Positions 1 through 42,293 of a DNA stretch of 42,293 bases are shown here, one piece after another. Origin of the DNA: Bacillota bacterium (GTDB lineage Bacteria > Macinerneyibacteriota > Macinerneyibacteria > Macinerneyibacteriales > DSCS01). The stretch is taken from the NCBI GenBank assembly GCA_011048995.1, contig DSCS01000004.1:1-42293 (forward strand). The letters are read 5' to 3'. Made by a program: the position numbers and the translations under genes. Below the pieces are notes generated by a model, which was given only the letters and a program-made list of their open reading frames with translations, was not told the origin of the DNA and searched no databases. The number at the start of each line of letters is the position of its first letter. Positions within the stretch are counted from its first letter, which is position 1.

Positions 1-2
1 GC

Positions 3-1658
3 CTTTTCTCCTTAAAGGATCTTTCTCCTCCCAAAGAAACGGCCCGGGTAGAGTATATTCTTGGCCGTCTTTTTTTAATCGAAGAGAGCGGGGAGATCCC
101 GCTCAAAGCCGGAGAGGGCTTAGCCGTAGGAGATACGATCCGTACAGGAGACAACAGTTATGCTGAAATCAGTATGAGCGATAAAATTCTTTTGAAAATG
201 GATAAGAACACAACCTTGGAAATTCAAGCTTTTGAGGAGAAAAGTAAAGGGATTCGCCAGACATTGGGGCGTCTCTGGGTCAAAGCAAAAAAACTTGTTG
301 CCGAAAAGTTTGAAGTGGAGACCCGTTTCGGGACAGCCGGGGTCAGAGGAACGGCCTTCGGTGTCCGACTGGATGCTGCATCGGGGATGGAGGTGGAATG
401 CGAAGAGGGTGAAGTCTATGTTCGCAATCCCGAAGGGGTCGAGGCGCTGTTAAATGCAGGGTTTAAAAGACGTGTCGGAGCAGACGGAATAATCTCGGAA
501 CCCGAAACCCGGACCAGTCAAGAAGGATTTGAAGAATTCGGGGAAGAGAGTGTCGAGGTATCTGCTGAACTCAGAGAAGAGTATAGGCGCTTGATGATAA
601 CGGGGCGGGAGCTGGCCGCATCTCCTGACGGGGCCGAAATCTTCTTTTATATTCAGGATGTCGCCCGGTTGAGGGAAAAAGTCCGCAGCCTGGATATTTC
701 TTCGGATGATTTGGATATGAAGCCTTTGGAAGAACGGGTTTCTTCATTTCAACAGCTTCAAAAGGAATTCGAGCGGTTGACGGCTGATGCCTTAAAAAAA
801 CTTGTTACCTTAGAACAGAAATTCGATCCTGAAACCTTTGAAGCTTTAAGCCGGGAAGAGGATCTGATCGCGCGTTTTGTCAATGAGCGAAATTTTCCAT
901 GGGAAGAATATGAAGCATTTGAAAAAAGAATGATTCAATTAAGGGAAAAATACCGCTCTGATACAGATGCAAAGCAGGAAAGCCTGGTGCTTTCTCTTTT
1001 AGAGCAGGAAATTGAAAAATGGGAGGAAAAACTTAACATCTCCGGCTCAGCTGTCGATTTTCATCTTTTAGCGCTTAATACCGCCCGTTTTCAAGAACGC
1101 TATTTCGGATTAACCGACGAACTGAAACAGCTGAATGCCAAAAGAGAAGCTGATCAGCTTTTGAAACAAGCCGAGCGTCTGTATAACAGTTTGCCCCTTT
1201 TAAAGGAGATCATTGCTTTTGAAAAGGGGGCTTTTGAGCAGATGGCCCGTGTCAGGAACCGGATCTTTGTCTTTAAACAGACATTAGAGGCTTTTTCAAG
1301 TCAAACGGATTCAGCCGCTCTGTGGATCGAACAGGCTGTCAATGCTGTACAGACCGGGCAAAACCTGGCCCAATATGAAGCACAGGCCCGGATGTGGGAT
1401 CGATTGATCCGGGAGTATGAAGCATTGCGCAACACGTTTTCTTCTTATGAAAAATTGGTACGTGATGCCAGGCAGAAAGGCGTCTTCTATACCTCTCCGC
1501 GTATTTTAAAGGAGTATGACGAGATGAGCCGGCTTCTGAATAATTTTAGCATCAAAAAGGGCTGTTGCATGGTGATAATGAATTTCGGCCAGATCCGCAA
1601 AGAACTGATTTTGATCAAGAACTTTCTCTTAACCAGTGAAGGAAGGAGTCTGCTCTGA
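3..1658 (+). CDS. FecR-domain protein with long helical C-terminus (5' partial)
   Basis: The reading frame is open to the left edge, so the start lies outside the window and 551 residues are visible. An ATG at 174 exists but would cut the FecR domain in half: residues before it read GRLFLIEESGEIPLKAGEG and GDTIRTGDNSYAEI, a typical FecR beginning. The FecR part covers roughly visible residues 15-140 and includes the FGTAGVRGTAFGV segment. The remaining 400 residues are rich in Glu, Lys, Arg and Leu and look largely alpha-helical or coiled-coil. Proteins of this layout are usually exported to the periplasm, but the signal peptide would be outside the window. Its stop overlaps the ATG of the next gene (TGATG), so the two are probably translated together. 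The domain call is secure; the function is unknown. Confidence 0.8.
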   Translation, partial: LFSLKDLSPPKETARVEYILGRLFLIEESGEIPLKAGEGLAVGDTIRTGDNSYAEISMSDKILLKMDKNTTLEIQAFEEKSKGIRQTLGRLWVKAKKLVAEKFEVETRFGTAGVRGTAFGVRLDAASGMEVECEEGEVYVRNPEGVEALLNAGFKRRVGADGIISEPETRTSQEGFEEFGEESVEVSAELREEYRRLMITGRELAASPDGAEIFFYIQDVARLREKVRSLDISSDDLDMKPLEERVSSFQQLQKEFERLTADALKKLVTLEQKFDPETFEALSREEDLIARFVNERNFPWEEYEAFEKRMIQLREKYRSDTDAKQESLVLSLLEQEIEKWEEKLNISGSAVDFHLLALNTARFQERYFGLTDELKQLNAKREADQLLKQAERLYNSLPLLKEIIAFEKGAFEQMARVRNRIFVFKQTLEAFSSQTDSAALWIEQAVNAVQTGQNLAQYEAQARMWDRLIREYEALRNTFSSYEKLVRDARQKGVFYTSPRILKEYDEMSRLLNNFSIKKGCCMVIMNFGQIRKELILIKNFLLTSEGRSLL

Positions 1659-2980
1659 TGAAACCGCTGAAGAACCTTTTTATGGTTTTTATTGTATTGA
1701 CGGCCTTCGTGCCTGTGCTGCCGGCCTTAGACGGCAGCGTTACGGCCGGAGGCGGATATGATTCTGTCATCCGGGAGGAGATAGACGGCACAGAAATCGA
1801 AGAGATGAGCGCTTATGCCCAGGGAGGGCTGACCCTCAACTGGGCTCGCGGCGAGTCTTTATGGACCGTTTATGCTGAGATGAGAAGAGACGACTTTTAT
1901 GATGAAGCCAGCGGCCGCCTTTCCTATACCGGGAATCATTCTTTTTGGGGAAATCTCTACACAGCACTGTCTTACATCAAAAGGGATGATATTACCGAAA
2001 CCGATAATAACAACTCTACCCTTCAGTTTTTCCTTTCATCAACCCGATATCGGGAAAAGGGAGGATACTGGAGCGGAAGCATTTCTTATGATTATTCCGA
2101 TTACAGCCGTGAAGAACTCGGCCTTTCCGATTATCATCATTTTAACGGACGGGTTTCTGCCGGCCTGGGAGACATCTATCTTTCTTTACAGGGAGAACGA
2201 AGAGATTATAAAGGGGACGTGACCCCTGATTATACAGGAGCCGATCTTCTTATCAACGGGTATTTTTATCCCGGGTCATGGGTATTGAATACATCCGGCG
2301 GCCTCTCCCATCGTTCATATGCCTTTTCTACAGAGGAGCTGGATGATTATTATCGGGGGGATATGTCTCTCCGGGCCGGATATAAAATAAACTCTTCCTT
2401 GACACCCTTTCTTTTGGGTGAAGTGATCCTCTACCGTGAAAAAGAGGGGCTCGGCGATTATCTCCAATGGGAAGGGGGCATGGAGTGGAACTTTTTTGCA
2501 AATCCCCTGACAATCATTGTAAAAACAGGAAAAAAGGATTTCGTTGAAGACTCCGAGAGCCGCCTGTCATACTCCTATTATGTCGCCGAAGGCTCCTGGT
2601 CGATATGGTCCGGCCCCTGGAGTCTTTATATCGGGAATATGTGGGAGTTGCAAAAGATTGAAGACCTGGCTCATACCACTTATCCGGAAGCGAAAAACAG
2701 TAACTATATCAACAGCCTTTACGGGGAGATCTCCCGGGAATTGGGGCGTTCTCTGACTTTGAATTGTGATATTTCCTATGAATGGAAAGAGTTCTTTATT
2801 GAAGATGAAATGAATGCTAATTACAATCAGGCTGACATCTCTTTCGGGGCCCATTATAATCTATTGTTTAAGTATATTTTTTCTGTGGAGGGGGGATACC
2901 GCATCATCGAGTATCCTGCTTTTCCGGAAAATGACAGCAAAAGATGGGGGGTTTCCGCATCTCTGGAATATGGGTTCTGA
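1658..2980 (+). CDS. Predicted outer-membrane beta-barrel protein
   Basis: This is a 440-residue protein with a clear Sec signal peptide (Lys-rich start, hydrophobic stretch to about residue 20, likely cleavage after LPA near residue 23). The mature part has many alternating aromatic/polar strands rich in Tyr, Trp, Ser and Gly and no hydrophobic helices. The last residues are SASLEYGF, and a terminal Phe is the usual signal for BAM-dependent outer-membrane insertion. It starts by overlapping the stop of the FecR-domain gene, which suggests a shared envelope function. I recognise no named family, so porin, adhesin or secretion-channel roles cannot be separated. Confidence 0.75.
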   Translation: MKPLKNLFMVFIVLTAFVPVLPALDGSVTAGGGYDSVIREEIDGTEIEEMSAYAQGGLTLNWARGESLWTVYAEMRRDDFYDEASGRLSYTGNHSFWGNLYTALSYIKRDDITETDNNNSTLQFFLSSTRYREKGGYWSGSISYDYSDYSREELGLSDYHHFNGRVSAGLGDIYLSLQGERRDYKGDVTPDYTGADLLINGYFYPGSWVLNTSGGLSHRSYAFSTEELDDYYRGDMSLRAGYKINSSLTPFLLGEVILYREKEGLGDYLQWEGGMEWNFFANPLTIIVKTGKKDFVEDSESRLSYSYYVAEGSWSIWSGPWSLYIGNMWELQKIEDLAHTTYPEAKNSNYINSLYGEISRELGRSLTLNCDISYEWKEFFIEDEMNANYNQADISFGAHYNLLFKYIFSVEGGYRIIEYPAFPENDSKRWGVSASLEYGF

Positions 2981-3029
2981 AAAAAAAAACGATTTTCTCT
3001 AAAGCGTGCGTTTTTTGAAATGATCTGAC

Positions 3030-3053
3030 ATATATCGCCGTTTATCGATATAT
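3030..3053. repeat. Inverted repeat upstream of hydrogenase promoter
   Basis: Two perfect 8-base arms, ATATATCG at 3030-3037 and CGATATAT at 3046-3053, are separated by 8 bases. The repeat sits about 30 bases upstream of the predicted -35 box, a position suited to an activator site. The binding protein is unknown. Confidence 0.5.
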
Positions 3054-3085
3054 AGCTTTTTTTTTCACAAATCTTAAAAAAACTA

Positions 3086-3113
3086 TTGCTTTTATAAAAG
3101 GGGTCAGTATAGT
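3086..3113 (+). promoter_or_regulatory. Predicted sigma70 promoter of hydrogenase operon
   Basis: TTGCTT at 3086-3091 and TATAGT at 3108-3113 are separated by 16 bases, a good match to the housekeeping consensus. Transcription would start near 3120 and give a leader of about 80 bases that contains the ATGTTA/TAACAT repeat. Confidence 0.6.
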
Positions 3114-3140
3114 GATTTTGGTAACAATATGAAAGCATGT

Positions 3141-3160
3141 ATGTTAGCTTTATATAACAT
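3141..3160. repeat. Inverted repeat in hydrogenase leader, possible operator
   Basis: ATGTTA (3141-3146) and TAACAT (3155-3160) form a perfect 6-base inverted repeat with an 8-base spacer, downstream of the predicted transcription start. A repressor bound here would block elongation. The half-sites resemble the TGTTA/TAACA arms of Rex operators, but the spacer is 2 bases longer than in the Rex consensus. Confidence 0.4.
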
Positions 3161-3198
3161 TTTGGGACATTTTTGTTTTCACCGGAAGGAGGATTTTT

Positions 3199-3693
3199 AT
3201 GGAAGCGTTGAAAATCCATATTCCCGACAATGAGCAATATCGCGAACTCGGCGCCTATATTGAGTCAGTCCGGAATATGCCCGGCCCCTTGATTAATGTA
3301 CTTCACAAGGCCCAGGGGATCTTTGGCTATTTACCCATGGAAGTGCAGGCTTTTATTTCACGGGAGTTGGATATCCCCTTAAGCACCGTATACGGGGTCG
3401 TTACTTTTTACAATTTTTTCAGTATGACACCCCGGGGAAAGTATGTGATCAATGTCTGTATGGGAACAGCCTGTTATGTCAAAGGCGCAGGAAAAGTCGT
3501 CGATTATTTTAAAGACGAGCTGAAAGTCGGTGAAGGGGAGACCACAGAGGACAATCTTTTTACTTTAACGACAGCCCGGTGTTTCGGCGCTTGCGGTCTT
3601 GCTCCGGTACTTATGGTCAATGAAGATGTCTACGGTCATGTCGATCGGAAGAAAGTCACTGAAATCTTAAAAAAATATCGCTCTTTAGGTTAA
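3199..3693 (+). CDS. NuoE-like [2Fe-2S] subunit 1 of [FeFe] hydrogenase (HydC/HndA type)
   Basis: The 164-residue protein has the normal length and layout of NuoE/HydC: an N-terminal helical part (to about residue 70) and a thioredoxin-like [2Fe-2S] domain. All four cluster ligands are present: C87 and C92 in CMGTAC, and C128 and C132 in CFGAC. The start is supported by GGAAGGAGG before ATG 3199. In multisubunit hydrogenases this subunit passes electrons between the NuoF-type NADH site and HydA in the cytoplasm. It is the first gene of a six-gene run and is followed 18 bases later by an HndB-like gene. A complex I role is unlikely because the run ends in HydA and has no other nuo genes. Confidence 0.92.
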   Translation: MEALKIHIPDNEQYRELGAYIESVRNMPGPLINVLHKAQGIFGYLPMEVQAFISRELDIPLSTVYGVVTFYNFFSMTPRGKYVINVCMGTACYVKGAGKVVDYFKDELKVGEGETTEDNLFTLTTARCFGACGLAPVLMVNEDVYGHVDRKKVTEILKKYRSLG

Positions 3694-3711
3694 AAGGCGG
3701 GAGGTAATCTT

Positions 3712-4080
3712 ATGAAAAATCTTGAAGAATTGAGAAAATTAAGGGAAAAGGCTCAAAAAGAAATTCAACTTCGCTCCAAGGATGCGCGTATCAAGGTCGT
3801 CGTGGGTATGGGGACTTCAGGTATTGCAGCCGGTGCCCGGGAGGTCCTGAAGACTTTTATCAATGAGATCAATCAAAAAAACCTTACTGATGTTATCGTG
3901 ACCCAGACCGGGGAAAAGGGAATGAGTTCCATGGAGCCTATTGTGGAGATCCATGAAGAGAAAAAACCCGTCATCGTCTATGGCGATATGAACCCTTCAA
4001 AGGTGAAAAAGGTTGTCGAAGAGCATATTGTGAACGGAAAGGCTGTTGATGATTACCTGATTTCCATGGAGGAAAAATAG
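3712..4080 (+). CDS. HndB-like thioredoxin-fold subunit lacking all cysteines
   Basis: This 122-residue protein matches HndB, the small subunit of NADP-reducing hydrogenases, in the segment VGMGTSGIAAGAREVL and in VTQTGEKGMSSMEPIVE. HndB-type proteins normally bind a [2Fe-2S] cluster through four Cys in these two segments. Here the whole protein has no Cys at all: the expected positions read Thr-Ser-Gly, Glu-Lys-Gly and Ser-Ser. A helical N-terminus (residues 1-28) precedes the domain. The gene has a GGGAGG ribosome binding site and lies between NuoE-like 1 and NuoF-like 1. It is most likely a structural or assembly subunit that keeps the fold without a cluster. The family call is good; the loss of the cluster is read directly from the sequence. 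Confidence 0.85.
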   Translation: MKNLEELRKLREKAQKEIQLRSKDARIKVVVGMGTSGIAAGAREVLKTFINEINQKNLTDVIVTQTGEKGMSSMEPIVEIHEEKKPVIVYGDMNPSKVKKVVEEHIVNGKAVDDYLISMEEK

Positions 4081-4101
4081 GGGAACGAGGAGGATTGAAC
4101 T

Positions 4102-5904
4102 ATGGCTCACAGAATGAATGTGCTGGTATGCAGCGGTGCATCCTGCATATCCAATAACAGCCTGAAAGTCAAAGAGGCTTTGTTAGCTGAGATCGAAAGG
4201 CTGGATTTAAAGCGAGAGATCAAAGTCATTGAGACAGGATGCATGGGGCCGTGTCAGTTAGGGCCGGTTCTTTTGGTGTATCCTGATGAGACATTGTATA
4301 AAAAGGTTCAAGTAGCCGATGTCAGGGAGATCGTCGAACAGCATTTTCTTAAAGGCCGCCCGGTCGAACGTCTGATGTATAAATCACCCTTGACAGATGA
4401 ATTGGTCCACAAAAGCAGGGATGTCGATTATTTCAAAAAACAATATAAGATCGTGCTGGCGAATTGCGGCAGTATCGATCCGGAAAGCCTGGATGAATAT
4501 ATTGCCGTGGGCGGTTATGAAGCTTTGGGAAAAGCCCTTACCGAGATGAATCCGGACAGTGTCTTGGATGAGATCAAGATCAGCGGACTTCGGGGCCGCG
4601 GAGGCGGAGGATTTCCCACACATCTGAAATGGATGTTTACAAAAAACGAAAAAAGCAAAGAAAAATATGTGATCTGCAATGCCGATGAAGGGGATCCGGG
4701 AGCTTTTATGGACCGTTCGGTCATTGAAGGGGATCCTCATACGTTGATCGAAGGCATGGCTATTGCCGGCTATGTGGTCGGAGCATCCAAAGGCTACATT
4801 TATGTGCGGGCCGAATACCCCCTGGCAATTGAGCGCCTGGAGAAGGCAATTGCCCAAGCCAAAGAAACCGGATTTTTAGGTGAAAACATATTTCAGACAG
4901 ATTTTAGCTTTGATCTTGAAGTCCGTGTCGGTGCCGGAGCCTTTGTTTGCGGAGAAGAGACGGCTCTTATTCACTCCATTGAAGGGAAACGGGGTACTCC
5001 GCGGCCCCGGCCGCCTTATCCGTCTGCATCAGGTGTCTGGGGGAAACCTACAGTTCTGAATAATGTGGAGACCTATGCCAATGTCCGCCATATTATCCTC
5101 AACGGCGGTGCCTGGATGGCCAAAATCGGAACAGAGACCAGTAAGGGCACCAAAGTCTTTGCCCTTTCGGGAACTATAAAAAATACAGGATTAGCAGAAG
5201 TTCCCATGGGGACGACGATCCGTGAGTTGATCTATGACATCGGGGGCGGAGCGCCTGAAGGGCATGAGATCAAGGCCGTTCAGCTGGGCGGGCCTTCGGG
5301 AGGATGTGTAACTCCTGAGTATTTCGATACCCCCATTGACTATGAATCACTTACGGCTTTAGGTGCGATGATGGGCTCCGGCGGAGTCATCGCCATGGAT
5401 GAAACAGCGTGCATGGTCAACACAGCAAAATTCTTTCTGGATTTCACCTGTTTTGAATCATGCGGGAAATGTGTTCCGTGCCGTGTCGGGTTGAAACAGA
5501 TGTACGGGATTTTGGATAAGATCACAAAAGGCGAGGGAGAAGAGGAAGATATCGAAGCTCTGGAAACCTTGGGGAAAACGATCAAGGCGACAGCCCTCTG
5601 CGGCTTGGGACAGACCGCTCCCAACCCTGTTCTTTCAACGATCAAATTTTTCAGGCATGAATACGAAGAGCATATTTTTGAAAAAAAATGCCGGGCTCTT
5701 GTCTGTAAAGACTTGATTTCCTATGAAATCAACAAAGATGCTTGCAAAGCCTGTACTCTATGCGCTCAAAAATGCCCGGTGGATGCCATTAAGGGAGAGC
5801 GCGGAGTTGTCCATGAGATTCAACAGGAAAAATGTATATCCTGCGGAAACTGTTATGATGTTTGTCCCTTCGGCGCTGTCATGCGTCTTTCAGGGGAAAA
5901 CTGA
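4102..5904 (+). CDS. NuoF-like flavoprotein subunit 1 of [FeFe] hydrogenase (HydB/HndC type)
   Basis: At 600 residues this has the full HydB architecture. A thioredoxin-like [2Fe-2S] domain (C10, C15, C47, C51) is followed by the NuoF core with the FMN/NADH motifs GLRGRGGGGFPTHLKW (about 162-177) and NADEGDPGAFMDR (193-205). Next comes the [4Fe-4S] site ESCGKCVPC with C454, C457, C460 and distal C500. Two C-terminal [4Fe-4S] ferredoxin motifs follow (C548/551/554/558 and C578/581/584/588). HydB is where NAD(H) reacts and, in bifurcating enzymes, where electrons are split between NAD and ferredoxin. The GGGG and GDPGAFMDR versions are the ones I associate with bifurcating HydB. AGGAGG precedes ATG 4102. 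Cytoplasmic. Confidence 0.93.
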   Translation: MAHRMNVLVCSGASCISNNSLKVKEALLAEIERLDLKREIKVIETGCMGPCQLGPVLLVYPDETLYKKVQVADVREIVEQHFLKGRPVERLMYKSPLTDELVHKSRDVDYFKKQYKIVLANCGSIDPESLDEYIAVGGYEALGKALTEMNPDSVLDEIKISGLRGRGGGGFPTHLKWMFTKNEKSKEKYVICNADEGDPGAFMDRSVIEGDPHTLIEGMAIAGYVVGASKGYIYVRAEYPLAIERLEKAIAQAKETGFLGENIFQTDFSFDLEVRVGAGAFVCGEETALIHSIEGKRGTPRPRPPYPSASGVWGKPTVLNNVETYANVRHIILNGGAWMAKIGTETSKGTKVFALSGTIKNTGLAEVPMGTTIRELIYDIGGGAPEGHEIKAVQLGGPSGGCVTPEYFDTPIDYESLTALGAMMGSGGVIAMDETACMVNTAKFFLDFTCFESCGKCVPCRVGLKQMYGILDKITKGEGEEEDIEALETLGKTIKATALCGLGQTAPNPVLSTIKFFRHEYEEHIFEKKCRALVCKDLISYEINKDACKACTLCAQKCPVDAIKGERGVVHEIQQEKCISCGNCYDVCPFGAVMRLSGEN

Positions 5905-5914
5905 GCATGATAAA

Positions 5915-5945
5915 GAGAGGAAGGAAGCTGCCACTTCTTCCTCTC
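5915..5945 (+). other. Intercistronic hairpin between the two NuoE/NuoF blocks
   Basis: GAGAGGAA-G-GAAG (5915-5927) pairs with CTTCTTCCTCTC (5934-5945), giving 12 base pairs with one bulged G and a 6-base loop. No T-run follows, so it is not a standard terminator. It lies in the only sizeable gap of the first half of the operon (5905-5970) and may be an RNA processing or stability element. Confidence 0.6.
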
Positions 5946-5970
5946 CGATAAGACTGAAAGGGGAGATGGT

Positions 5971-6432
5971 ATGAAACGAAAGGAAATACTCAGGAAATAC
6001 GAGGCGAGGCCTGATAATCTGCTCTATATCCTGCATGATATTCAGGATGCCAGCCCGTATAATTATGTCACAGAGGAAGATATGGAGGAAATAGCTGATT
6101 TCTTAGACTTGCCCTACTCTAAGGTCTACGGTACGGCCACCTTCTATTCCATGATTTCGCAAAAGCCCCGGGGGAAGCATGTGATCCGGCTCTGCGATTC
6201 TCCTCCATGCCATTTGATGGGGTCGGAAAGCATTCTTGACCTTCTCAGGGATGAGTTGGGCATCGATGTAGGGCAGACGACACCTGATATGCTTTTTACT
6301 TTGGAGATTACCTCCTGTTTAGGTGTTTGCGGCGTGGCTCCGGCCATGATGATCGATGAAGAGGTTTACGGAAACCTGAATCCGAAAAAACTCCGCAAAA
6401 TCATTAAGGATTACAGGGAGGGGATTATATGA
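5971..6432 (+). CDS. NuoE-like [2Fe-2S] subunit 2 of [FeFe] hydrogenase
   Basis: This is a second, divergent NuoE/HydC protein of 153 residues with an intact [2Fe-2S] site: C75 and C80 in CDSPPC, and C116 and C120 in CLGVC. The N-terminal helical part is typical of NuoE, with KVYGTATFYSM matching the family. The start is supported by GGGGAG before ATG 5971. The stop overlaps the next ATG by four bases (ATGA), so it is probably co-translated with NuoF-like 2 and pairs with it. It differs strongly from the first NuoE-like protein, so this is an old paralogue and not a recent tandem copy. It likely relays electrons from the second flavoprotein to HydA. Confidence 0.9.
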   Translation: MKRKEILRKYEARPDNLLYILHDIQDASPYNYVTEEDMEEIADFLDLPYSKVYGTATFYSMISQKPRGKHVIRLCDSPPCHLMGSESILDLLRDELGIDVGQTTPDMLFTLEITSCLGVCGVAPAMMIDEEVYGNLNPKKLRKIIKDYREGII

Positions 6433-8060
6433 GCCTGATAACAAAATATGTCTTGATCAGTATAGATGAAGATACACTTATCGCCGGTGCCAGAAAAGTC
6501 GAAACGGAATTGAAACGCATTTTAGAGGAATTGGATCTGTCACGGGAGATCATGGTCGTAGAGACAGGGACCATGGGTATTATGGGCAAAGGTGTGGTCA
6601 TTCTGATCCAGCCTGACGATGTGACCTATGTCAATGTGACTCCTGAGGATGTCCGTGAGATCGCCAACGAGCATTTGCTGAAAGGGCGCCCGGTTAAACG
6701 TCTGGAGTTTACGGGGAAAATCGATCAGAGTGTGATCTCTTTCAGGGAAACGGCTCAGGAGCTCAAAAAGCAGACCCGTGTGGTCTTGGGTAATTCCGGG
6801 CTCATTAATCCTGAAAGTATTGATGAGTATATCGCCGTAAACGGCTATGAAGCCCTGGGGAAAGCGTTGACGGAGCATAAGCCCGAAGAGATCATCGACA
6901 TTGTTAAAAAAAGCGGCCTCAGAGGCCGGGGCGGAGCCGGTTTTCCCACTGGACTCAAATGGTCTTTTACCGCCCCCCTGAAGAATAAACCTAAATATCT
7001 GGTCTGCAATGCCGATGAAGGCGAGCCGGGGACATTCAAAGACCGTTTGATTATGGAAGGCGATCCCCATAAGCTCTTGGAAGGAATGGCCATTGCAGCC
7101 TATGCCATCGGAGCAGAAAAAGGCTTTATTTATATACGCGGAGAGTATACCTTATCAATTAACAGGACGCAAAAAGCGATTGAAGATGCCAGAAAATACG
7201 GACTTTTAGGACAGGATATTTTCGGATCGGGATTTTCGTTTGATGTCGAGATCAAAAAGGGAGCCGGGGCGTATGTCTGCGGTGAAGAGACCGCCCTGAT
7301 CAACTCTTTGGAAGGGGGACGCGGCAATCCGCGTGTCAAACCGCCTTTCCCGGGAGTTCAGGGATTATGGCAGCAGCCCACAGTGGTCAACAATGTCGAG
7401 ACACTTTCCAATGTCCCTGCGATAATCCTTAACGGTGCCGATTGGTATAAATCCATTGGAACGGAAAAGTCTTCCGGAACAAAAGTCTATACGATTTTGG
7501 GCCATGTGCATAATCCCGGGTTGATAGAGGTCGAAATGGGAACGACCTTACGCGATATCATCTATAAATACGCAGGAGGCGTAAAAGGCGGAAAATTCAA
7601 GTGCGCCCTGGTCGGCGGTGCTGCAGGGGCTTTCCTCAATGAAGAAATGCTGGATGTGCGCATGGATTATGACCATCTGGGTGAATATAAAGCCGTTTTG
7701 GGCTCAGGAGCTATTCTTGTCATGAATGAAGAGAGCTGTATTGTGGATATGCTCCGCAACATCCTCTTTTTCTTTAAACATGAATCCTGCGGCAAATGCT
7801 CTCCCTGCCGGATCGGAACAGCGCAGCTGTACATGCTGGCGGACAAGATCTATTCGGGACAGGGGACGGACGAGGATCTGGATCAGATGCTGACATTGTC
7901 TGAAGCCATGAGCACGACGGCTTTATGCGCTTTGGGACAATCTCCCTATTTGGTGATTCACACCGCTGATAAGTTTTTTAAGGATGAGATAGAGGAGCAT
8001 ATCCGGAGAAAAGTATGCATGAAGGATATTTGCAGGATGAACGGAGCAGAGCACAAATGA
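6429..8060 (+). CDS. NuoF-like flavoprotein subunit 2, without N-terminal cluster or C-terminal ferredoxins
   Basis: The 543-residue protein has a complete NuoF core: GLRGRGGAGFPTGLKW (about 163-178), NADEGEPGTFKDR (194-206), and the [4Fe-4S] ligands C454, C457, C460 and C500. These motif versions resemble complex I/formate dehydrogenase NuoF more than bifurcating HydB. The thioredoxin-like N-terminus (1-95) is still recognisable, including HLLKGRPVKRLEF, but has no Cys; the position matching TGCMGPC reads TGTMGIMGKG. The double ferredoxin tail of NuoF-like 1 is absent. It should bind FMN and NAD(P)H and pass electrons through one [4Fe-4S] cluster to NuoE-like 2. It starts inside the NuoE-like 2 stop. 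Whether it joins the same complex or forms an alternative one with HydA cannot be told from sequence. Confidence 0.9.
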   Translation: MSLITKYVLISIDEDTLIAGARKVETELKRILEELDLSREIMVVETGTMGIMGKGVVILIQPDDVTYVNVTPEDVREIANEHLLKGRPVKRLEFTGKIDQSVISFRETAQELKKQTRVVLGNSGLINPESIDEYIAVNGYEALGKALTEHKPEEIIDIVKKSGLRGRGGAGFPTGLKWSFTAPLKNKPKYLVCNADEGEPGTFKDRLIMEGDPHKLLEGMAIAAYAIGAEKGFIYIRGEYTLSINRTQKAIEDARKYGLLGQDIFGSGFSFDVEIKKGAGAYVCGEETALINSLEGGRGNPRVKPPFPGVQGLWQQPTVVNNVETLSNVPAIILNGADWYKSIGTEKSSGTKVYTILGHVHNPGLIEVEMGTTLRDIIYKYAGGVKGGKFKCALVGGAAGAFLNEEMLDVRMDYDHLGEYKAVLGSGAILVMNEESCIVDMLRNILFFFKHESCGKCSPCRIGTAQLYMLADKIYSGQGTDEDLDQMLTLSEAMSTTALCALGQSPYLVIHTADKFFKDEIEEHIRRKVCMKDICRMNGAEHK

Positions 8061-8074
8061 AGTGCAGCTCTGCT
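8045..8074 (+). other. Intercistronic hairpin before hydA
   Basis: AGCAGAGC at 8045-8052 and GCTCTGCT at 8067-8074 are perfect inverted repeats. An alternative fold pairs GCAC (8051-8054) with GTGC (8062-8065) and keeps TCTGCT as the outer stem. The stop codon of the preceding gene (8058-8060) lies in the loop, and no long T-run follows. Confidence 0.5.
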
Positions 8075-8111
8075 TTAAACCATAGGAATTTACGGTAAGG
8101 AGGATTTGATT

Positions 8112-9899
8112 ATGGCTGAAATGGTCAAATTGTATATCGACGGCACAGAGGTGGAAGTTCCCGAGGGGACAACCATTTTGAATGCAGCCAAAGAGGCCGG
8201 GAAAAATATTCCCACATTGTGTTATCATCAGGATCTGCCCCCGACGGCCGCTTGTGGCGTTTGTGTTATTGAGTATGAAGGGCGCCCGGGTATGCAGAGA
8301 GCTTGTTGTACACCGGTGGCTCCGGGAATGAAGGTCATTACCAATTCTAAGACTTTGAGAGAACGCAGAAAAGCCGTAATAGGCCTTATTCTCTCTAATC
8401 ATAATGTGGACTGCCCTTCTTGCGCAGCCAATGAAAAATGTGAACTGCAGAAACTGGCCAATGATTTAGGTGTGGATATGCATATGTACGAGAAGATCTT
8501 AGATCACAGGCCTGAGGACAAGACCAGTGTCGCCATCGTCCGCGACCCTGACAAATGTATTCTTTGCGGCCGCTGCGTGACTGTCTGTGATGAAATACAG
8601 ACAGTGCATGCGATCGAGATTGCAGACCGCGGATTCGATGCCCATGTGGATACCGCTTTTTCTGCGGGTATGGGAGTCAGCCCCTGTGTCAATTGCGGCC
8701 AGTGTATCGTTTATTGCCCCACCGGCGCTTTGCGTGAACAAAGCCATCTGGAGGCGGTATGGGATGCTATTCTTGATCCTGAAAAACATGTCGTCGTTCA
8801 GGAAGCTCCGGCTATCCGTGCTTCAATCGGAGAAGAATTTGGCATGGAAATCGGATCCGTGACTGTCGGAAAAATGTATTCAGCGCTGAAACGCATCGGT
8901 TTTGACGCCATATTTGATACTAATTTTTCTGCGGACCTGACGATCATGGAAGAAGGGACAGAGCTTGTTCAGCGAATTCAAAAGGGCGGCAAACTACCCC
9001 TGATCACTTCCTGTTCACCGGGATGGGTCAAGTTTATGGAGACCTTTTTCCCGAACCTTGGGGAAAACACCTCAACGGCGAAATCACCGCAGCAGATGAT
9101 GGGAGCGTTGACGAAGACTTATTACGCGGAAAAGAGCGGCATCGACCCTGCAAAGATCGTTTCCGTCTCTATTATGCCGTGTACGGCGAAAAAGTTCGAA
9201 GCTCAGCGGCCTGAGATGAGGGATAGCGGGTATCAGGATGTGGATTATGTCCTGACCACACGGGAATTTGTCCGCATGATCCGAGAAGCCGGCCTTGATT
9301 TTAAAAACCTTCCTGAGGAAAAGCCCTACCATGCTTTGGCTGATTATACAGGTGCGGCGACGATCTTCGGTGCCACCGGAGGTGTTATGGAAGCGGCCGT
9401 CCGTTCTGCGTACTATCTTTTGACCAAAAAAGATATGAATAATGTCGATATTAAACCTGTGCGCGGCATGGAGGGAATCAAAGAAGCAGAATTGGAGATC
9501 CCCGGTGTAGGGAAAGTCAAAGTCGCCGTTGCTCACGGCCTCGGCAATGCCAGGGAGCTTTTAACGAAAGTCAATAAACAGCTGGAAGAGACAGGGAAAA
9601 GCGAATATGTTTTCATTGAGATCATGGCTTGTCCCGGCGGATGTGTCGGGGGCGGAGGACAGCCTTACGGCAGTTCCATCGCTATGAGGGCCCGCCGCGG
9701 CGAAGGACTCTATCAGGAGGACTCATCACTGCCTAAACGCTGTTCTCATCACAATGAAGCGATCCTGAACATCTATAAGGAGTTTCTGAGTGAACCCGGA
9801 TCCAAGAAGGCACACAAGCTTCTCCATACCAATTATGTGGAAAGAAGTGTTGTCTCCGGTGATGCCGTCAGAGAAATCACACATAAGCACGGACATTGA
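8112..9899 (+). CDS. hydA: [FeFe] hydrogenase catalytic subunit HydA (M3-type)
   Basis: I choose ATG 8112 (595 residues), 8 bases after AAGGAGG, over the TTG at 8106. The order is: an N-terminal [2Fe-2S] domain (C37, C48, C51, C65/66); a His-Cys [4Fe-4S] site (H97, C101, C104, C110); two [4Fe-4S] motifs (C149/152/155/159 and C192/195/198/202); and the H-cluster domain. H-cluster motifs are L1 TSCSPGW (299-305), L2 MPCTAKKFE (355-363) and L3 EIMACPGGCVGGGGQP (C507, C511). The enzyme makes or oxidises H2 using electrons from the NuoE/NuoF subunits. L1 has Ser where the common motif TSCCPxW has its second Cys. The tail AHKLLHTNYVER is typical of the family. It is the last gene of the operon, followed by a strong terminator. 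Confidence 0.95.
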   Translation: MAEMVKLYIDGTEVEVPEGTTILNAAKEAGKNIPTLCYHQDLPPTAACGVCVIEYEGRPGMQRACCTPVAPGMKVITNSKTLRERRKAVIGLILSNHNVDCPSCAANEKCELQKLANDLGVDMHMYEKILDHRPEDKTSVAIVRDPDKCILCGRCVTVCDEIQTVHAIEIADRGFDAHVDTAFSAGMGVSPCVNCGQCIVYCPTGALREQSHLEAVWDAILDPEKHVVVQEAPAIRASIGEEFGMEIGSVTVGKMYSALKRIGFDAIFDTNFSADLTIMEEGTELVQRIQKGGKLPLITSCSPGWVKFMETFFPNLGENTSTAKSPQQMMGALTKTYYAEKSGIDPAKIVSVSIMPCTAKKFEAQRPEMRDSGYQDVDYVLTTREFVRMIREAGLDFKNLPEEKPYHALADYTGAATIFGATGGVMEAAVRSAYYLLTKKDMNNVDIKPVRGMEGIKEAELEIPGVGKVKVAVAHGLGNARELLTKVNKQLEETGKSEYVFIEIMACPGGCVGGGGQPYGSSIAMRARRGEGLYQEDSSLPKRCSHHNEAILNIYKEFLSEPGSKKAHKLLHTNYVERSVVSGDAVREITHKHGH

Positions 9900-9923
9900 A
9901 GTTAAAAAAAAGACGATGAAAAG

Positions 9924-9951
9924 GGGCGGCTTTAAGGCCGCCCTTTTTTTT
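9924..9951 (+). terminator. Rho-independent terminator of hydrogenase operon
   Basis: GGGCGGC (9924-9930) and GCCGCCC (9937-9943) form a 7-base GC-rich stem with a 6-base loop, followed by eight T (9944-9951). It lies 25 bases after the hydA stop. On the minus strand it follows the stop of the small ORF at 9950, so it may work in both directions. Confidence 0.9.
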
Positions 9952-10306
9952 ATTTCTGTTGATCAAGAAAAAGAGTAAAAGAGTGAATGAGAACCGGTTT
10001 GGCGCTTTCCCATTGAAAACGGTCTCCGGGATCAGGGAAAATCAAAATTCCGAATTGACGGGAGACAGCCTTAAAGGTTTCCCGGCGAGCCGCTCCCGCC
10101 GGAAGATTGCCTGTTCCGGTCAGATAGGACCATCTTTTCCCGAATATTTCACAAAAAAGAGCCGTGCAGGAATATTCTTCCGAAAAAAGCCGAGTAACAG
10201 TGCGAATAAAGGTGTCAAAATCCGGGCTTTCACAAGATGTTCTTTCCAGCCGCTTATAAAAAGAGGTCACGTTCGCCCCCGGAAACACGGGTGTAGTATT
10301 CTTCAA
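9950..10306 (-). CDS. Small protein downstream of hydG, unknown (possibly GAF-like)
   Basis: This 118-residue ORF begins inside the 3' end of hydG (53-base overlap if ATG 10306 is used; a shorter start is possible) and stops right at the shared terminator. That placement suggests a real last gene of the hydG transcript. I recognise no family. The alternation of strand-like segments, a central GTGNLPAG turn and an FGILIF...PVLIHSFTLFL end vaguely recalls the C-terminal half of GAF domains, but this is weak. An overlapping plus-strand ORF (9959-10432) is the competitor and has no ribosome binding site that I can see. Confidence 0.45.
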   Translation of the reverse strand: MKNTTPVFPGANVTSFYKRLERTSCESPDFDTFIRTVTRLFSEEYSCTALFCEIFGKRWSYLTGTGNLPAGAARRETFKAVSRQFGILIFPDPGDRFQWESAKPVLIHSFTLFLDQQK

Positions 10307-11753
10307 ATTCTTTTAAGAGAGGGTTATTGGCGAAGAAGGGGTCTTTATGGATCTCGTCGATCTCTTTCTTTATCAGCGCTTCTCCGATCTTTTGCGTTTC
10401 GGGAGAAGAAAAATCATCAAGCCATTCTCTGAATGTCAGAACAGCATTTAATTTACAAAATTTACCCTCTGTTCCGCATTTGAGCAAGCCCATGATCTTG
10501 TCCCCTGTTCTTCCGCATCGATAACCGGCTGTGCAAAAGGAAGAGATCATCCCGAGTTCTGCCAATTCACGGACAACATCGTCTAATTCACGGGTATCAC
10601 CCAGCACAAATTGCTGACGGTCCTTTTCCTGACGGTCATACTGCTCAGAATAAGCTCCTAAACCGATACGTGTTGATGCGTCAGTCTGTGTGCAGCCCAG
10701 CTTAATGACTTCTTTGCGTAATTCAGGCCGCTCCCGGGCTGTAATGATCATGCCGGTGTAGGGAATAGAGAGGCGGAGGACTGTCACAAGATGTTTGAAA
10801 TCATCATCAGAGACGAGATGTTCCGTATGTTCAGAATAGGGCGCATTATCAGCGGGCATTAACCGGGGAAAGGAAACGGTGTGAGGACCGATCCCGTCAA
10901 ATTTCTCTTCCAGGTCGATAGCATGATACAACAGGCCCATGACATCATAGCGCCAGCGGTAAAGCCCGAAGAGAGCTCCGATCGCCACATCATCAATGCC
11001 CGCTTCCATGGCTCTGTGATGAGTATAAAGACGCCACCGATAGTCAGATTTTGGTCCTGTGGGATGCATCTTCTGATAAGTGGGACGGTGATACGTCTCC
11101 TGAAAGACTTGAAACGTGCCGATTCCTGCTTTCCAGAGTTTTTTAAAATCTTCAATAGAAAGGGGAGCGGCATTGACATTGACCCGACGGATCGAGCCTG
11201 TGCCTTTTCTTGTCTTTTCATTGACTTCGTAGATCGCTTTAATTGTCTCTGCCATATAATCGGCATCGGAAAGCGGGTGTTCGCCGTAAACGGCAATCAA
11301 ACGTTTATGGCCCATTTTGACCAGGGCCTGTGCTTCTTTACGGACTTCATCTGGTGTAAGGACGCGTCGTTTTTCATGCGTATTGTCTTTTCTGAACCCG
11401 CAATAGAGACAGTTGTTCACACAGACATTGCTGCAGTAAAGGGGGGCAAAGATGACAATGCGATTGTCATAGACTTTCCGTTTTACTTCAAGAGCTGCTG
11501 CTGCCATCTCTTCACGGAGCTCTTTATCCCGGACGTGAAGCAGAGCCGCTGTCTCATCAGGGTCGAGACGCTGGATAGAGAGAGATTTTTGGATAATATC
11601 GCGTATCTTTATTTTATCCGGATTTTGATTTTGGCTCAAATGACTTTCGATGGCCTCATGATCAATAAAATCCTTTCCGCTGTCCAGATAACGGTCAATT
11701 TCGTCGTTTTTGACAACATCATCCGCCCATTCCTGTACGCTCTTTTTTCCCAT
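10254..11753 (-). CDS. hydG: HydG, radical SAM tyrosine lyase for H-cluster maturation
   Basis: This 499-residue protein has the length and sequence of HydG, which cleaves tyrosine to provide CO and cyanide on an Fe synthon for the [FeFe] H-cluster. The radical SAM cluster ligands are C111, C115 and C118 in CVNNCLYC, followed by GFRKDNTHEKR. The ThiH-like barrel continues through FQETYHRPTY and MGLLYHAIDLEEKF. In the C-terminal domain the auxiliary-cluster region reads FCTAGYRCGRTGD and ends KFCKLNAVLTF. The usual pattern I know there is CTACYR, so the second Cys is Gly here and a new Cys lies three residues later. A strong AAGGAGGG site precedes the ATG. It has its own promoter and is separate from hydE; hydF is not in the window. 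Confidence 0.95.
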   Translation of the reverse strand: MGKKSVQEWADDVVKNDEIDRYLDSGKDFIDHEAIESHLSQNQNPDKIKIRDIIQKSLSIQRLDPDETAALLHVRDKELREEMAAAALEVKRKVYDNRIVIFAPLYCSNVCVNNCLYCGFRKDNTHEKRRVLTPDEVRKEAQALVKMGHKRLIAVYGEHPLSDADYMAETIKAIYEVNEKTRKGTGSIRRVNVNAAPLSIEDFKKLWKAGIGTFQVFQETYHRPTYQKMHPTGPKSDYRWRLYTHHRAMEAGIDDVAIGALFGLYRWRYDVMGLLYHAIDLEEKFDGIGPHTVSFPRLMPADNAPYSEHTEHLVSDDDFKHLVTVLRLSIPYTGMIITARERPELRKEVIKLGCTQTDASTRIGLGAYSEQYDRQEKDRQQFVLGDTRELDDVVRELAELGMISSFCTAGYRCGRTGDKIMGLLKCGTEGKFCKLNAVLTFREWLDDFSSPETQKIGEALIKKEIDEIHKDPFFANNPLLKEFEEYYTRVSGGERDLFL

Positions 11754-11800
11754 GAAAACCCTCCTTATTATTATATTGTAAGCAAGTTACTTTCAAATAA

Positions 11801-11828
11801 ATCATAAAACTTTTTGTGAATTTGTCAA
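11801..11828 (-). promoter_or_regulatory. Predicted sigma70 promoter of hydG
   Basis: On the minus strand, TTGACA (11828-11823) and TATGAT (11806-11801) are separated by 16 bases, about 48 bases before the hydG ATG. This is a near-consensus promoter. Confidence 0.75.
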
Positions 11829-11830
11829 CG

Positions 11831-11863
11831 AAAAAATAAAGAAAGCCTTTGGGAAAGGTTTTC
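11831..11863 (-). terminator. Predicted terminator of the HEAT-repeat gene
   Basis: On the minus strand, GAAAACCTTT and AAAGGCTTTC pair around a CCC loop with one mismatch (11863-11841). The T-rich tract TTTATTTTTT (11840-11831) follows. It sits directly after the HEAT-repeat gene stop. Confidence 0.55.
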
Positions 11864-11877
11864 ACTGCATCAGGATG

Positions 11878-13929
11878 TTAAAGAGAGAGGCTCCATTTCA
11901 TCCACTCTTCTGCTGTGGAATATTTTTTGCCTGACCCTTTTGTCAGGCTCTCTTGGGCCGACTGGCGCACGGAAGAAAGGTCATGGTTCAAAAGGCCGGC
12001 CAAATAAGACATGATGTCTTTATTTTTGGGGTAACGGGATGCCGCAGATATGGCCGCTTGCTTGATCACCGGATTTTTGCTTTTTAATCCGTCGATGATA
12101 AAGGACTGAGTCAGAGATGTATCGATAAGGCTGATGGCTTCGATAGCCGCTGCCCGGGGCTTTTCCTCAGGATCATTATAGAAAATGTTAATAACAGGGT
12201 TTAAGGCTTCTTTGGCTTTTAATTGTCCCAACGCTGATACGGCTTCAGTTCTTACTTTGGCGTCTTCATCGTCTAATGTTTTGATGAGAAGCGGAATCGA
12301 CTCTGTATTATTAAGACGGGATAAACCACGGGCGCAGAGGGATCTGATCACCGGGTTATCATCGGTTAAATAGGTTATAAAAATATCTTTGGCAGACTCG
12401 TCCCCGATCTCAACTAAAGCTTCAGTTGCGGCTTCACGAACGGATTCGTTGGGGTCGTTTATCAGGGGGGAAATACGGGGAAGGGCTTTTGAGTATTGCA
12501 TGCGCCCGAGACTTTTAAGGGAAAAAACTTTGATTTCCGGATAGGGACTTTGGGACAGTGCGTCACTCATCACAGGTGTCAGGCGGTAAGAGTCCGTAAA
12601 GGGCAGAGCTTTGGCCACCATGAGCCTGATCTGGGGGTCACTGTCTTTCAGAAGTTCCTCGACAAGCGTTGCTGTTTCCCGGGAGACATCATTAAAAGTC
12701 AAAAGAGCCGATACAGCCCGGGCCGAAATACGTTTGTCAGGCGATTTGACGGCCGATTGCATAACGGATATGGCTTTTTTATCAGCCAGGGCAATAAGGG
12801 TCTCCATCGCCTGGAGTTTGATTCCCGTGGGATGCCCGGAGGAGATCAACGCAATGATCCTATCGGTGAACCCGGCCCATTTCGTCTCGGAAATTAATGT
12901 TAAAATATGGCGTACTGTTTGAGGGTTTTGAGATTGAAGGCCATGATTTAAGGCGTCTCTTGTGACGGAAGGTTCCATTTCCTTGATCAAATTTCCCGCT
13001 TCGATGGCAGTGTTTTCGTCAAATTCGGGTAAATGCTCGACCAGAGGTATGATAATGCGGTCATGGGGATAGCGTCCCAAAGATATAACAGCCTGCCGGC
13101 TGACTTTCTGATCAGAATCACTCAGCATAGTGATCAGCGGCTCAATCGCATCGTTCAAACGAATAGAACCTAACGCTTCAGCAGCGGCCAGGCGGATAGG
13201 AGCCTCTTTATCATGAATTAAAGACTTGATGTCGTTAAGACAAAGAGTGTCGCCGATGAGGCCCAAGGCTCGTGCAGCATTGGCCCGTTTCATGGTGTCG
13301 GGGGAGGCCAGGTTGTAGGTCAAAGGTTTGATCGCCGTGTATCCGAAAGCAGCCAAAGCGTTGACGACAGCCTGAGCAGCCATTTCATCTTTTACGGACA
13401 GAAGAGAGAGAAGAGGCTGGATACTGCTGCGGTTCTTAATTTTACCCAATGATTGAATAACGTTAATCCGGACTTCAGGATGGGACTCGTTCAGAGCCAT
13501 TATATGAAGGCGGTCAATTCCGACTGAACTGGACCATTGGCCCAAAATGAAAGCCGCTTTTGCCCTGACCGGAGGTTTGGAGGAAGATAAAAGCCGGGCC
13601 ACAGAGGCTTCTATAGACGGCCCTATGGCGATAAGAGCCCGGGCCGCTTCATCAGATACCGTTTGAAGGCCCTGAACCCGCAAATCTGTTGTATCATCAA
13701 GAAGATCCATAAGGAACGGTGCCGCATTGATTCCCTGCGAACCGGCTTCCTGTAATGTAATCAGTGCCAAAGCAAGGTCGTCAGGGTCGGTGGAAAAAAG
13801 TCCGGCAACACCTGTTTTTACGGGCCCCGGTGTACCGGCGGGCAAACTTGAAAGGGGTGTCTTTGGCGGGGTGTAAGCTGATAATAGAAAAACAGAGATG
13901 AAGAGAATAAGGGAGATACGGTAGGACAT
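11878..13929 (-). CDS. Exported HEAT-repeat protein
   Basis: The protein has 683 residues. A hydrophobic signal sequence (about 4-18) has no lipobox Cys. The rest consists of HEAT repeats of about 31 residues from roughly residue 45 to the end. Recurring cores include AARALGLIGD, AAEALGSI, AVISLGRY, AVSALGQLK and AATEALVEIGD, each with the helix-turn-helix spacing of HEAT/PBS-lyase repeats. Such proteins act as protein-binding scaffolds; the partner is unknown. After export the likely location is the periplasm. AAGGAGG lies 8 bases before the ATG. It stands between hydG and a decarboxylase gene, each with its own terminator or promoter, so a functional link is not implied. Confidence 0.85.
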   Translation of the reverse strand: MSYRISLILFISVFLLSAYTPPKTPLSSLPAGTPGPVKTGVAGLFSTDPDDLALALITLQEAGSQGINAAPFLMDLLDDTTDLRVQGLQTVSDEAARALIAIGPSIEASVARLLSSSKPPVRAKAAFILGQWSSSVGIDRLHIMALNESHPEVRINVIQSLGKIKNRSSIQPLLSLLSVKDEMAAQAVVNALAAFGYTAIKPLTYNLASPDTMKRANAARALGLIGDTLCLNDIKSLIHDKEAPIRLAAAEALGSIRLNDAIEPLITMLSDSDQKVSRQAVISLGRYPHDRIIIPLVEHLPEFDENTAIEAGNLIKEMEPSVTRDALNHGLQSQNPQTVRHILTLISETKWAGFTDRIIALISSGHPTGIKLQAMETLIALADKKAISVMQSAVKSPDKRISARAVSALLTFNDVSRETATLVEELLKDSDPQIRLMVAKALPFTDSYRLTPVMSDALSQSPYPEIKVFSLKSLGRMQYSKALPRISPLINDPNESVREAATEALVEIGDESAKDIFITYLTDDNPVIRSLCARGLSRLNNTESIPLLIKTLDDEDAKVRTEAVSALGQLKAKEALNPVINIFYNDPEEKPRAAAIEAISLIDTSLTQSFIIDGLKSKNPVIKQAAISAASRYPKNKDIMSYLAGLLNHDLSSVRQSAQESLTKGSGKKYSTAEEWMKWSLSL

Positions 13930-13970
13930 GACGAGGCCCTCCTTTGAGATGTAATCATTTGCCTGCCTTG

Positions 13971-14000
13971 AATATAGAATAAAATATTAGGTATGTCCAA
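13971..14000 (-). promoter_or_regulatory. Possible promoter of HEAT-repeat gene
   Basis: On the minus strand, TTGGAC (14000-13995) and TATATT (13976-13971) are separated by 18 bases. An alternative pairing, TTGTTG with TATTCT, uses nearby bases. Confidence 0.45.
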
Positions 14001-14024
14001 CAAAAAACAGAAAAAGAAAAGGCC

Positions 14025-14056
14025 TAAGGGGGTTTTGCCTTAATAAAACCCCCTTA
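14025..14056 (-). terminator. Predicted terminator of decarboxylase gene
   Basis: A 12-base perfect stem, TAAGGGGGTTTT with AAAACCCCCTTA, has an 8-base loop. On the minus strand it is followed by GGCCTTTTCTTTTT, and it lies about 30 bases after the decarboxylase stop. Confidence 0.7.
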
Positions 14057-14086
14057 ATTAAGAATATTTATTATAAATTATAGGTG

Positions 14087-15265
14087 TTATCCTCCGATTG
14101 TATAAGCCTCCAAGGGGGGAAATCCGTTAAAATAAACAGAACTGTAACTTTGTGTGTAAGCTCCGGTTGTAAAAATATAGACTTTGTCGCCGCCGGTTGT
14201 GGTCGAGGGAAAAGGATACTTATAGTCTTCATAGAGGATATCCATGCTGTCACAGGTCGGCCCGGCAATAATATATTCTGATTCCAATCCCTCTTTTTCA
14301 ATATAAATAGGGTATTTGATGGATTCGTTTATTGTCTCAATCATCCCCCCGAACATGCCGATATCCAGATACATCCACTTATAGGGGTTATGCTTAGCCT
14401 TTTTTTCTGTCATAATGACTTCTGCAACGATAACACCGGCATCACCGGTCAGTGAACGGCCCGGCTCTAAAATGATTTCAGGCATATTCTCTCCGAAATC
14501 TTCCCGCAAGAAACGCTCGATCTCTTGCGCATAGATATTTGTCTCTGCTGTCGGTTCATTATAATGGGCGGGAAAACCGCCGCCTAAATTGATCATTCCG
14601 AGTTCGACACCGATGTCTTTGGCGGATTCAAAAAGATAATAGCATTGACTGATAGCGTTATCCCATTGGCCGATATCCCGCTGTTGGGATCCCACATGAA
14701 AAGAGAGCCCATAAGGAATGACATCCAGTTTCTTTGCTTGTTTGATGAGATCAAATACAATATCGGGATGAGTCCCGAATTTTCTTGAAAGAGGCCAGTC
14801 GGCGCCGCTGCCGTCAGTCAGCAGTCTGAAAAAAACTCGGGAGCCCGGGGCAAAGGTCGCGATATTATTTAAATCCGTTTCACAATCTGTGGCGAAAAGA
14901 CGGACTCCTTTTTCATAAAAGTATTGAATATTTTCTTTCTTTTTTATGGTGTTTCCGTAAAGCATACGGTCCGGGGTGATACCCAGCCGGAGGAGTTGAT
15001 CCAGCTCATAGACTGAAGCGACATCAAAATTGGAGCCTAAACTATAGAGCAATTTTAACACATTATCATGAGGATTGGCCTTGACAGCATAATGGATCTT
15101 GGCGAAAGGAAGATGTCCTTTTAATTCCATGAAATTTCTCTTGATGATATCCAAGTCAATAACAAGAAAGGGTGTTTTTTTGCTGGAAGCCATCTTTTTG
15201 ATAGTATTGAACTTTTCCTGAGTAATATACTCAGAGAGGGGGAATGAGTAAGGTTTCTGTTTCAT
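14087..15265 (-). CDS. Fold-III PLP decarboxylase, ornithine/lysine decarboxylase type
   Basis: This 392-residue enzyme belongs to the alanine-racemase-fold decarboxylases. PLP-binding Lys62 lies in HYAVKAN, and FHVGSQ (H190), GGGFP (228-232), EPGR (267-270) and GPTCDSMD (C338, D339) follow. The Cys-Asp pair and the short length fit ornithine or ornithine/lysine decarboxylase rather than diaminopimelate decarboxylase or the much larger SpeA. The likely product is putrescine (or cadaverine) for polyamine synthesis in the cytoplasm. No speE, speD or other polyamine gene is nearby. AGGTGT and CGGAGG lie before the ATG. It is monocistronic, with its own promoter and terminator. Substrate preference between ornithine and lysine is not certain. 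Confidence 0.88.
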   Translation of the reverse strand: MKQKPYSFPLSEYITQEKFNTIKKMASSKKTPFLVIDLDIIKRNFMELKGHLPFAKIHYAVKANPHDNVLKLLYSLGSNFDVASVYELDQLLRLGITPDRMLYGNTIKKKENIQYFYEKGVRLFATDCETDLNNIATFAPGSRVFFRLLTDGSGADWPLSRKFGTHPDIVFDLIKQAKKLDVIPYGLSFHVGSQQRDIGQWDNAISQCYYLFESAKDIGVELGMINLGGGFPAHYNEPTAETNIYAQEIERFLREDFGENMPEIILEPGRSLTGDAGVIVAEVIMTEKKAKHNPYKWMYLDIGMFGGMIETINESIKYPIYIEKEGLESEYIIAGPTCDSMDILYEDYKYPFPSTTTGGDKVYIFTTGAYTQSYSSVYFNGFPPLEAYTIGG

Positions 15266-15313
15266 AATACACCTCCGTTTCTCATAGGGCCGAACACCAT
15301 AAACGCGTAACTT

Positions 15314-15345
15314 GGTATCAATACCACAGACTGGGTAAATGTCAA
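15314..15345 (-). promoter_or_regulatory. Promoter of decarboxylase gene with overlapping palindrome
   Basis: On the minus strand, TTGACA (15345-15340) is followed after 16 bases by TATTGA (15323-15318). The -10 region lies inside the perfect palindrome GGTATTGATACC (15325-15314), which could be a repressor operator. Confidence 0.55.
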
Positions 15346-15430
15346 TAAAAAAGGATCAAACAGGGAGGAAAATCATTATTATTTTTTTTTTTTCTGATAA
15401 GGTATAGGGAGAAGAAAGGAGAGGGAAGTG

Positions 15431-15943
15431 ATGAAAGGAATGGTTCACCTCTACACAGGAGACGGTAAAGGAAAGACGACAGCGGCAGTGGGATTGGCCG
15501 TAAGGGCCTGGGGGGCGGGGTTTCGGATTTTTATCGCCCAATTCATCAAAGACAACGTTTATCATGAAATAGATGTCTTGGCCAAATGGGAGCGAATCAC
15601 AGTTGAATTGTTTGGAAAAGGATGTTTTTTGACTCGGCCTGCCGATGCTGAAGACAAGGCGGCCGCCCGAAAGGGTTTAAGACGAGTGAAAGAGATCTTA
15701 AAAGAGGGGCTGTATGACCTTGTGATTCTTGACGAAGTCACTTTTGCTGTCAATTACGGTTTTTTTTCAGCCGAAGAGCTGTTGCAAGGACTTAAGGACA
15801 GGGATGAAAAGGTAGAAGTGGTCCTCACAGGACGGGCGGCTTCTTCTGCCCTGGAAGAAGCCGCCGATCTGGTAACGGAAATGAGAGAAATAAAACACTA
15901 TTACAGAACGGGACTTTTGGCCCGGGAAGGGATCGAACGGTAA
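15431..15943 (+). CDS. cobO: Cob(I)yrinic acid a,c-diamide adenosyltransferase
   Basis: The 170-residue protein has the CobO/BtuR/CobA fold. The P-loop is GDGKGKTTAAVGLAVRAWG near the N-terminus, followed by IAQFIK, DLVILDE and VLTGR, in the order expected. It transfers the 5'-deoxyadenosyl group from ATP to cob(I)alamin or cobyrinic acid diamide. ATG 15431 is preferred to the GTG one codon earlier because AGGAGAGGG lies at the right distance. No cobalamin riboswitch or other cob gene is visible nearby, so it probably serves cofactor salvage. The sequence after the stop (GGGA...TCCC then six T at 15952-15957) may be a weak terminator. Confidence 0.92.
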   Translation: MKGMVHLYTGDGKGKTTAAVGLAVRAWGAGFRIFIAQFIKDNVYHEIDVLAKWERITVELFGKGCFLTRPADAEDKAAARKGLRRVKEILKEGLYDLVILDEVTFAVNYGFFSAEELLQGLKDRDEKVEVVLTGRAASSALEEAADLVTEMREIKHYYRTGLLAREGIER

Positions 15944-15959
15944 TCCGTCCCTTTTTTCC

Positions 15960-15987
15960 TTGTCCGGGGGTTCTCCTATGATATAAT
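15960..15987 (+). promoter_or_regulatory. Promoter giving a nearly leaderless kinase mRNA
   Basis: TTGTCC (15960-15965) and a perfect TATAAT (15982-15987) are 16 bases apart. Only six bases separate the -10 box from the ATG at 15994, so transcription would begin at or next to the start codon. No ribosome binding site is present. Confidence 0.75.
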
Positions 15988-15993
15988 GAAAGA

Positions 15994-18648
15994 ATGGATG
16001 AGAAAGGCCTGGCTCTTCCTTCCTTTATGTCTTATTTCGTGGATCTCTCTCCGGATCCTTTCTGTATTACCGATAACAACGGACGGCTTCTTCGTGTCAA
16101 CAAAAGATGGGAAGATTCCTTCGGAGCTTTGAAGCAGAAGATGGAAGAATCTCTTTTGACGGATGATGTCCATCCCGATGATAAAGAGAAAACAGCATCA
16201 GTTCTTTCCATGTTAAGCCCGGATTGCTCCACGTCATCTCTCATTAACCGTTTTCGGCATCAAAAGAGTGGCTATCGCTGGACAGAGTGGCGGTTGCTGT
16301 TTCATGAGGGTTTCATTTCCGCATCAGCCAGAGATATCAATGCCCATATAGAATCCCATGAAGAATTGCAGTGTTTCAGGGATGTCCTGGACAGCAGCTT
16401 AAATGAGATCTACCTGGCCCATGCCGACACATTCACTTTTTCTTTTGTCAGTGCCGGTGCACTGGCGAATTTGGGGTATCGGTTAGAAGAGATGTATGCA
16501 ATGACGCCATTTGACATTAATGCCCCTGATCAAAAAAAGGATTTGGAATCGCTTTTTAAACGTCTGAAAGGGGGAGATGCGAAAAAGTTGCTCTTTGAGA
16601 CAGAGCATTATCGAAAAGACGGCTCGGCCTATCCCGCTGAAGTCTATTTGCAATATATTTCCGAAGGGGACAGGGCCTTTTTTCTGGGGGTTGTCCTGGA
16701 TGTCACAGAAAAGAGACAATGGAAAAAATCTCTGGAGGAGAGTGAAGAGCGTTATCGACGCCTCACAGAGCAGGCTCTTGACATTATTTACCGTATTGAA
16801 CTCATCCCTGAAAGGCGATTTGTCTACATTAATCCGGCTGTTGAGAGGATAACGGGATATACGCCTGAAGAGCATTACAGGGATCCGGATCTGGGTTTAA
16901 AAATCGTTTTCGAAGAAGACCGGCCGTTGTTGGAAGCTGCCTTAAAATCAAATGATATCTTCAGCCGGCCTCTTCGGGTAAGGTGGAAGACCAAAAAAAA
17001 GCAGATCATCTGGACAGAACAGCATAATGTCCCTTTATATGATTCGGAGGGAAAACTTATAGCCATTGAAGGGATCGCACGGGATGTGACTGACCGCATG
17101 GAAATGCTCGAGGCCCTGAATAATGAGAAAAAACGGCTTGAAGTGACCCTTTTCAGTATAGGGGATGCCGTTATTGCCGCTGATAAACAGGGGCGCATAA
17201 CATTAATCAACCCGGTGGCAGAACATCTCTTGGGTGTGCTTCGTAAAGATGTCTTGGGGTCACCTGTGGATGATTATGTCATTATCGTCGATGAGGAGAC
17301 CCGTGAGCCTGTAACAAGTCCTGTCACAGATGTGATTCAAACCTGTAAAGCGGTAGAGTTAAGGCCACCCTGTTGCCTGATCAACAGTGAGGGAGAACAG
17401 AAGCTTATTGAATCGGGAGCTTACCCGATTAAAAATGAAGATGGCCTTTTAACAGGGGTTGTGATGATCTTTCGGGATATATCTCAAAAGTGGGCCATTC
17501 AGGAGCATTTGATCAAGACTCAACGGCTGGAATCCCTGGGCCTTCTTGCAGCACGGATCGCTCATGATTTCAATAATCTATTAAGCGGGCTCTTCGGCTA
17601 TGTGGAGATTGCCGCGGGGGCGGTGAGGCTGGGTGATCGGGATAAAGGATTAGCATATTTGGAAAAGGCCGCAGGGGTGTACAGCCGCATGAAAGGTCTC
17701 ACAGGGAAATTTTTAACTTTCTCTAAAGGAGGAGGGCCCGTCAGAGAAAAAGGGGATTTGTCTCTGTTGATCCGAGAGGTTTTAAAAAACTCCTTAAAAG
17801 AGGAAAAGGTGTCCGTTGAGTTTCGAGTCGATTCTGATCTGCAGCCTTGTGATTTCGATGAAGGCCAGATCCGTCAGGTGTTGACTAATATTGTTTTAAA
17901 TGCTGTGGAAGCGATGAAGGGGAAAGGGGAGTTGAAGGTTGAAGGTTCGAATCTTTCCGTCGATACGGACTCTCCGCTCCCCCTGACTCCCGGGCCTTAT
18001 ATTGCTGTACGTATCAGTGACAACGGGGAGGGGATCCCTTCTCATTATATCAAAAAAATATTCGACCCCTTTTTCACCACAAAGAAGAACGGAAGCGGAT
18101 TGGGGTTGGCCACGGGCTATTCAGTCGTGAGACAGCATGGTGGAGACATTCAGGCCGAGTCTGTTTTGGGGGAAGGAACAGCGGTCACAGTTTATCTGCC
18201 TGCCTCCTTCGGGCCGGTTGAAAAAAAGAATACGGATCAAGAGGAACTATTCTGTGGCCGGGGAAGAGCCTTGGTGCTTGATGACGAAGAATTTGTGCGT
18301 GAAGTGACGGCAGAAATGCTTCAGAACTTTGGCTTTGTGGTCGATGAAGCTGAAGAGGGAGGGCGTGCGCTCCGCATGATCAAAGCCGCTGCGGAAAAGG
18401 CTGACTCCTATTCATTGATCATTGCCGATTTGACTATTCCTTCAGGCCGGGGAGGGAAGGAAATCATCGATGAGATTCGTGTTGTGGATCCGGATGTCGC
18501 TGTTGTGGTTTCCACAGGGTATTCCGATGACCCCGTTTTAAATCATCCTCAAAATTACGGTTTTTCGGCAGGTCTGCATAAACCCTTTACGACAGAAGAG
18601 CTTAGCCGTGTCCTTAAAGCGGTTTTTCTTCAAGAGGATGGATCGTGA
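15994..18648 (+). CDS. Soluble multi-PAS hybrid histidine kinase with receiver domain
   Basis: The protein has 884 residues and no membrane segments. Four PAS-like domains come in order at about 8-110, 125-245, 255-370 and 380-495; typical ends are VVLDVTEKRQ, IARDVTDRME and MIFRDISQK. A HisKA domain follows with phospho-acceptor H524 in RIAHDFNNLLSG. The HATPase domain has an N-box in NIVLNAVEAM, a G1 box in DNGEGI, and FDPFFTTK and GSGLGLATGY. A C-terminal receiver (about 755-880) keeps VLDDEE, phospho-acceptor D812 in IADLTIP, the Ser/Thr in STGYS and Lys in HKPF. All catalytic residues look intact, so this should be an active cytoplasmic sensor. It could respond to redox or a small ligand. 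It ends 19 bases inside the convergent hydE gene. Confidence 0.93.
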   Translation: MDEKGLALPSFMSYFVDLSPDPFCITDNNGRLLRVNKRWEDSFGALKQKMEESLLTDDVHPDDKEKTASVLSMLSPDCSTSSLINRFRHQKSGYRWTEWRLLFHEGFISASARDINAHIESHEELQCFRDVLDSSLNEIYLAHADTFTFSFVSAGALANLGYRLEEMYAMTPFDINAPDQKKDLESLFKRLKGGDAKKLLFETEHYRKDGSAYPAEVYLQYISEGDRAFFLGVVLDVTEKRQWKKSLEESEERYRRLTEQALDIIYRIELIPERRFVYINPAVERITGYTPEEHYRDPDLGLKIVFEEDRPLLEAALKSNDIFSRPLRVRWKTKKKQIIWTEQHNVPLYDSEGKLIAIEGIARDVTDRMEMLEALNNEKKRLEVTLFSIGDAVIAADKQGRITLINPVAEHLLGVLRKDVLGSPVDDYVIIVDEETREPVTSPVTDVIQTCKAVELRPPCCLINSEGEQKLIESGAYPIKNEDGLLTGVVMIFRDISQKWAIQEHLIKTQRLESLGLLAARIAHDFNNLLSGLFGYVEIAAGAVRLGDRDKGLAYLEKAAGVYSRMKGLTGKFLTFSKGGGPVREKGDLSLLIREVLKNSLKEEKVSVEFRVDSDLQPCDFDEGQIRQVLTNIVLNAVEAMKGKGELKVEGSNLSVDTDSPLPLTPGPYIAVRISDNGEGIPSHYIKKIFDPFFTTKKNGSGLGLATGYSVVRQHGGDIQAESVLGEGTAVTVYLPASFGPVEKKNTDQEELFCGRGRALVLDDEEFVREVTAEMLQNFGFVVDEAEEGGRALRMIKAAAEKADSYSLIIADLTIPSGRGGKEIIDEIRVVDPDVAVVVSTGYSDDPVLNHPQNYGFSAGLHKPFTTEELSRVLKAVFLQEDGS

Positions 18649-19733
18649 TTTTTCAGGCGATTATGAAAGTGGGGACTGTCTCCCCAGGCATCATAATGGA
18701 CTTCTTCGCCTAAGGCCCTGACGGTTTTTTCAAGATTTTGGCGTTGCACAAAGGCATTTTCATCCATTCCCGGTTTATTTTGATAAAGTTGATATCCCGT
18801 CCGGTAAGCTAAATCCGTGACATTAGGCATAATAATATTAGCTCCGGCCCGTAAGCCCATTTCACGCCCTGTGGGCGAGAGGGCCTGAAGGGCGGTGGTC
18901 GCGGCGATGTTGATATCCTTCATGACGATCCTCACGGCGGCGATCATCTTCAATCCCAAAGAGAGCTGTCTGACAGGATCAAAACCTGCGGTTTCGGAGA
19001 ATAGAGGAGTCTGGTTATGAGGGATATAAGGCCCCATACCCACCATATCGGCGTCAGCCTCTTTGAGAAAAAGGACATCTCCGGCCATATCATCGATTGT
19101 CTGTCCCGGAACGCCGATGAGAAATCCTGTGCCGACCTGATATCCGCTATCACGCAATGAATGAAGGCATTGCTTCCTCTTTTCCCAGGAATGCCCCGCC
19201 GGGTGAATTTTGGAATAAAGCGCAGGGTTCGAAGTCTCTATTCGGAGCAAGTAGCGATGTGCTCCTGCTTCAAACCAGCGTTTGTAGGTTTCCAAACTTT
19301 GCTCTCCAACAGAAAGGGTAATGCCCAGCCGTCCTTGAGAAAGGTCCTTGATCTTTATAAGCAACCGCTCTATTTTATCCACAAAGGCCGCATCGCTGCG
19401 TTCCCCTGATTGAAGGACGAGGGAGCCGTAGTGATTATCATGACACCACCGGGCTTCGCGGAGGATCTCTTCATCCGTCAATTCATACCGTGTCACGTTT
19501 GAGTTGCTTTTACGTATTCCGCAATAGTAGCAATCCTTTGTACAAATATTTGAAAATTCGATGATTCCGCGAAAATAGACAATACGTCCGACTTCACGTG
19601 ATTTGATGTGATACGCATAACGGAAAAGGTCCTGCTCTTCTTTCGGTGTAAGGGGAGATAAAATTCTTTTCAGATCAGACAGTTGAGGCTCATGTTCAAG
19701 TCTTTTTAATACACTAAGAAAAGAATTTCCCAT
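18630..19733 (-). CDS. hydE: HydE, radical SAM H-cluster maturase
   Basis: I take ATG 19733 (367 residues), which follows GGGAAGG, instead of an upstream TTG. The radical SAM motif is CTKDCYYC (C64, C68, C71), with the HydE-typical IEFSN before it and GIRKSN after it. Further family features are LQSGE, TLSVGE, ETSNPALYSKIHP and GMGPYIPHNQTPL. HydE works with HydG and HydF to assemble the dithiolate bridge of the [FeFe] H-cluster. The optional C-terminal auxiliary-cluster cysteines are absent, as in many HydE proteins. The gene is distant from the hydrogenase operon and converges on the hybrid kinase gene with a 19-base overlap. Confidence 0.94.
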   Translation of the reverse strand: MGNSFLSVLKRLEHEPQLSDLKRILSPLTPKEEQDLFRYAYHIKSREVGRIVYFRGIIEFSNICTKDCYYCGIRKSNSNVTRYELTDEEILREARWCHDNHYGSLVLQSGERSDAAFVDKIERLLIKIKDLSQGRLGITLSVGEQSLETYKRWFEAGAHRYLLRIETSNPALYSKIHPAGHSWEKRKQCLHSLRDSGYQVGTGFLIGVPGQTIDDMAGDVLFLKEADADMVGMGPYIPHNQTPLFSETAGFDPVRQLSLGLKMIAAVRIVMKDINIAATTALQALSPTGREMGLRAGANIIMPNVTDLAYRTGYQLYQNKPGMDENAFVQRQNLEKTVRALGEEVHYDAWGDSPHFHNRLKNHDPSS

Positions 19734-19828
19734 AACCGCCTTCCCTTTTTTCAACCATAGCGTCAGGCAGAAGAAAAATCAAGAAATATATTATAGCCAA
19801 GCTAACAATATAGGATCTTTCTCTGTAA

Positions 19829-19857
19829 TTGACGCCTCTTTCCTTCTATGATACTCT
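19829..19857 (+). promoter_or_regulatory. Predicted promoter of cupin-rlmB operon
   Basis: TTGACG (19829-19834) and TACTCT (19852-19857) are 17 bases apart, with a strong AAGGAGG site (19871-19877) downstream. Confidence 0.5.
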
Positions 19858-19882
19858 CGGAATGTATGAAAAGGAGGTCATG

Positions 19883-20275
19883 ATGATCGTCAAAGGATAT
19901 CAGGATGTCCCTGAACAGAAAGTTGAAACGGAAGGAGCAGCGAAAGCCTGGATCCGCTGGCTTGTTTCCGATAAAGAAGGAGCTCCTTGTTTTGCAATGC
20001 GGCAGTTCCGCCTTGAACAGGGAGGGCATACGCCGTTTCACAGCCATGAATGGGAGCATGAGATGTATGTCCTTCAAGGTGAAGGCAAAGTTGTCTCTTC
20101 AGAAGGAGAACAACCCTTATCCCCGGGAGTCTTTATGTTTATTCCCCCCGGTGAATGGCATCAATTCAAAAATACAGGCAAAAGTGAACTTCAATTTTTG
20201 TGCATGATCCCTTTGCCCGGCAGGTGTTCAGCCGAAAACAGCAAATCTCAAAAAAAGAAAAAGAATTCATGCTGA
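19883..20275 (+). CDS. Small single-domain cupin protein
   Basis: The 130-residue protein (ATG 19883, five bases after AAGGAGG; ATG 19880 is also in frame but too close) is a classic cupin. Motif 1 reads HSHEWEHEMYVLQGEG with metal ligands HxH and Glu. Motif 2 reads PPGEWHQFKN with the last His ligand. The C-terminal tail is Lys-rich. Such proteins bind a metal and may be sugar isomerases, dioxygenases or small-ligand binders; the substrate is not evident. It overlaps the start of the next gene (rRNA/tRNA methyltransferase) by seven bases, so they are co-translated. Confidence 0.85.
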   Translation: MIVKGYQDVPEQKVETEGAAKAWIRWLVSDKEGAPCFAMRQFRLEQGGHTPFHSHEWEHEMYVLQGEGKVVSSEGEQPLSPGVFMFIPPGEWHQFKNTGKSELQFLCMIPLPGRCSAENSKSQKKKKNSC

Positions 20276-20970
20276 TCTGCGGAAAGAATACCGTTACGGA
20301 GACATTACGCCTGTCTCCTCATCTGATCAGAAAAATATACCTTATACCGGGGAAAGAAAGCGATATTCCTGCCGCCTTTCAGGATAAAGTTGAATTTCGC
20401 CGAAAGGATTATTTCGAAGCACAGTTTAAAAGGGGGCATCATCAGGGTTTTGCTGCCGAAATTGCATCTCCCGTTTTGCAGGATACCGGTTATCTGCATG
20501 AGATCATGGGACCTTCCGCGTTCTTCCTTCTTTTAGACGGAATTCAGGACCCTATGAATCTGGGGAGTATTTTACGGACCGCATACGGATTAAAGGTGGA
20601 TGCTGTTGTTTTGACAGCCCACGGGGCTGCTCCTTTGACGCCAGCTGTTTTCTCCGCTTCATCGGGCTATGCTGCGGCGATCCCTCTGGTCATCATGAAA
20701 AACCCTGCTCATCATATCAAAGAATTGAAAAAAGAAGGCCTTTGGGTTGTTTCAGCCCACATGAAGGGAGAAGCCGAATTGGGAAGAGACAAAATGGCAT
20801 TGCCGTTTCCTCTTCTTCTTTGTATGGGCAGTGAAGGAAGCGGCATCAGGCATACCTTTATCAAAGAATCTGATTTTTCACTCAGGATTCCTCAAAGGGA
20901 GGGGTTTGATTCTTATAATGTCAGTGTTGCTGCGGCCCTTTTGATGTGGGAGCTGAGCCGCCTACGATAA
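20269..20970 (+). CDS. SpoU-family RNA 2'-O-methyltransferase (RlmB/TrmH-like)
   Basis: With ATG 20269, which lies in the cupin stop region (ATGCTGA), the protein has 233 residues, matching RlmB. It has an N-terminal L30e-like substrate-binding part beginning MLICGKNTVTETL. The SPOUT knot then shows motif 1 DPMNLGSILRTA, motif 2 LCMGSEGSGI and motif 3 IPQREGFDSYNVSVAAALLMWE. The enzyme methylates ribose 2'-OH in 23S rRNA (G2251 in E. coli RlmB) or in tRNA. A longer frame from 20200 exists but would overlap the cupin by 76 bases and adds no conserved sequence. The 3' end overlaps the convergent NtrC-like gene by nine bases. Confidence 0.9.
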   Translation: MLICGKNTVTETLRLSPHLIRKIYLIPGKESDIPAAFQDKVEFRRKDYFEAQFKRGHHQGFAAEIASPVLQDTGYLHEIMGPSAFFLLLDGIQDPMNLGSILRTAYGLKVDAVVLTAHGAAPLTPAVFSASSGYAAAIPLVIMKNPAHHIKELKKEGLWVVSAHMKGEAELGRDKMALPFPLLLCMGSEGSGIRHTFIKESDFSLRIPQREGFDSYNVSVAAALLMWELSRLR

Positions 20971-22299
20971 GCCGTAACGCTTAATTTTATTATAGAGGGT
21001 GCTTCTGGCGATTCCCAGAATACGGGCCGCTTCTTTTTTGTTTCCGCGGGTGGTCTTTAATGCTTTCCGGATCGCTTCTTTTTCATGTTCTTCGAGAGCC
21101 CTTAGCGGGGAGTCCGCTCTCTTTACACGGGGGGAGTGAGATTGCGTTTTATTTTTGATACTTTCCGGAATAAGGTCATCGGTGATCAAATGTTTCTTTG
21201 TCAATATAACAAAGGATTCAATGAGGTTTTTTAATTCACGGACATTCCCCGGCCAGAAATACTCTGTCAGGATGTCTTTGACTTTATGAGAAAACCCTTC
21301 GACTTCTTTTGCATATTTTTGTTTAAAAATATGCAAAAAGTGCTCGGAGAGGAGAAGGATATCTTCAGGGCGTTGCCGCAGAGGAGGAAGAGTCACCGAA
21401 ATCACATTCAGCCGGTAATAGAGATCATCTCTGAAAAGCCCCCGGCTCATGAGTTCTTCAAGCGGCTGATTTGTGGCAGAGATCACCCGGACATCAGCCT
21501 GCCGTTTCTGATGGCCTCCCAGCCGTTCGACTGCTTTTTCCTGCAGCACCCGTAGGACTTTGGCCTGAAGGGAAAGGGCCATGTCGCCGATTTCGTCCAA
21601 CAGAAGTGTTCCATTGTGGGCATATTCAAATTTTCCTTCTTTCGAGGTTGCTGCCCCGGAAAAAGCGCCTTTTTCATACCCGAACAGCTCTGATTCAAGA
21701 AGTGTTTCGGGTAAAGCGGCACAATTAATCGTAACCATTTTTTCGTTTTTCCGTCGACTTAACCGGTGAATAAGCCCGGCTATGATTTCTTTTCCCGTTC
21801 CGGTCTCCCCGCGAAGAAGCACAGAGGCATCGGTGGGAGCCACTTGCCTGACAAGTTCATATACGGCTTCCATTTTTGGCGAAGCGGAAAGGAATTCCCC
21901 GTCCCGGATAAGAGGTGAGGAGGGGGGATTCAGTGAGGACAAGGAGTCGTGGGGAAAAAGTGTTGTCAGCAGTTCCTCAGCAGAAAAGGGTTTTTTGATA
22001 ATCTTAAGAGAAGATCGGCGGGAAACGGTTTTTAAAGCCTCCTGAGGAAAAGGGGAGAGGATAAGAGGAGACAGGAGGGGGTAATGCTTGTGGCACCATT
22101 GGAGAACGGTTTCCAGTTTTTCCATACCAAAATTAAGATCGATGATGATATGTCTGATTTCACGGGGTGGGGGCGAGGGGTCGGAAAGCGTATAAAGCGG
22201 GAGAAGAAGGGCTCCTTCTCTTTCCAGAAGGGGCCGGAGAAAGAGGTTGTCGTTTTCATTTCGGGTTATGAGGAGAATCGTTTTTGCAGGGTCAGGCAT
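20962..22299 (-). CDS. NtrC-family sigma54 activator with degenerate receiver
   Basis: Start ATG 22299 follows GGAGGTGA and gives 445 residues. The N-terminal receiver-like domain (1-115) keeps the central Asp in IIIDLNFG and a Lys in IKKPFS. The acidic pair after the first strand is lost: ILLITRNEN stands where VVDDE is expected. The AAA+ domain is intact, with Walker A GETGTGKE, ESELFGYEKGAFSGA (a GAFSGA variant of the sigma54-contact loop GAFTGA), Walker B LLLDEIGDM and R-fingers in LFRDDLYYRLNV. A Fis-type helix-turn-helix ends the protein. It should activate sigma54 promoters, but control by ordinary phosphorylation is doubtful. It is translated from the same message as the kinase-like gene upstream, with an eight-base overlap. 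Confidence 0.92.
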   Translation of the reverse strand: MPDPAKTILLITRNENDNLFLRPLLEREGALLLPLYTLSDPSPPPREIRHIIIDLNFGMEKLETVLQWCHKHYPLLSPLILSPFPQEALKTVSRRSSLKIIKKPFSAEELLTTLFPHDSLSSLNPPSSPLIRDGEFLSASPKMEAVYELVRQVAPTDASVLLRGETGTGKEIIAGLIHRLSRRKNEKMVTINCAALPETLLESELFGYEKGAFSGAATSKEGKFEYAHNGTLLLDEIGDMALSLQAKVLRVLQEKAVERLGGHQKRQADVRVISATNQPLEELMSRGLFRDDLYYRLNVISVTLPPLRQRPEDILLLSEHFLHIFKQKYAKEVEGFSHKVKDILTEYFWPGNVRELKNLIESFVILTKKHLITDDLIPESIKNKTQSHSPRVKRADSPLRALEEHEKEAIRKALKTTRGNKKEAARILGIARSTLYNKIKRYGLS

Positions 22300-23410
22300 C
22301 GTTGTGTTCACCTCCATAGGGGAGAGATGGCTGGCTCTCTTCACGAAGTGGCAGCAAAGCTGTTACCCGGCTTATTTCTCCAGGCCGGCTTTTTATATTC
22401 AGGGAGCCTAAGTGATGTGCAAAGATATGGGCGGCCAGGGATAATCCCATCTCTGAAGGTCTTTCCCGTGAAGGGAACAAGGGGTCGAAGAGAGAATATA
22501 ACTCGTCACGGAAAAGGCCTCCTCCCTCATAAGAAACAGAACAAGAAAAGAAATCTTTATCTGAAGAAGTCTCAATAAGGAGCTGCCCGCCCTCAGGACT
22601 CTCTTCGATAGCAAAATCGAGCATTTGACTGAAAGCCTGTTCGATGCTTTCGGAGTTACCGAAGATATTTCTCTCCTTTGATGTCATATTCCAATCCAGC
22701 CGGAGAGATTTCTCTTCCACTTTGAATTGGCGGCCCCGGATGACACGGCGCAGCACCTTGTCCGGGGGAAAACGCCGAAAGACATGGGGATTGGAAATAA
22801 AAGTAAGGGCGAGATCACTCAGAGTCTTTTCTGTTTTTCGCAGGTCTTTTTCAATGATTTCCATCTGTCGGGCCGATGTCGCAGCAATATCACGGGGAAG
22901 AAGGTCCAGAAAAAGGCGAAAACGCGTCAGCGAATCATTGATTTCAGCGTTAAGAAGATTAACCAGATGGCCTGTGGATTGCAAGTTATCCACCAAAAGA
23001 CGCCGGGTGCGATAAATATCAGTCACATCCCTGATAAAGACATAAATTAATTCTTCGGTCTGATCAGGCTCGATGATCAAATGAAGCATAGAGTGACCAT
23101 GCTCCAGGATTTTACTTTCCGTGTAAGAAGCTTCATTCGAAGTCGAGAAGGGCCGGCTTCCGTCAGAGAGAGTCAGACGGGAAATATTTTTTTGCTCAGG
23201 AGAAAGGCCCAGGAGAGATTTTCCCTTTTCATTGGAAAAAAGAAGTGAACCGTTACAGGTGAGTATAAGGACTCCCTGAGAAATATGGTCGAGGAGATGG
23301 ATAAGACGCGTATACTCTTTTTGCATTGAGCGCATGATTTTTTGAATATTCTCTTTTGAGAGGTGATCGAATTTCTCATCAATGAAGAGAGAGAATTTCC
23401 CTTTATCCAT
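22292..23410 (-). CDS. PAS-containing histidine-kinase-like protein lacking catalytic residues
   Basis: I use ATG 23410 (372 residues) because a consensus promoter ends seven bases upstream. A PAS domain (about 40-130) is followed by a dimerisation helix and a HATPase-like domain. At the phospho-acceptor position the motif HEINxPL reads AEINDSL, so the His is Ala (residue 155). The N-box (QMLDFAIEES) lacks its Asn, and the G1 box reads YEGGGL instead of DxGxGI. FDPLFPSRERPSEMGLSLAA still shows the F and G2 region shape. The fold is therefore retained while autophosphorylation and probably ATP binding are lost. It overlaps the NtrC-like gene and likely controls it by binding. Cytoplasmic. Confidence 0.87.
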   Translation of the reverse strand: MDKGKFSLFIDEKFDHLSKENIQKIMRSMQKEYTRLIHLLDHISQGVLILTCNGSLLFSNEKGKSLLGLSPEQKNISRLTLSDGSRPFSTSNEASYTESKILEHGHSMLHLIIEPDQTEELIYVFIRDVTDIYRTRRLLVDNLQSTGHLVNLLNAEINDSLTRFRLFLDLLPRDIAATSARQMEIIEKDLRKTEKTLSDLALTFISNPHVFRRFPPDKVLRRVIRGRQFKVEEKSLRLDWNMTSKERNIFGNSESIEQAFSQMLDFAIEESPEGGQLLIETSSDKDFFSCSVSYEGGGLFRDELYSLFDPLFPSRERPSEMGLSLAAHIFAHHLGSLNIKSRPGEISRVTALLPLREESQPSLPYGGEHNDA

Positions 23411-23417
23411 ACTTTTT

Positions 23418-23445
23418 ATTATACGGAAGAGCCTTAAAGTGTCAA
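23418..23445 (-). promoter_or_regulatory. Consensus promoter of kinase-like/NtrC operon, leaderless
   Basis: On the minus strand, perfect TTGACA (23445-23440) and perfect TATAAT (23423-23418) are 16 bases apart. The ATG at 23410 starts eight bases after the last -10 base, so the transcript should have almost no leader and no ribosome binding site. Confidence 0.85.
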
Positions 23446-23508
23446 TTGAAAGTCCGCCTCCGGGCAAAGCCTGCAACATGTTTTTTTTGACAGGAGCCAT
23501 GAAACATA

Positions 23509-23537
23509 TTGACAAAAAAAAGGGGGTATGTTAATAT
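23509..23537 (+). promoter_or_regulatory. Promoter of the tRNA operon
   Basis: TTGACA (23509-23514) and TAATAT (23532-23537) are 17 bases apart. A run of C (CCCCCCG) follows the -10 box directly, a GC-rich discriminator typical of stringently controlled stable-RNA promoters. GGGGG before and CCCCC after the -10 box also form an inverted repeat. Confidence 0.8.
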
Positions 23538-23554
23538 CCCCCCGTCGTGAGAAA

Positions 23555-23627
23555 GCGGGTGTAGCTCAGTTGGTAGAGCACTACGTTGCCAACGTAGATG
23601 TCGCCGGTCCGAGTCCGGTCACCCGCT
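23555..23627 (+). tRNA. tRNA-Gly(GCC)
   Basis: A complete cloverleaf: acceptor GCGGGTG pairs with CACCCGC, the D-arm is GCTCAGTTGGTAGAGC, the anticodon loop is TTGCCAA (GCC), and the T-arm is GCCGGTCCGAGTCCGGT. U73 is the discriminator. CCA is not encoded and must be added after transcription. Confidence 0.97.
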
Positions 23628-23643
23628 TTTTTTTTATTATGAT

Positions 23644-23715
23644 GGCAACGTAGCCAAGTGGTAAGGCAGTGGTCTGCAAAACCACTATTCACCGGTTCGA
23701 ATCCGGTCGTTGCCT
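23644..23715 (+). tRNA. tRNA-Cys(GCA)
   Basis: Acceptor GGCAACG pairs with CGTTGCC, the anticodon loop is CTGCAAA (GCA), and the T-arm is CCGGTTCGAATCCGG. U73 is the discriminator. CCA is not encoded. Only two bases separate it from the next tRNA. Confidence 0.97.
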
Positions 23716-23717
23716 TT

Positions 23718-23803
23718 GCCTGGGTGGCGGAAGTGGTAGACGCATCGGACTTAAAATCCGGTGGCAATTCTTTGCCGTGTCGGTTCGAGTCCGACCCTAG
23801 GCA
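23718..23803 (+). tRNA. tRNA-Leu(TAA)
   Basis: An 86-base class II tRNA with a long variable arm (GTGGCAATTCTTTGCCGT). Acceptor GCCTGGG pairs with CCTAGGC including one G-T pair. The anticodon loop is CTTAAAA (TAA) and the discriminator is A. Seven T follow directly. Its last seven bases overlap the 3' end of the convergent CorC-like gene. Confidence 0.97.
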
Positions 23804-25038
23804 TTTTTTTCTTGAGGGCTCTTTTCACGAGAGATTTTGACCTTTTTAATTTTCGCAGGCGAAGCGTCAATAACGGTAAACCGATATCCGTTTGAAATCC
23901 GAGATTCTCCGGGCCGAGGGATTTTTTTGAAGGTTTTAAGAAGATATCCGGCTATGGTGTTGATATCGGGAGCGTCGATGATGATGCCGAAATCAATACG
24001 GAGCTGTTCCAAAGATGTCTTGCCGCTGACCACCATTTCTATGTTTTTCTGAAAGGGAGCCGAAAGGATATTCTCGCGTTCCCCCAATATTTCATCGACG
24101 ATCTCTTCCAATGTCAGAACACCGGAAATAGAGCCATATTCGTCCACGACAATGAGGAGAGCTTCTTCTTCAAAAAAAGGAACGGCATCAATCAAGGGAA
24201 TGATCTCCGGAATAAAGACAATGTCACGCATGACTTCGGAGACAGGTAGCTCATTGCTGTCGATGTTGACCAGATCTCCGGGGACTGTGTAGCCGATGAG
24301 ATGGGTATGTTTCCCGTGAAAAAGGAGAAGGAACTCATCCTGCGAAGACAAAAAACGTTTTTTAATCTCTCCGACAGAGGTGTCCCCCGGCAGGGCGGAT
24401 GTCTCGTTGATGGGGATGACCGCCTGATGTATCCGTTTTTCTTTAAACGAAAAGATCCGTTCGATAAGGGTCGGGTCTAATTCAGGAATGATCTCTGCCA
24501 TTTGAGAAGAGCTGATGACTGTGAAAAGTTCTTTTCGGCTGATGCTTTCGAGATGATTGGCTGTCTCAATATTCAGCAATGTATAGATTCCTTTAAGCAT
24601 GAATTTTAAAAGAATGCTCAAGGGGAAAAACAACATGCGAAAGAAAGCGAGAAAGGGATAGAAGTGGTATGCGAAATAATGGGCTCTTTGACGCATGATG
24701 TTTTTCGGGATGATTTCTCCGAAAAGGACCATGACCGCCGTTCCCGCTACAGAACTGATCAGTGTTCCGTAGCGCGGATAGAATTTTAGCATCAGAAGTG
24801 TCAAAAGAGAAGAGAAGACAAAATTGCTGATATTATTGCCCACCAATATCGTAGTGTAAAAGCCTTCGATGTCTGCAAGGAGCGCTTTAATGGCGATGCC
24901 TCTTTTAGACCCCGTATAAGCCAGCGTGTTGATTTTAAACTTGTTCAGAGAGAGAAAGGCATTCTCTGTTCCGGAAAAGAAGGCGCTGAGAAAGACCATG
25001 CCTATGACAGTCAGCAGGAGAGTCAGTGTTTCTGTCAT
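23797..25038 (-). CDS. CorC/HlyC-type membrane protein (DUF21-CBS), copy 2
   Basis: This 413-residue protein has a DUF21/CNNM transmembrane part with hydrophobic segments at about 5-27, 60-85, 92-115 and 125-150. A pair of CBS domains follows (about 200-325, including VVDEYGSISGVLTLEEIVDEILGE), then a C-terminal CorC_HlyC domain (about 335-400). The family includes Mg2+/Co2+ efflux transporters and so-called hemolysin C-like proteins. It overlaps the upstream paralogue by four bases (ATGA), so the two are co-translated and may form a heterodimer. Its stop codon lies inside the tRNA-Leu gene, and the T-run after that tRNA encodes its last Lys/Asn codons. Confidence 0.9.
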   Translation of the reverse strand: MTETLTLLLTVIGMVFLSAFFSGTENAFLSLNKFKINTLAYTGSKRGIAIKALLADIEGFYTTILVGNNISNFVFSSLLTLLMLKFYPRYGTLISSVAGTAVMVLFGEIIPKNIMRQRAHYFAYHFYPFLAFFRMLFFPLSILLKFMLKGIYTLLNIETANHLESISRKELFTVISSSQMAEIIPELDPTLIERIFSFKEKRIHQAVIPINETSALPGDTSVGEIKKRFLSSQDEFLLLFHGKHTHLIGYTVPGDLVNIDSNELPVSEVMRDIVFIPEIIPLIDAVPFFEEEALLIVVDEYGSISGVLTLEEIVDEILGERENILSAPFQKNIEMVVSGKTSLEQLRIDFGIIIDAPDINTIAGYLLKTFKKIPRPGESRISNGYRFTVIDASPAKIKKVKISREKSPQEKNA

Positions 25039-26246
25039 GCCTCTCCTTTTTTGCGGATGATCTTGATCGTATTGATTTTGTTTTTGGCAGAATCCACGAT
25101 GATGAATTTTGCTTCGGAGGTGCTGAGAACAGTTCCCTTTTTTGGAATGTCACCGGCGAGATGTTCAATATATCCTCCAATGGTCTTTGCTTCGCTGTCA
25201 TCCAGCTTTAATCCGAGAATGCGGTTGATTTGAGGAACAGGGGTAGCCGAATGGACGATAATACTGTTCTTTGATATCTTTTCATGAGAGATATCCGGAT
25301 TAAGCGATGTGACGTTTTGAAGAATATAATGCATAATATCGTCATAAGTCATGCTTCCGGTCACGGTGCCGTATTCATCGACAATAAGAGCGACCGGAGT
25401 CTCTTTCAGAGCATGGATCACATCCTTGACTTTTTTTAAGGCGGGAACAAAAAGAGGGGGAAGAAGATCCGGTTTACGGTCCGGCTTTTGCATCAAAAGG
25501 GCTTTAGGTGTCAAAATACCACGGATATGGTCATAATCTCCGTTGAAGACCACAAGATAACCCGATTTTGTCCGGATAAAACGCCCCTGAATTTCTTCAA
25601 CAGTCATCCCGTCGGGAATAAAAAGGGCATGGTCAATATTGTTCATGACATTCTTAAGGGAAAAGAGCTGAATATTGAGCATATTGACTAAAATCGTTTC
25701 TTCTACAGGGTCCAGAATAGCTGCATTTCCCTTTTTCAATACGGTAATGACTTCGCTTTTTTTTAAATGCTCTTCCCGGCCGGGGATCAGCCGAAGAGCC
25801 GTTTGGATCAGCGGCTGCGTGACGGCTTCGGCTAAAAGGACGAAGGGCTTGAGAAAGAAGATGAAGAAGGGAAGAATCGCACAGGACAGGCCTGAGTAAG
25901 CGCGGTTAAAGCGGGCGGCAAAGGTTTTCGGGATGATTTCTCCGAAGATGAGAATAGCTCCTGTGCCGAAAAGAATGGCGTAGGGGATACCGGACGGCCC
26001 GAGTTTTGTGTAAAACGCTTTGGTTATGAGGGCTGCGGCAATGACATTGACAAGAAGATTTCCCAAAAGAATAGATGTCAGCAGTCGGCCGGGATTTTTT
26101 CTTAAAGTATGGAGTTTTTGCGCCAGTTTATTTTTAGTGAGGCTTTTGATCTCAGCATCAGAGAAAGAAAATATGGCTGTTTCAGACCCCGAAAAAAGGC
26201 CGGAAAGAATTAAGAGAATAATGAAAATGAAAATGGATGGCCCCAT
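25035..26246 (-). CDS. CorC/HlyC-type membrane protein (DUF21-CBS), copy 1
   Basis: The 403-residue paralogue of the following gene has the same order: DUF21 membrane domain (1-190), CBS pair (200-330, with LIVDEYGTVTGSMTYDDIM) and CorC_HlyC domain (335-400). It is the first gene of the two-gene operon. Identity with its neighbour is moderate at best, so the duplication is old. The likely role is divalent-cation homeostasis at the inner membrane. There is no ribosome binding site, and a promoter lies directly upstream, so the message is probably leaderless. Confidence 0.9.
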   Translation of the reverse strand: MGPSIFIFIILLILSGLFSGSETAIFSFSDAEIKSLTKNKLAQKLHTLRKNPGRLLTSILLGNLLVNVIAAALITKAFYTKLGPSGIPYAILFGTGAILIFGEIIPKTFAARFNRAYSGLSCAILPFFIFFLKPFVLLAEAVTQPLIQTALRLIPGREEHLKKSEVITVLKKGNAAILDPVEETILVNMLNIQLFSLKNVMNNIDHALFIPDGMTVEEIQGRFIRTKSGYLVVFNGDYDHIRGILTPKALLMQKPDRKPDLLPPLFVPALKKVKDVIHALKETPVALIVDEYGTVTGSMTYDDIMHYILQNVTSLNPDISHEKISKNSIIVHSATPVPQINRILGLKLDDSEAKTIGGYIEHLAGDIPKKGTVLSTSEAKFIIVDSAKNKINTIKIIRKKGEA

Positions 26247-26254
26247 ATGTCTTC

Positions 26255-26283
26255 ATGCTAATGAGGCAAGGGCTCTTTGTCAA
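26255..26283 (-). promoter_or_regulatory. Promoter of CorC-like operon, nearly leaderless
   Basis: On the minus strand, TTGACA (26283-26278) and TAGCAT (26260-26255) are 17 bases apart. Eight bases separate the -10 box from the ATG at 26246, and no Shine-Dalgarno sequence is seen. Confidence 0.65.
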
Positions 26284-26299
26284 GAAAGAAACCTTTTTA

Positions 26300-26327
26300 T
26301 TGAATCTTTTTCCTCCCGTGATATAAT
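26300..26327 (+). promoter_or_regulatory. Promoter of partner-switching operon
   Basis: TTGAAT (26300-26305) and perfect TATAAT (26322-26327) are 16 bases apart. The leader to the STAS gene is about 40 bases. It is divergent from the CorC-like promoter. Confidence 0.75.
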
Positions 26328-26373
26328 GAAATTGTTCAAAAAGCGGCTGTTTCATCTAACGGAAAGGGGAATC

Positions 26374-26718
26374 ATGGAAAGCTATCAGGCGGAGCATTCA
26401 AAGATCAATGAGCATATTTCAAAAATTACCGTAAAGGGCTTTCTGGACGCTCATACGGCGTCTCAGTTTGAAGAGTTGTTGAAGTCTCTTATCGATGAAG
26501 GACATGTCTGTCTCATTGTCGATATGAAAGAGTTAAGTTATATCTCTTCTACAGGATTAGGCGTCTTTATGGGTTATATTGAAGATATCCGCGAAAAAGG
26601 AGGGGATATCAAGTTTGTCCGCGTACCCGACAAGATCTATAAGATATTTGCTATTTTGGGCTTTACGGCGATCTATGAGATCTTCAATGAAGAGGGAGAG
26701 GCGATTGAAAAATTCTAA
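26374..26718 (+). CDS. STAS-domain anti-sigma factor antagonist (RsbV/SpoIIAA-like)
   Basis: Start ATG 26374 (114 residues) follows GGAAAGGGG; the longer open frame upstream runs through the promoter and is not used. The whole protein is one STAS domain: the first strand and turn ITVKGFLDAHTA, then LIVDMKELSYISSTGLGVF with the Ser expected to be phosphorylated, and IKFVRVPDKIYKIFAILGF. In partner switching, the unphosphorylated form binds the RsbW-like kinase and frees its target. The kinase gene overlaps its 3' end, and two phosphatases that could dephosphorylate it follow, so the full cycle is encoded together. Confidence 0.92.
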   Translation: MESYQAEHSKINEHISKITVKGFLDAHTASQFEELLKSLIDEGHVCLIVDMKELSYISSTGLGVFMGYIEDIREKGGDIKFVRVPDKIYKIFAILGFTAIYEIFNEEGEAIEKF

Positions 26719-27142
26719 GCTCTTCTTTATCAGTTTCCCGGCCCGGAAACGGTATCTGCAAATCGCCCGAGAATTCGTCCGGACGATCTGCGCCCTTCAC
26801 GGGCTGGATGATGAAGTTGCGGAGGACTTTGTCTATATCGTCGGAGAAGGAGCCTCAAATGTGGTGAAACATGCCTATCCCGACCTTGAGGCAGAGAATG
26901 CGGTGGTCGAGATCAGTTTAAAGGTGGAGCCTCATCTTCTGACCATGGCCATAAGAGATTACGGGCGGGGTTTTGATGAAAAGAAGTATCACAAACTTGA
27001 CTTTGAGGATATTAAAAGCAAAGTCAAAAACAGGCATAAAGGAGGCCTTGGCCTTTTTATGATCGACCGCCTGGCCGATACTCTGACGATATCCATCGAT
27101 CCCTATCATAAAAACGAACTGATTATCGTTAAAAAGATTTAG
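26705..27142 (+). CDS. RsbW-like anti-sigma/serine kinase
   Basis: I choose TTG 26705 (145 residues) because GGGAGAGG lies just before it; ATG 26687 is in frame but has no such site. The HATPase_c domain shows the N-box EGASNVVKHAYP, G1 box DYGRGFD and G2 region GGLGLFMIDRLAD, the GHKL pattern of RsbW/SpoIIAB. It should phosphorylate the STAS protein encoded just upstream (14-base overlap) and bind a sigma factor or another target. No sigma factor gene is in the operon. Confidence 0.9.
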   Translation: MKNSKLFFISFPARKRYLQIAREFVRTICALHGLDDEVAEDFVYIVGEGASNVVKHAYPDLEAENAVVEISLKVEPHLLTMAIRDYGRGFDEKKYHKLDFEDIKSKVKNRHKGGLGLFMIDRLADTLTISIDPYHKNELIIVKKI

Positions 27143-27148
27143 GATGTT

Positions 27149-29206
27149 ATGCAGGCCGTAAACACGATCAGCTCTTTTCTTATTTTCATGCTGAGCCTTT
27201 ATATTTACAGAAACAAGAAGACGAATATCAATACGATTACGGCTATTATGCTTTTTACGTTGGGTCTGGCTCCTTTTTCATGGATCATTTCGGAAAAAAT
27301 TGATATTTTTCAAAACTTTTTTGAAATCTGGATTTTATTCTTCCCTTTTTTGTTTCTCTTTACGATTATTTATCCCTATGAAATGGAGAATACAAAGCGT
27401 TACAAAGGTTTAAAATATATCATTTTCATTCCTTATTTTCTTTATTTTCTGGCTCTTTTTATTATCAAGCTTTTCGAAAGTGTTCTTCTTCCCCAGTTCT
27501 TCACGGAAGGGCTGCTGGGACGGGGCCTGTCTCATCTTATTTCGTCTGTTTATAATATATTCCTTCTTGTCCTCAACGGCGCTTATCTGGTGTTTTCCTT
27601 TCGTATGCTTCACCGCAAAAAAAAGATCTTCGATAACCAGCTCTTAAGCAAGCAGGTCAGTTATATTCTCACGGGAATAAAGGCCTTTGCTTTTGTCTTT
27701 GTTATTGACCTGCTGTCTGCTCATTTGCACCTGTTTCCTTCTCTCTTTACCATGGAGAGGATCCGGCTGATGTACACGCTGGCGATTATTCTGAATGCAT
27801 TTTTATTGGCTTTTTCCATGGCCAAATATAAGTTTCTCAATATTGAAGTCAAAGAACGTAGCCTTCTTTATCTCTTTTTCCGTGCTTTTTTTATCTTAGC
27901 CTACGCTTTTCCCTTTACTCTTATTCTGATCAAGATGAAAGAGAGCCATGAGATCGTAATTTTCGGCATTATTTTTGTCAGTTTTCTTATTTACAACTAT
28001 TATCATAAGCTTGTGACATGGCTCATGAATTATTTCTTCGTCAAAGATGAAATGAATTATGAGGACATCATTGGAAATTTTTTCGTTCATGTTTCAGGTC
28101 TCAACTCATTCGGAGAGATCAGGAATATGGTGATTCATGAATTGAAGAATCTGCTGAATATACAGGAAGCCGATTTAATTATGAGCGACGACGCCGCTGA
28201 GAAGTATTTTACAAAGCGTTACCTGACTTTTCTGGACATGAGCTATCGGTACAGGCAGGCATACAGATGGGCAACTTTTTTCTTTCCTGTTTTTTTCGAA
28301 AAACGGTTTTACGGTTTTCTGATTGTGGGTAACAAACGCGCAAAGACCCGTTTCAAACACAAGGAGATGCAATTGATCGCTTCAGTGGCCAATCAAATTG
28401 CCATGATGTTGCATACTGTGGATGCCAGCCGGGAGCTGTCGGAAAAAAAGATCATTGAAAAAGAGATCAATTTAGCGCGAAAGATTCAGTTTTCCCTTCT
28501 TCCCCCCAGAGATATGCCCCATAAGGACCTTCATATCCGATGGCGGTATAATCCGACGACCAAAGTCGGGGGTGACTACTGTGATGTGATCTTCAAAAAC
28601 GGAGGGGATCAAGCCCTTTTTGTCATTGCTGATGTGAGCGGCAAGGGAATTAACGGTGCCATGTATATGAGTATGGTCCGGACACTTTTGCATATGGGGA
28701 TGTCCTATTTCAATCTCAGGGATATCATTCTCTATATGAATGATTACATCAAAAACAAACTCCCGGCGCAGATTTTTGTTACCATGGCTTTAGTCTATTA
28801 TGACAGCCGTGACCAGCGAGCCGATTATATTCATTTAGGCCACAATTATCCTCTGATTTACCGCAAGAAAAGTCAGGAGCTCTCCTTTTTGGAAGAGGAA
28901 GGAATGGGGCTGGGATTGGTGGACAATGAAGCCTTTGAAAAAAAATTACGATATCATTCTTTCAAATTAGATCCCGGGGATTTCATATTTTTGTATACAG
29001 ACGGGGTAACAGAAGCGCTGAACCGGGACGGCCTTTTATATGGGGAACCCCGTCTGATGAATGTGATCAAAAACAATATCGAAGGGGGCTGTGACCGGAT
29101 CATTAACAAGATCACAGCAGACCTTTATGATTTCAGAGGCACATACGAACAAAGTGACGATATTGCCATGGTCATATTTCAACGGAAGGAAAATGAGAAT
29201 GCATGA
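27149..29206 (+). CDS. Membrane-bound SpoIIE-type phosphatase with GAF-like domain (RsbU-like)
   Basis: The 685-residue protein begins with eight or nine hydrophobic segments (to about residue 290), a membrane-embedded sensor layout also found in some histidine kinases. A GAF-like region (about 315-425) and a short coiled coil follow. The PP2C/SpoIIE domain covers 430-680, with ARKIQFSLLP, KVGGDYCDV, ADVSGKGINGAM, HLGHNYPL, FLYTDGVTEA and a final DDIAMV; the metal-binding Asp residues are present. It should dephosphorylate the STAS protein in response to a membrane or lipid-soluble signal. It starts six bases after the RsbW-like stop. Confidence 0.92.
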   Translation: MQAVNTISSFLIFMLSLYIYRNKKTNINTITAIMLFTLGLAPFSWIISEKIDIFQNFFEIWILFFPFLFLFTIIYPYEMENTKRYKGLKYIIFIPYFLYFLALFIIKLFESVLLPQFFTEGLLGRGLSHLISSVYNIFLLVLNGAYLVFSFRMLHRKKKIFDNQLLSKQVSYILTGIKAFAFVFVIDLLSAHLHLFPSLFTMERIRLMYTLAIILNAFLLAFSMAKYKFLNIEVKERSLLYLFFRAFFILAYAFPFTLILIKMKESHEIVIFGIIFVSFLIYNYYHKLVTWLMNYFFVKDEMNYEDIIGNFFVHVSGLNSFGEIRNMVIHELKNLLNIQEADLIMSDDAAEKYFTKRYLTFLDMSYRYRQAYRWATFFFPVFFEKRFYGFLIVGNKRAKTRFKHKEMQLIASVANQIAMMLHTVDASRELSEKKIIEKEINLARKIQFSLLPPRDMPHKDLHIRWRYNPTTKVGGDYCDVIFKNGGDQALFVIADVSGKGINGAMYMSMVRTLLHMGMSYFNLRDIILYMNDYIKNKLPAQIFVTMALVYYDSRDQRADYIHLGHNYPLIYRKKSQELSFLEEEGMGLGLVDNEAFEKKLRYHSFKLDPGDFIFLYTDGVTEALNRDGLLYGEPRLMNVIKNNIEGGCDRIINKITADLYDFRGTYEQSDDIAMVIFQRKENENA

Positions 29207-30743
29207 AACGATGAAAGAGATCAATGAGCAGGCCCATGTCCGTGAGGGGCTTCATATTTTTATGGAGGAGTTTTCCCGTAAATATGGTTTAAAATCCTGT
29301 TCTCTCTTCAACAGCAGTGATAACGCGGTCTTTTACTCAAAAAATGTATCCGGCCCGTTACCCTATGAATTGATTCTGAGAAAAAACGGCCTTGAAGATG
29401 TGCGGCTGTTCCTGGATAAGGACCCGGCCTCGCTCTTCTCTTCTCCGGAATCCCAGACAGACCTTCAATTTCTGAAATCCGTCGTTTTAAATCATCTTTT
29501 ATACCGATCTGTTCTACGGATTTCCAAAAGCCGGATGCAAAAAAAGAAAGAAGTCGAAACGCTGATGGAGATCTCCCGTGAATTGATATCGCTTCACAAT
29601 GAGGGCAATATCCTTAATGCCCTCATCTTTGCCATCATGGGACAGGTCATGGTCACCAAAACGGCCATTTACCTCAATGAAGAAAACCGTTTCCCCTTAA
29701 AGATTGCCAGGGGATTTAAAAAACTTCCTCATGAGCTGAGTATGGTGAAGACATTAAAAAATATTCTGGATTTAAATGAGCGTCGTGAATTCCTGATGAA
29801 CCCTGACATGAATGAGATCTATCAGGCGGGCGGTGCCCTTATCGTTCCTATGCAATACCAGAGCTCGATCACAGGCTATATTGTCCTGGGGTATAAAACC
29901 GACGGCCTGACCATTCCCCGGACAGAGTATGATTTCCTTTTTTCACTTGCCGCTAATGTCGCTTTTGCCCTGGAGAACTCAAAACTGATCCGTGAATCGA
30001 TTGAGAAAAAGCGGATGGAAAGTGAGCTTAGCCTGGCCCGGGAGATTCAAAAAAATCTTCTACCCAAAGATCTGCCTCAAATCCGGGGATGGGAGATCTG
30101 GGGGACCAATATCCCCAGCCGTGAAGTCGGCGGAGATTATTACTTTGTCCGCAGGGTGAAAAACAAGATCTATATTGCTGTTGCCGACGTCACCGGGAAA
30201 AGCGTTCCGGCGGCCCTTCTTGTTTCAACTCTTCATGCTGCTTTGTTCGTTCTTTCTGATCTGGAAATGACATTGCCGGATCTTGTCAGTGACGTGAATA
30301 ATTTGATCTGCTCCAGCACCGATCCGGAACAGTTTATCACGTTTTTTATTATGGAGTTGGATACCGCCAGTGAGATGATGACCTATATCAATGCCGGGCA
30401 TAATCCGCCCTATTTGATCACATCATCAGGGCAGCTCTTCGAATTGGAAAAAGGAGGGCTCCTTTTGGGGGTCAAGCCCCATATTGATTACGAGAGCGGC
30501 TCTTTTGCTTTTGATGAATTTGAATCGCTTCTCTTATTCACCGATGGGGTGACAGAAACGATGAATGCTTCCGATGAGGAGTACGGGGAAGGACGACTGA
30601 AAGATAATATTCACGCTATGAAAAAGGCCTCGGCTGCAAAATGGGGAGAATCCCTTTTAGATGAAGTCCGGCAATTCAAAAATTCCTCGGTACCGCAAGA
30701 TGATATTACGGTGGTCGTTGTGAAAAAAGGGGATTCGCCTTGA
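29199..30743 (+). CDS. Cytoplasmic GAF-SpoIIE phosphatase
   Basis: Start ATG 29199 (514 residues), nine bases after GGAAGG, overlaps the previous stop by eight bases. Residues 1-120 form a GAF-like sensor, a second GAF lies at about 135-285, and a coiled coil leads into a PP2C/SpoIIE domain. That domain contains AREIQKNLLPKDLP, EVGGDYYFV, ADVTGKSVPAAL, NAGHNPPYL, LFTDGVTET and DDITVVVV. Unlike its neighbour it has no membrane segment. Two phosphatases with different sensors acting on one STAS/kinase pair would let a soluble signal and a membrane signal feed one switch. Confidence 0.92.
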   Translation: MHETMKEINEQAHVREGLHIFMEEFSRKYGLKSCSLFNSSDNAVFYSKNVSGPLPYELILRKNGLEDVRLFLDKDPASLFSSPESQTDLQFLKSVVLNHLLYRSVLRISKSRMQKKKEVETLMEISRELISLHNEGNILNALIFAIMGQVMVTKTAIYLNEENRFPLKIARGFKKLPHELSMVKTLKNILDLNERREFLMNPDMNEIYQAGGALIVPMQYQSSITGYIVLGYKTDGLTIPRTEYDFLFSLAANVAFALENSKLIRESIEKKRMESELSLAREIQKNLLPKDLPQIRGWEIWGTNIPSREVGGDYYFVRRVKNKIYIAVADVTGKSVPAALLVSTLHAALFVLSDLEMTLPDLVSDVNNLICSSTDPEQFITFFIMELDTASEMMTYINAGHNPPYLITSSGQLFELEKGGLLLGVKPHIDYESGSFAFDEFESLLLFTDGVTETMNASDEEYGEGRLKDNIHAMKKASAAKWGESLLDEVRQFKNSSVPQDDITVVVVKKGDSP

Positions 30744-31540
30744 GAGTCCGGGTCAATGAGATATGGAAAGAAGTGGCGGCGGGGACATCATTGTTCCGCT
30801 TAAAAGAGGGGTTGTTTCCAACGGCCGATGTTTTTATCCTCAATTCGTTTCCCGTACAAAAAGACCTGGCCTTGCAGGAAGGAGATGAAGTCGTCTTGAT
30901 TGAACGGGGGAAGCGCTATTCTTCCGATGAATTGAACCGCCTCCTTTCAGCCCGGCATTCTCCGGGTGTTCAGGAAAAAATCTCTCAGGCCGTTGTCGGT
31001 ATTGCCGGGTTGGGAGGGTTAGGTTCGACAGCTGCTCTGGCTTTGGCGCGGCTGGGTATCGGGGCTCTTGTGATAGCTGATTTTGATGTCGTTGAACCCT
31101 CTAACATCAACAGGCAGCAGTATTTTTTACGTCATATCGGACAATATAAAACTGAAGCATTGAAGGAAATGATTGCCGATATTCATCCGGGTGTCATTGT
31201 CCGAAGTCATATATTGAAGCTGACTCCGGAGACAATCCCCTCTGTTTTTGATGATGTCCCCGTTATTGTTGAAGCCCTTGACTCAGCCGATCAGAAGGAA
31301 ATGCTGATTCGAACGGTTTTAGGGGCCTGGGAGAAGACATCTATCATATCAGGTACGGGTATGGCCGGATACGGCCCTGCAAACGCCATAGAGACCGTAT
31401 ATGAAGGGCGCCTTGTCCTTTGCGGCGATCAGACGAGCGAAGCACGCCAAGGTTGGGGGCTTATGGCACCCCGTGTGGGTGTATGCGCTCATCATCAGGC
31501 GAATGCTGTTTTAAGGCTGATTATGGGGCTGGATCAATAA
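30740..31540 (+). CDS. thiF: ThiF-family adenylyltransferase with N-terminal ThiS-like domain
   Basis: This 266-residue protein uses TTG 30740, which overlaps the previous stop; AAGGGG lies before it. Residues 1-58 are a ThiS-like beta-grasp domain ending in VVLIERG without a terminal Gly-Gly. Residues 70-266 are the ThiF/MoeB/E1 fold, with the ATP loop GIAGLGGLGSTAALALARLG, ADFDVVEPSNINRQQYF and the C-terminal SGMAGYGP / GLMAPRVG-type segments. This arrangement is the clostridial-type ThiS adenylyltransferase, which activates the sulfur carrier for thiazole synthesis. No thiG, thiH or thiS lies nearby. Its place at the end of a partner-switching operon is odd. The 3' end overlaps the convergent folD-like gene by seven bases. 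Confidence 0.87.
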   Translation: MRVRVNEIWKEVAAGTSLFRLKEGLFPTADVFILNSFPVQKDLALQEGDEVVLIERGKRYSSDELNRLLSARHSPGVQEKISQAVVGIAGLGGLGSTAALALARLGIGALVIADFDVVEPSNINRQQYFLRHIGQYKTEALKEMIADIHPGVIVRSHILKLTPETIPSVFDDVPVIVEALDSADQKEMLIRTVLGAWEKTSIISGTGMAGYGPANAIETVYEGRLVLCGDQTSEARQGWGLMAPRVGVCAHHQANAVLRLIMGLDQ

Positions 31541-32499
31541 TGAAAGCGCCGTATGACTCCCGGAGGCAGCCCGGCATCGATCAGGTAATAGAGATTTGAG
31601 AGAAGGCGAAACAGGGTCATGTCATTGATCCGGTTGCCCTTTTCTGTCAGATTCCAGCGCGGAGCAAGGATTCCGGCTTTTTCTTCGATCAGGGGATATT
31701 CAAAATTTCCGTCAAAGGAGATATCGATAACAACGGTTCCGGGCCGGATATGGGATGACGGTATCACAAAATCCCCCGGTACAGCTGAGATAATAACATC
31801 GGAATTTTCACAAAGGGAGAGGACTTCTTTGAAGGGGGTATGACGATGGCATACCCGGACGGAGCCGTTTTCATTTAAAAGCATTAAAGCCAATGAACGC
31901 CCTACAGCCAGCGAATCGTTAATAATCGTGAAACGTTTTCCGGTAATGAAGAACGGGTTGTTCTGAAAACTGAGAGGATAGCGTCCCTCTTTAATTTTGA
32001 TCTCTTCATAGAGATGGGCATATCGTTTGAAGATATAAAGAATACCCTTGGCGGTCGGGGGGATGATCAATTTTTTCAGTTTCAACAGATCTTTGAATTG
32101 CTCAAACTGCACCAGATATCCCAGATGAGAATGGTGAAGGCCCTCCACATCTTTGGCGGGGTCCACAAGATTCATAAAGCGCGTGTCTTTTGTTTTAAAG
32201 GGAGTCGGATACATCACCATGATGCCGTGGATCTCCTCATTTTTATTAAGGTCATGAAGAATTTTTTCAAGCTGATGGCTGTCGGCACAGAAAAAAGACT
32301 GGAGATCGGCTTTTTGAGAATGGCAAAAGCGTTGTATGCCACGAAGATAAGAAAGTGACCCGGGATCCTCACCGGCCATGATCACAGCAAGTGTCGGAGA
32401 TATTCCCAAACGGGCATAGGCGTCCTGTCTTTTTCTAAATTCCGGAATGTCAAAATCTTTGATCAGGCGGGCGACATCGATGATTTTAGCGCTGTTCAC
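31534..32499 (-). CDS. Divergent FolD-like methylene-tetrahydrofolate dehydrogenase
   Basis: GTG 32499 (321 residues), after AAAGGGAG, is the better start. The FolD fold is clear: SYLRG near the N-terminus, DPAKDVEGL, a Rossmann segment SLAVGRSLALMLLNENGSVRVCHRHTP, and SDVIISAVPGDFVIPSSHIRPGTVVIDIS. Several active-site motifs are changed. The Lys of YxxxK, essential for cyclohydrolase activity, is Ile56 (Y52 is kept). The QLPLP motif reads VMYPTPF, and the end motif PGGVGPMT is replaced by NRINDMT. An extra insert lies at about 155-190. It may be a monofunctional dehydrogenase, as in yeast Mtd1, or have another substrate. It overlaps the membrane-protein gene upstream by 14 bases. Confidence 0.8.
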   Translation of the reverse strand: MNSAKIIDVARLIKDFDIPEFRKRQDAYARLGISPTLAVIMAGEDPGSLSYLRGIQRFCHSQKADLQSFFCADSHQLEKILHDLNKNEEIHGIMVMYPTPFKTKDTRFMNLVDPAKDVEGLHHSHLGYLVQFEQFKDLLKLKKLIIPPTAKGILYIFKRYAHLYEEIKIKEGRYPLSFQNNPFFITGKRFTIINDSLAVGRSLALMLLNENGSVRVCHRHTPFKEVLSLCENSDVIISAVPGDFVIPSSHIRPGTVVIDISFDGNFEYPLIEEKAGILAPRWNLTEKGNRINDMTLFRLLSNLYYLIDAGLPPGVIRRFHY

Positions 32500-32926
32500 G
32501 ACTTTTCTCCCTTTGAAGAGGAATGTCCATATCCCTGAGTAAATGCCCGGTGTAAACGAAAAAATCTCCCCGGGGAGTTTTGATGAATGTGGCAGGGAGG
32601 GGAGACCCGATGATTCCAAAAGGATAAGCTTCGTCGTTGATGTGCAGAGAATGGTCTCCGGTCAACGGAAGAGAGGTCCTGTTATGGCTGTAATCAATGG
32701 TTCTTAGCAGAGAATACTTTTCCGGAGGGATCGGATAGTCTTCGCCTGAAGAGTGGATGACGACACGGTCATTGCTGTTGAGTCCGGAGAAAGGATTTGG
32801 GGGGATCTTCTGATAGCGGCCCTCTGTAAAGAGATGGAAAAGAAAGAGAGCCAGCGCGATTCCCCCCATAAGAAGTAAGACATAGAAGGGGTTTTTCTTA
32901 AAGGTAAAATCAATCCCCATGGTCAA
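32486..32926 (-). CDS. Small single-span membrane protein, unknown
   Basis: This 146-residue protein has one hydrophobic segment (about 13-31) after a short Lys-containing N-terminus. About 110 residues of probably extracytoplasmic, strand-rich sequence follow, containing SNDRVVIHSSGEDYPIPPEK and FIKTPRGDFFVYTGHLL. I recognise no family. It overlaps the upstream sensor-kinase-like gene by four bases (ATGA-type) and the folD-like gene by 14, so it is a firm middle member of a three-gene operon. It may be a membrane partner of the sensor protein. Confidence 0.7.
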   Translation of the reverse strand: MTMGIDFTFKKNPFYVLLLMGGIALALFLFHLFTEGRYQKIPPNPFSGLNSNDRVVIHSSGEDYPIPPEKYSLLRTIDYSHNRTSLPLTGDHSLHINDEAYPFGIIGSPLPATFIKTPRGDFFVYTGHLLRDMDIPLQREKSREQR

Positions 32927-35208
32927 GGCATCATCAGTGTTATTGCCAGGCCGGAATTTGTTTCTCTGATGTCCAAAGCGCCGCCATGTGCTTTTGCGAT
33001 CTGAGCTGTTATATCAAAAAAGACACTGAAGCGGTCTGTTTGATGTTCCATGGTTCCCCGGACAGCAGTTGCCTGATATTCCGAAAGCGTTGTCAGGAGG
33101 AAAAACTGGCCGTTTTTATCTGCTGATTGAACTGTCAGCCGGGCTTTATCTCCTGCCGCCTGAGCCACAAACAAAAAGAGGTTAAAAAAGGCCAGACTCA
33201 TAAGAGTTTTGTCAAACTGCAGAGTGGGAGCATGTTTTAAATCGGCTTGAACACTGCAGCGTTTCTCCCGAAGGTCCTGTTTGACTAAGTCGAAACTTTT
33301 TTTAATATAGTCAATGATCTCTCCCTCTTCGATGTCAGGTGCAGTCTCTTTTCTGTAAAGGAGGATATCCCTGACAAGAAAATTGAGAGAAGTCAGTTCT
33401 TTACGCATATGAAGAAGCATTCTTTTTTCATTATCATCAAAGACCAACGGTAAAAGTGTTTTGATAAGTTTTCCGGTTCTGGAGAGAGAAGCGGCCATAG
33501 GAGCTGTTATAAATTCAGCTGCCGTGGAATCCGCCGTTTCTTCAGTTTTTTCCTGTAAGATGTAGTTTTCTTTCGTCAGCCGGTTGATCTCTGTTTCATA
33601 GCGTTTGATTGTCGATTCGGCTTCATGAAGGGCCATGGCTTTTTCATTGTTGAGTCCGCTCACGTCGGTCAGGGAGAAAAGAAGATCATATTGCCCCTGA
33701 TCGCTCAAAAGCAACGCGGTCGCTGAAAAGATAAAGGACCTGTCGTTGATAGACGCCTGGAAAGAGTGGCTTTTTCCCTCCCGGGCCGCCGTCTCTATCG
33801 GATCGGTATTGATCCCGGATTGGATCAAAAAATCAAGCATATTGAGGCCCTCTTCCTCGACAAGGAGCAGCGACCGGGCTGCATCGTTGACTTTTTTGAT
33901 CCTGCCGTCTTGTGTGGCCCAGATAAAGCCGACAGGGGATCTGTTAAATCCCTTTTCCGTATAGACTTTATTCCGGATAGCGTCTATACGGTCATGATGT
34001 AAGACAAGGACCTGTTTGAACAATTTCACGAAAATATCGAAGGTATCCAGTTTAATATGAGAAAGCTGGGATTTTGGAAGGAGTAGAATGGCATTTTCAT
34101 GTAGAGGATAGACGATATAAGCATGAATCGACGTATCCTCTTCATTAATGACAGAGGAAAGGTCGAATTCATCAAGCAGTGATTTTTCTTCCATGGAGAA
34201 AAGTTTTTCTAAATTGGGAGTCGAAGGAATCGTTGACAAGTCCAATCCGCGAAAATACAAAACCTGTTGGGAATCTTTGACGAAAAGGTGAAAACTTTCC
34301 ATAAGGAGTTCGTTAACCAGAAATGAAAGAAAAAACTGATATTGTTTAGAGGGGGTCTGCTCACGGGTTATGGTGTGAAGAGTCTGGCAGAAAGAGAGGA
34401 TCTTCTTTTTCTCCACGGAAGCTTCAGCGTAATCCTTTTGGGTGGAATCCAAAAAGAAGTTGATTCCTTCTTTAACATTTTTCAAAGGATCATTCCCCTT
34501 GATCTCAAACCTCAGGTCGGAATTGCCTTTCTGGATCTGTTCGAAGAATGATGTCAGCGAGGGGATATCTATGCGCCGTGTATTTCTGATAATCAGCCCC
34601 ACAGCCAAAAGGCCTAAAAGCAAGAGGCCTCCCTGGATAATCCATAAAGGATAGAGAAGCGGCCGGGCCAGCTGGCTGAGAACGATGCTGTATCCTGTTT
34701 CGTCCAAAGGGAGGGTACCGTAAACCATATCGGGGTTCTGTGACAGTTCACGGATGATCGGCTCGGGATTCCGGACAATGGCGGTGCGGGGTTGATAACG
34801 GGTCTCGACAAAAGACTTAAGGTCGATTCCGGTCTCAATCCGGGCTCCCCGGGGAAGAGAACGGGAAAGAACGAAGTCATCGGTCCGTTCTCCTGCTTTA
34901 TTGACCGGAACTCCGGAGGCGTCAATATACTCTAACCAAAGAAACTGAGACAGATTGCCTTCAAGAATACCGGAGATCTCGTCGGCATCAGTGCGGGCGC
35001 TCAAGGATTGGGCTAAACTGTCAACGGCATTCTCTTTAGCGACTAATCCGTTAAAAATGGCTTCATATTGACGGACAAGGGCTTGATTAACCTCCTGGCG
35101 GGCCTGATTCTTCCATTGATTGATTAAAAGAGGCTTTATTCTTTTTTCCGAATAAAAAAGCGCACAGCCGGCTATAGCCACAATAAAGACGATTTTAAGA
35201 TATTTCAT
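32923..35208 (-). CDS. Membrane sensor-kinase-like protein with degenerate kinase core
   Basis: The 761-residue protein has one TM segment near the N-terminus (about 4-20), an extracytoplasmic sensor domain (25-185) and a second TM (about 188-208). A HAMP-like linker, a helical/GAF-like region (260-410), a PAS-like domain (about 425-530) and a coiled coil follow. The C-terminal domain resembles HisKA/HATPase only in outline. No phospho-acceptor His motif is visible, the N-box place reads FFNLFLFVAQAA, and no DxGxG is found. The end, AQIAKAHGGALDI...SGLAITLMMP, still has the G2/tail look. It is probably a non-catalytic signalling protein. AAGGGGG lies before the ATG. Its partner regulator is not adjacent. 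Confidence 0.78.
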   Translation of the reverse strand: MKYLKIVFIVAIAGCALFYSEKRIKPLLINQWKNQARQEVNQALVRQYEAIFNGLVAKENAVDSLAQSLSARTDADEISGILEGNLSQFLWLEYIDASGVPVNKAGERTDDFVLSRSLPRGARIETGIDLKSFVETRYQPRTAIVRNPEPIIRELSQNPDMVYGTLPLDETGYSIVLSQLARPLLYPLWIIQGGLLLLGLLAVGLIIRNTRRIDIPSLTSFFEQIQKGNSDLRFEIKGNDPLKNVKEGINFFLDSTQKDYAEASVEKKKILSFCQTLHTITREQTPSKQYQFFLSFLVNELLMESFHLFVKDSQQVLYFRGLDLSTIPSTPNLEKLFSMEEKSLLDEFDLSSVINEEDTSIHAYIVYPLHENAILLLPKSQLSHIKLDTFDIFVKLFKQVLVLHHDRIDAIRNKVYTEKGFNRSPVGFIWATQDGRIKKVNDAARSLLLVEEEGLNMLDFLIQSGINTDPIETAAREGKSHSFQASINDRSFIFSATALLLSDQGQYDLLFSLTDVSGLNNEKAMALHEAESTIKRYETEINRLTKENYILQEKTEETADSTAAEFITAPMAASLSRTGKLIKTLLPLVFDDNEKRMLLHMRKELTSLNFLVRDILLYRKETAPDIEEGEIIDYIKKSFDLVKQDLREKRCSVQADLKHAPTLQFDKTLMSLAFFNLFLFVAQAAGDKARLTVQSADKNGQFFLLTTLSEYQATAVRGTMEHQTDRFSVFFDITAQIAKAHGGALDIRETNSGLAITLMMP

Positions 35209-35240
35209 CCTTCCCCCTTAATGACATCAGATTATATACG

Positions 35241-35268
35241 ATTATAAACATTCCGGGCAAAAATTCAA
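35241..35268 (-). promoter_or_regulatory. Promoter of sensor/small membrane/folD-like operon
   Basis: On the minus strand, TTGAAT (35268-35263) and perfect TATAAT (35246-35241) are 16 bases apart, 32 bases before the ATG. A second TATAAT lies at 35236-35231. Confidence 0.7.
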
Positions 35269-35306
35269 GGAAATAAGGGAGAAAAGGTTAAATAAAGCAG
35301 TCAGAA

Positions 35307-36176
35307 TCAAATTTTACCTAAAAGCAAAGCGCGAATATCCGGATTTTTGCCTTTTCCCAAAGCGTAGACCGCTTTTCTGAGTATTTTTGCCAGTGTTGTA
35401 TCGGGAATATCTTTGAAGAGTTCTTCAGGAATCGTTTGCCCCACAGTAATGGATATACTTTGGGATTTTTTTTTGAAAATCTCTCTGGGGAGCATCAAAG
35501 CAGCCAATTTCTTATGAATCACAGTGGAAACATAGTAGATAAGAGAGTTTTTAGCATGTACGAACATGGGAACGATGGGGCAATGGAACCGCTTGGCAAA
35601 AAAGAAGGCCCCGGCCATCCACTTGGGGTCTTTCAGGCCGTCAGGCCTGAGACGGGACACGCCTCCGGCAGGGAAAAAGAGGACACAGCCGTTGTTCTTT
35701 AGTGTCCTCGAGATTTCACGGACTGTTGAAATGGGAATCTCATCAGATTTTTTACTGTAGGGGACAAAGATCCCCTTCAGATTATCGACGTTCATTAAAA
35801 GCTCGTTGACGATGATTTTTACATCATCACGGACTTCATGGATTACTTTGATCAGTGCAAGGCCGTCCAGCCCCCCCAACGGGTGATTTGCAATACCGAT
35901 GAAGGCCCCCCGGCGGGGGATATTGACCAGTTCTTTTTTCTTTACAAAAACATGAAAGTCGATGTCTGAAAAAAAGGCTTCGATAAAGTCGATATTCTGA
36001 AAATGCCGGAATTTTGTAAGGACATCATTGATATCGCGGATCTTTAAAAAGCGTTCCAGGAAACGGAAAAGCGCGTCTCTGATCCGGCCCGGAAGAGAAG
36101 CATAAAGTTTTGGTATGGCCTGACGTGCCAGATTATGTATATCGATAAATTTTTGTTTCAAAGGGATTCTCTTCAT
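35307..36176 (-). CDS. Lysophospholipid/glycerol-phosphate acyltransferase-like protein
   Basis: The 289-residue protein has the PlsC-type motifs of the hemolysin-like/OlsA-OlsB acyltransferases: IANHPLGGLDGLAL with the catalytic His and Asp, VNELLMNVDNLKGIFVP, and VLFFPAGGVSRL followed by WMAGAFFFAKRFHCPIVPMFV. There is no signal peptide and no strong TM segment, so it is likely a peripheral inner-membrane enzyme transferring acyl chains to a phospholipid or lipo-amino-acid precursor. The acyl acceptor is not clear from the sequence. GAAGGACC lies before the ATG. It is monocistronic with its own promoter. Confidence 0.88.
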   Translation of the reverse strand: MKRIPLKQKFIDIHNLARQAIPKLYASLPGRIRDALFRFLERFLKIRDINDVLTKFRHFQNIDFIEAFFSDIDFHVFVKKKELVNIPRRGAFIGIANHPLGGLDGLALIKVIHEVRDDVKIIVNELLMNVDNLKGIFVPYSKKSDEIPISTVREISRTLKNNGCVLFFPAGGVSRLRPDGLKDPKWMAGAFFFAKRFHCPIVPMFVHAKNSLIYYVSTVIHKKLAALMLPREIFKKKSQSISITVGQTIPEELFKDIPDTTLAKILRKAVYALGKGKNPDIRALLLGKI

Positions 36177-36198
36177 GGGTCCTTCTTATTTTAATAAT

Positions 36199-36227
36199 AT
36201 TATGTTTCATTTCAGGGGAAAAGTCAA
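36199..36227 (-). promoter_or_regulatory. Promoter of acyltransferase gene
   Basis: On the minus strand, TTGACT (36227-36222) and CATAAT (36204-36199) are 17 bases apart. Confidence 0.65.
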
Positions 36228-36245
36228 GGCCGATAAAAGTGAGTC

Positions 36246-36273
36246 TTGAATATTGTTCAATATATGGTATGCT
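36246..36273 (+). promoter_or_regulatory. Promoter of DUF4388 gene
   Basis: TTGAAT (36246-36251) and TATGCT (36268-36273) are 16 bases apart, divergent from the acyltransferase promoter. Confidence 0.6.
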
Positions 36274-36290
36274 ATGGAAATAGGAGGTTT

Positions 36291-37418
36291 ATGGCTTTAA
36301 ACGGCAATCTCAAAGACTTCAGGCTTGAAGATATTTTTCAGTTTCTCGGGTTAGGGCAATATATGGGATGCCTCCGTATCACCCGTCGTAACGGTATTAT
36401 CGGTGAGATCTATTTTGATAAGAGCAAAGTCATCCACGCTAAAACGGGGTCTGTCATCGGTGAACAAGCCATATATGAGATGTTCGACTGGAATGAGGGT
36501 GCTTTCATTTTTGACCTCAACCTCTCCCCGCCGGGACATAGCATCGACGGGAATTGGCAGAATATCATATTAGAAGCTGCGAGACTCAATGACGAAGAGC
36601 ATCGGGATGACAGAGGGGCAGAGAGCGAAAAAGAACCGTCTTATCAAGAAACAGGAGACTTTGACCTTTCTTTCCTCCAGGAAAAAGAAACCATACCTGA
36701 AAACAGTCATGCTGATCATGATCATCTTATTGACGCGACATTCAAAGAAAAAGAATCTGTCTTTGACCTGCAAGAGCAAAAGCAGCCTTCTCGTACGCCG
36801 GAAGATGAGGTTCCCGTCAACGGGATCTTCGGTTCTTTGGCAGAGAAAAAGGAAAAGAAAAGCCCTTCCCCGGAGAACGAGATGTCTCACCCTTCCCTCG
36901 GCAAGATCGGAAAGGCCGGCAATGATGAAGACAAAGGCATTGAATACAGGATACGCGGATTCAACCTTGACCCGGATAATAAAACGAGTCAGAACGAACC
37001 CCGTAATGATGGAGCGTTTATGGCTTTTGCTTTGAACACCCTGGTCAAAGAAGCAGAGACGACCTTTAATATTTCACGTGAAAAGGCTTTCGGCGATATC
37101 TCTGCCGTTGTTGAGGAAACAGCCACCGGACGTATTATCGACTACCGCAGTTCAACAGGATTTGCCGTGAAGACCGAAACCGGTGCTGATGAGATCCGGG
37201 ATCTTTGCATGTTTCTTGCCCGGCTTATCAACTCTCTTTATGCGGCTGCATCTCCGAAAAGCCTTATTCTTTTTTTAAAGGACTATTATGTCGGGCTTTC
37301 AGGAAAAGAACGCCTCATGGAAAAGCGCTTCGGATATCCGCTTTTATCCATTAAAAATGTCGTGGACAGCGCCGTTGACCAGTTACGCCGGGATAATCAA
37401 TCTATTCTTTCCGATTAA
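36291..37418 (+). CDS. DUF4388 (PATAN) protein with unknown C-terminal domain
   Basis: Start ATG 36291 (375 residues) follows TAGGAGG; a longer frame from 36246 would run through the promoter. Residues 1-100 are a DUF4388 domain: LKDFRLEDIFQFLGLGQY, GCLRI, GEIYFDKSKVIHA and GEQAIYEMFDWNEGAFIF. A charged, probably disordered linker follows (about 105-240, Glu/Lys/Asp rich). A compact domain at 245-370 (FNISREKAFGDISAVVEE to LLSIKNVVDSAVDQL) is not one I recognise. DUF4388 proteins occur with two-component and gliding/motility regulators as protein-interaction modules. It is soluble. Its neighbour downstream has its own promoter, so this gene is alone. Confidence 0.82.
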   Translation: MALNGNLKDFRLEDIFQFLGLGQYMGCLRITRRNGIIGEIYFDKSKVIHAKTGSVIGEQAIYEMFDWNEGAFIFDLNLSPPGHSIDGNWQNIILEAARLNDEEHRDDRGAESEKEPSYQETGDFDLSFLQEKETIPENSHADHDHLIDATFKEKESVFDLQEQKQPSRTPEDEVPVNGIFGSLAEKKEKKSPSPENEMSHPSLGKIGKAGNDEDKGIEYRIRGFNLDPDNKTSQNEPRNDGAFMAFALNTLVKEAETTFNISREKAFGDISAVVEETATGRIIDYRSSTGFAVKTETGADEIRDLCMFLARLINSLYAAASPKSLILFLKDYYVGLSGKERLMEKRFGYPLLSIKNVVDSAVDQLRRDNQSILSD

Positions 37419-37435
37419 AAAAAATTAAAAAAGGC

Positions 37436-37480
37436 TTGATTTTTTTTCGCACTACTGTTATAGTTAGCTACAACAGTAGT
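37436..37480 (+). promoter_or_regulatory. Promoter and GntR-type operator of the ABC/GntR operon
   Basis: TTGATT (37436-37441) and TATAGT (37459-37464) are 17 bases apart. A perfect inverted repeat, ACTACTGTT (37451-37459) and AACAGTAGT (37472-37480), with a 12-base gap encloses the -10 box. The operon encodes its own YtrA-type GntR repressor, so this is the probable autoregulatory operator. Confidence 0.8.
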
Positions 37481-37492
37481 AAAGGAGGCGTT

Positions 37493-38332
37493 ATGTTGAA
37501 AATCACCGACTTAAGTTTCGGGTACAGGCCCGGTAAAAAAATCATCGAAAGAGAATCTTTCGAGTTTTTGCCCGGGAAAACCTATGGGATCATCGGAAGA
37601 AACGGGAGCGGAAAGACAACACTGCTTAATGTGATCTCCGGCCTTCTCATCGGGTACCAGGGAGAGGTTTGTTGGCAAGGGCTGGAAGCCAAGAGGCGGG
37701 ATACAAGGTATTTTGAGAATATGTTTTATATTCCGGAAAACCCGGTGCGCTCTGATTTAAGGATTCAGGCATTCTTTAAATTGGGAGCCTGTTATCCCCG
37801 ATGGGACAAAGAGATCTTTGAGACACTGCTCACAAAAAACGGTTTGGATGCATCTGTTTCTTTGAAAAGCCTCTCTCATGGCTGGCTCAAGAGGTTTTAT
37901 TTTTATTTCGGTTTAGCTCTTCAGACAAAATTACTCATAATGGATGAAGTCAACGACGGAATGGATATGCCGGCGCAAAAAGAGCTCGTCCGGGAAATGG
38001 TAAAACATCATGACCCGGAGCGCATCGTTCTTCTGGCTTCTCATCACATGGAAGAGTGCCAGAGCCTCATCGATGACCTTGTCGTGATGGATAAAGGGGC
38101 CGTTCATTATACGGGGTCTATGGATCAGGCTTTAAGCATGATCGGCTGGGTGGAATCGGATAAAGCCTCTTGTCCCGAGGAGGATATTCTGGACAGAAAA
38201 AAGATTTTGGGAGTGGAATATCTTTTAGTCCGTCATCCCCGTAAATACGGAAATGCCGTCCATGCTGCCGATTTGGGTACTTTTTTAGAAGCCGTCACTC
38301 TTAAAAGAAAGGAGTTTACCCATGATAAATAA
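37493..38332 (+). CDS. ABC transporter ATP-binding protein (YtrB-like)
   Basis: ATG 37493 (279 residues) follows AAAGGAGG; the frame upstream crosses the operator. Walker A is GIIGRNGSGKTTLL, the Q-loop region reads MFYIPENP, the signature is LSHGWLKR (a divergent LSGGQ), Walker B is LLIMDEVNDGMD and the H-loop is LLASHHMEE. The YIPEN and divergent signature are typical of YtrB/ABC-2-type exporters controlled by GntR repressors. The partner is the membrane protein encoded next (11-base overlap). Likely roles are envelope stress or antimicrobial response. Confidence 0.9.
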   Translation: MLKITDLSFGYRPGKKIIERESFEFLPGKTYGIIGRNGSGKTTLLNVISGLLIGYQGEVCWQGLEAKRRDTRYFENMFYIPENPVRSDLRIQAFFKLGACYPRWDKEIFETLLTKNGLDASVSLKSLSHGWLKRFYFYFGLALQTKLLIMDEVNDGMDMPAQKELVREMVKHHDPERIVLLASHHMEECQSLIDDLVVMDKGAVHYTGSMDQALSMIGWVESDKASCPEEDILDRKKILGVEYLLVRHPRKYGNAVHAADLGTFLEAVTLKRKEFTHDK

Positions 38333-39020
38333 AGAGACATTCCGCTTTTTTAATTATACATTACAGACTCGCTGGAAGATGTTTTTATTTGCAGGGCCGG
38401 GGATATATCTTCTGCTACTCCTCTTTACCGCCTTGGCATTGCCCTTTGCCCGCCATGGAGGGGGACTCTTAAGATTTATCGCGTCCGGAGATTTTTTGAT
38501 GATCGGGGCGGGTGTGGCGCTGGCAATCAATATGACATTCGGAGTTTTTGCGCAAATCAATCGGGCCGTTGGGAGCCGACGTCTTTTTATCCTTTTTCCG
38601 GCGTCAAAGGGCGATAAGATCGTCGGCCTTTTTCTTTACGGCCTTCTTTGGGCTGTGATGAATTATATTATCGGCGTCGGTTCTCTCATCCTGACGCTCT
38701 GTGTCAAAGGCGAAGCAAATTCTGTCGACTATGGGGGAGTGCATCAGATCCCTGCCCTTCTTTTTATTGCGGCGTTTGTCCTTTTTGCCGTTTTCTTTGC
38801 TCTGATCCGGCAGCATAATGGTATCTACAATGCCCTCCTTTTTGTAGGCCTTATCACGTGTGCGGTTTTCGTGGCCCGATTGAATCATGTTCTTTTGCTC
38901 CTGATCTTCCCCGGGGCCACTTCCGTTCTTCTCAGCCTGTTCCATTCTCTTTTCATGGTGGCCGCCTTCGGGGCCTGTGTCTGGTTTTCAGTCTCCAGGC
39001 TTTCCTTTAAGGAGGATTAG
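38322..39020 (+). CDS. ABC transporter membrane subunit (ABC-2-like)
   Basis: The 232-residue protein has six hydrophobic segments at about 18-40, 52-75, 95-125, 140-160, 167-190 and 195-222, matching a six-helix ABC-2 permease half. AAAGGAG lies before the ATG, which overlaps the ATPase gene. The sequence itself carries no family-specific motif; the call rests on topology and on its place between a YtrB-like ATPase and a GntR regulator. It probably works as a homodimer. Confidence 0.8.
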   Translation: MINKETFRFFNYTLQTRWKMFLFAGPGIYLLLLLFTALALPFARHGGGLLRFIASGDFLMIGAGVALAINMTFGVFAQINRAVGSRRLFILFPASKGDKIVGLFLYGLLWAVMNYIIGVGSLILTLCVKGEANSVDYGGVHQIPALLFIAAFVLFAVFFALIRQHNGIYNALLFVGLITCAVFVARLNHVLLLLIFPGATSVLLSLFHSLFMVAAFGACVWFSVSRLSFKED

Positions 39021-39021
39021 G

Positions 39022-39384
39022 ATGTTCGCCCACGACAGGCCCATTTATCAGCAGATCCGGGATATGATGATCGTTGAGATCATATCCGGACGCTGGAAAG
39101 AAGAAGAATGTATTCCCAGTATACGTGCTCTGAGCATGGAACTTGATGTGAACCCGAACACGGTCCTCCATACGTTGAATGAACTTCGCAATGAAGGGGT
39201 TCTTGAAAGCGAACGGGGAATCGGAAACAAAGTGGTGAGAGGGGCGGCGGAGCAGCTGGTCCGCGGATTGAAGAACTATTTCGAGGAACATGAGATCGGG
39301 GTATTTGTCAGACGGGCCCGGCTTATCGGGTTTGACCGCAAAGCCCTATGTGAAGCTATTGAAAGGAGTTGGAATGAAATTTAA
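39022..39384 (+). CDS. GntR regulator, YtrA subfamily
   Basis: ATG 39022 (120 residues) follows AAGGAGG. The winged helix-turn-helix reads PIYQQIRDMMIVEIISGRW, then IPSIRALSMELDVNPNTVLH and LRNEGVLESERGIG, the standard GntR pattern. Only about 45 residues follow, which defines the short-tailed YtrA group. It is expected to repress its own operon through the inverted repeat at 37451-37480. It is encoded third, after the ABC genes; in Bacillus ytrA comes first. Confidence 0.92.
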   Translation: MFAHDRPIYQQIRDMMIVEIISGRWKEEECIPSIRALSMELDVNPNTVLHTLNELRNEGVLESERGIGNKVVRGAAEQLVRGLKNYFEEHEIGVFVRRARLIGFDRKALCEAIERSWNEI

Positions 39385-40408
39385 TATGAATTACTTTTTG
39401 ATTATTGTCTTTTTACTTTTATTTTCCGGATGCGGTTCTCAGGGCCCGCTGACCCATCTTTCCCGTCCCCGCGACGGAAAAAAGGAACTGCCTCTGGAAG
39501 CAGCCTGGAAGATCGGGGGACTGATAAACAATAATGCGATGTATAATATCGGGGTGACTTCAGAGGGGCTCTATTACATTCGAGACAAGAGGAGTACATT
39601 TGAAATGGTCTTTACCGGCCTCGCCGGGGAAGAAATATCCTCTTATAAGATCCCCAAAGGGAAAGGCCCGGGAGAAATTCAGTCGCCTATGCAGGTGACG
39701 CTTGGAGACACGTTTACCATGATCTATGATATTGAGATGCTCAAATTCTCACTCTATTCTCCAAACGGGGAATTTTTGGAAGATGTGATGATGGATCCGG
39801 ACCAGGGTATCCCCTTTTTCCATCAGCAGACCGGAGAGACTTTTCTCTACAGTGGATTGTTGAGTGTTCAGTATGGACAGGGACGGATCACAGACGGAAA
39901 AGTGGAGACGCTGAGAAAAGTCGAATATAAAGAGAAGTATAAGGGAATGGAAGAGCTGAACACAAAAAAAATGAGGATGACGATTCCTCTTGTTTCGGAA
40001 GGAAAGGTTTTCTCGCTGGTTTCTCAGGATTCTCTCCGGCTTTCCCGGCTCGATGATGATTTCAAAGAAGATAAAGTCTATGTCAATCTGTCCGGATCGC
40101 TGCTTTCGTTCAGGGTCGTGGCAGACAGTAAGCACCTCTACTTCCCCTTCCCATTTGATGTTGACAAAGCGCAGAGTACAGGTACATTAAAAACCGCATT
40201 TGCCGTTGCTGTCTTCGACAAGGAGAGCGGAGAGCATCTGTATACCATATCAGGCCCTGTCTCTCAATTTGAAGGGATGCTCAGCGCCGTAGGTGTCGTC
40301 AACGGGAATTTGATTCTTTTGGTTGATGACCATAGCGGATCGTTGTCTGAAGCCCTGGGTGAAAAGGGGCCGGGAAACTGGATCCTTGTCTATCGTCTCC
40401 CTGAATAA
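39374..40408 (+). CDS. Lipoprotein, probable six-bladed beta-propeller
   Basis: ATG 39374 (344 residues) follows AAAGGAG and overlaps the GntR stop by 11 bases, so it belongs to the operon. The signal peptide ends in the lipobox LFSGC (Cys near residue 20). The rest is strand-rich with repeated YxxDxxxxxxxxYSPNGEF-like blades. KGKGPGEIQSPMQV followed by YDIEMLKFSLYSPNGEFL is typical of the 6-bladed-propeller family found in Bacteroidota and Aminicenantia-like genomes. It probably sits in the periplasmic leaflet. Its link with the ABC exporter suggests sensing or handling of an exported compound, but this is inference. Confidence 0.78.
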   Translation: MKFNMNYFLIIVFLLLFSGCGSQGPLTHLSRPRDGKKELPLEAAWKIGGLINNNAMYNIGVTSEGLYYIRDKRSTFEMVFTGLAGEEISSYKIPKGKGPGEIQSPMQVTLGDTFTMIYDIEMLKFSLYSPNGEFLEDVMMDPDQGIPFFHQQTGETFLYSGLLSVQYGQGRITDGKVETLRKVEYKEKYKGMEELNTKKMRMTIPLVSEGKVFSLVSQDSLRLSRLDDDFKEDKVYVNLSGSLLSFRVVADSKHLYFPFPFDVDKAQSTGTLKTAFAVAVFDKESGEHLYTISGPVSQFEGMLSAVGVVNGNLILLVDDHSGSLSEALGEKGPGNWILVYRLPE

Positions 40409-40419
40409 GATAAAAAAGA

Positions 40420-40447
40420 CTGAAGGGGCGCATCGGCGCCCCTTCAG
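40420..40447. terminator. Strong hairpin after the ABC/GntR operon
   Basis: CTGAAGGGGCGC and GCGCCCCTTCAG-type arms pair over 12 bases (40420-40431 with 40436-40447) around a 4-base loop. No T-run follows on the plus strand. Six A precede it, so the T-run is on the minus strand, where no gene is read. Confidence 0.6.
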
Positions 40448-40604
40448 ATGTTCTGAGGATGTGAAGGAGGTTGGGTTGTTGCCTTTCCTGCTGTCCTCGT
40501 CAGTGTGGATATTACTCTTTTGATACACTTGATTAAGCCGTTTGTTCCCGGTAAAACCTCTTAAAAAGAACTCAAAAAAAAGATAAAAAAAACCGTTGTG
40601 TGCC

Positions 40605-40633
40605 TTGACATTACTGTAGTGGGGTGATAATAT
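40605..40633 (+). promoter_or_regulatory. mraZ promoter
   Basis: TTGACA (40605-40610) and TAATAT (40628-40633) are 17 bases apart; GATAAT two bases earlier is an alternative -10 box. Confidence 0.7.
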
Positions 40634-40640
40634 ATAGATG

Positions 40641-40670
40641 TGGAACGAAGTGGGATGAAATGGAGGGTTT
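40641..40670 (+). promoter_or_regulatory. MraZ operator: three tandem 10-base repeats
   Basis: Three direct repeats, TGGAACGAAG, TGGGATGAAA and TGGAGGGTTT, have an exact 10-base period and run right up to the mraZ ATG. MraZ binds TGGGN repeats spaced by five bases, so this is its autoregulatory site. The third repeat also supplies the ribosome binding site. Confidence 0.85.
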
Positions 40671-41114
40671 ATGTTTATCGGGAGCTACATTCATGCTATT
40701 GACGATAAACAGCGCTTAAAGCTACCGTCAAGTTTTCGTCAAAAGATTACCGATGACACAGTCGTCCTGGCTAAGGGAGACGGTGAGTCCCGGCATATTA
40801 CCCTATATCCCTGGGAAACGTGGCAAGACTATGTTGGCCCTATCAGAAAAAAAGCGCTACACGATTACAAGTACAGACAATACATGCGGGTCAAATTTTC
40901 TTCTGCCGCCGAAGTGAAAATCGACAGCCAGGGAAGAGTGTTACTTCCGAAATCTCTCTTGGATTTTTCCGGTATCAACAAGGATGTCGAAATTATCGGA
41001 GTCGGTGATTATGTAGAATTATGGGCTCCGGAAGGCTTCGGTAAGGAGGTAGAGGAGGTCGAGGAATTGAGCGGTCAATTCCTTGATTATATGGCCCGTC
41101 GGGAAAGCGACTGA
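40671..41114 (+). CDS. mraZ: Transcriptional regulator MraZ
   Basis: The 147-residue protein has two SpoVT-AbrB-like MraZ domains: IHAIDDKQRLKLPSSFRQKI near the N-terminus and KIDSQGRVLLPKSLLDFSGI in the second half, each with the DxxxRxxxP pattern. MraZ is a DNA-binding repressor of the division and cell-wall (dcw) cluster. It is preceded by its operator and followed at once by rsmH, the standard order. The start is fixed by the operator and by GGAGGG. Confidence 0.96.
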   Translation: MFIGSYIHAIDDKQRLKLPSSFRQKITDDTVVLAKGDGESRHITLYPWETWQDYVGPIRKKALHDYKYRQYMRVKFSSAAEVKIDSQGRVLLPKSLLDFSGINKDVEIIGVGDYVELWAPEGFGKEVEEVEELSGQFLDYMARRESD

Positions 41115-41118
41115 TTCT

Positions 41119-42048
41119 ATGTCTTCTTATCATGAGCCGGTTCTCCTGAAAGAGACTCTTGACGGGCTGAAGGTGAGGGAGGACGGGACCTATTTGGATC
41201 TGACCTTAGGCGGGGGCGGCCATGCCTGCGCCGTCTTGAATCGTCTGGATCCGAAACGCGGCCGGCTCGTCGGAGTCGACCAGGACGAAGATGCTCTTCT
41301 GCATGCGAGAAAAAGGCTTGCCTTGTTTCCTCATTTTCAATCTTATTACGGAAATTTCGGGGATAAACCGTTGTGGGACGTTTTGGCTCCTTTATCGCCT
41401 TTTGACGGAATTTTAATGGATCTGGGCGTCTCTTCGCATCAGCTTGACGAGGGGGAGCGGGGATTTTCTTTTATAAAAGAATCTGCCCTGGATATGCGGA
41501 TGGACAGACAGAGCAGTCTGACGGCCAGGCAGGTTGTCAATTCTCTTTCTGAAAGAGAACTGGCTGATGTTATTTACCGCTACGGAGAAGAGCGGAAATC
41601 AAGACAGATCGCCAAAAAGATCTGCCAAAGCAGGCCGGTGAAGACAACGTCCGAATTAGCCGAAATCATCCATTCTTGTTTTTCGGGCCGTGAGCGGCGA
41701 TTATCCCATATCGACCCGGCGACAAGGACTTTTCAGGGATTACGTATTTTTGTCAACCGGGAACTGGACCGGCTTGCAGAAGGATTGAAATATGCTGTTG
41801 CCTTTTTGAAGCCCGGAGGGCGCCTGGCGGTTATCGCCTATCACTCTTTAGAAGACCGTATCGTGAAAGATTATTTGAGAATGGAAAGTCGGGACTGTCT
41901 TTGCCCTAAAAATGTGCCGGTTTGTGTTTGCGGTCATAAAGCGTCGGTGAGGATCATTAATAAAAAAATCATCATCCCTTCAGATGAGGAAAAAGGGAAA
42001 AACCCCCGAAGCCGAAGTGCCCGGCTGCGGGTAGCGGAGAAGTTATGA
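41119..42048 (+). CDS. rsmH: 16S rRNA (cytosine(1402)-N4)-methyltransferase
   Basis: ATG 41119 (309 residues) gives the standard start SYHEPVLLKETLDGL. The SAM site is YLDLTLGGGGHACAVL, followed by VGVDQDEDAL, FDGILMDLGVSSHQLDEGERGFSF, DMRMD, ARTFQGLRIFVNREL-type sequence near residue 210, and AVIAYHSLEDRIVKDY. It methylates N4 of C1402 in 16S rRNA. It lies four bases after mraZ, and its stop overlaps the next ATG (ATGA). Confidence 0.97.
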   Translation: MSSYHEPVLLKETLDGLKVREDGTYLDLTLGGGGHACAVLNRLDPKRGRLVGVDQDEDALLHARKRLALFPHFQSYYGNFGDKPLWDVLAPLSPFDGILMDLGVSSHQLDEGERGFSFIKESALDMRMDRQSSLTARQVVNSLSERELADVIYRYGEERKSRQIAKKICQSRPVKTTSELAEIIHSCFSGRERRLSHIDPATRTFQGLRIFVNRELDRLAEGLKYAVAFLKPGGRLAVIAYHSLEDRIVKDYLRMESRDCLCPKNVPVCVCGHKASVRIINKKIIIPSDEEKGKNPRSRSARLRVAEKL

Positions 42049-42293
42049 AGCGGCTTAAGAATGTCTGCATATTTCTCATTTTCCTTCTCATCTGCTTTTT
42101 TTTATTTGAAGCTGTGATCTATGTACAGAAAGAACATTTGAAATCAGAGATCTACGCCCTGCGTGAAGAGATCATTATTCTGAAACTGCAGAACAGAGCC
42201 CTGAAGTCCGATATCGAAAAAATTCTTCAAATGGACAATATAAGGAAATGGGCCTATCAAAATAAATTGACTGAAAAATGGGAGGAGCGGCGC
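42045..42293 (+). CDS. ftsL: FtsL-like division protein (3' partial)
   Basis: ATG 42045 overlaps the rsmH stop and follows GGAGAAG. The frame is open to the window edge, giving 83 residues. It begins with a short basic stretch (KRLKN), one TM helix (about 7-27), then a heptad-like coiled coil (HLKSEIYALREEIIILKLQN). Size, topology and position directly after rsmH identify FtsL, which joins FtsB/FtsQ in the divisome. Sequence similarity in this family is low, so the name rests mainly on context. Septal or DivIC-like alternatives are less likely. Confidence 0.8.
   Translation, partial: MKRLKNVCIFLIFLLICFFLFEAVIYVQKEHLKSEIYALREEIIILKLQNRALKSDIEKILQMDNIRKWAYQNKLTEKWEERR

Follow-up and report, generated by a model that had tools for sequence, protein, structure and literature searches.

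Within the window (the whole 42,293-nucleotide stretch of DNA that was analysed), positions 3199–9899 carry six open reading frames, all on the plus strand. Their coordinates, strand and Pfam/NCBIfam families agree with the initial annotation of this run as a hydrogenase operon with two NuoE/NuoF pairs. The features are as follows.

3199..3693, plus strand: NuoE1, HydC-type (BfuC); PF01257, E=9.9e-50; one [2Fe-2S] cluster
3712..4080, plus strand: HndB/HydD-like small protein; Trx-like ferredoxin fold, zero Cys, no cluster
4102..5904, plus strand: NuoF1, HydB (BfuB) of the complete bifurcating type; FMN, B1–B5 Fe-S sites, ferredoxin-type dicluster tail
5971..6432, plus strand: NuoE2, HydC-type; PF01257, E=5.9e-51; one [2Fe-2S] cluster
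6429..8060, plus strand: NuoF2, flavin subunit of the non-bifurcating type; FMN/NADH residues, [4Fe-4S] B1 and Cys3/His site kept, N-terminal [2Fe-2S] and ferredoxin tail lost
8106..9899, plus strand: HydA, [FeFe] hydrogenase catalytic subunit; BfuA-type Fe-S wire (Fer2, His/Cys3, dicluster), H-cluster motifs
9918..9949, plus strand: intrinsic terminator at the operon end; 14-pair stem with T-tract
10254..11753, minus strand: HydG, H-cluster maturase, a convergent accessory neighbour; TIGR03955, 470 bits against a cut-off of 312

The nuoE2 and nuoF2 genes overlap by 4 nt, a purine-rich stretch precedes the start codon of each of the six genes, and HydA has an alternative start at the ATG at 8112. 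The other plus-strand terminator matches within the run have just 3 G-C pairs each. HydABC and HndABCD have one NuoE and one NuoF per HydA; this rule fails here, where two of each accompany one HydA. Elsewhere in the window, positions 174–2980 encode a FecR-domain protein and, after it, a 440-aa protein without a Pfam match, whose sequence has the look of an outer-membrane beta-barrel, and positions 23797–26246 encode two tandem CNNM/CBS/CorC transporter paralogues, with a three-tRNA cluster (23555–23803) alongside.

Both NuoF proteins consist of Complex1_51K and NADH_4Fe-4S domains (Pfam/NCBIfam) and are 54% identical over the core. Unlike NuoF2, NuoF1 also has a Fer4 dicluster tail and an N-terminal [2Fe-2S] domain. 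The double ferredoxin tail had rightly been assigned to NuoF1 only of the two, and the motif differences noted at the outset (GGGGFPT/GDPGAFMDR in NuoF1, GGAGFPT/GEPGTFKDR in NuoF2) are correct. In NuoF1 all ligands of B1–B5 are present (CCCC / CCCC / CCC+H / dicluster), including the Cys3/His B2 (Zn) site, which has been interpreted as a [2Fe-2S] site in A. mobile and as a Zn site in T. maritima. Published residue criteria (PMC7311640) assign to bifurcating subunits Ala/Met by the NAD site, Phe by FMN and a GGPSG motif, and to non-bifurcating ones Thr/Ser and Lys/Ser/Ala by the NAD site, Tyr by FMN, the absence of GGPSG and a smaller number of Fe-S domains. NuoF1 carries every bifurcating marker (D-A-M, Phe and GGPSG), and its nearest solved relative is A. 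woodii HydB (7q4v), with 69% core identity. By its predicted cofactor sites and these marker residues, NuoF1 is a complete bifurcating-type HydB.

NuoF2 is not complete in the Bfu sense: its B5 ligands read STTM, the dicluster is missing, and the marker positions hold E-T-K, Y and GGAAG. The residues and the fewer Fe-S domains by which Losey defined the non-bifurcating beta subunit are found in NuoF2 and its homologues, and on every published residue criterion NuoF2 is predicted to be a non-bifurcating, NADH-only subunit. Its earlier description as complex I-type stands at the level of the motifs but not for the protein as a whole. NuoF2 retains the HydB-type N-terminal thioredoxin-like domain, minus its cluster ligands, together with the C-terminal-proximal Cys3/His site, and its best solved relatives are HydB chains of the bifurcating family, not NuoF. 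The own genome encodes neither a NuoG-type subunit nor a further NuoF, and with the HydB N-domain this led us to reject a NuoEF of respiratory complex I; judged from its sequence, NuoF2 is a HydB-type relative. The FMN/NADH motifs and [4Fe-4S] ligands of NuoF2, like the cluster ligands of NuoE2, are invariant or nearly so in homologues, so that a dead paralogue is unsupported. A structure model of NuoF2 (pLDDT 78), in which the FMN/NAD region is poorly modelled, was used for the domain fold only.

NuoE1 and NuoE2 are both members of the 2Fe-2S_thioredx family (Pfam/NCBIfam), and their four cluster cysteines are invariant in 40 and 74 homologues, respectively. As originally proposed, the two pairs are divergent and, with their FMN, [4Fe-4S] and NuoE cluster ligands conserved, both appear functional. 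The HndB-like protein is homologous to the BfuB N-terminal domain (9n5u_B, E=4e-15), and the best PDB matches of its model (pLDDT 87.5) are Trx-like [2Fe-2S] ferredoxins and BfuB N-domains. Since it has no cysteine, it can bind no Cys-ligated cluster; A. woodii HydD was reported to be cofactor-free (PMC6288185). Homologues with cluster cysteines come mostly from loci whose NuoF1 carries a fused NfnB-like domain, and in many loci without NuoF1 the HndB-like gene still lies directly upstream of E2-F2. A gene for a HATPase-like protein (histidine-kinase-type ATP-binding), missing in the window, is inserted between nuoE1 and the hndB-like gene in four other loci (L011:3891-4502, L012:3732-4298, L050 and L065).

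HydA scores 833 bits against a cut-off of 765 on NF040763 ('NADH-dependent [FeFe] hydrogenase, group A6') and has all three H-cluster motifs of [FeFe] hydrogenase group A: TSCSPGW, MPCTAKK and EIMACPGGC (patterns tested: TSC(C/S)PxW, MPCxAKK and ExMACPGGC). Its nearest solved relative is A. woodii HydA1. In T. maritima HydABC, two trimers are joined through a His-ligated HydA cluster (PMC9499530), and the T. maritima-type His/Cys3 ligand motif is present in the window HydA, making an asymmetric assembly possible, at the risk of a leak from ferredoxin to NAD. The same motif, together with the loss of the B3–B5 clusters from NuoF2, would fit a structural or regulatory role in which NuoE2-NuoF2 replaces one BfuBC unit of the HydABC dimer and has no NADH turnover of its own. 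We regard this role as improbable, given the near-invariance of the FMN/NADH-contacting motifs, the [4Fe-4S] ligands and the NuoE2 cluster ligands, and the existence of E2-F2-A loci without an adjacent F1.

The residue split between the two NuoF types is near-strict over about 46 NuoF1-type and about 70 NuoF2-type sequences. The exceptions are one NuoF1 (L019) with T/I and the NuoF2-type outliers L075 and L081, which keep the N-terminal cysteines; the tail is missing in some NuoF1 of other phyla. The NuoF/HydB tree agrees with this division. In this FastTree phylogeny, rooted on E. coli NuoF and built without the S. wolfei and S. aciditrophicus sequences, NuoF1 falls among the characterised bifurcating subunits (A. 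woodii, T. maritima, NiFe-Hyd, Stn, NfnABC) without forming one clade separate from them, and NuoF2 is placed outside, with weak to moderate basal support (0.64–0.81). A mirror-tree test indicated that all parts evolve in correlation, as mere co-inheritance would also give.

The own genome (1.88 Mb, 99.7% complete) restricts the choice of catalytic partners. HydA is its sole subunit joining a BfuA-type Fe-S wire to a catalytic domain; a search with PF02906, PF13510 and PF00384 found no second catalytic partner, and no molybdopterin enzyme or Fdh and no NuoG was found. The third Complex1_51K match is RnfC, inside an Rnf operon. A second Fe-hydrogenase match (449 aa, contig C6) was rejected as a partner: it has no Fer2 wire, and it has a C-terminal FeS domain and HATPase-like and PHP-like neighbours. 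From these features the protein (L115, C6:42000-52000) is probably a hydrogen sensor, and in Cloacimonadota (L012, L017, L025) the tandem operon is preceded by a similar Fe-hydrogenase-like gene of ~430 aa. A second Fer2_4 match was also rejected, as its sequence resembles a sarcosine-oxidase-like FAD protein and a DAO-like gene adjoins it. With HydA the only candidate, either both pairs use it or one pair has no known partner; the suggestion that two alternative complexes share HydA fits this situation. The genome also has five POR gamma-type genes (2-oxoacid:ferredoxin oxidoreductase) besides the Rnf operon, so both NADH and ferredoxin are expected as donors.

The arrangement recurs in related genomes. 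NuoF1 lies immediately upstream of NuoF2 in 35 of the 52 assessable NuoF2 loci, namely those with at least 3.5 kb upstream, drawn from one genome-contig scan that favours the 80 nearest relatives of NuoF2. The tandem was found in Cloacimonadota, WOR-3, Aminicenantes, Atribacteria, Lentisphaerae, Caldiserica and other phyla. The nearest relative found, a Candidatus Mcinerneyibacteriota MAG with 92% NuoF2 identity, has the same six genes, and NuoF1 and NuoF2 are adjacent in all three genomes of the phylum examined. Chance or misassembly was rejected because the six-gene order recurs in L009–L012 and in other phyla. Among 40 Cloacimonadota genomes, 25 have both NuoF types (19 in tandem), 2 and 3 have one alone and 10 have neither (Fisher p=1.8e-5, with kinship ignored and the F1 class set by score); the tandem is present in 19 of the 27 NuoF2-bearing genomes.

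The remaining 17 of the 52 loci have E2-F2-A without an adjacent F1, so NuoF1 is not obligatory in cis. Conversely, in eight genomes no catalytic gene is visible next to the E1-(B)-F1 loci, some of which are cut by contig ends, and (B-)E2-F2-A loci lie elsewhere; further BfuB-type genes in some of these genomes may bring other catalytic partners. One such operon, E1-HATPase-B-F1 with no adjacent catalytic gene, is followed directly by selA and selB (L099:4748-11608), as if it were tied to a selenocysteine enzyme encoded elsewhere. Loci of both kinds would be expected if two separate enzymes merely shared the operon, E2-F2-HydA being an NADH hydrogenase like that of S. wolfei and E1-F1 a soluble ferredoxin/NAD(H) oxidoreductase working without HydA. 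BfuBC cores without BfuA have been reported (Type 4, clade 57), some with partners unidentified there (PMC9304861), and clade 57 may include split-form cases such as those seen here. However, in characterised NuoF1-type cores the electrons of the third substrate enter through a BfuA-type subunit, for which HydA is the only candidate here, and HydA is closest to its counterparts in the bifurcating enzymes of A. woodii and T. kivui. We therefore consider two separate enzymes unlikely.

The gene next to the tandem is more variable than the tandem itself, which stays together while the catalytic gene switches between HydA and an NAD-type formate dehydrogenase (FdhA). In the four Cloacimonadota loci checked (L016, L017, L022 and L025), FdhA contains an in-frame TGA (..VDHCARL-TGA-HSSTVAG..), a probable selenocysteine codon, and in L016 the gene has a formate transporter and a MobA-like gene as neighbours. 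Mechanical ORF calling divides such FdhA genes in two, one part appearing as a 'short BfuA' and the other as a molybdopterin protein. Truncated BfuA was accordingly rejected for the 'short A' genes of these four loci, which read as split FdhA; the ends of the remaining ones may be cut by contig borders. As the same module pair accompanies formate dehydrogenases in relatives, it has the appearance of a 'dual diaphorase' platform of general use.

The initial annotation had also proposed that electrons come from two pyridine nucleotide pools. The window does not bear this out: both NuoF sites look NAD(H)-type, and the markers set ferredoxin plus NADH against NADH. A second nucleotide pool is plausible, on domain content, in relatives in which the NuoF1 tail is swapped for DPD_II and a pyridine-nucleotide oxidoreductase (NfnB-like) domain, as in Atribacteria, Lentisphaerae, Aminicenantes and Coatesbacteria. 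The fusion of NuoF1 to Fer4_20 and Pyr_redox_2 is seen at L027:3451-6534 and also in L037, L041 and L065; in L039 (5332-6507) these domains are encoded by a separate gene. PMC11406978 describes a NuoF1-like fusion with DPD_II and an FAD/NAD(P) domain for Hydrogenedentota sub-type I.

Taken together, the cofactor sites predicted for each subunit and the single HydA point to one catalytic subunit served by two FMN/NADH modules, one coupled (ferredoxin plus NADH) and one uncoupled (NADH), a reading to which we assign a probability of about 0.7. From these sites we infer the electron flow. NuoE1-NuoF1 would form a BfuBC-type bifurcating core, in which H2 production needs NADH and reduced ferredoxin together. 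NuoE2-NuoF2 would act as a stripped module passing electrons only between NADH and the Fe-S wire of HydA, a role likened to that of the non-bifurcating NADH-dependent hydrogenases of syntrophs. H2 would then be made or used through HydA by either route, the uncoupled one being feasible for production only at very low H2 and the coupled one at higher H2; H2 can be formed from NADH alone when H2 is low (PMC5626996). If both modules sat on one wire, NuoF2 would offer ferredoxin-derived electrons a leak to NAD+ in the absence of gating, a point in favour of separate complexes or gating. The two modules may sit on one shared HydA oligomer or form two alternative complexes, and any stoichiometry would be putative. 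A single hetero-oligomer built on HydA (on Fdh in relatives), with both modules on one wire and switching or gating by H2 or redox state, is a tentative proposal that we rate somewhat below even odds; where NuoF1 carries the NfnB fusion, such an assembly would link NAD, NADP(H) and ferredoxin with H2/formate.

The multimeric [FeFe]-hydrogenases known so far possess a single flavin subunit, by which they are classed as bifurcating or not. Here both types are encoded with one catalytic subunit, and this is so in many phyla of uncultured anaerobes, with either HydA or FdhA in the catalytic place. The label 'A3 bifurcating hydrogenase' would give a wrong prediction of the energy yield for such loci. 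NuoF1 and NuoF2, which presumably dock on the same HydA, also offer a natural internal control for what makes the HydB FMN bifurcate. The initial annotation knew of no enzyme with this composition, and we found no description of a double module on one catalytic subunit in the literature searched, including PMC9304861, PMC7311640, PMC5626996 and PMC11406978, a body of text with few subscription papers and no supplements.

Each half of the system, the bifurcating core and the non-bifurcating module, is already known. In its B1–B5 sites and marker residues, NuoF1 resembles the bifurcating HydABC(D) of Acetobacterium woodii, Thermoanaerobacter kivui and Thermotoga maritima and the HndABCD of Solidesulfovibrio fructosivorans (Bfu family Type 1). 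The E1-B-F1...A genes match the HydABCD/HndABCD subunit set. What differs is the extra non-bifurcating NuoE2-NuoF2 pair that separates NuoF1 from HydA. Fdh-Bfu and FdhFeFe-Bfu enzymes (PMC9304861) place a BfuBC core on FdhA, like the Fdh versions of the tandem, but with one core rather than two types. According to PMC11406978, Hydrogenedentota sub-type II BfuB is without B5 and B3B4, like NuoF2, and sub-type I has the DPD_II and FAD/NAD(P) C-terminus, like NuoF1 of Atribacteria and Lentisphaerae; the two form separate clusters, each with its own BfuA, and its main text describes no double module on one BfuA. S. wolfei Hyd1ABC (PMC5626996) and S. aciditrophicus HydAB (PMC7311640) share with NuoF2 the T/K and Tyr residues, the lack of GGPSG and the missing N-terminal [2Fe-2S] and ferredoxin tail. 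S. wolfei HydB1, at 407 aa, has no N-terminal [2Fe-2S] domain, whereas NuoF2, at 543 aa, keeps the domain without its ligands and retains the Cys3/His site. NuoF2 also differs from these syntroph enzymes in adjoining a full bifurcating core.

Follow-up and report, generated by a model that had tools for sequence, protein, structure and literature searches.

Judging from its sequence, the FolD-like gene described here (Table 1) probably encodes a bacterial enzyme of the Mtd1 type, i.e., an NAD(H)-linked methylene-THF enzyme with dehydrogenase activity only. The gene lies in a 42,293-nucleotide stretch of DNA, which is referred to below as the window. Twenty relatives form one clade over four phyla in which the active-site substitutions are fixed, and this clade is rare and patchy in its distribution, occurring in scattered anaerobes. 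The initial annotation had proposed either a monofunctional dehydrogenase or an enzyme recruited to another job. Our analysis favours the first of these, while the second is unsupported, the substrate-side Tyr, Pro and Thr all being kept.

The gene and its operon

The frame of the Mtd1-like gene runs from 32499 to 31534 on the minus strand, a strand that the initial annotation had left unstated, and the plus strand contains stops in that frame. GGAG is found about 8 bases 5' of the GTG start, and the gene matches the window in base composition. The protein matches both FolD domains of Pfam, PF00763 (THF_DHG_CYH; E 7.8e-18, 65.3 bits versus a cut-off of 32.8) and PF02882 (THF_DHG_CYH_C; E 3.7e-18, 65.8 bits versus a cut-off of 27), and scores far under all cut-offs of the NCBIfam FolD equivalogs listed (best 116 versus 333 bits). 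Its AlphaFold2 model has a mean pLDDT of 81.9, with values below 50 at residues 131–141 and 284–291. These weak regions are the linker and the C-terminal loop described below.

The gene is the last of three co-directional genes whose neighbours almost abut or overlap, with the end of the small membrane frame (32486) running 14 bases into the start of the Mtd1-like gene. This bears out the layout described in the initial annotation, a single operon with a degenerate sensor kinase and a small membrane protein. "Degenerate" is a fair term, as a Pfam search of the kinase-like protein returned no HisKA and no HATPase match and the NCBIfam kinase matches were weak (best E 1e-6). No Pfam family was found for the small one-helix protein.

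On its other side, the Mtd1-like gene is met by a convergent gene for a ThiF-type adenylyltransferase with an N-terminally fused ThiS-like ubiquitin domain (30740–31540, plus strand). The two genes overlap by 7 bases, and a relative of the ThiF-type gene occupies the same place in loci L003 and L014. At 35307–36176 (minus strand), the window encodes an acyltransferase that is related, below the cut-offs, to GlsA and the N-terminal half of OlsF, proteins of ornithine/glycine lipid synthesis.

Table 1. Features of the window. Residues of the Mtd1-like protein are numbered from its GTG start.
Feature	Positions	Strand	Remarks
Predicted Mtd1-like methylene-THF dehydrogenase gene	31534–32499	−	321 aa, GTG start
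Small one-helix membrane protein, 144 aa	32486–32920	−	ATG at 32920; one hydrophobic stretch
Degenerate sensor-kinase-like protein, 761 aa, first operon gene	32923–35208	−	Stop at 32925–32923
Tyr51, equivalent to human MTHFD1 Tyr52, kept	32347–32349	−	19/19 members
Ile55, in place of the cyclohydrolase lysine (Lys56 in human)	32335–32337	−	Ile in 19/19 members with the residue
Met96, at human Gln100	32212–32214	−	Met in 18, Leu in 2 of 20
Glu119, at human Asp125 (KDVEG, as in yeast Mtd1)	32143–32145	−	Glu in 20/20
26-residue linker after KDVEG	32062–32139	−	17 in FolDs measured, 26 in yeast Mtd1
Asp195, at human Arg173 (NADP 2'-phosphate residue)	31915–31917	−	Asp in 20/20
KGNRINDMT, replacing the PGGVGPMT loop	31615–31641	−	

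Active-site substitutions

In bifunctional enzymes, Tyr52 and Asp125 are reported to bind folate and Lys56 to be catalytic together with Gln100 (PMC6443876, PMC3338484, PMC3368264), and human Arg173, His196 and Ser197 to bind the 2'-phosphate of NADP (PMC3368264). The initial annotation had noted that the Tyr is kept and the Lys replaced by Ile. Both points hold in our alignment, and only the number has to be corrected: the residue is Ile55, 56 being the human numbering. Its further statements, that QLPLP is replaced and that the C-terminal PGGVGPMT motif is gone, are equally correct, as the protein reads MYPTP and KGNRINDMT at these places. KDVDG has become KDVEG, with the pterin-binding Asp conservatively exchanged for Glu, as in Mtd1. 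The substrate-side Pro (Pro98) and Thr are each kept in 20/20 members, the position of human Ser197, which contacts the 2'-phosphate, is occupied by K, R, Q or E, and the GNRINDMT loop is invariant among 13 aligned members. One of the 20 aligned members is a partial gene, hence the count of 19 at the Tyr and Lys sites.

Could the protein still be a bifunctional FolD? Another residue or a water would then have to stand in for the lysine, the C-terminal loop having been rebuilt, and the gene would be no more than a paralogue with changed expression. The lysine has been reported as the general acid/base of the cyclohydrolase step (PMC3338484), and in the clade the PGGVG loop is replaced together with Lys, Gln and Asp, and these replacements are fixed in 19/19 or 20/20 members. 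The companion FolD, moreover, retains its Lys in 12/12 member genomes outside the Marinitoga order. We therefore regard this explanation as quite unlikely, even though the protein has both FolD domains intact and retains the folate-side Tyr, and a computational study doubts noticeable lysine catalysis in the dehydrogenase step and could not decide on the cyclohydrolase role of the lysine (PMC9173628). Lys56 is also reported as a possible aid to the dehydrogenase step (PMC6443876, PMC3368264), which means that its loss could weaken both activities.

Conservation and spread of the clade

A scan of bacterial genomes yielded 12 relatives of the Mtd1-like protein at 49–75% identity, one of them a partial gene. 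The closest relatives among named records belong to Candidatus Mcinerneyibacteriota, the phylum of the window, where 3/3 genomes contain a member. Members were further found in 8/31 genomes of one Bacteroidales family and in 8/38 genomes of the Marinitoga order. An order-level sample of Bacteroidales gave a match in 1/295 genomes, which was the centre genome itself. Six of the 392 Spirochaetota genomes passed E 1e-20, and one of them has a true member. The other five matches (73–86 bits) were ruled out as members, as they are canonical FolDs with the Lys, KDVDG and PGGVG. The spirochaete gene is split across the ends of two contigs (L013, L061). The plasmid search returned only FolD-like matches below 30% identity among the matches listed (15 of 230). 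Locus parsing dropped L027, L030, L038 and L040, of which L030 is a member counted as L007 and L038 and L040 each cover one end of the split spirochaete gene.

Compared with its nearest relative, the Mtd1-like gene has a dN of 0.17 and a dS of about 2.3, the latter saturated. The gene is under strong purifying selection and is not a decaying gene. As 19/19 or 20/20 members have identical or equivalent substitutions and dN/dS is about 0.17/2.3, neither chance nor sequencing error explains them. The FolD-like enzyme flagged in the initial annotation is thus real, and so is its loss of motifs.

Resemblance to yeast Mtd1

The initial annotation had named yeast Mtd1 as a protein to align, and Mtd1 turned out to be the top-scoring solved relative of the family. 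A profile of 13 relatives, searched against solved structures, found yeast Mtd1 (1edz) best, with 107 bits over one uninterrupted stretch, versus 98 bits over two stretches for the best FolD structure. In a local test, the clade profile gave Mtd1 111 bits versus a median of 69 for 13 FolDs, and a median of 75 and a maximum of 102 bits for 16 further Marinitoga-order FolDs. Mtd1 scored 96 bits with a FolD-only profile and 103 with a joint FolD profile, values not far under 111.

The linker after KDVEG has 26 residues in the window, in L004, in L063 and in Mtd1, versus 17 in each of the nine FolDs measured (two further FolDs were not parsed). In the phylogenetic tree, Mtd1 and 13 clade members were split from 24 FolDs with support of 95/99, in a set with long branches, including that of Mtd1, and with no eukaryotic bifunctional FolD. 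This set was thinned by 12 rows, includes Mtd1 in part (residues 11–293) and, like the other tree sets, excludes duplicates of one gene. The predicted fold matches FolDs (Z about 20–23) at least as well as it matches Mtd1 (Z 19.4).

Other FolDs in the member genomes

The initial annotation had suggested looking for a second, normal folD. The window's genome, which is 99.7% complete, contains exactly one other FolD, with the YxxxK lysine, KDIDG and PGGVG; the Gln position is Glu. All 20 member genomes (20/20) have a PF00763 gene besides the Mtd1-like gene. The Mcinerneyibacteriota FolDs L001 and L024 are otherwise canonical and have Glu at the Gln100 site (EQP), a residue seen there in 3/13 FolDs of the alignment. 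One Bacteroidales genome has a third PF00763 match (G009:C58:2719-3066, L027; 100 bits, 190-aa frame), which is perhaps a fragment or contamination.

The FolDs of the Marinitoga order form a case of their own. We examined 17 of them (L036, L133–L148), eight from member genomes and nine from the 30 non-member genomes, and the lysine is absent in 17/17, replaced by Gln in 13 and by Ile in 4. Asp125 is Glu in 16/17, PGGVG or PNGVG is retained, and four of these FolDs have the Ile/Met/Glu triad. FTHFS adjoins the FolD in all eight member genomes of this order, and an FTCD_C (cyclodeaminase/FchA-type) gene is present in 36/38 genomes of the order. Over all aligned rows, which are related and hence not independent events, Glu replaces Asp125 in 36/37 rows that have no Lys at the lysine site, and Asp125 is kept in 12/12 rows that have it.

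Genomic context

No neighbour gene is common to all phyla; the surroundings in Marinitoga, the gene order in Bacteroidales and the operon of Mcinerneyibacteriota differ. Names of context genes such as Kef, MreB and SMC were assigned by eye where they come without a family search. In the window's phylum, the overlapping three-gene operon is kept in 3/3 genomes, and it is absent from the examined loci of relatives in other phyla. L003 and L014 encode relatives of the kinase-like protein and have a small frame of similar size in the corresponding place. As it was seen in the window's phylum alone, the operon says little about the chemistry of the enzyme. The initial annotation was thus right that this is an odd place for a one-carbon enzyme, but the oddity is confined to one phylum.

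In the Bacteroidales, the order is metallophosphoesterase, Mtd1-like gene, usually a Kef-like transporter, and purH. The purH gene is found downstream in 6/6 Bacteroidales loci with sufficient flank, and FTHFS lies 9–11 kb from the Mtd1-like gene on the contig in 4/8 member genomes. These associations, which were established in member genomes only, suit folate metabolism. They weigh against recruitment of the protein as a folate- or NAD-sensing pseudo-enzyme, or as an enzyme for another substrate, that would work with the kinase-like membrane protein of the operon. The conserved operon of the window's phylum and the rebuilt C-terminal loop fit such a role, as does a 411-aa protein, sensor-like by eye, which is encoded directly upstream in one Marinitoga-order genome. 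However, partners of this kind are missing from the Bacteroidales loci and the other Marinitoga-order loci, and the substrate-side residues are conserved. Recruitment is accordingly an unlikely explanation.

A link to [FeFe]-hydrogenase maturation was considered in view of the position of hydF, which lies two genes upstream of the Mtd1-like gene in 5/8 Bacteroidales members. The enzyme would then tune the supply of methylene-THF for the aminomethyl-lipoyl H-protein that builds the bridge of the H-cluster, whose maturation is reported to be fed by methylene-THF, SHMT and T-protein (PMC11736057). HydF is also more frequent in members than in non-members of the Marinitoga order (8/8 versus 12/30; Fisher p 0.0026, uncorrected for kinship). 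In the Bacteroidales family, however, 19/23 non-members have HydF as well as 8/8 members (p 0.28, likewise uncorrected), and both in the window's genome and in the Marinitoga order hydF lies away from the Mtd1-like gene. Moreover, a dehydrogenase would drain methylene-THF. The seven non-member hydF loci had no phosphoesterase, transporter or purH in the stretch read, and in three of them (L151, L153, L154) hydF stands beside the same 1229-aa neighbour without an Mtd1-like gene. This suggests that the hydF link is a local arrangement. As HydF does not separate members from non-members in the Bacteroidales family and no hydF neighbour was seen in other phyla, we rejected maturation as the main reading and consider it highly improbable.

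The divergent pair of hydF and the gene for the 1229-aa protein was seen in L151, L153, L154, L156 and L157, i.e., in Bacteroidales both carrying and lacking the Mtd1-like gene. By eye, the 1229-aa protein combines a region resembling adenylate/guanylate cyclases with an HD region.

Proposed function and physiology

An Mtd1-type dehydrogenase would bind folate as FolD does, through Tyr51 and Glu119, and would pass hydride between methylene-THF and NAD(H), yielding methenyl-THF. The cyclohydrolase step would be lost, as the protein lacks the general acid/base lysine, the glutamine that partners it and the PGGVG loop. Methenyl-THF would instead be hydrolysed by the cell's canonical FolD or by an enzyme of the FTCD_C/FchA type. 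NAD+ specificity of the clade is predicted from the exchange of Arg173 for Asp in 20/20 members: as Asp195 replaces the NADP-binding Arg, NADP should be excluded, which would link the folate pool with NAD/NADH.

The gene content of the member genomes is consistent with this function. FTHFS is present in 19/20 and FTCD_C in 18/20 of them, and HydF is above the cut-off in 19/20, the remaining one scoring 305 versus 326 bits. The window itself contains an [FeFe]-hydrogenase cluster (3199–11753 and 18630–19754) with NuoE- and NuoF-like subunits, the hydrogenase, HydG and HydE. The hydrogenase was typed as NADH-dependent group A6, and hydF is on another contig. In these fermenters, the C1 units of glycine, serine or histidine may be oxidised with NAD+, and the 10-formyl-THF may be cashed in by formate-THF ligase, with ATP coming from FTHFS in reverse. 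The NADH would be reoxidised by the NADH-dependent [FeFe] hydrogenase and released as H2.

We tentatively extend this to a broader scheme, which we hold to be possible although less than even in likelihood. The clade may be the bacterial sister of fungal Mtd1, and perhaps its source; the type would then not have been born in fungi. The Ile/Met/Glu triad may be a repeatable route, seen again in four Marinitoga-order FolDs with a separate FTCD_C, and the enzyme may couple C1 oxidation to NADH for the [FeFe] hydrogenase. If the proposed function is right, the automatic label "bifunctional FolD" misdescribes the clade. NAD- and NADP-linked C1 steps would coexist, which would change the redox and ATP accounting of amino-acid fermenters. 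The set also supplies natural variants with which the separation of the two activities of FolD can be tested.

Comparison with known systems

The clade shares with bifunctional FolD and the D/C domain of MTHFD1 the fold, the Pfam domains, the Tyr, the Pro and the folate-side layout. It differs from them in the replacement of Lys56, Gln100, Asp125, Arg173 and PGGVG and in nine extra linker residues. The lysine-less FolDs of the Marinitoga order resemble the clade in the lost Lys, in the Asp125 to Glu exchange and, in four cases, in the shared triad. Unlike the clade, they retain PGGVG or PNGVG, a 17-residue linker and the Arg, they serve as the ordinary FolD of the cell, and they group with FolD in the tree, on the FolD side of the split.

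In acetogens, monofunctional methylene-THF dehydrogenases have been described biochemically, and these enzymes without cyclohydrolase are reported as NAD- or NADP-linked depending on the species (PMC9124964). The activity itself would therefore not be new. The enzymes of Acetobacterium woodii and Clostridium formicoaceticum are likened to the clade here by their described activity and not by sequence or kinship. The sequence type of the clade, with the linker of Mtd1, was not met in the searches made, and searches of open-access literature listed no title describing the bacterial Mtd1-like clade. One paper gives MTD1 "only cyclohydrolase function", contrary to the titles of the works cited there (PMC11064299), and its statement was given no weight here.

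The closest known counterpart is yeast Mtd1 (1edz, 1ee9), an NAD-dependent, monofunctional 5,10-methylene-THF dehydrogenase with which the clade shares its length, both domains, the kept Tyr, the lost Lys, KDVEG and the 26-residue linker, at 25% identity over the structure alignment. CDD includes a family for the cofactor domain of Mtd1. At the Lys and Gln sites, Mtd1 has Thr and Tyr; it retains the Arg and carries an insertion in its cofactor domain, whereas the clade has Ile, Met and Asp at the Lys, Gln and Arg sites and its own GNRINDMT loop. The two active sites are thus not identical, as Mtd1 keeps the Arg and differs from the clade at the Lys and Gln sites. Yeast Mtd1 works alongside multifunctional enzymes, and the members of the clade likewise occur in genomes with another FolD. 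The clade also allows a fungal enzyme to be compared with bacterial proteins.
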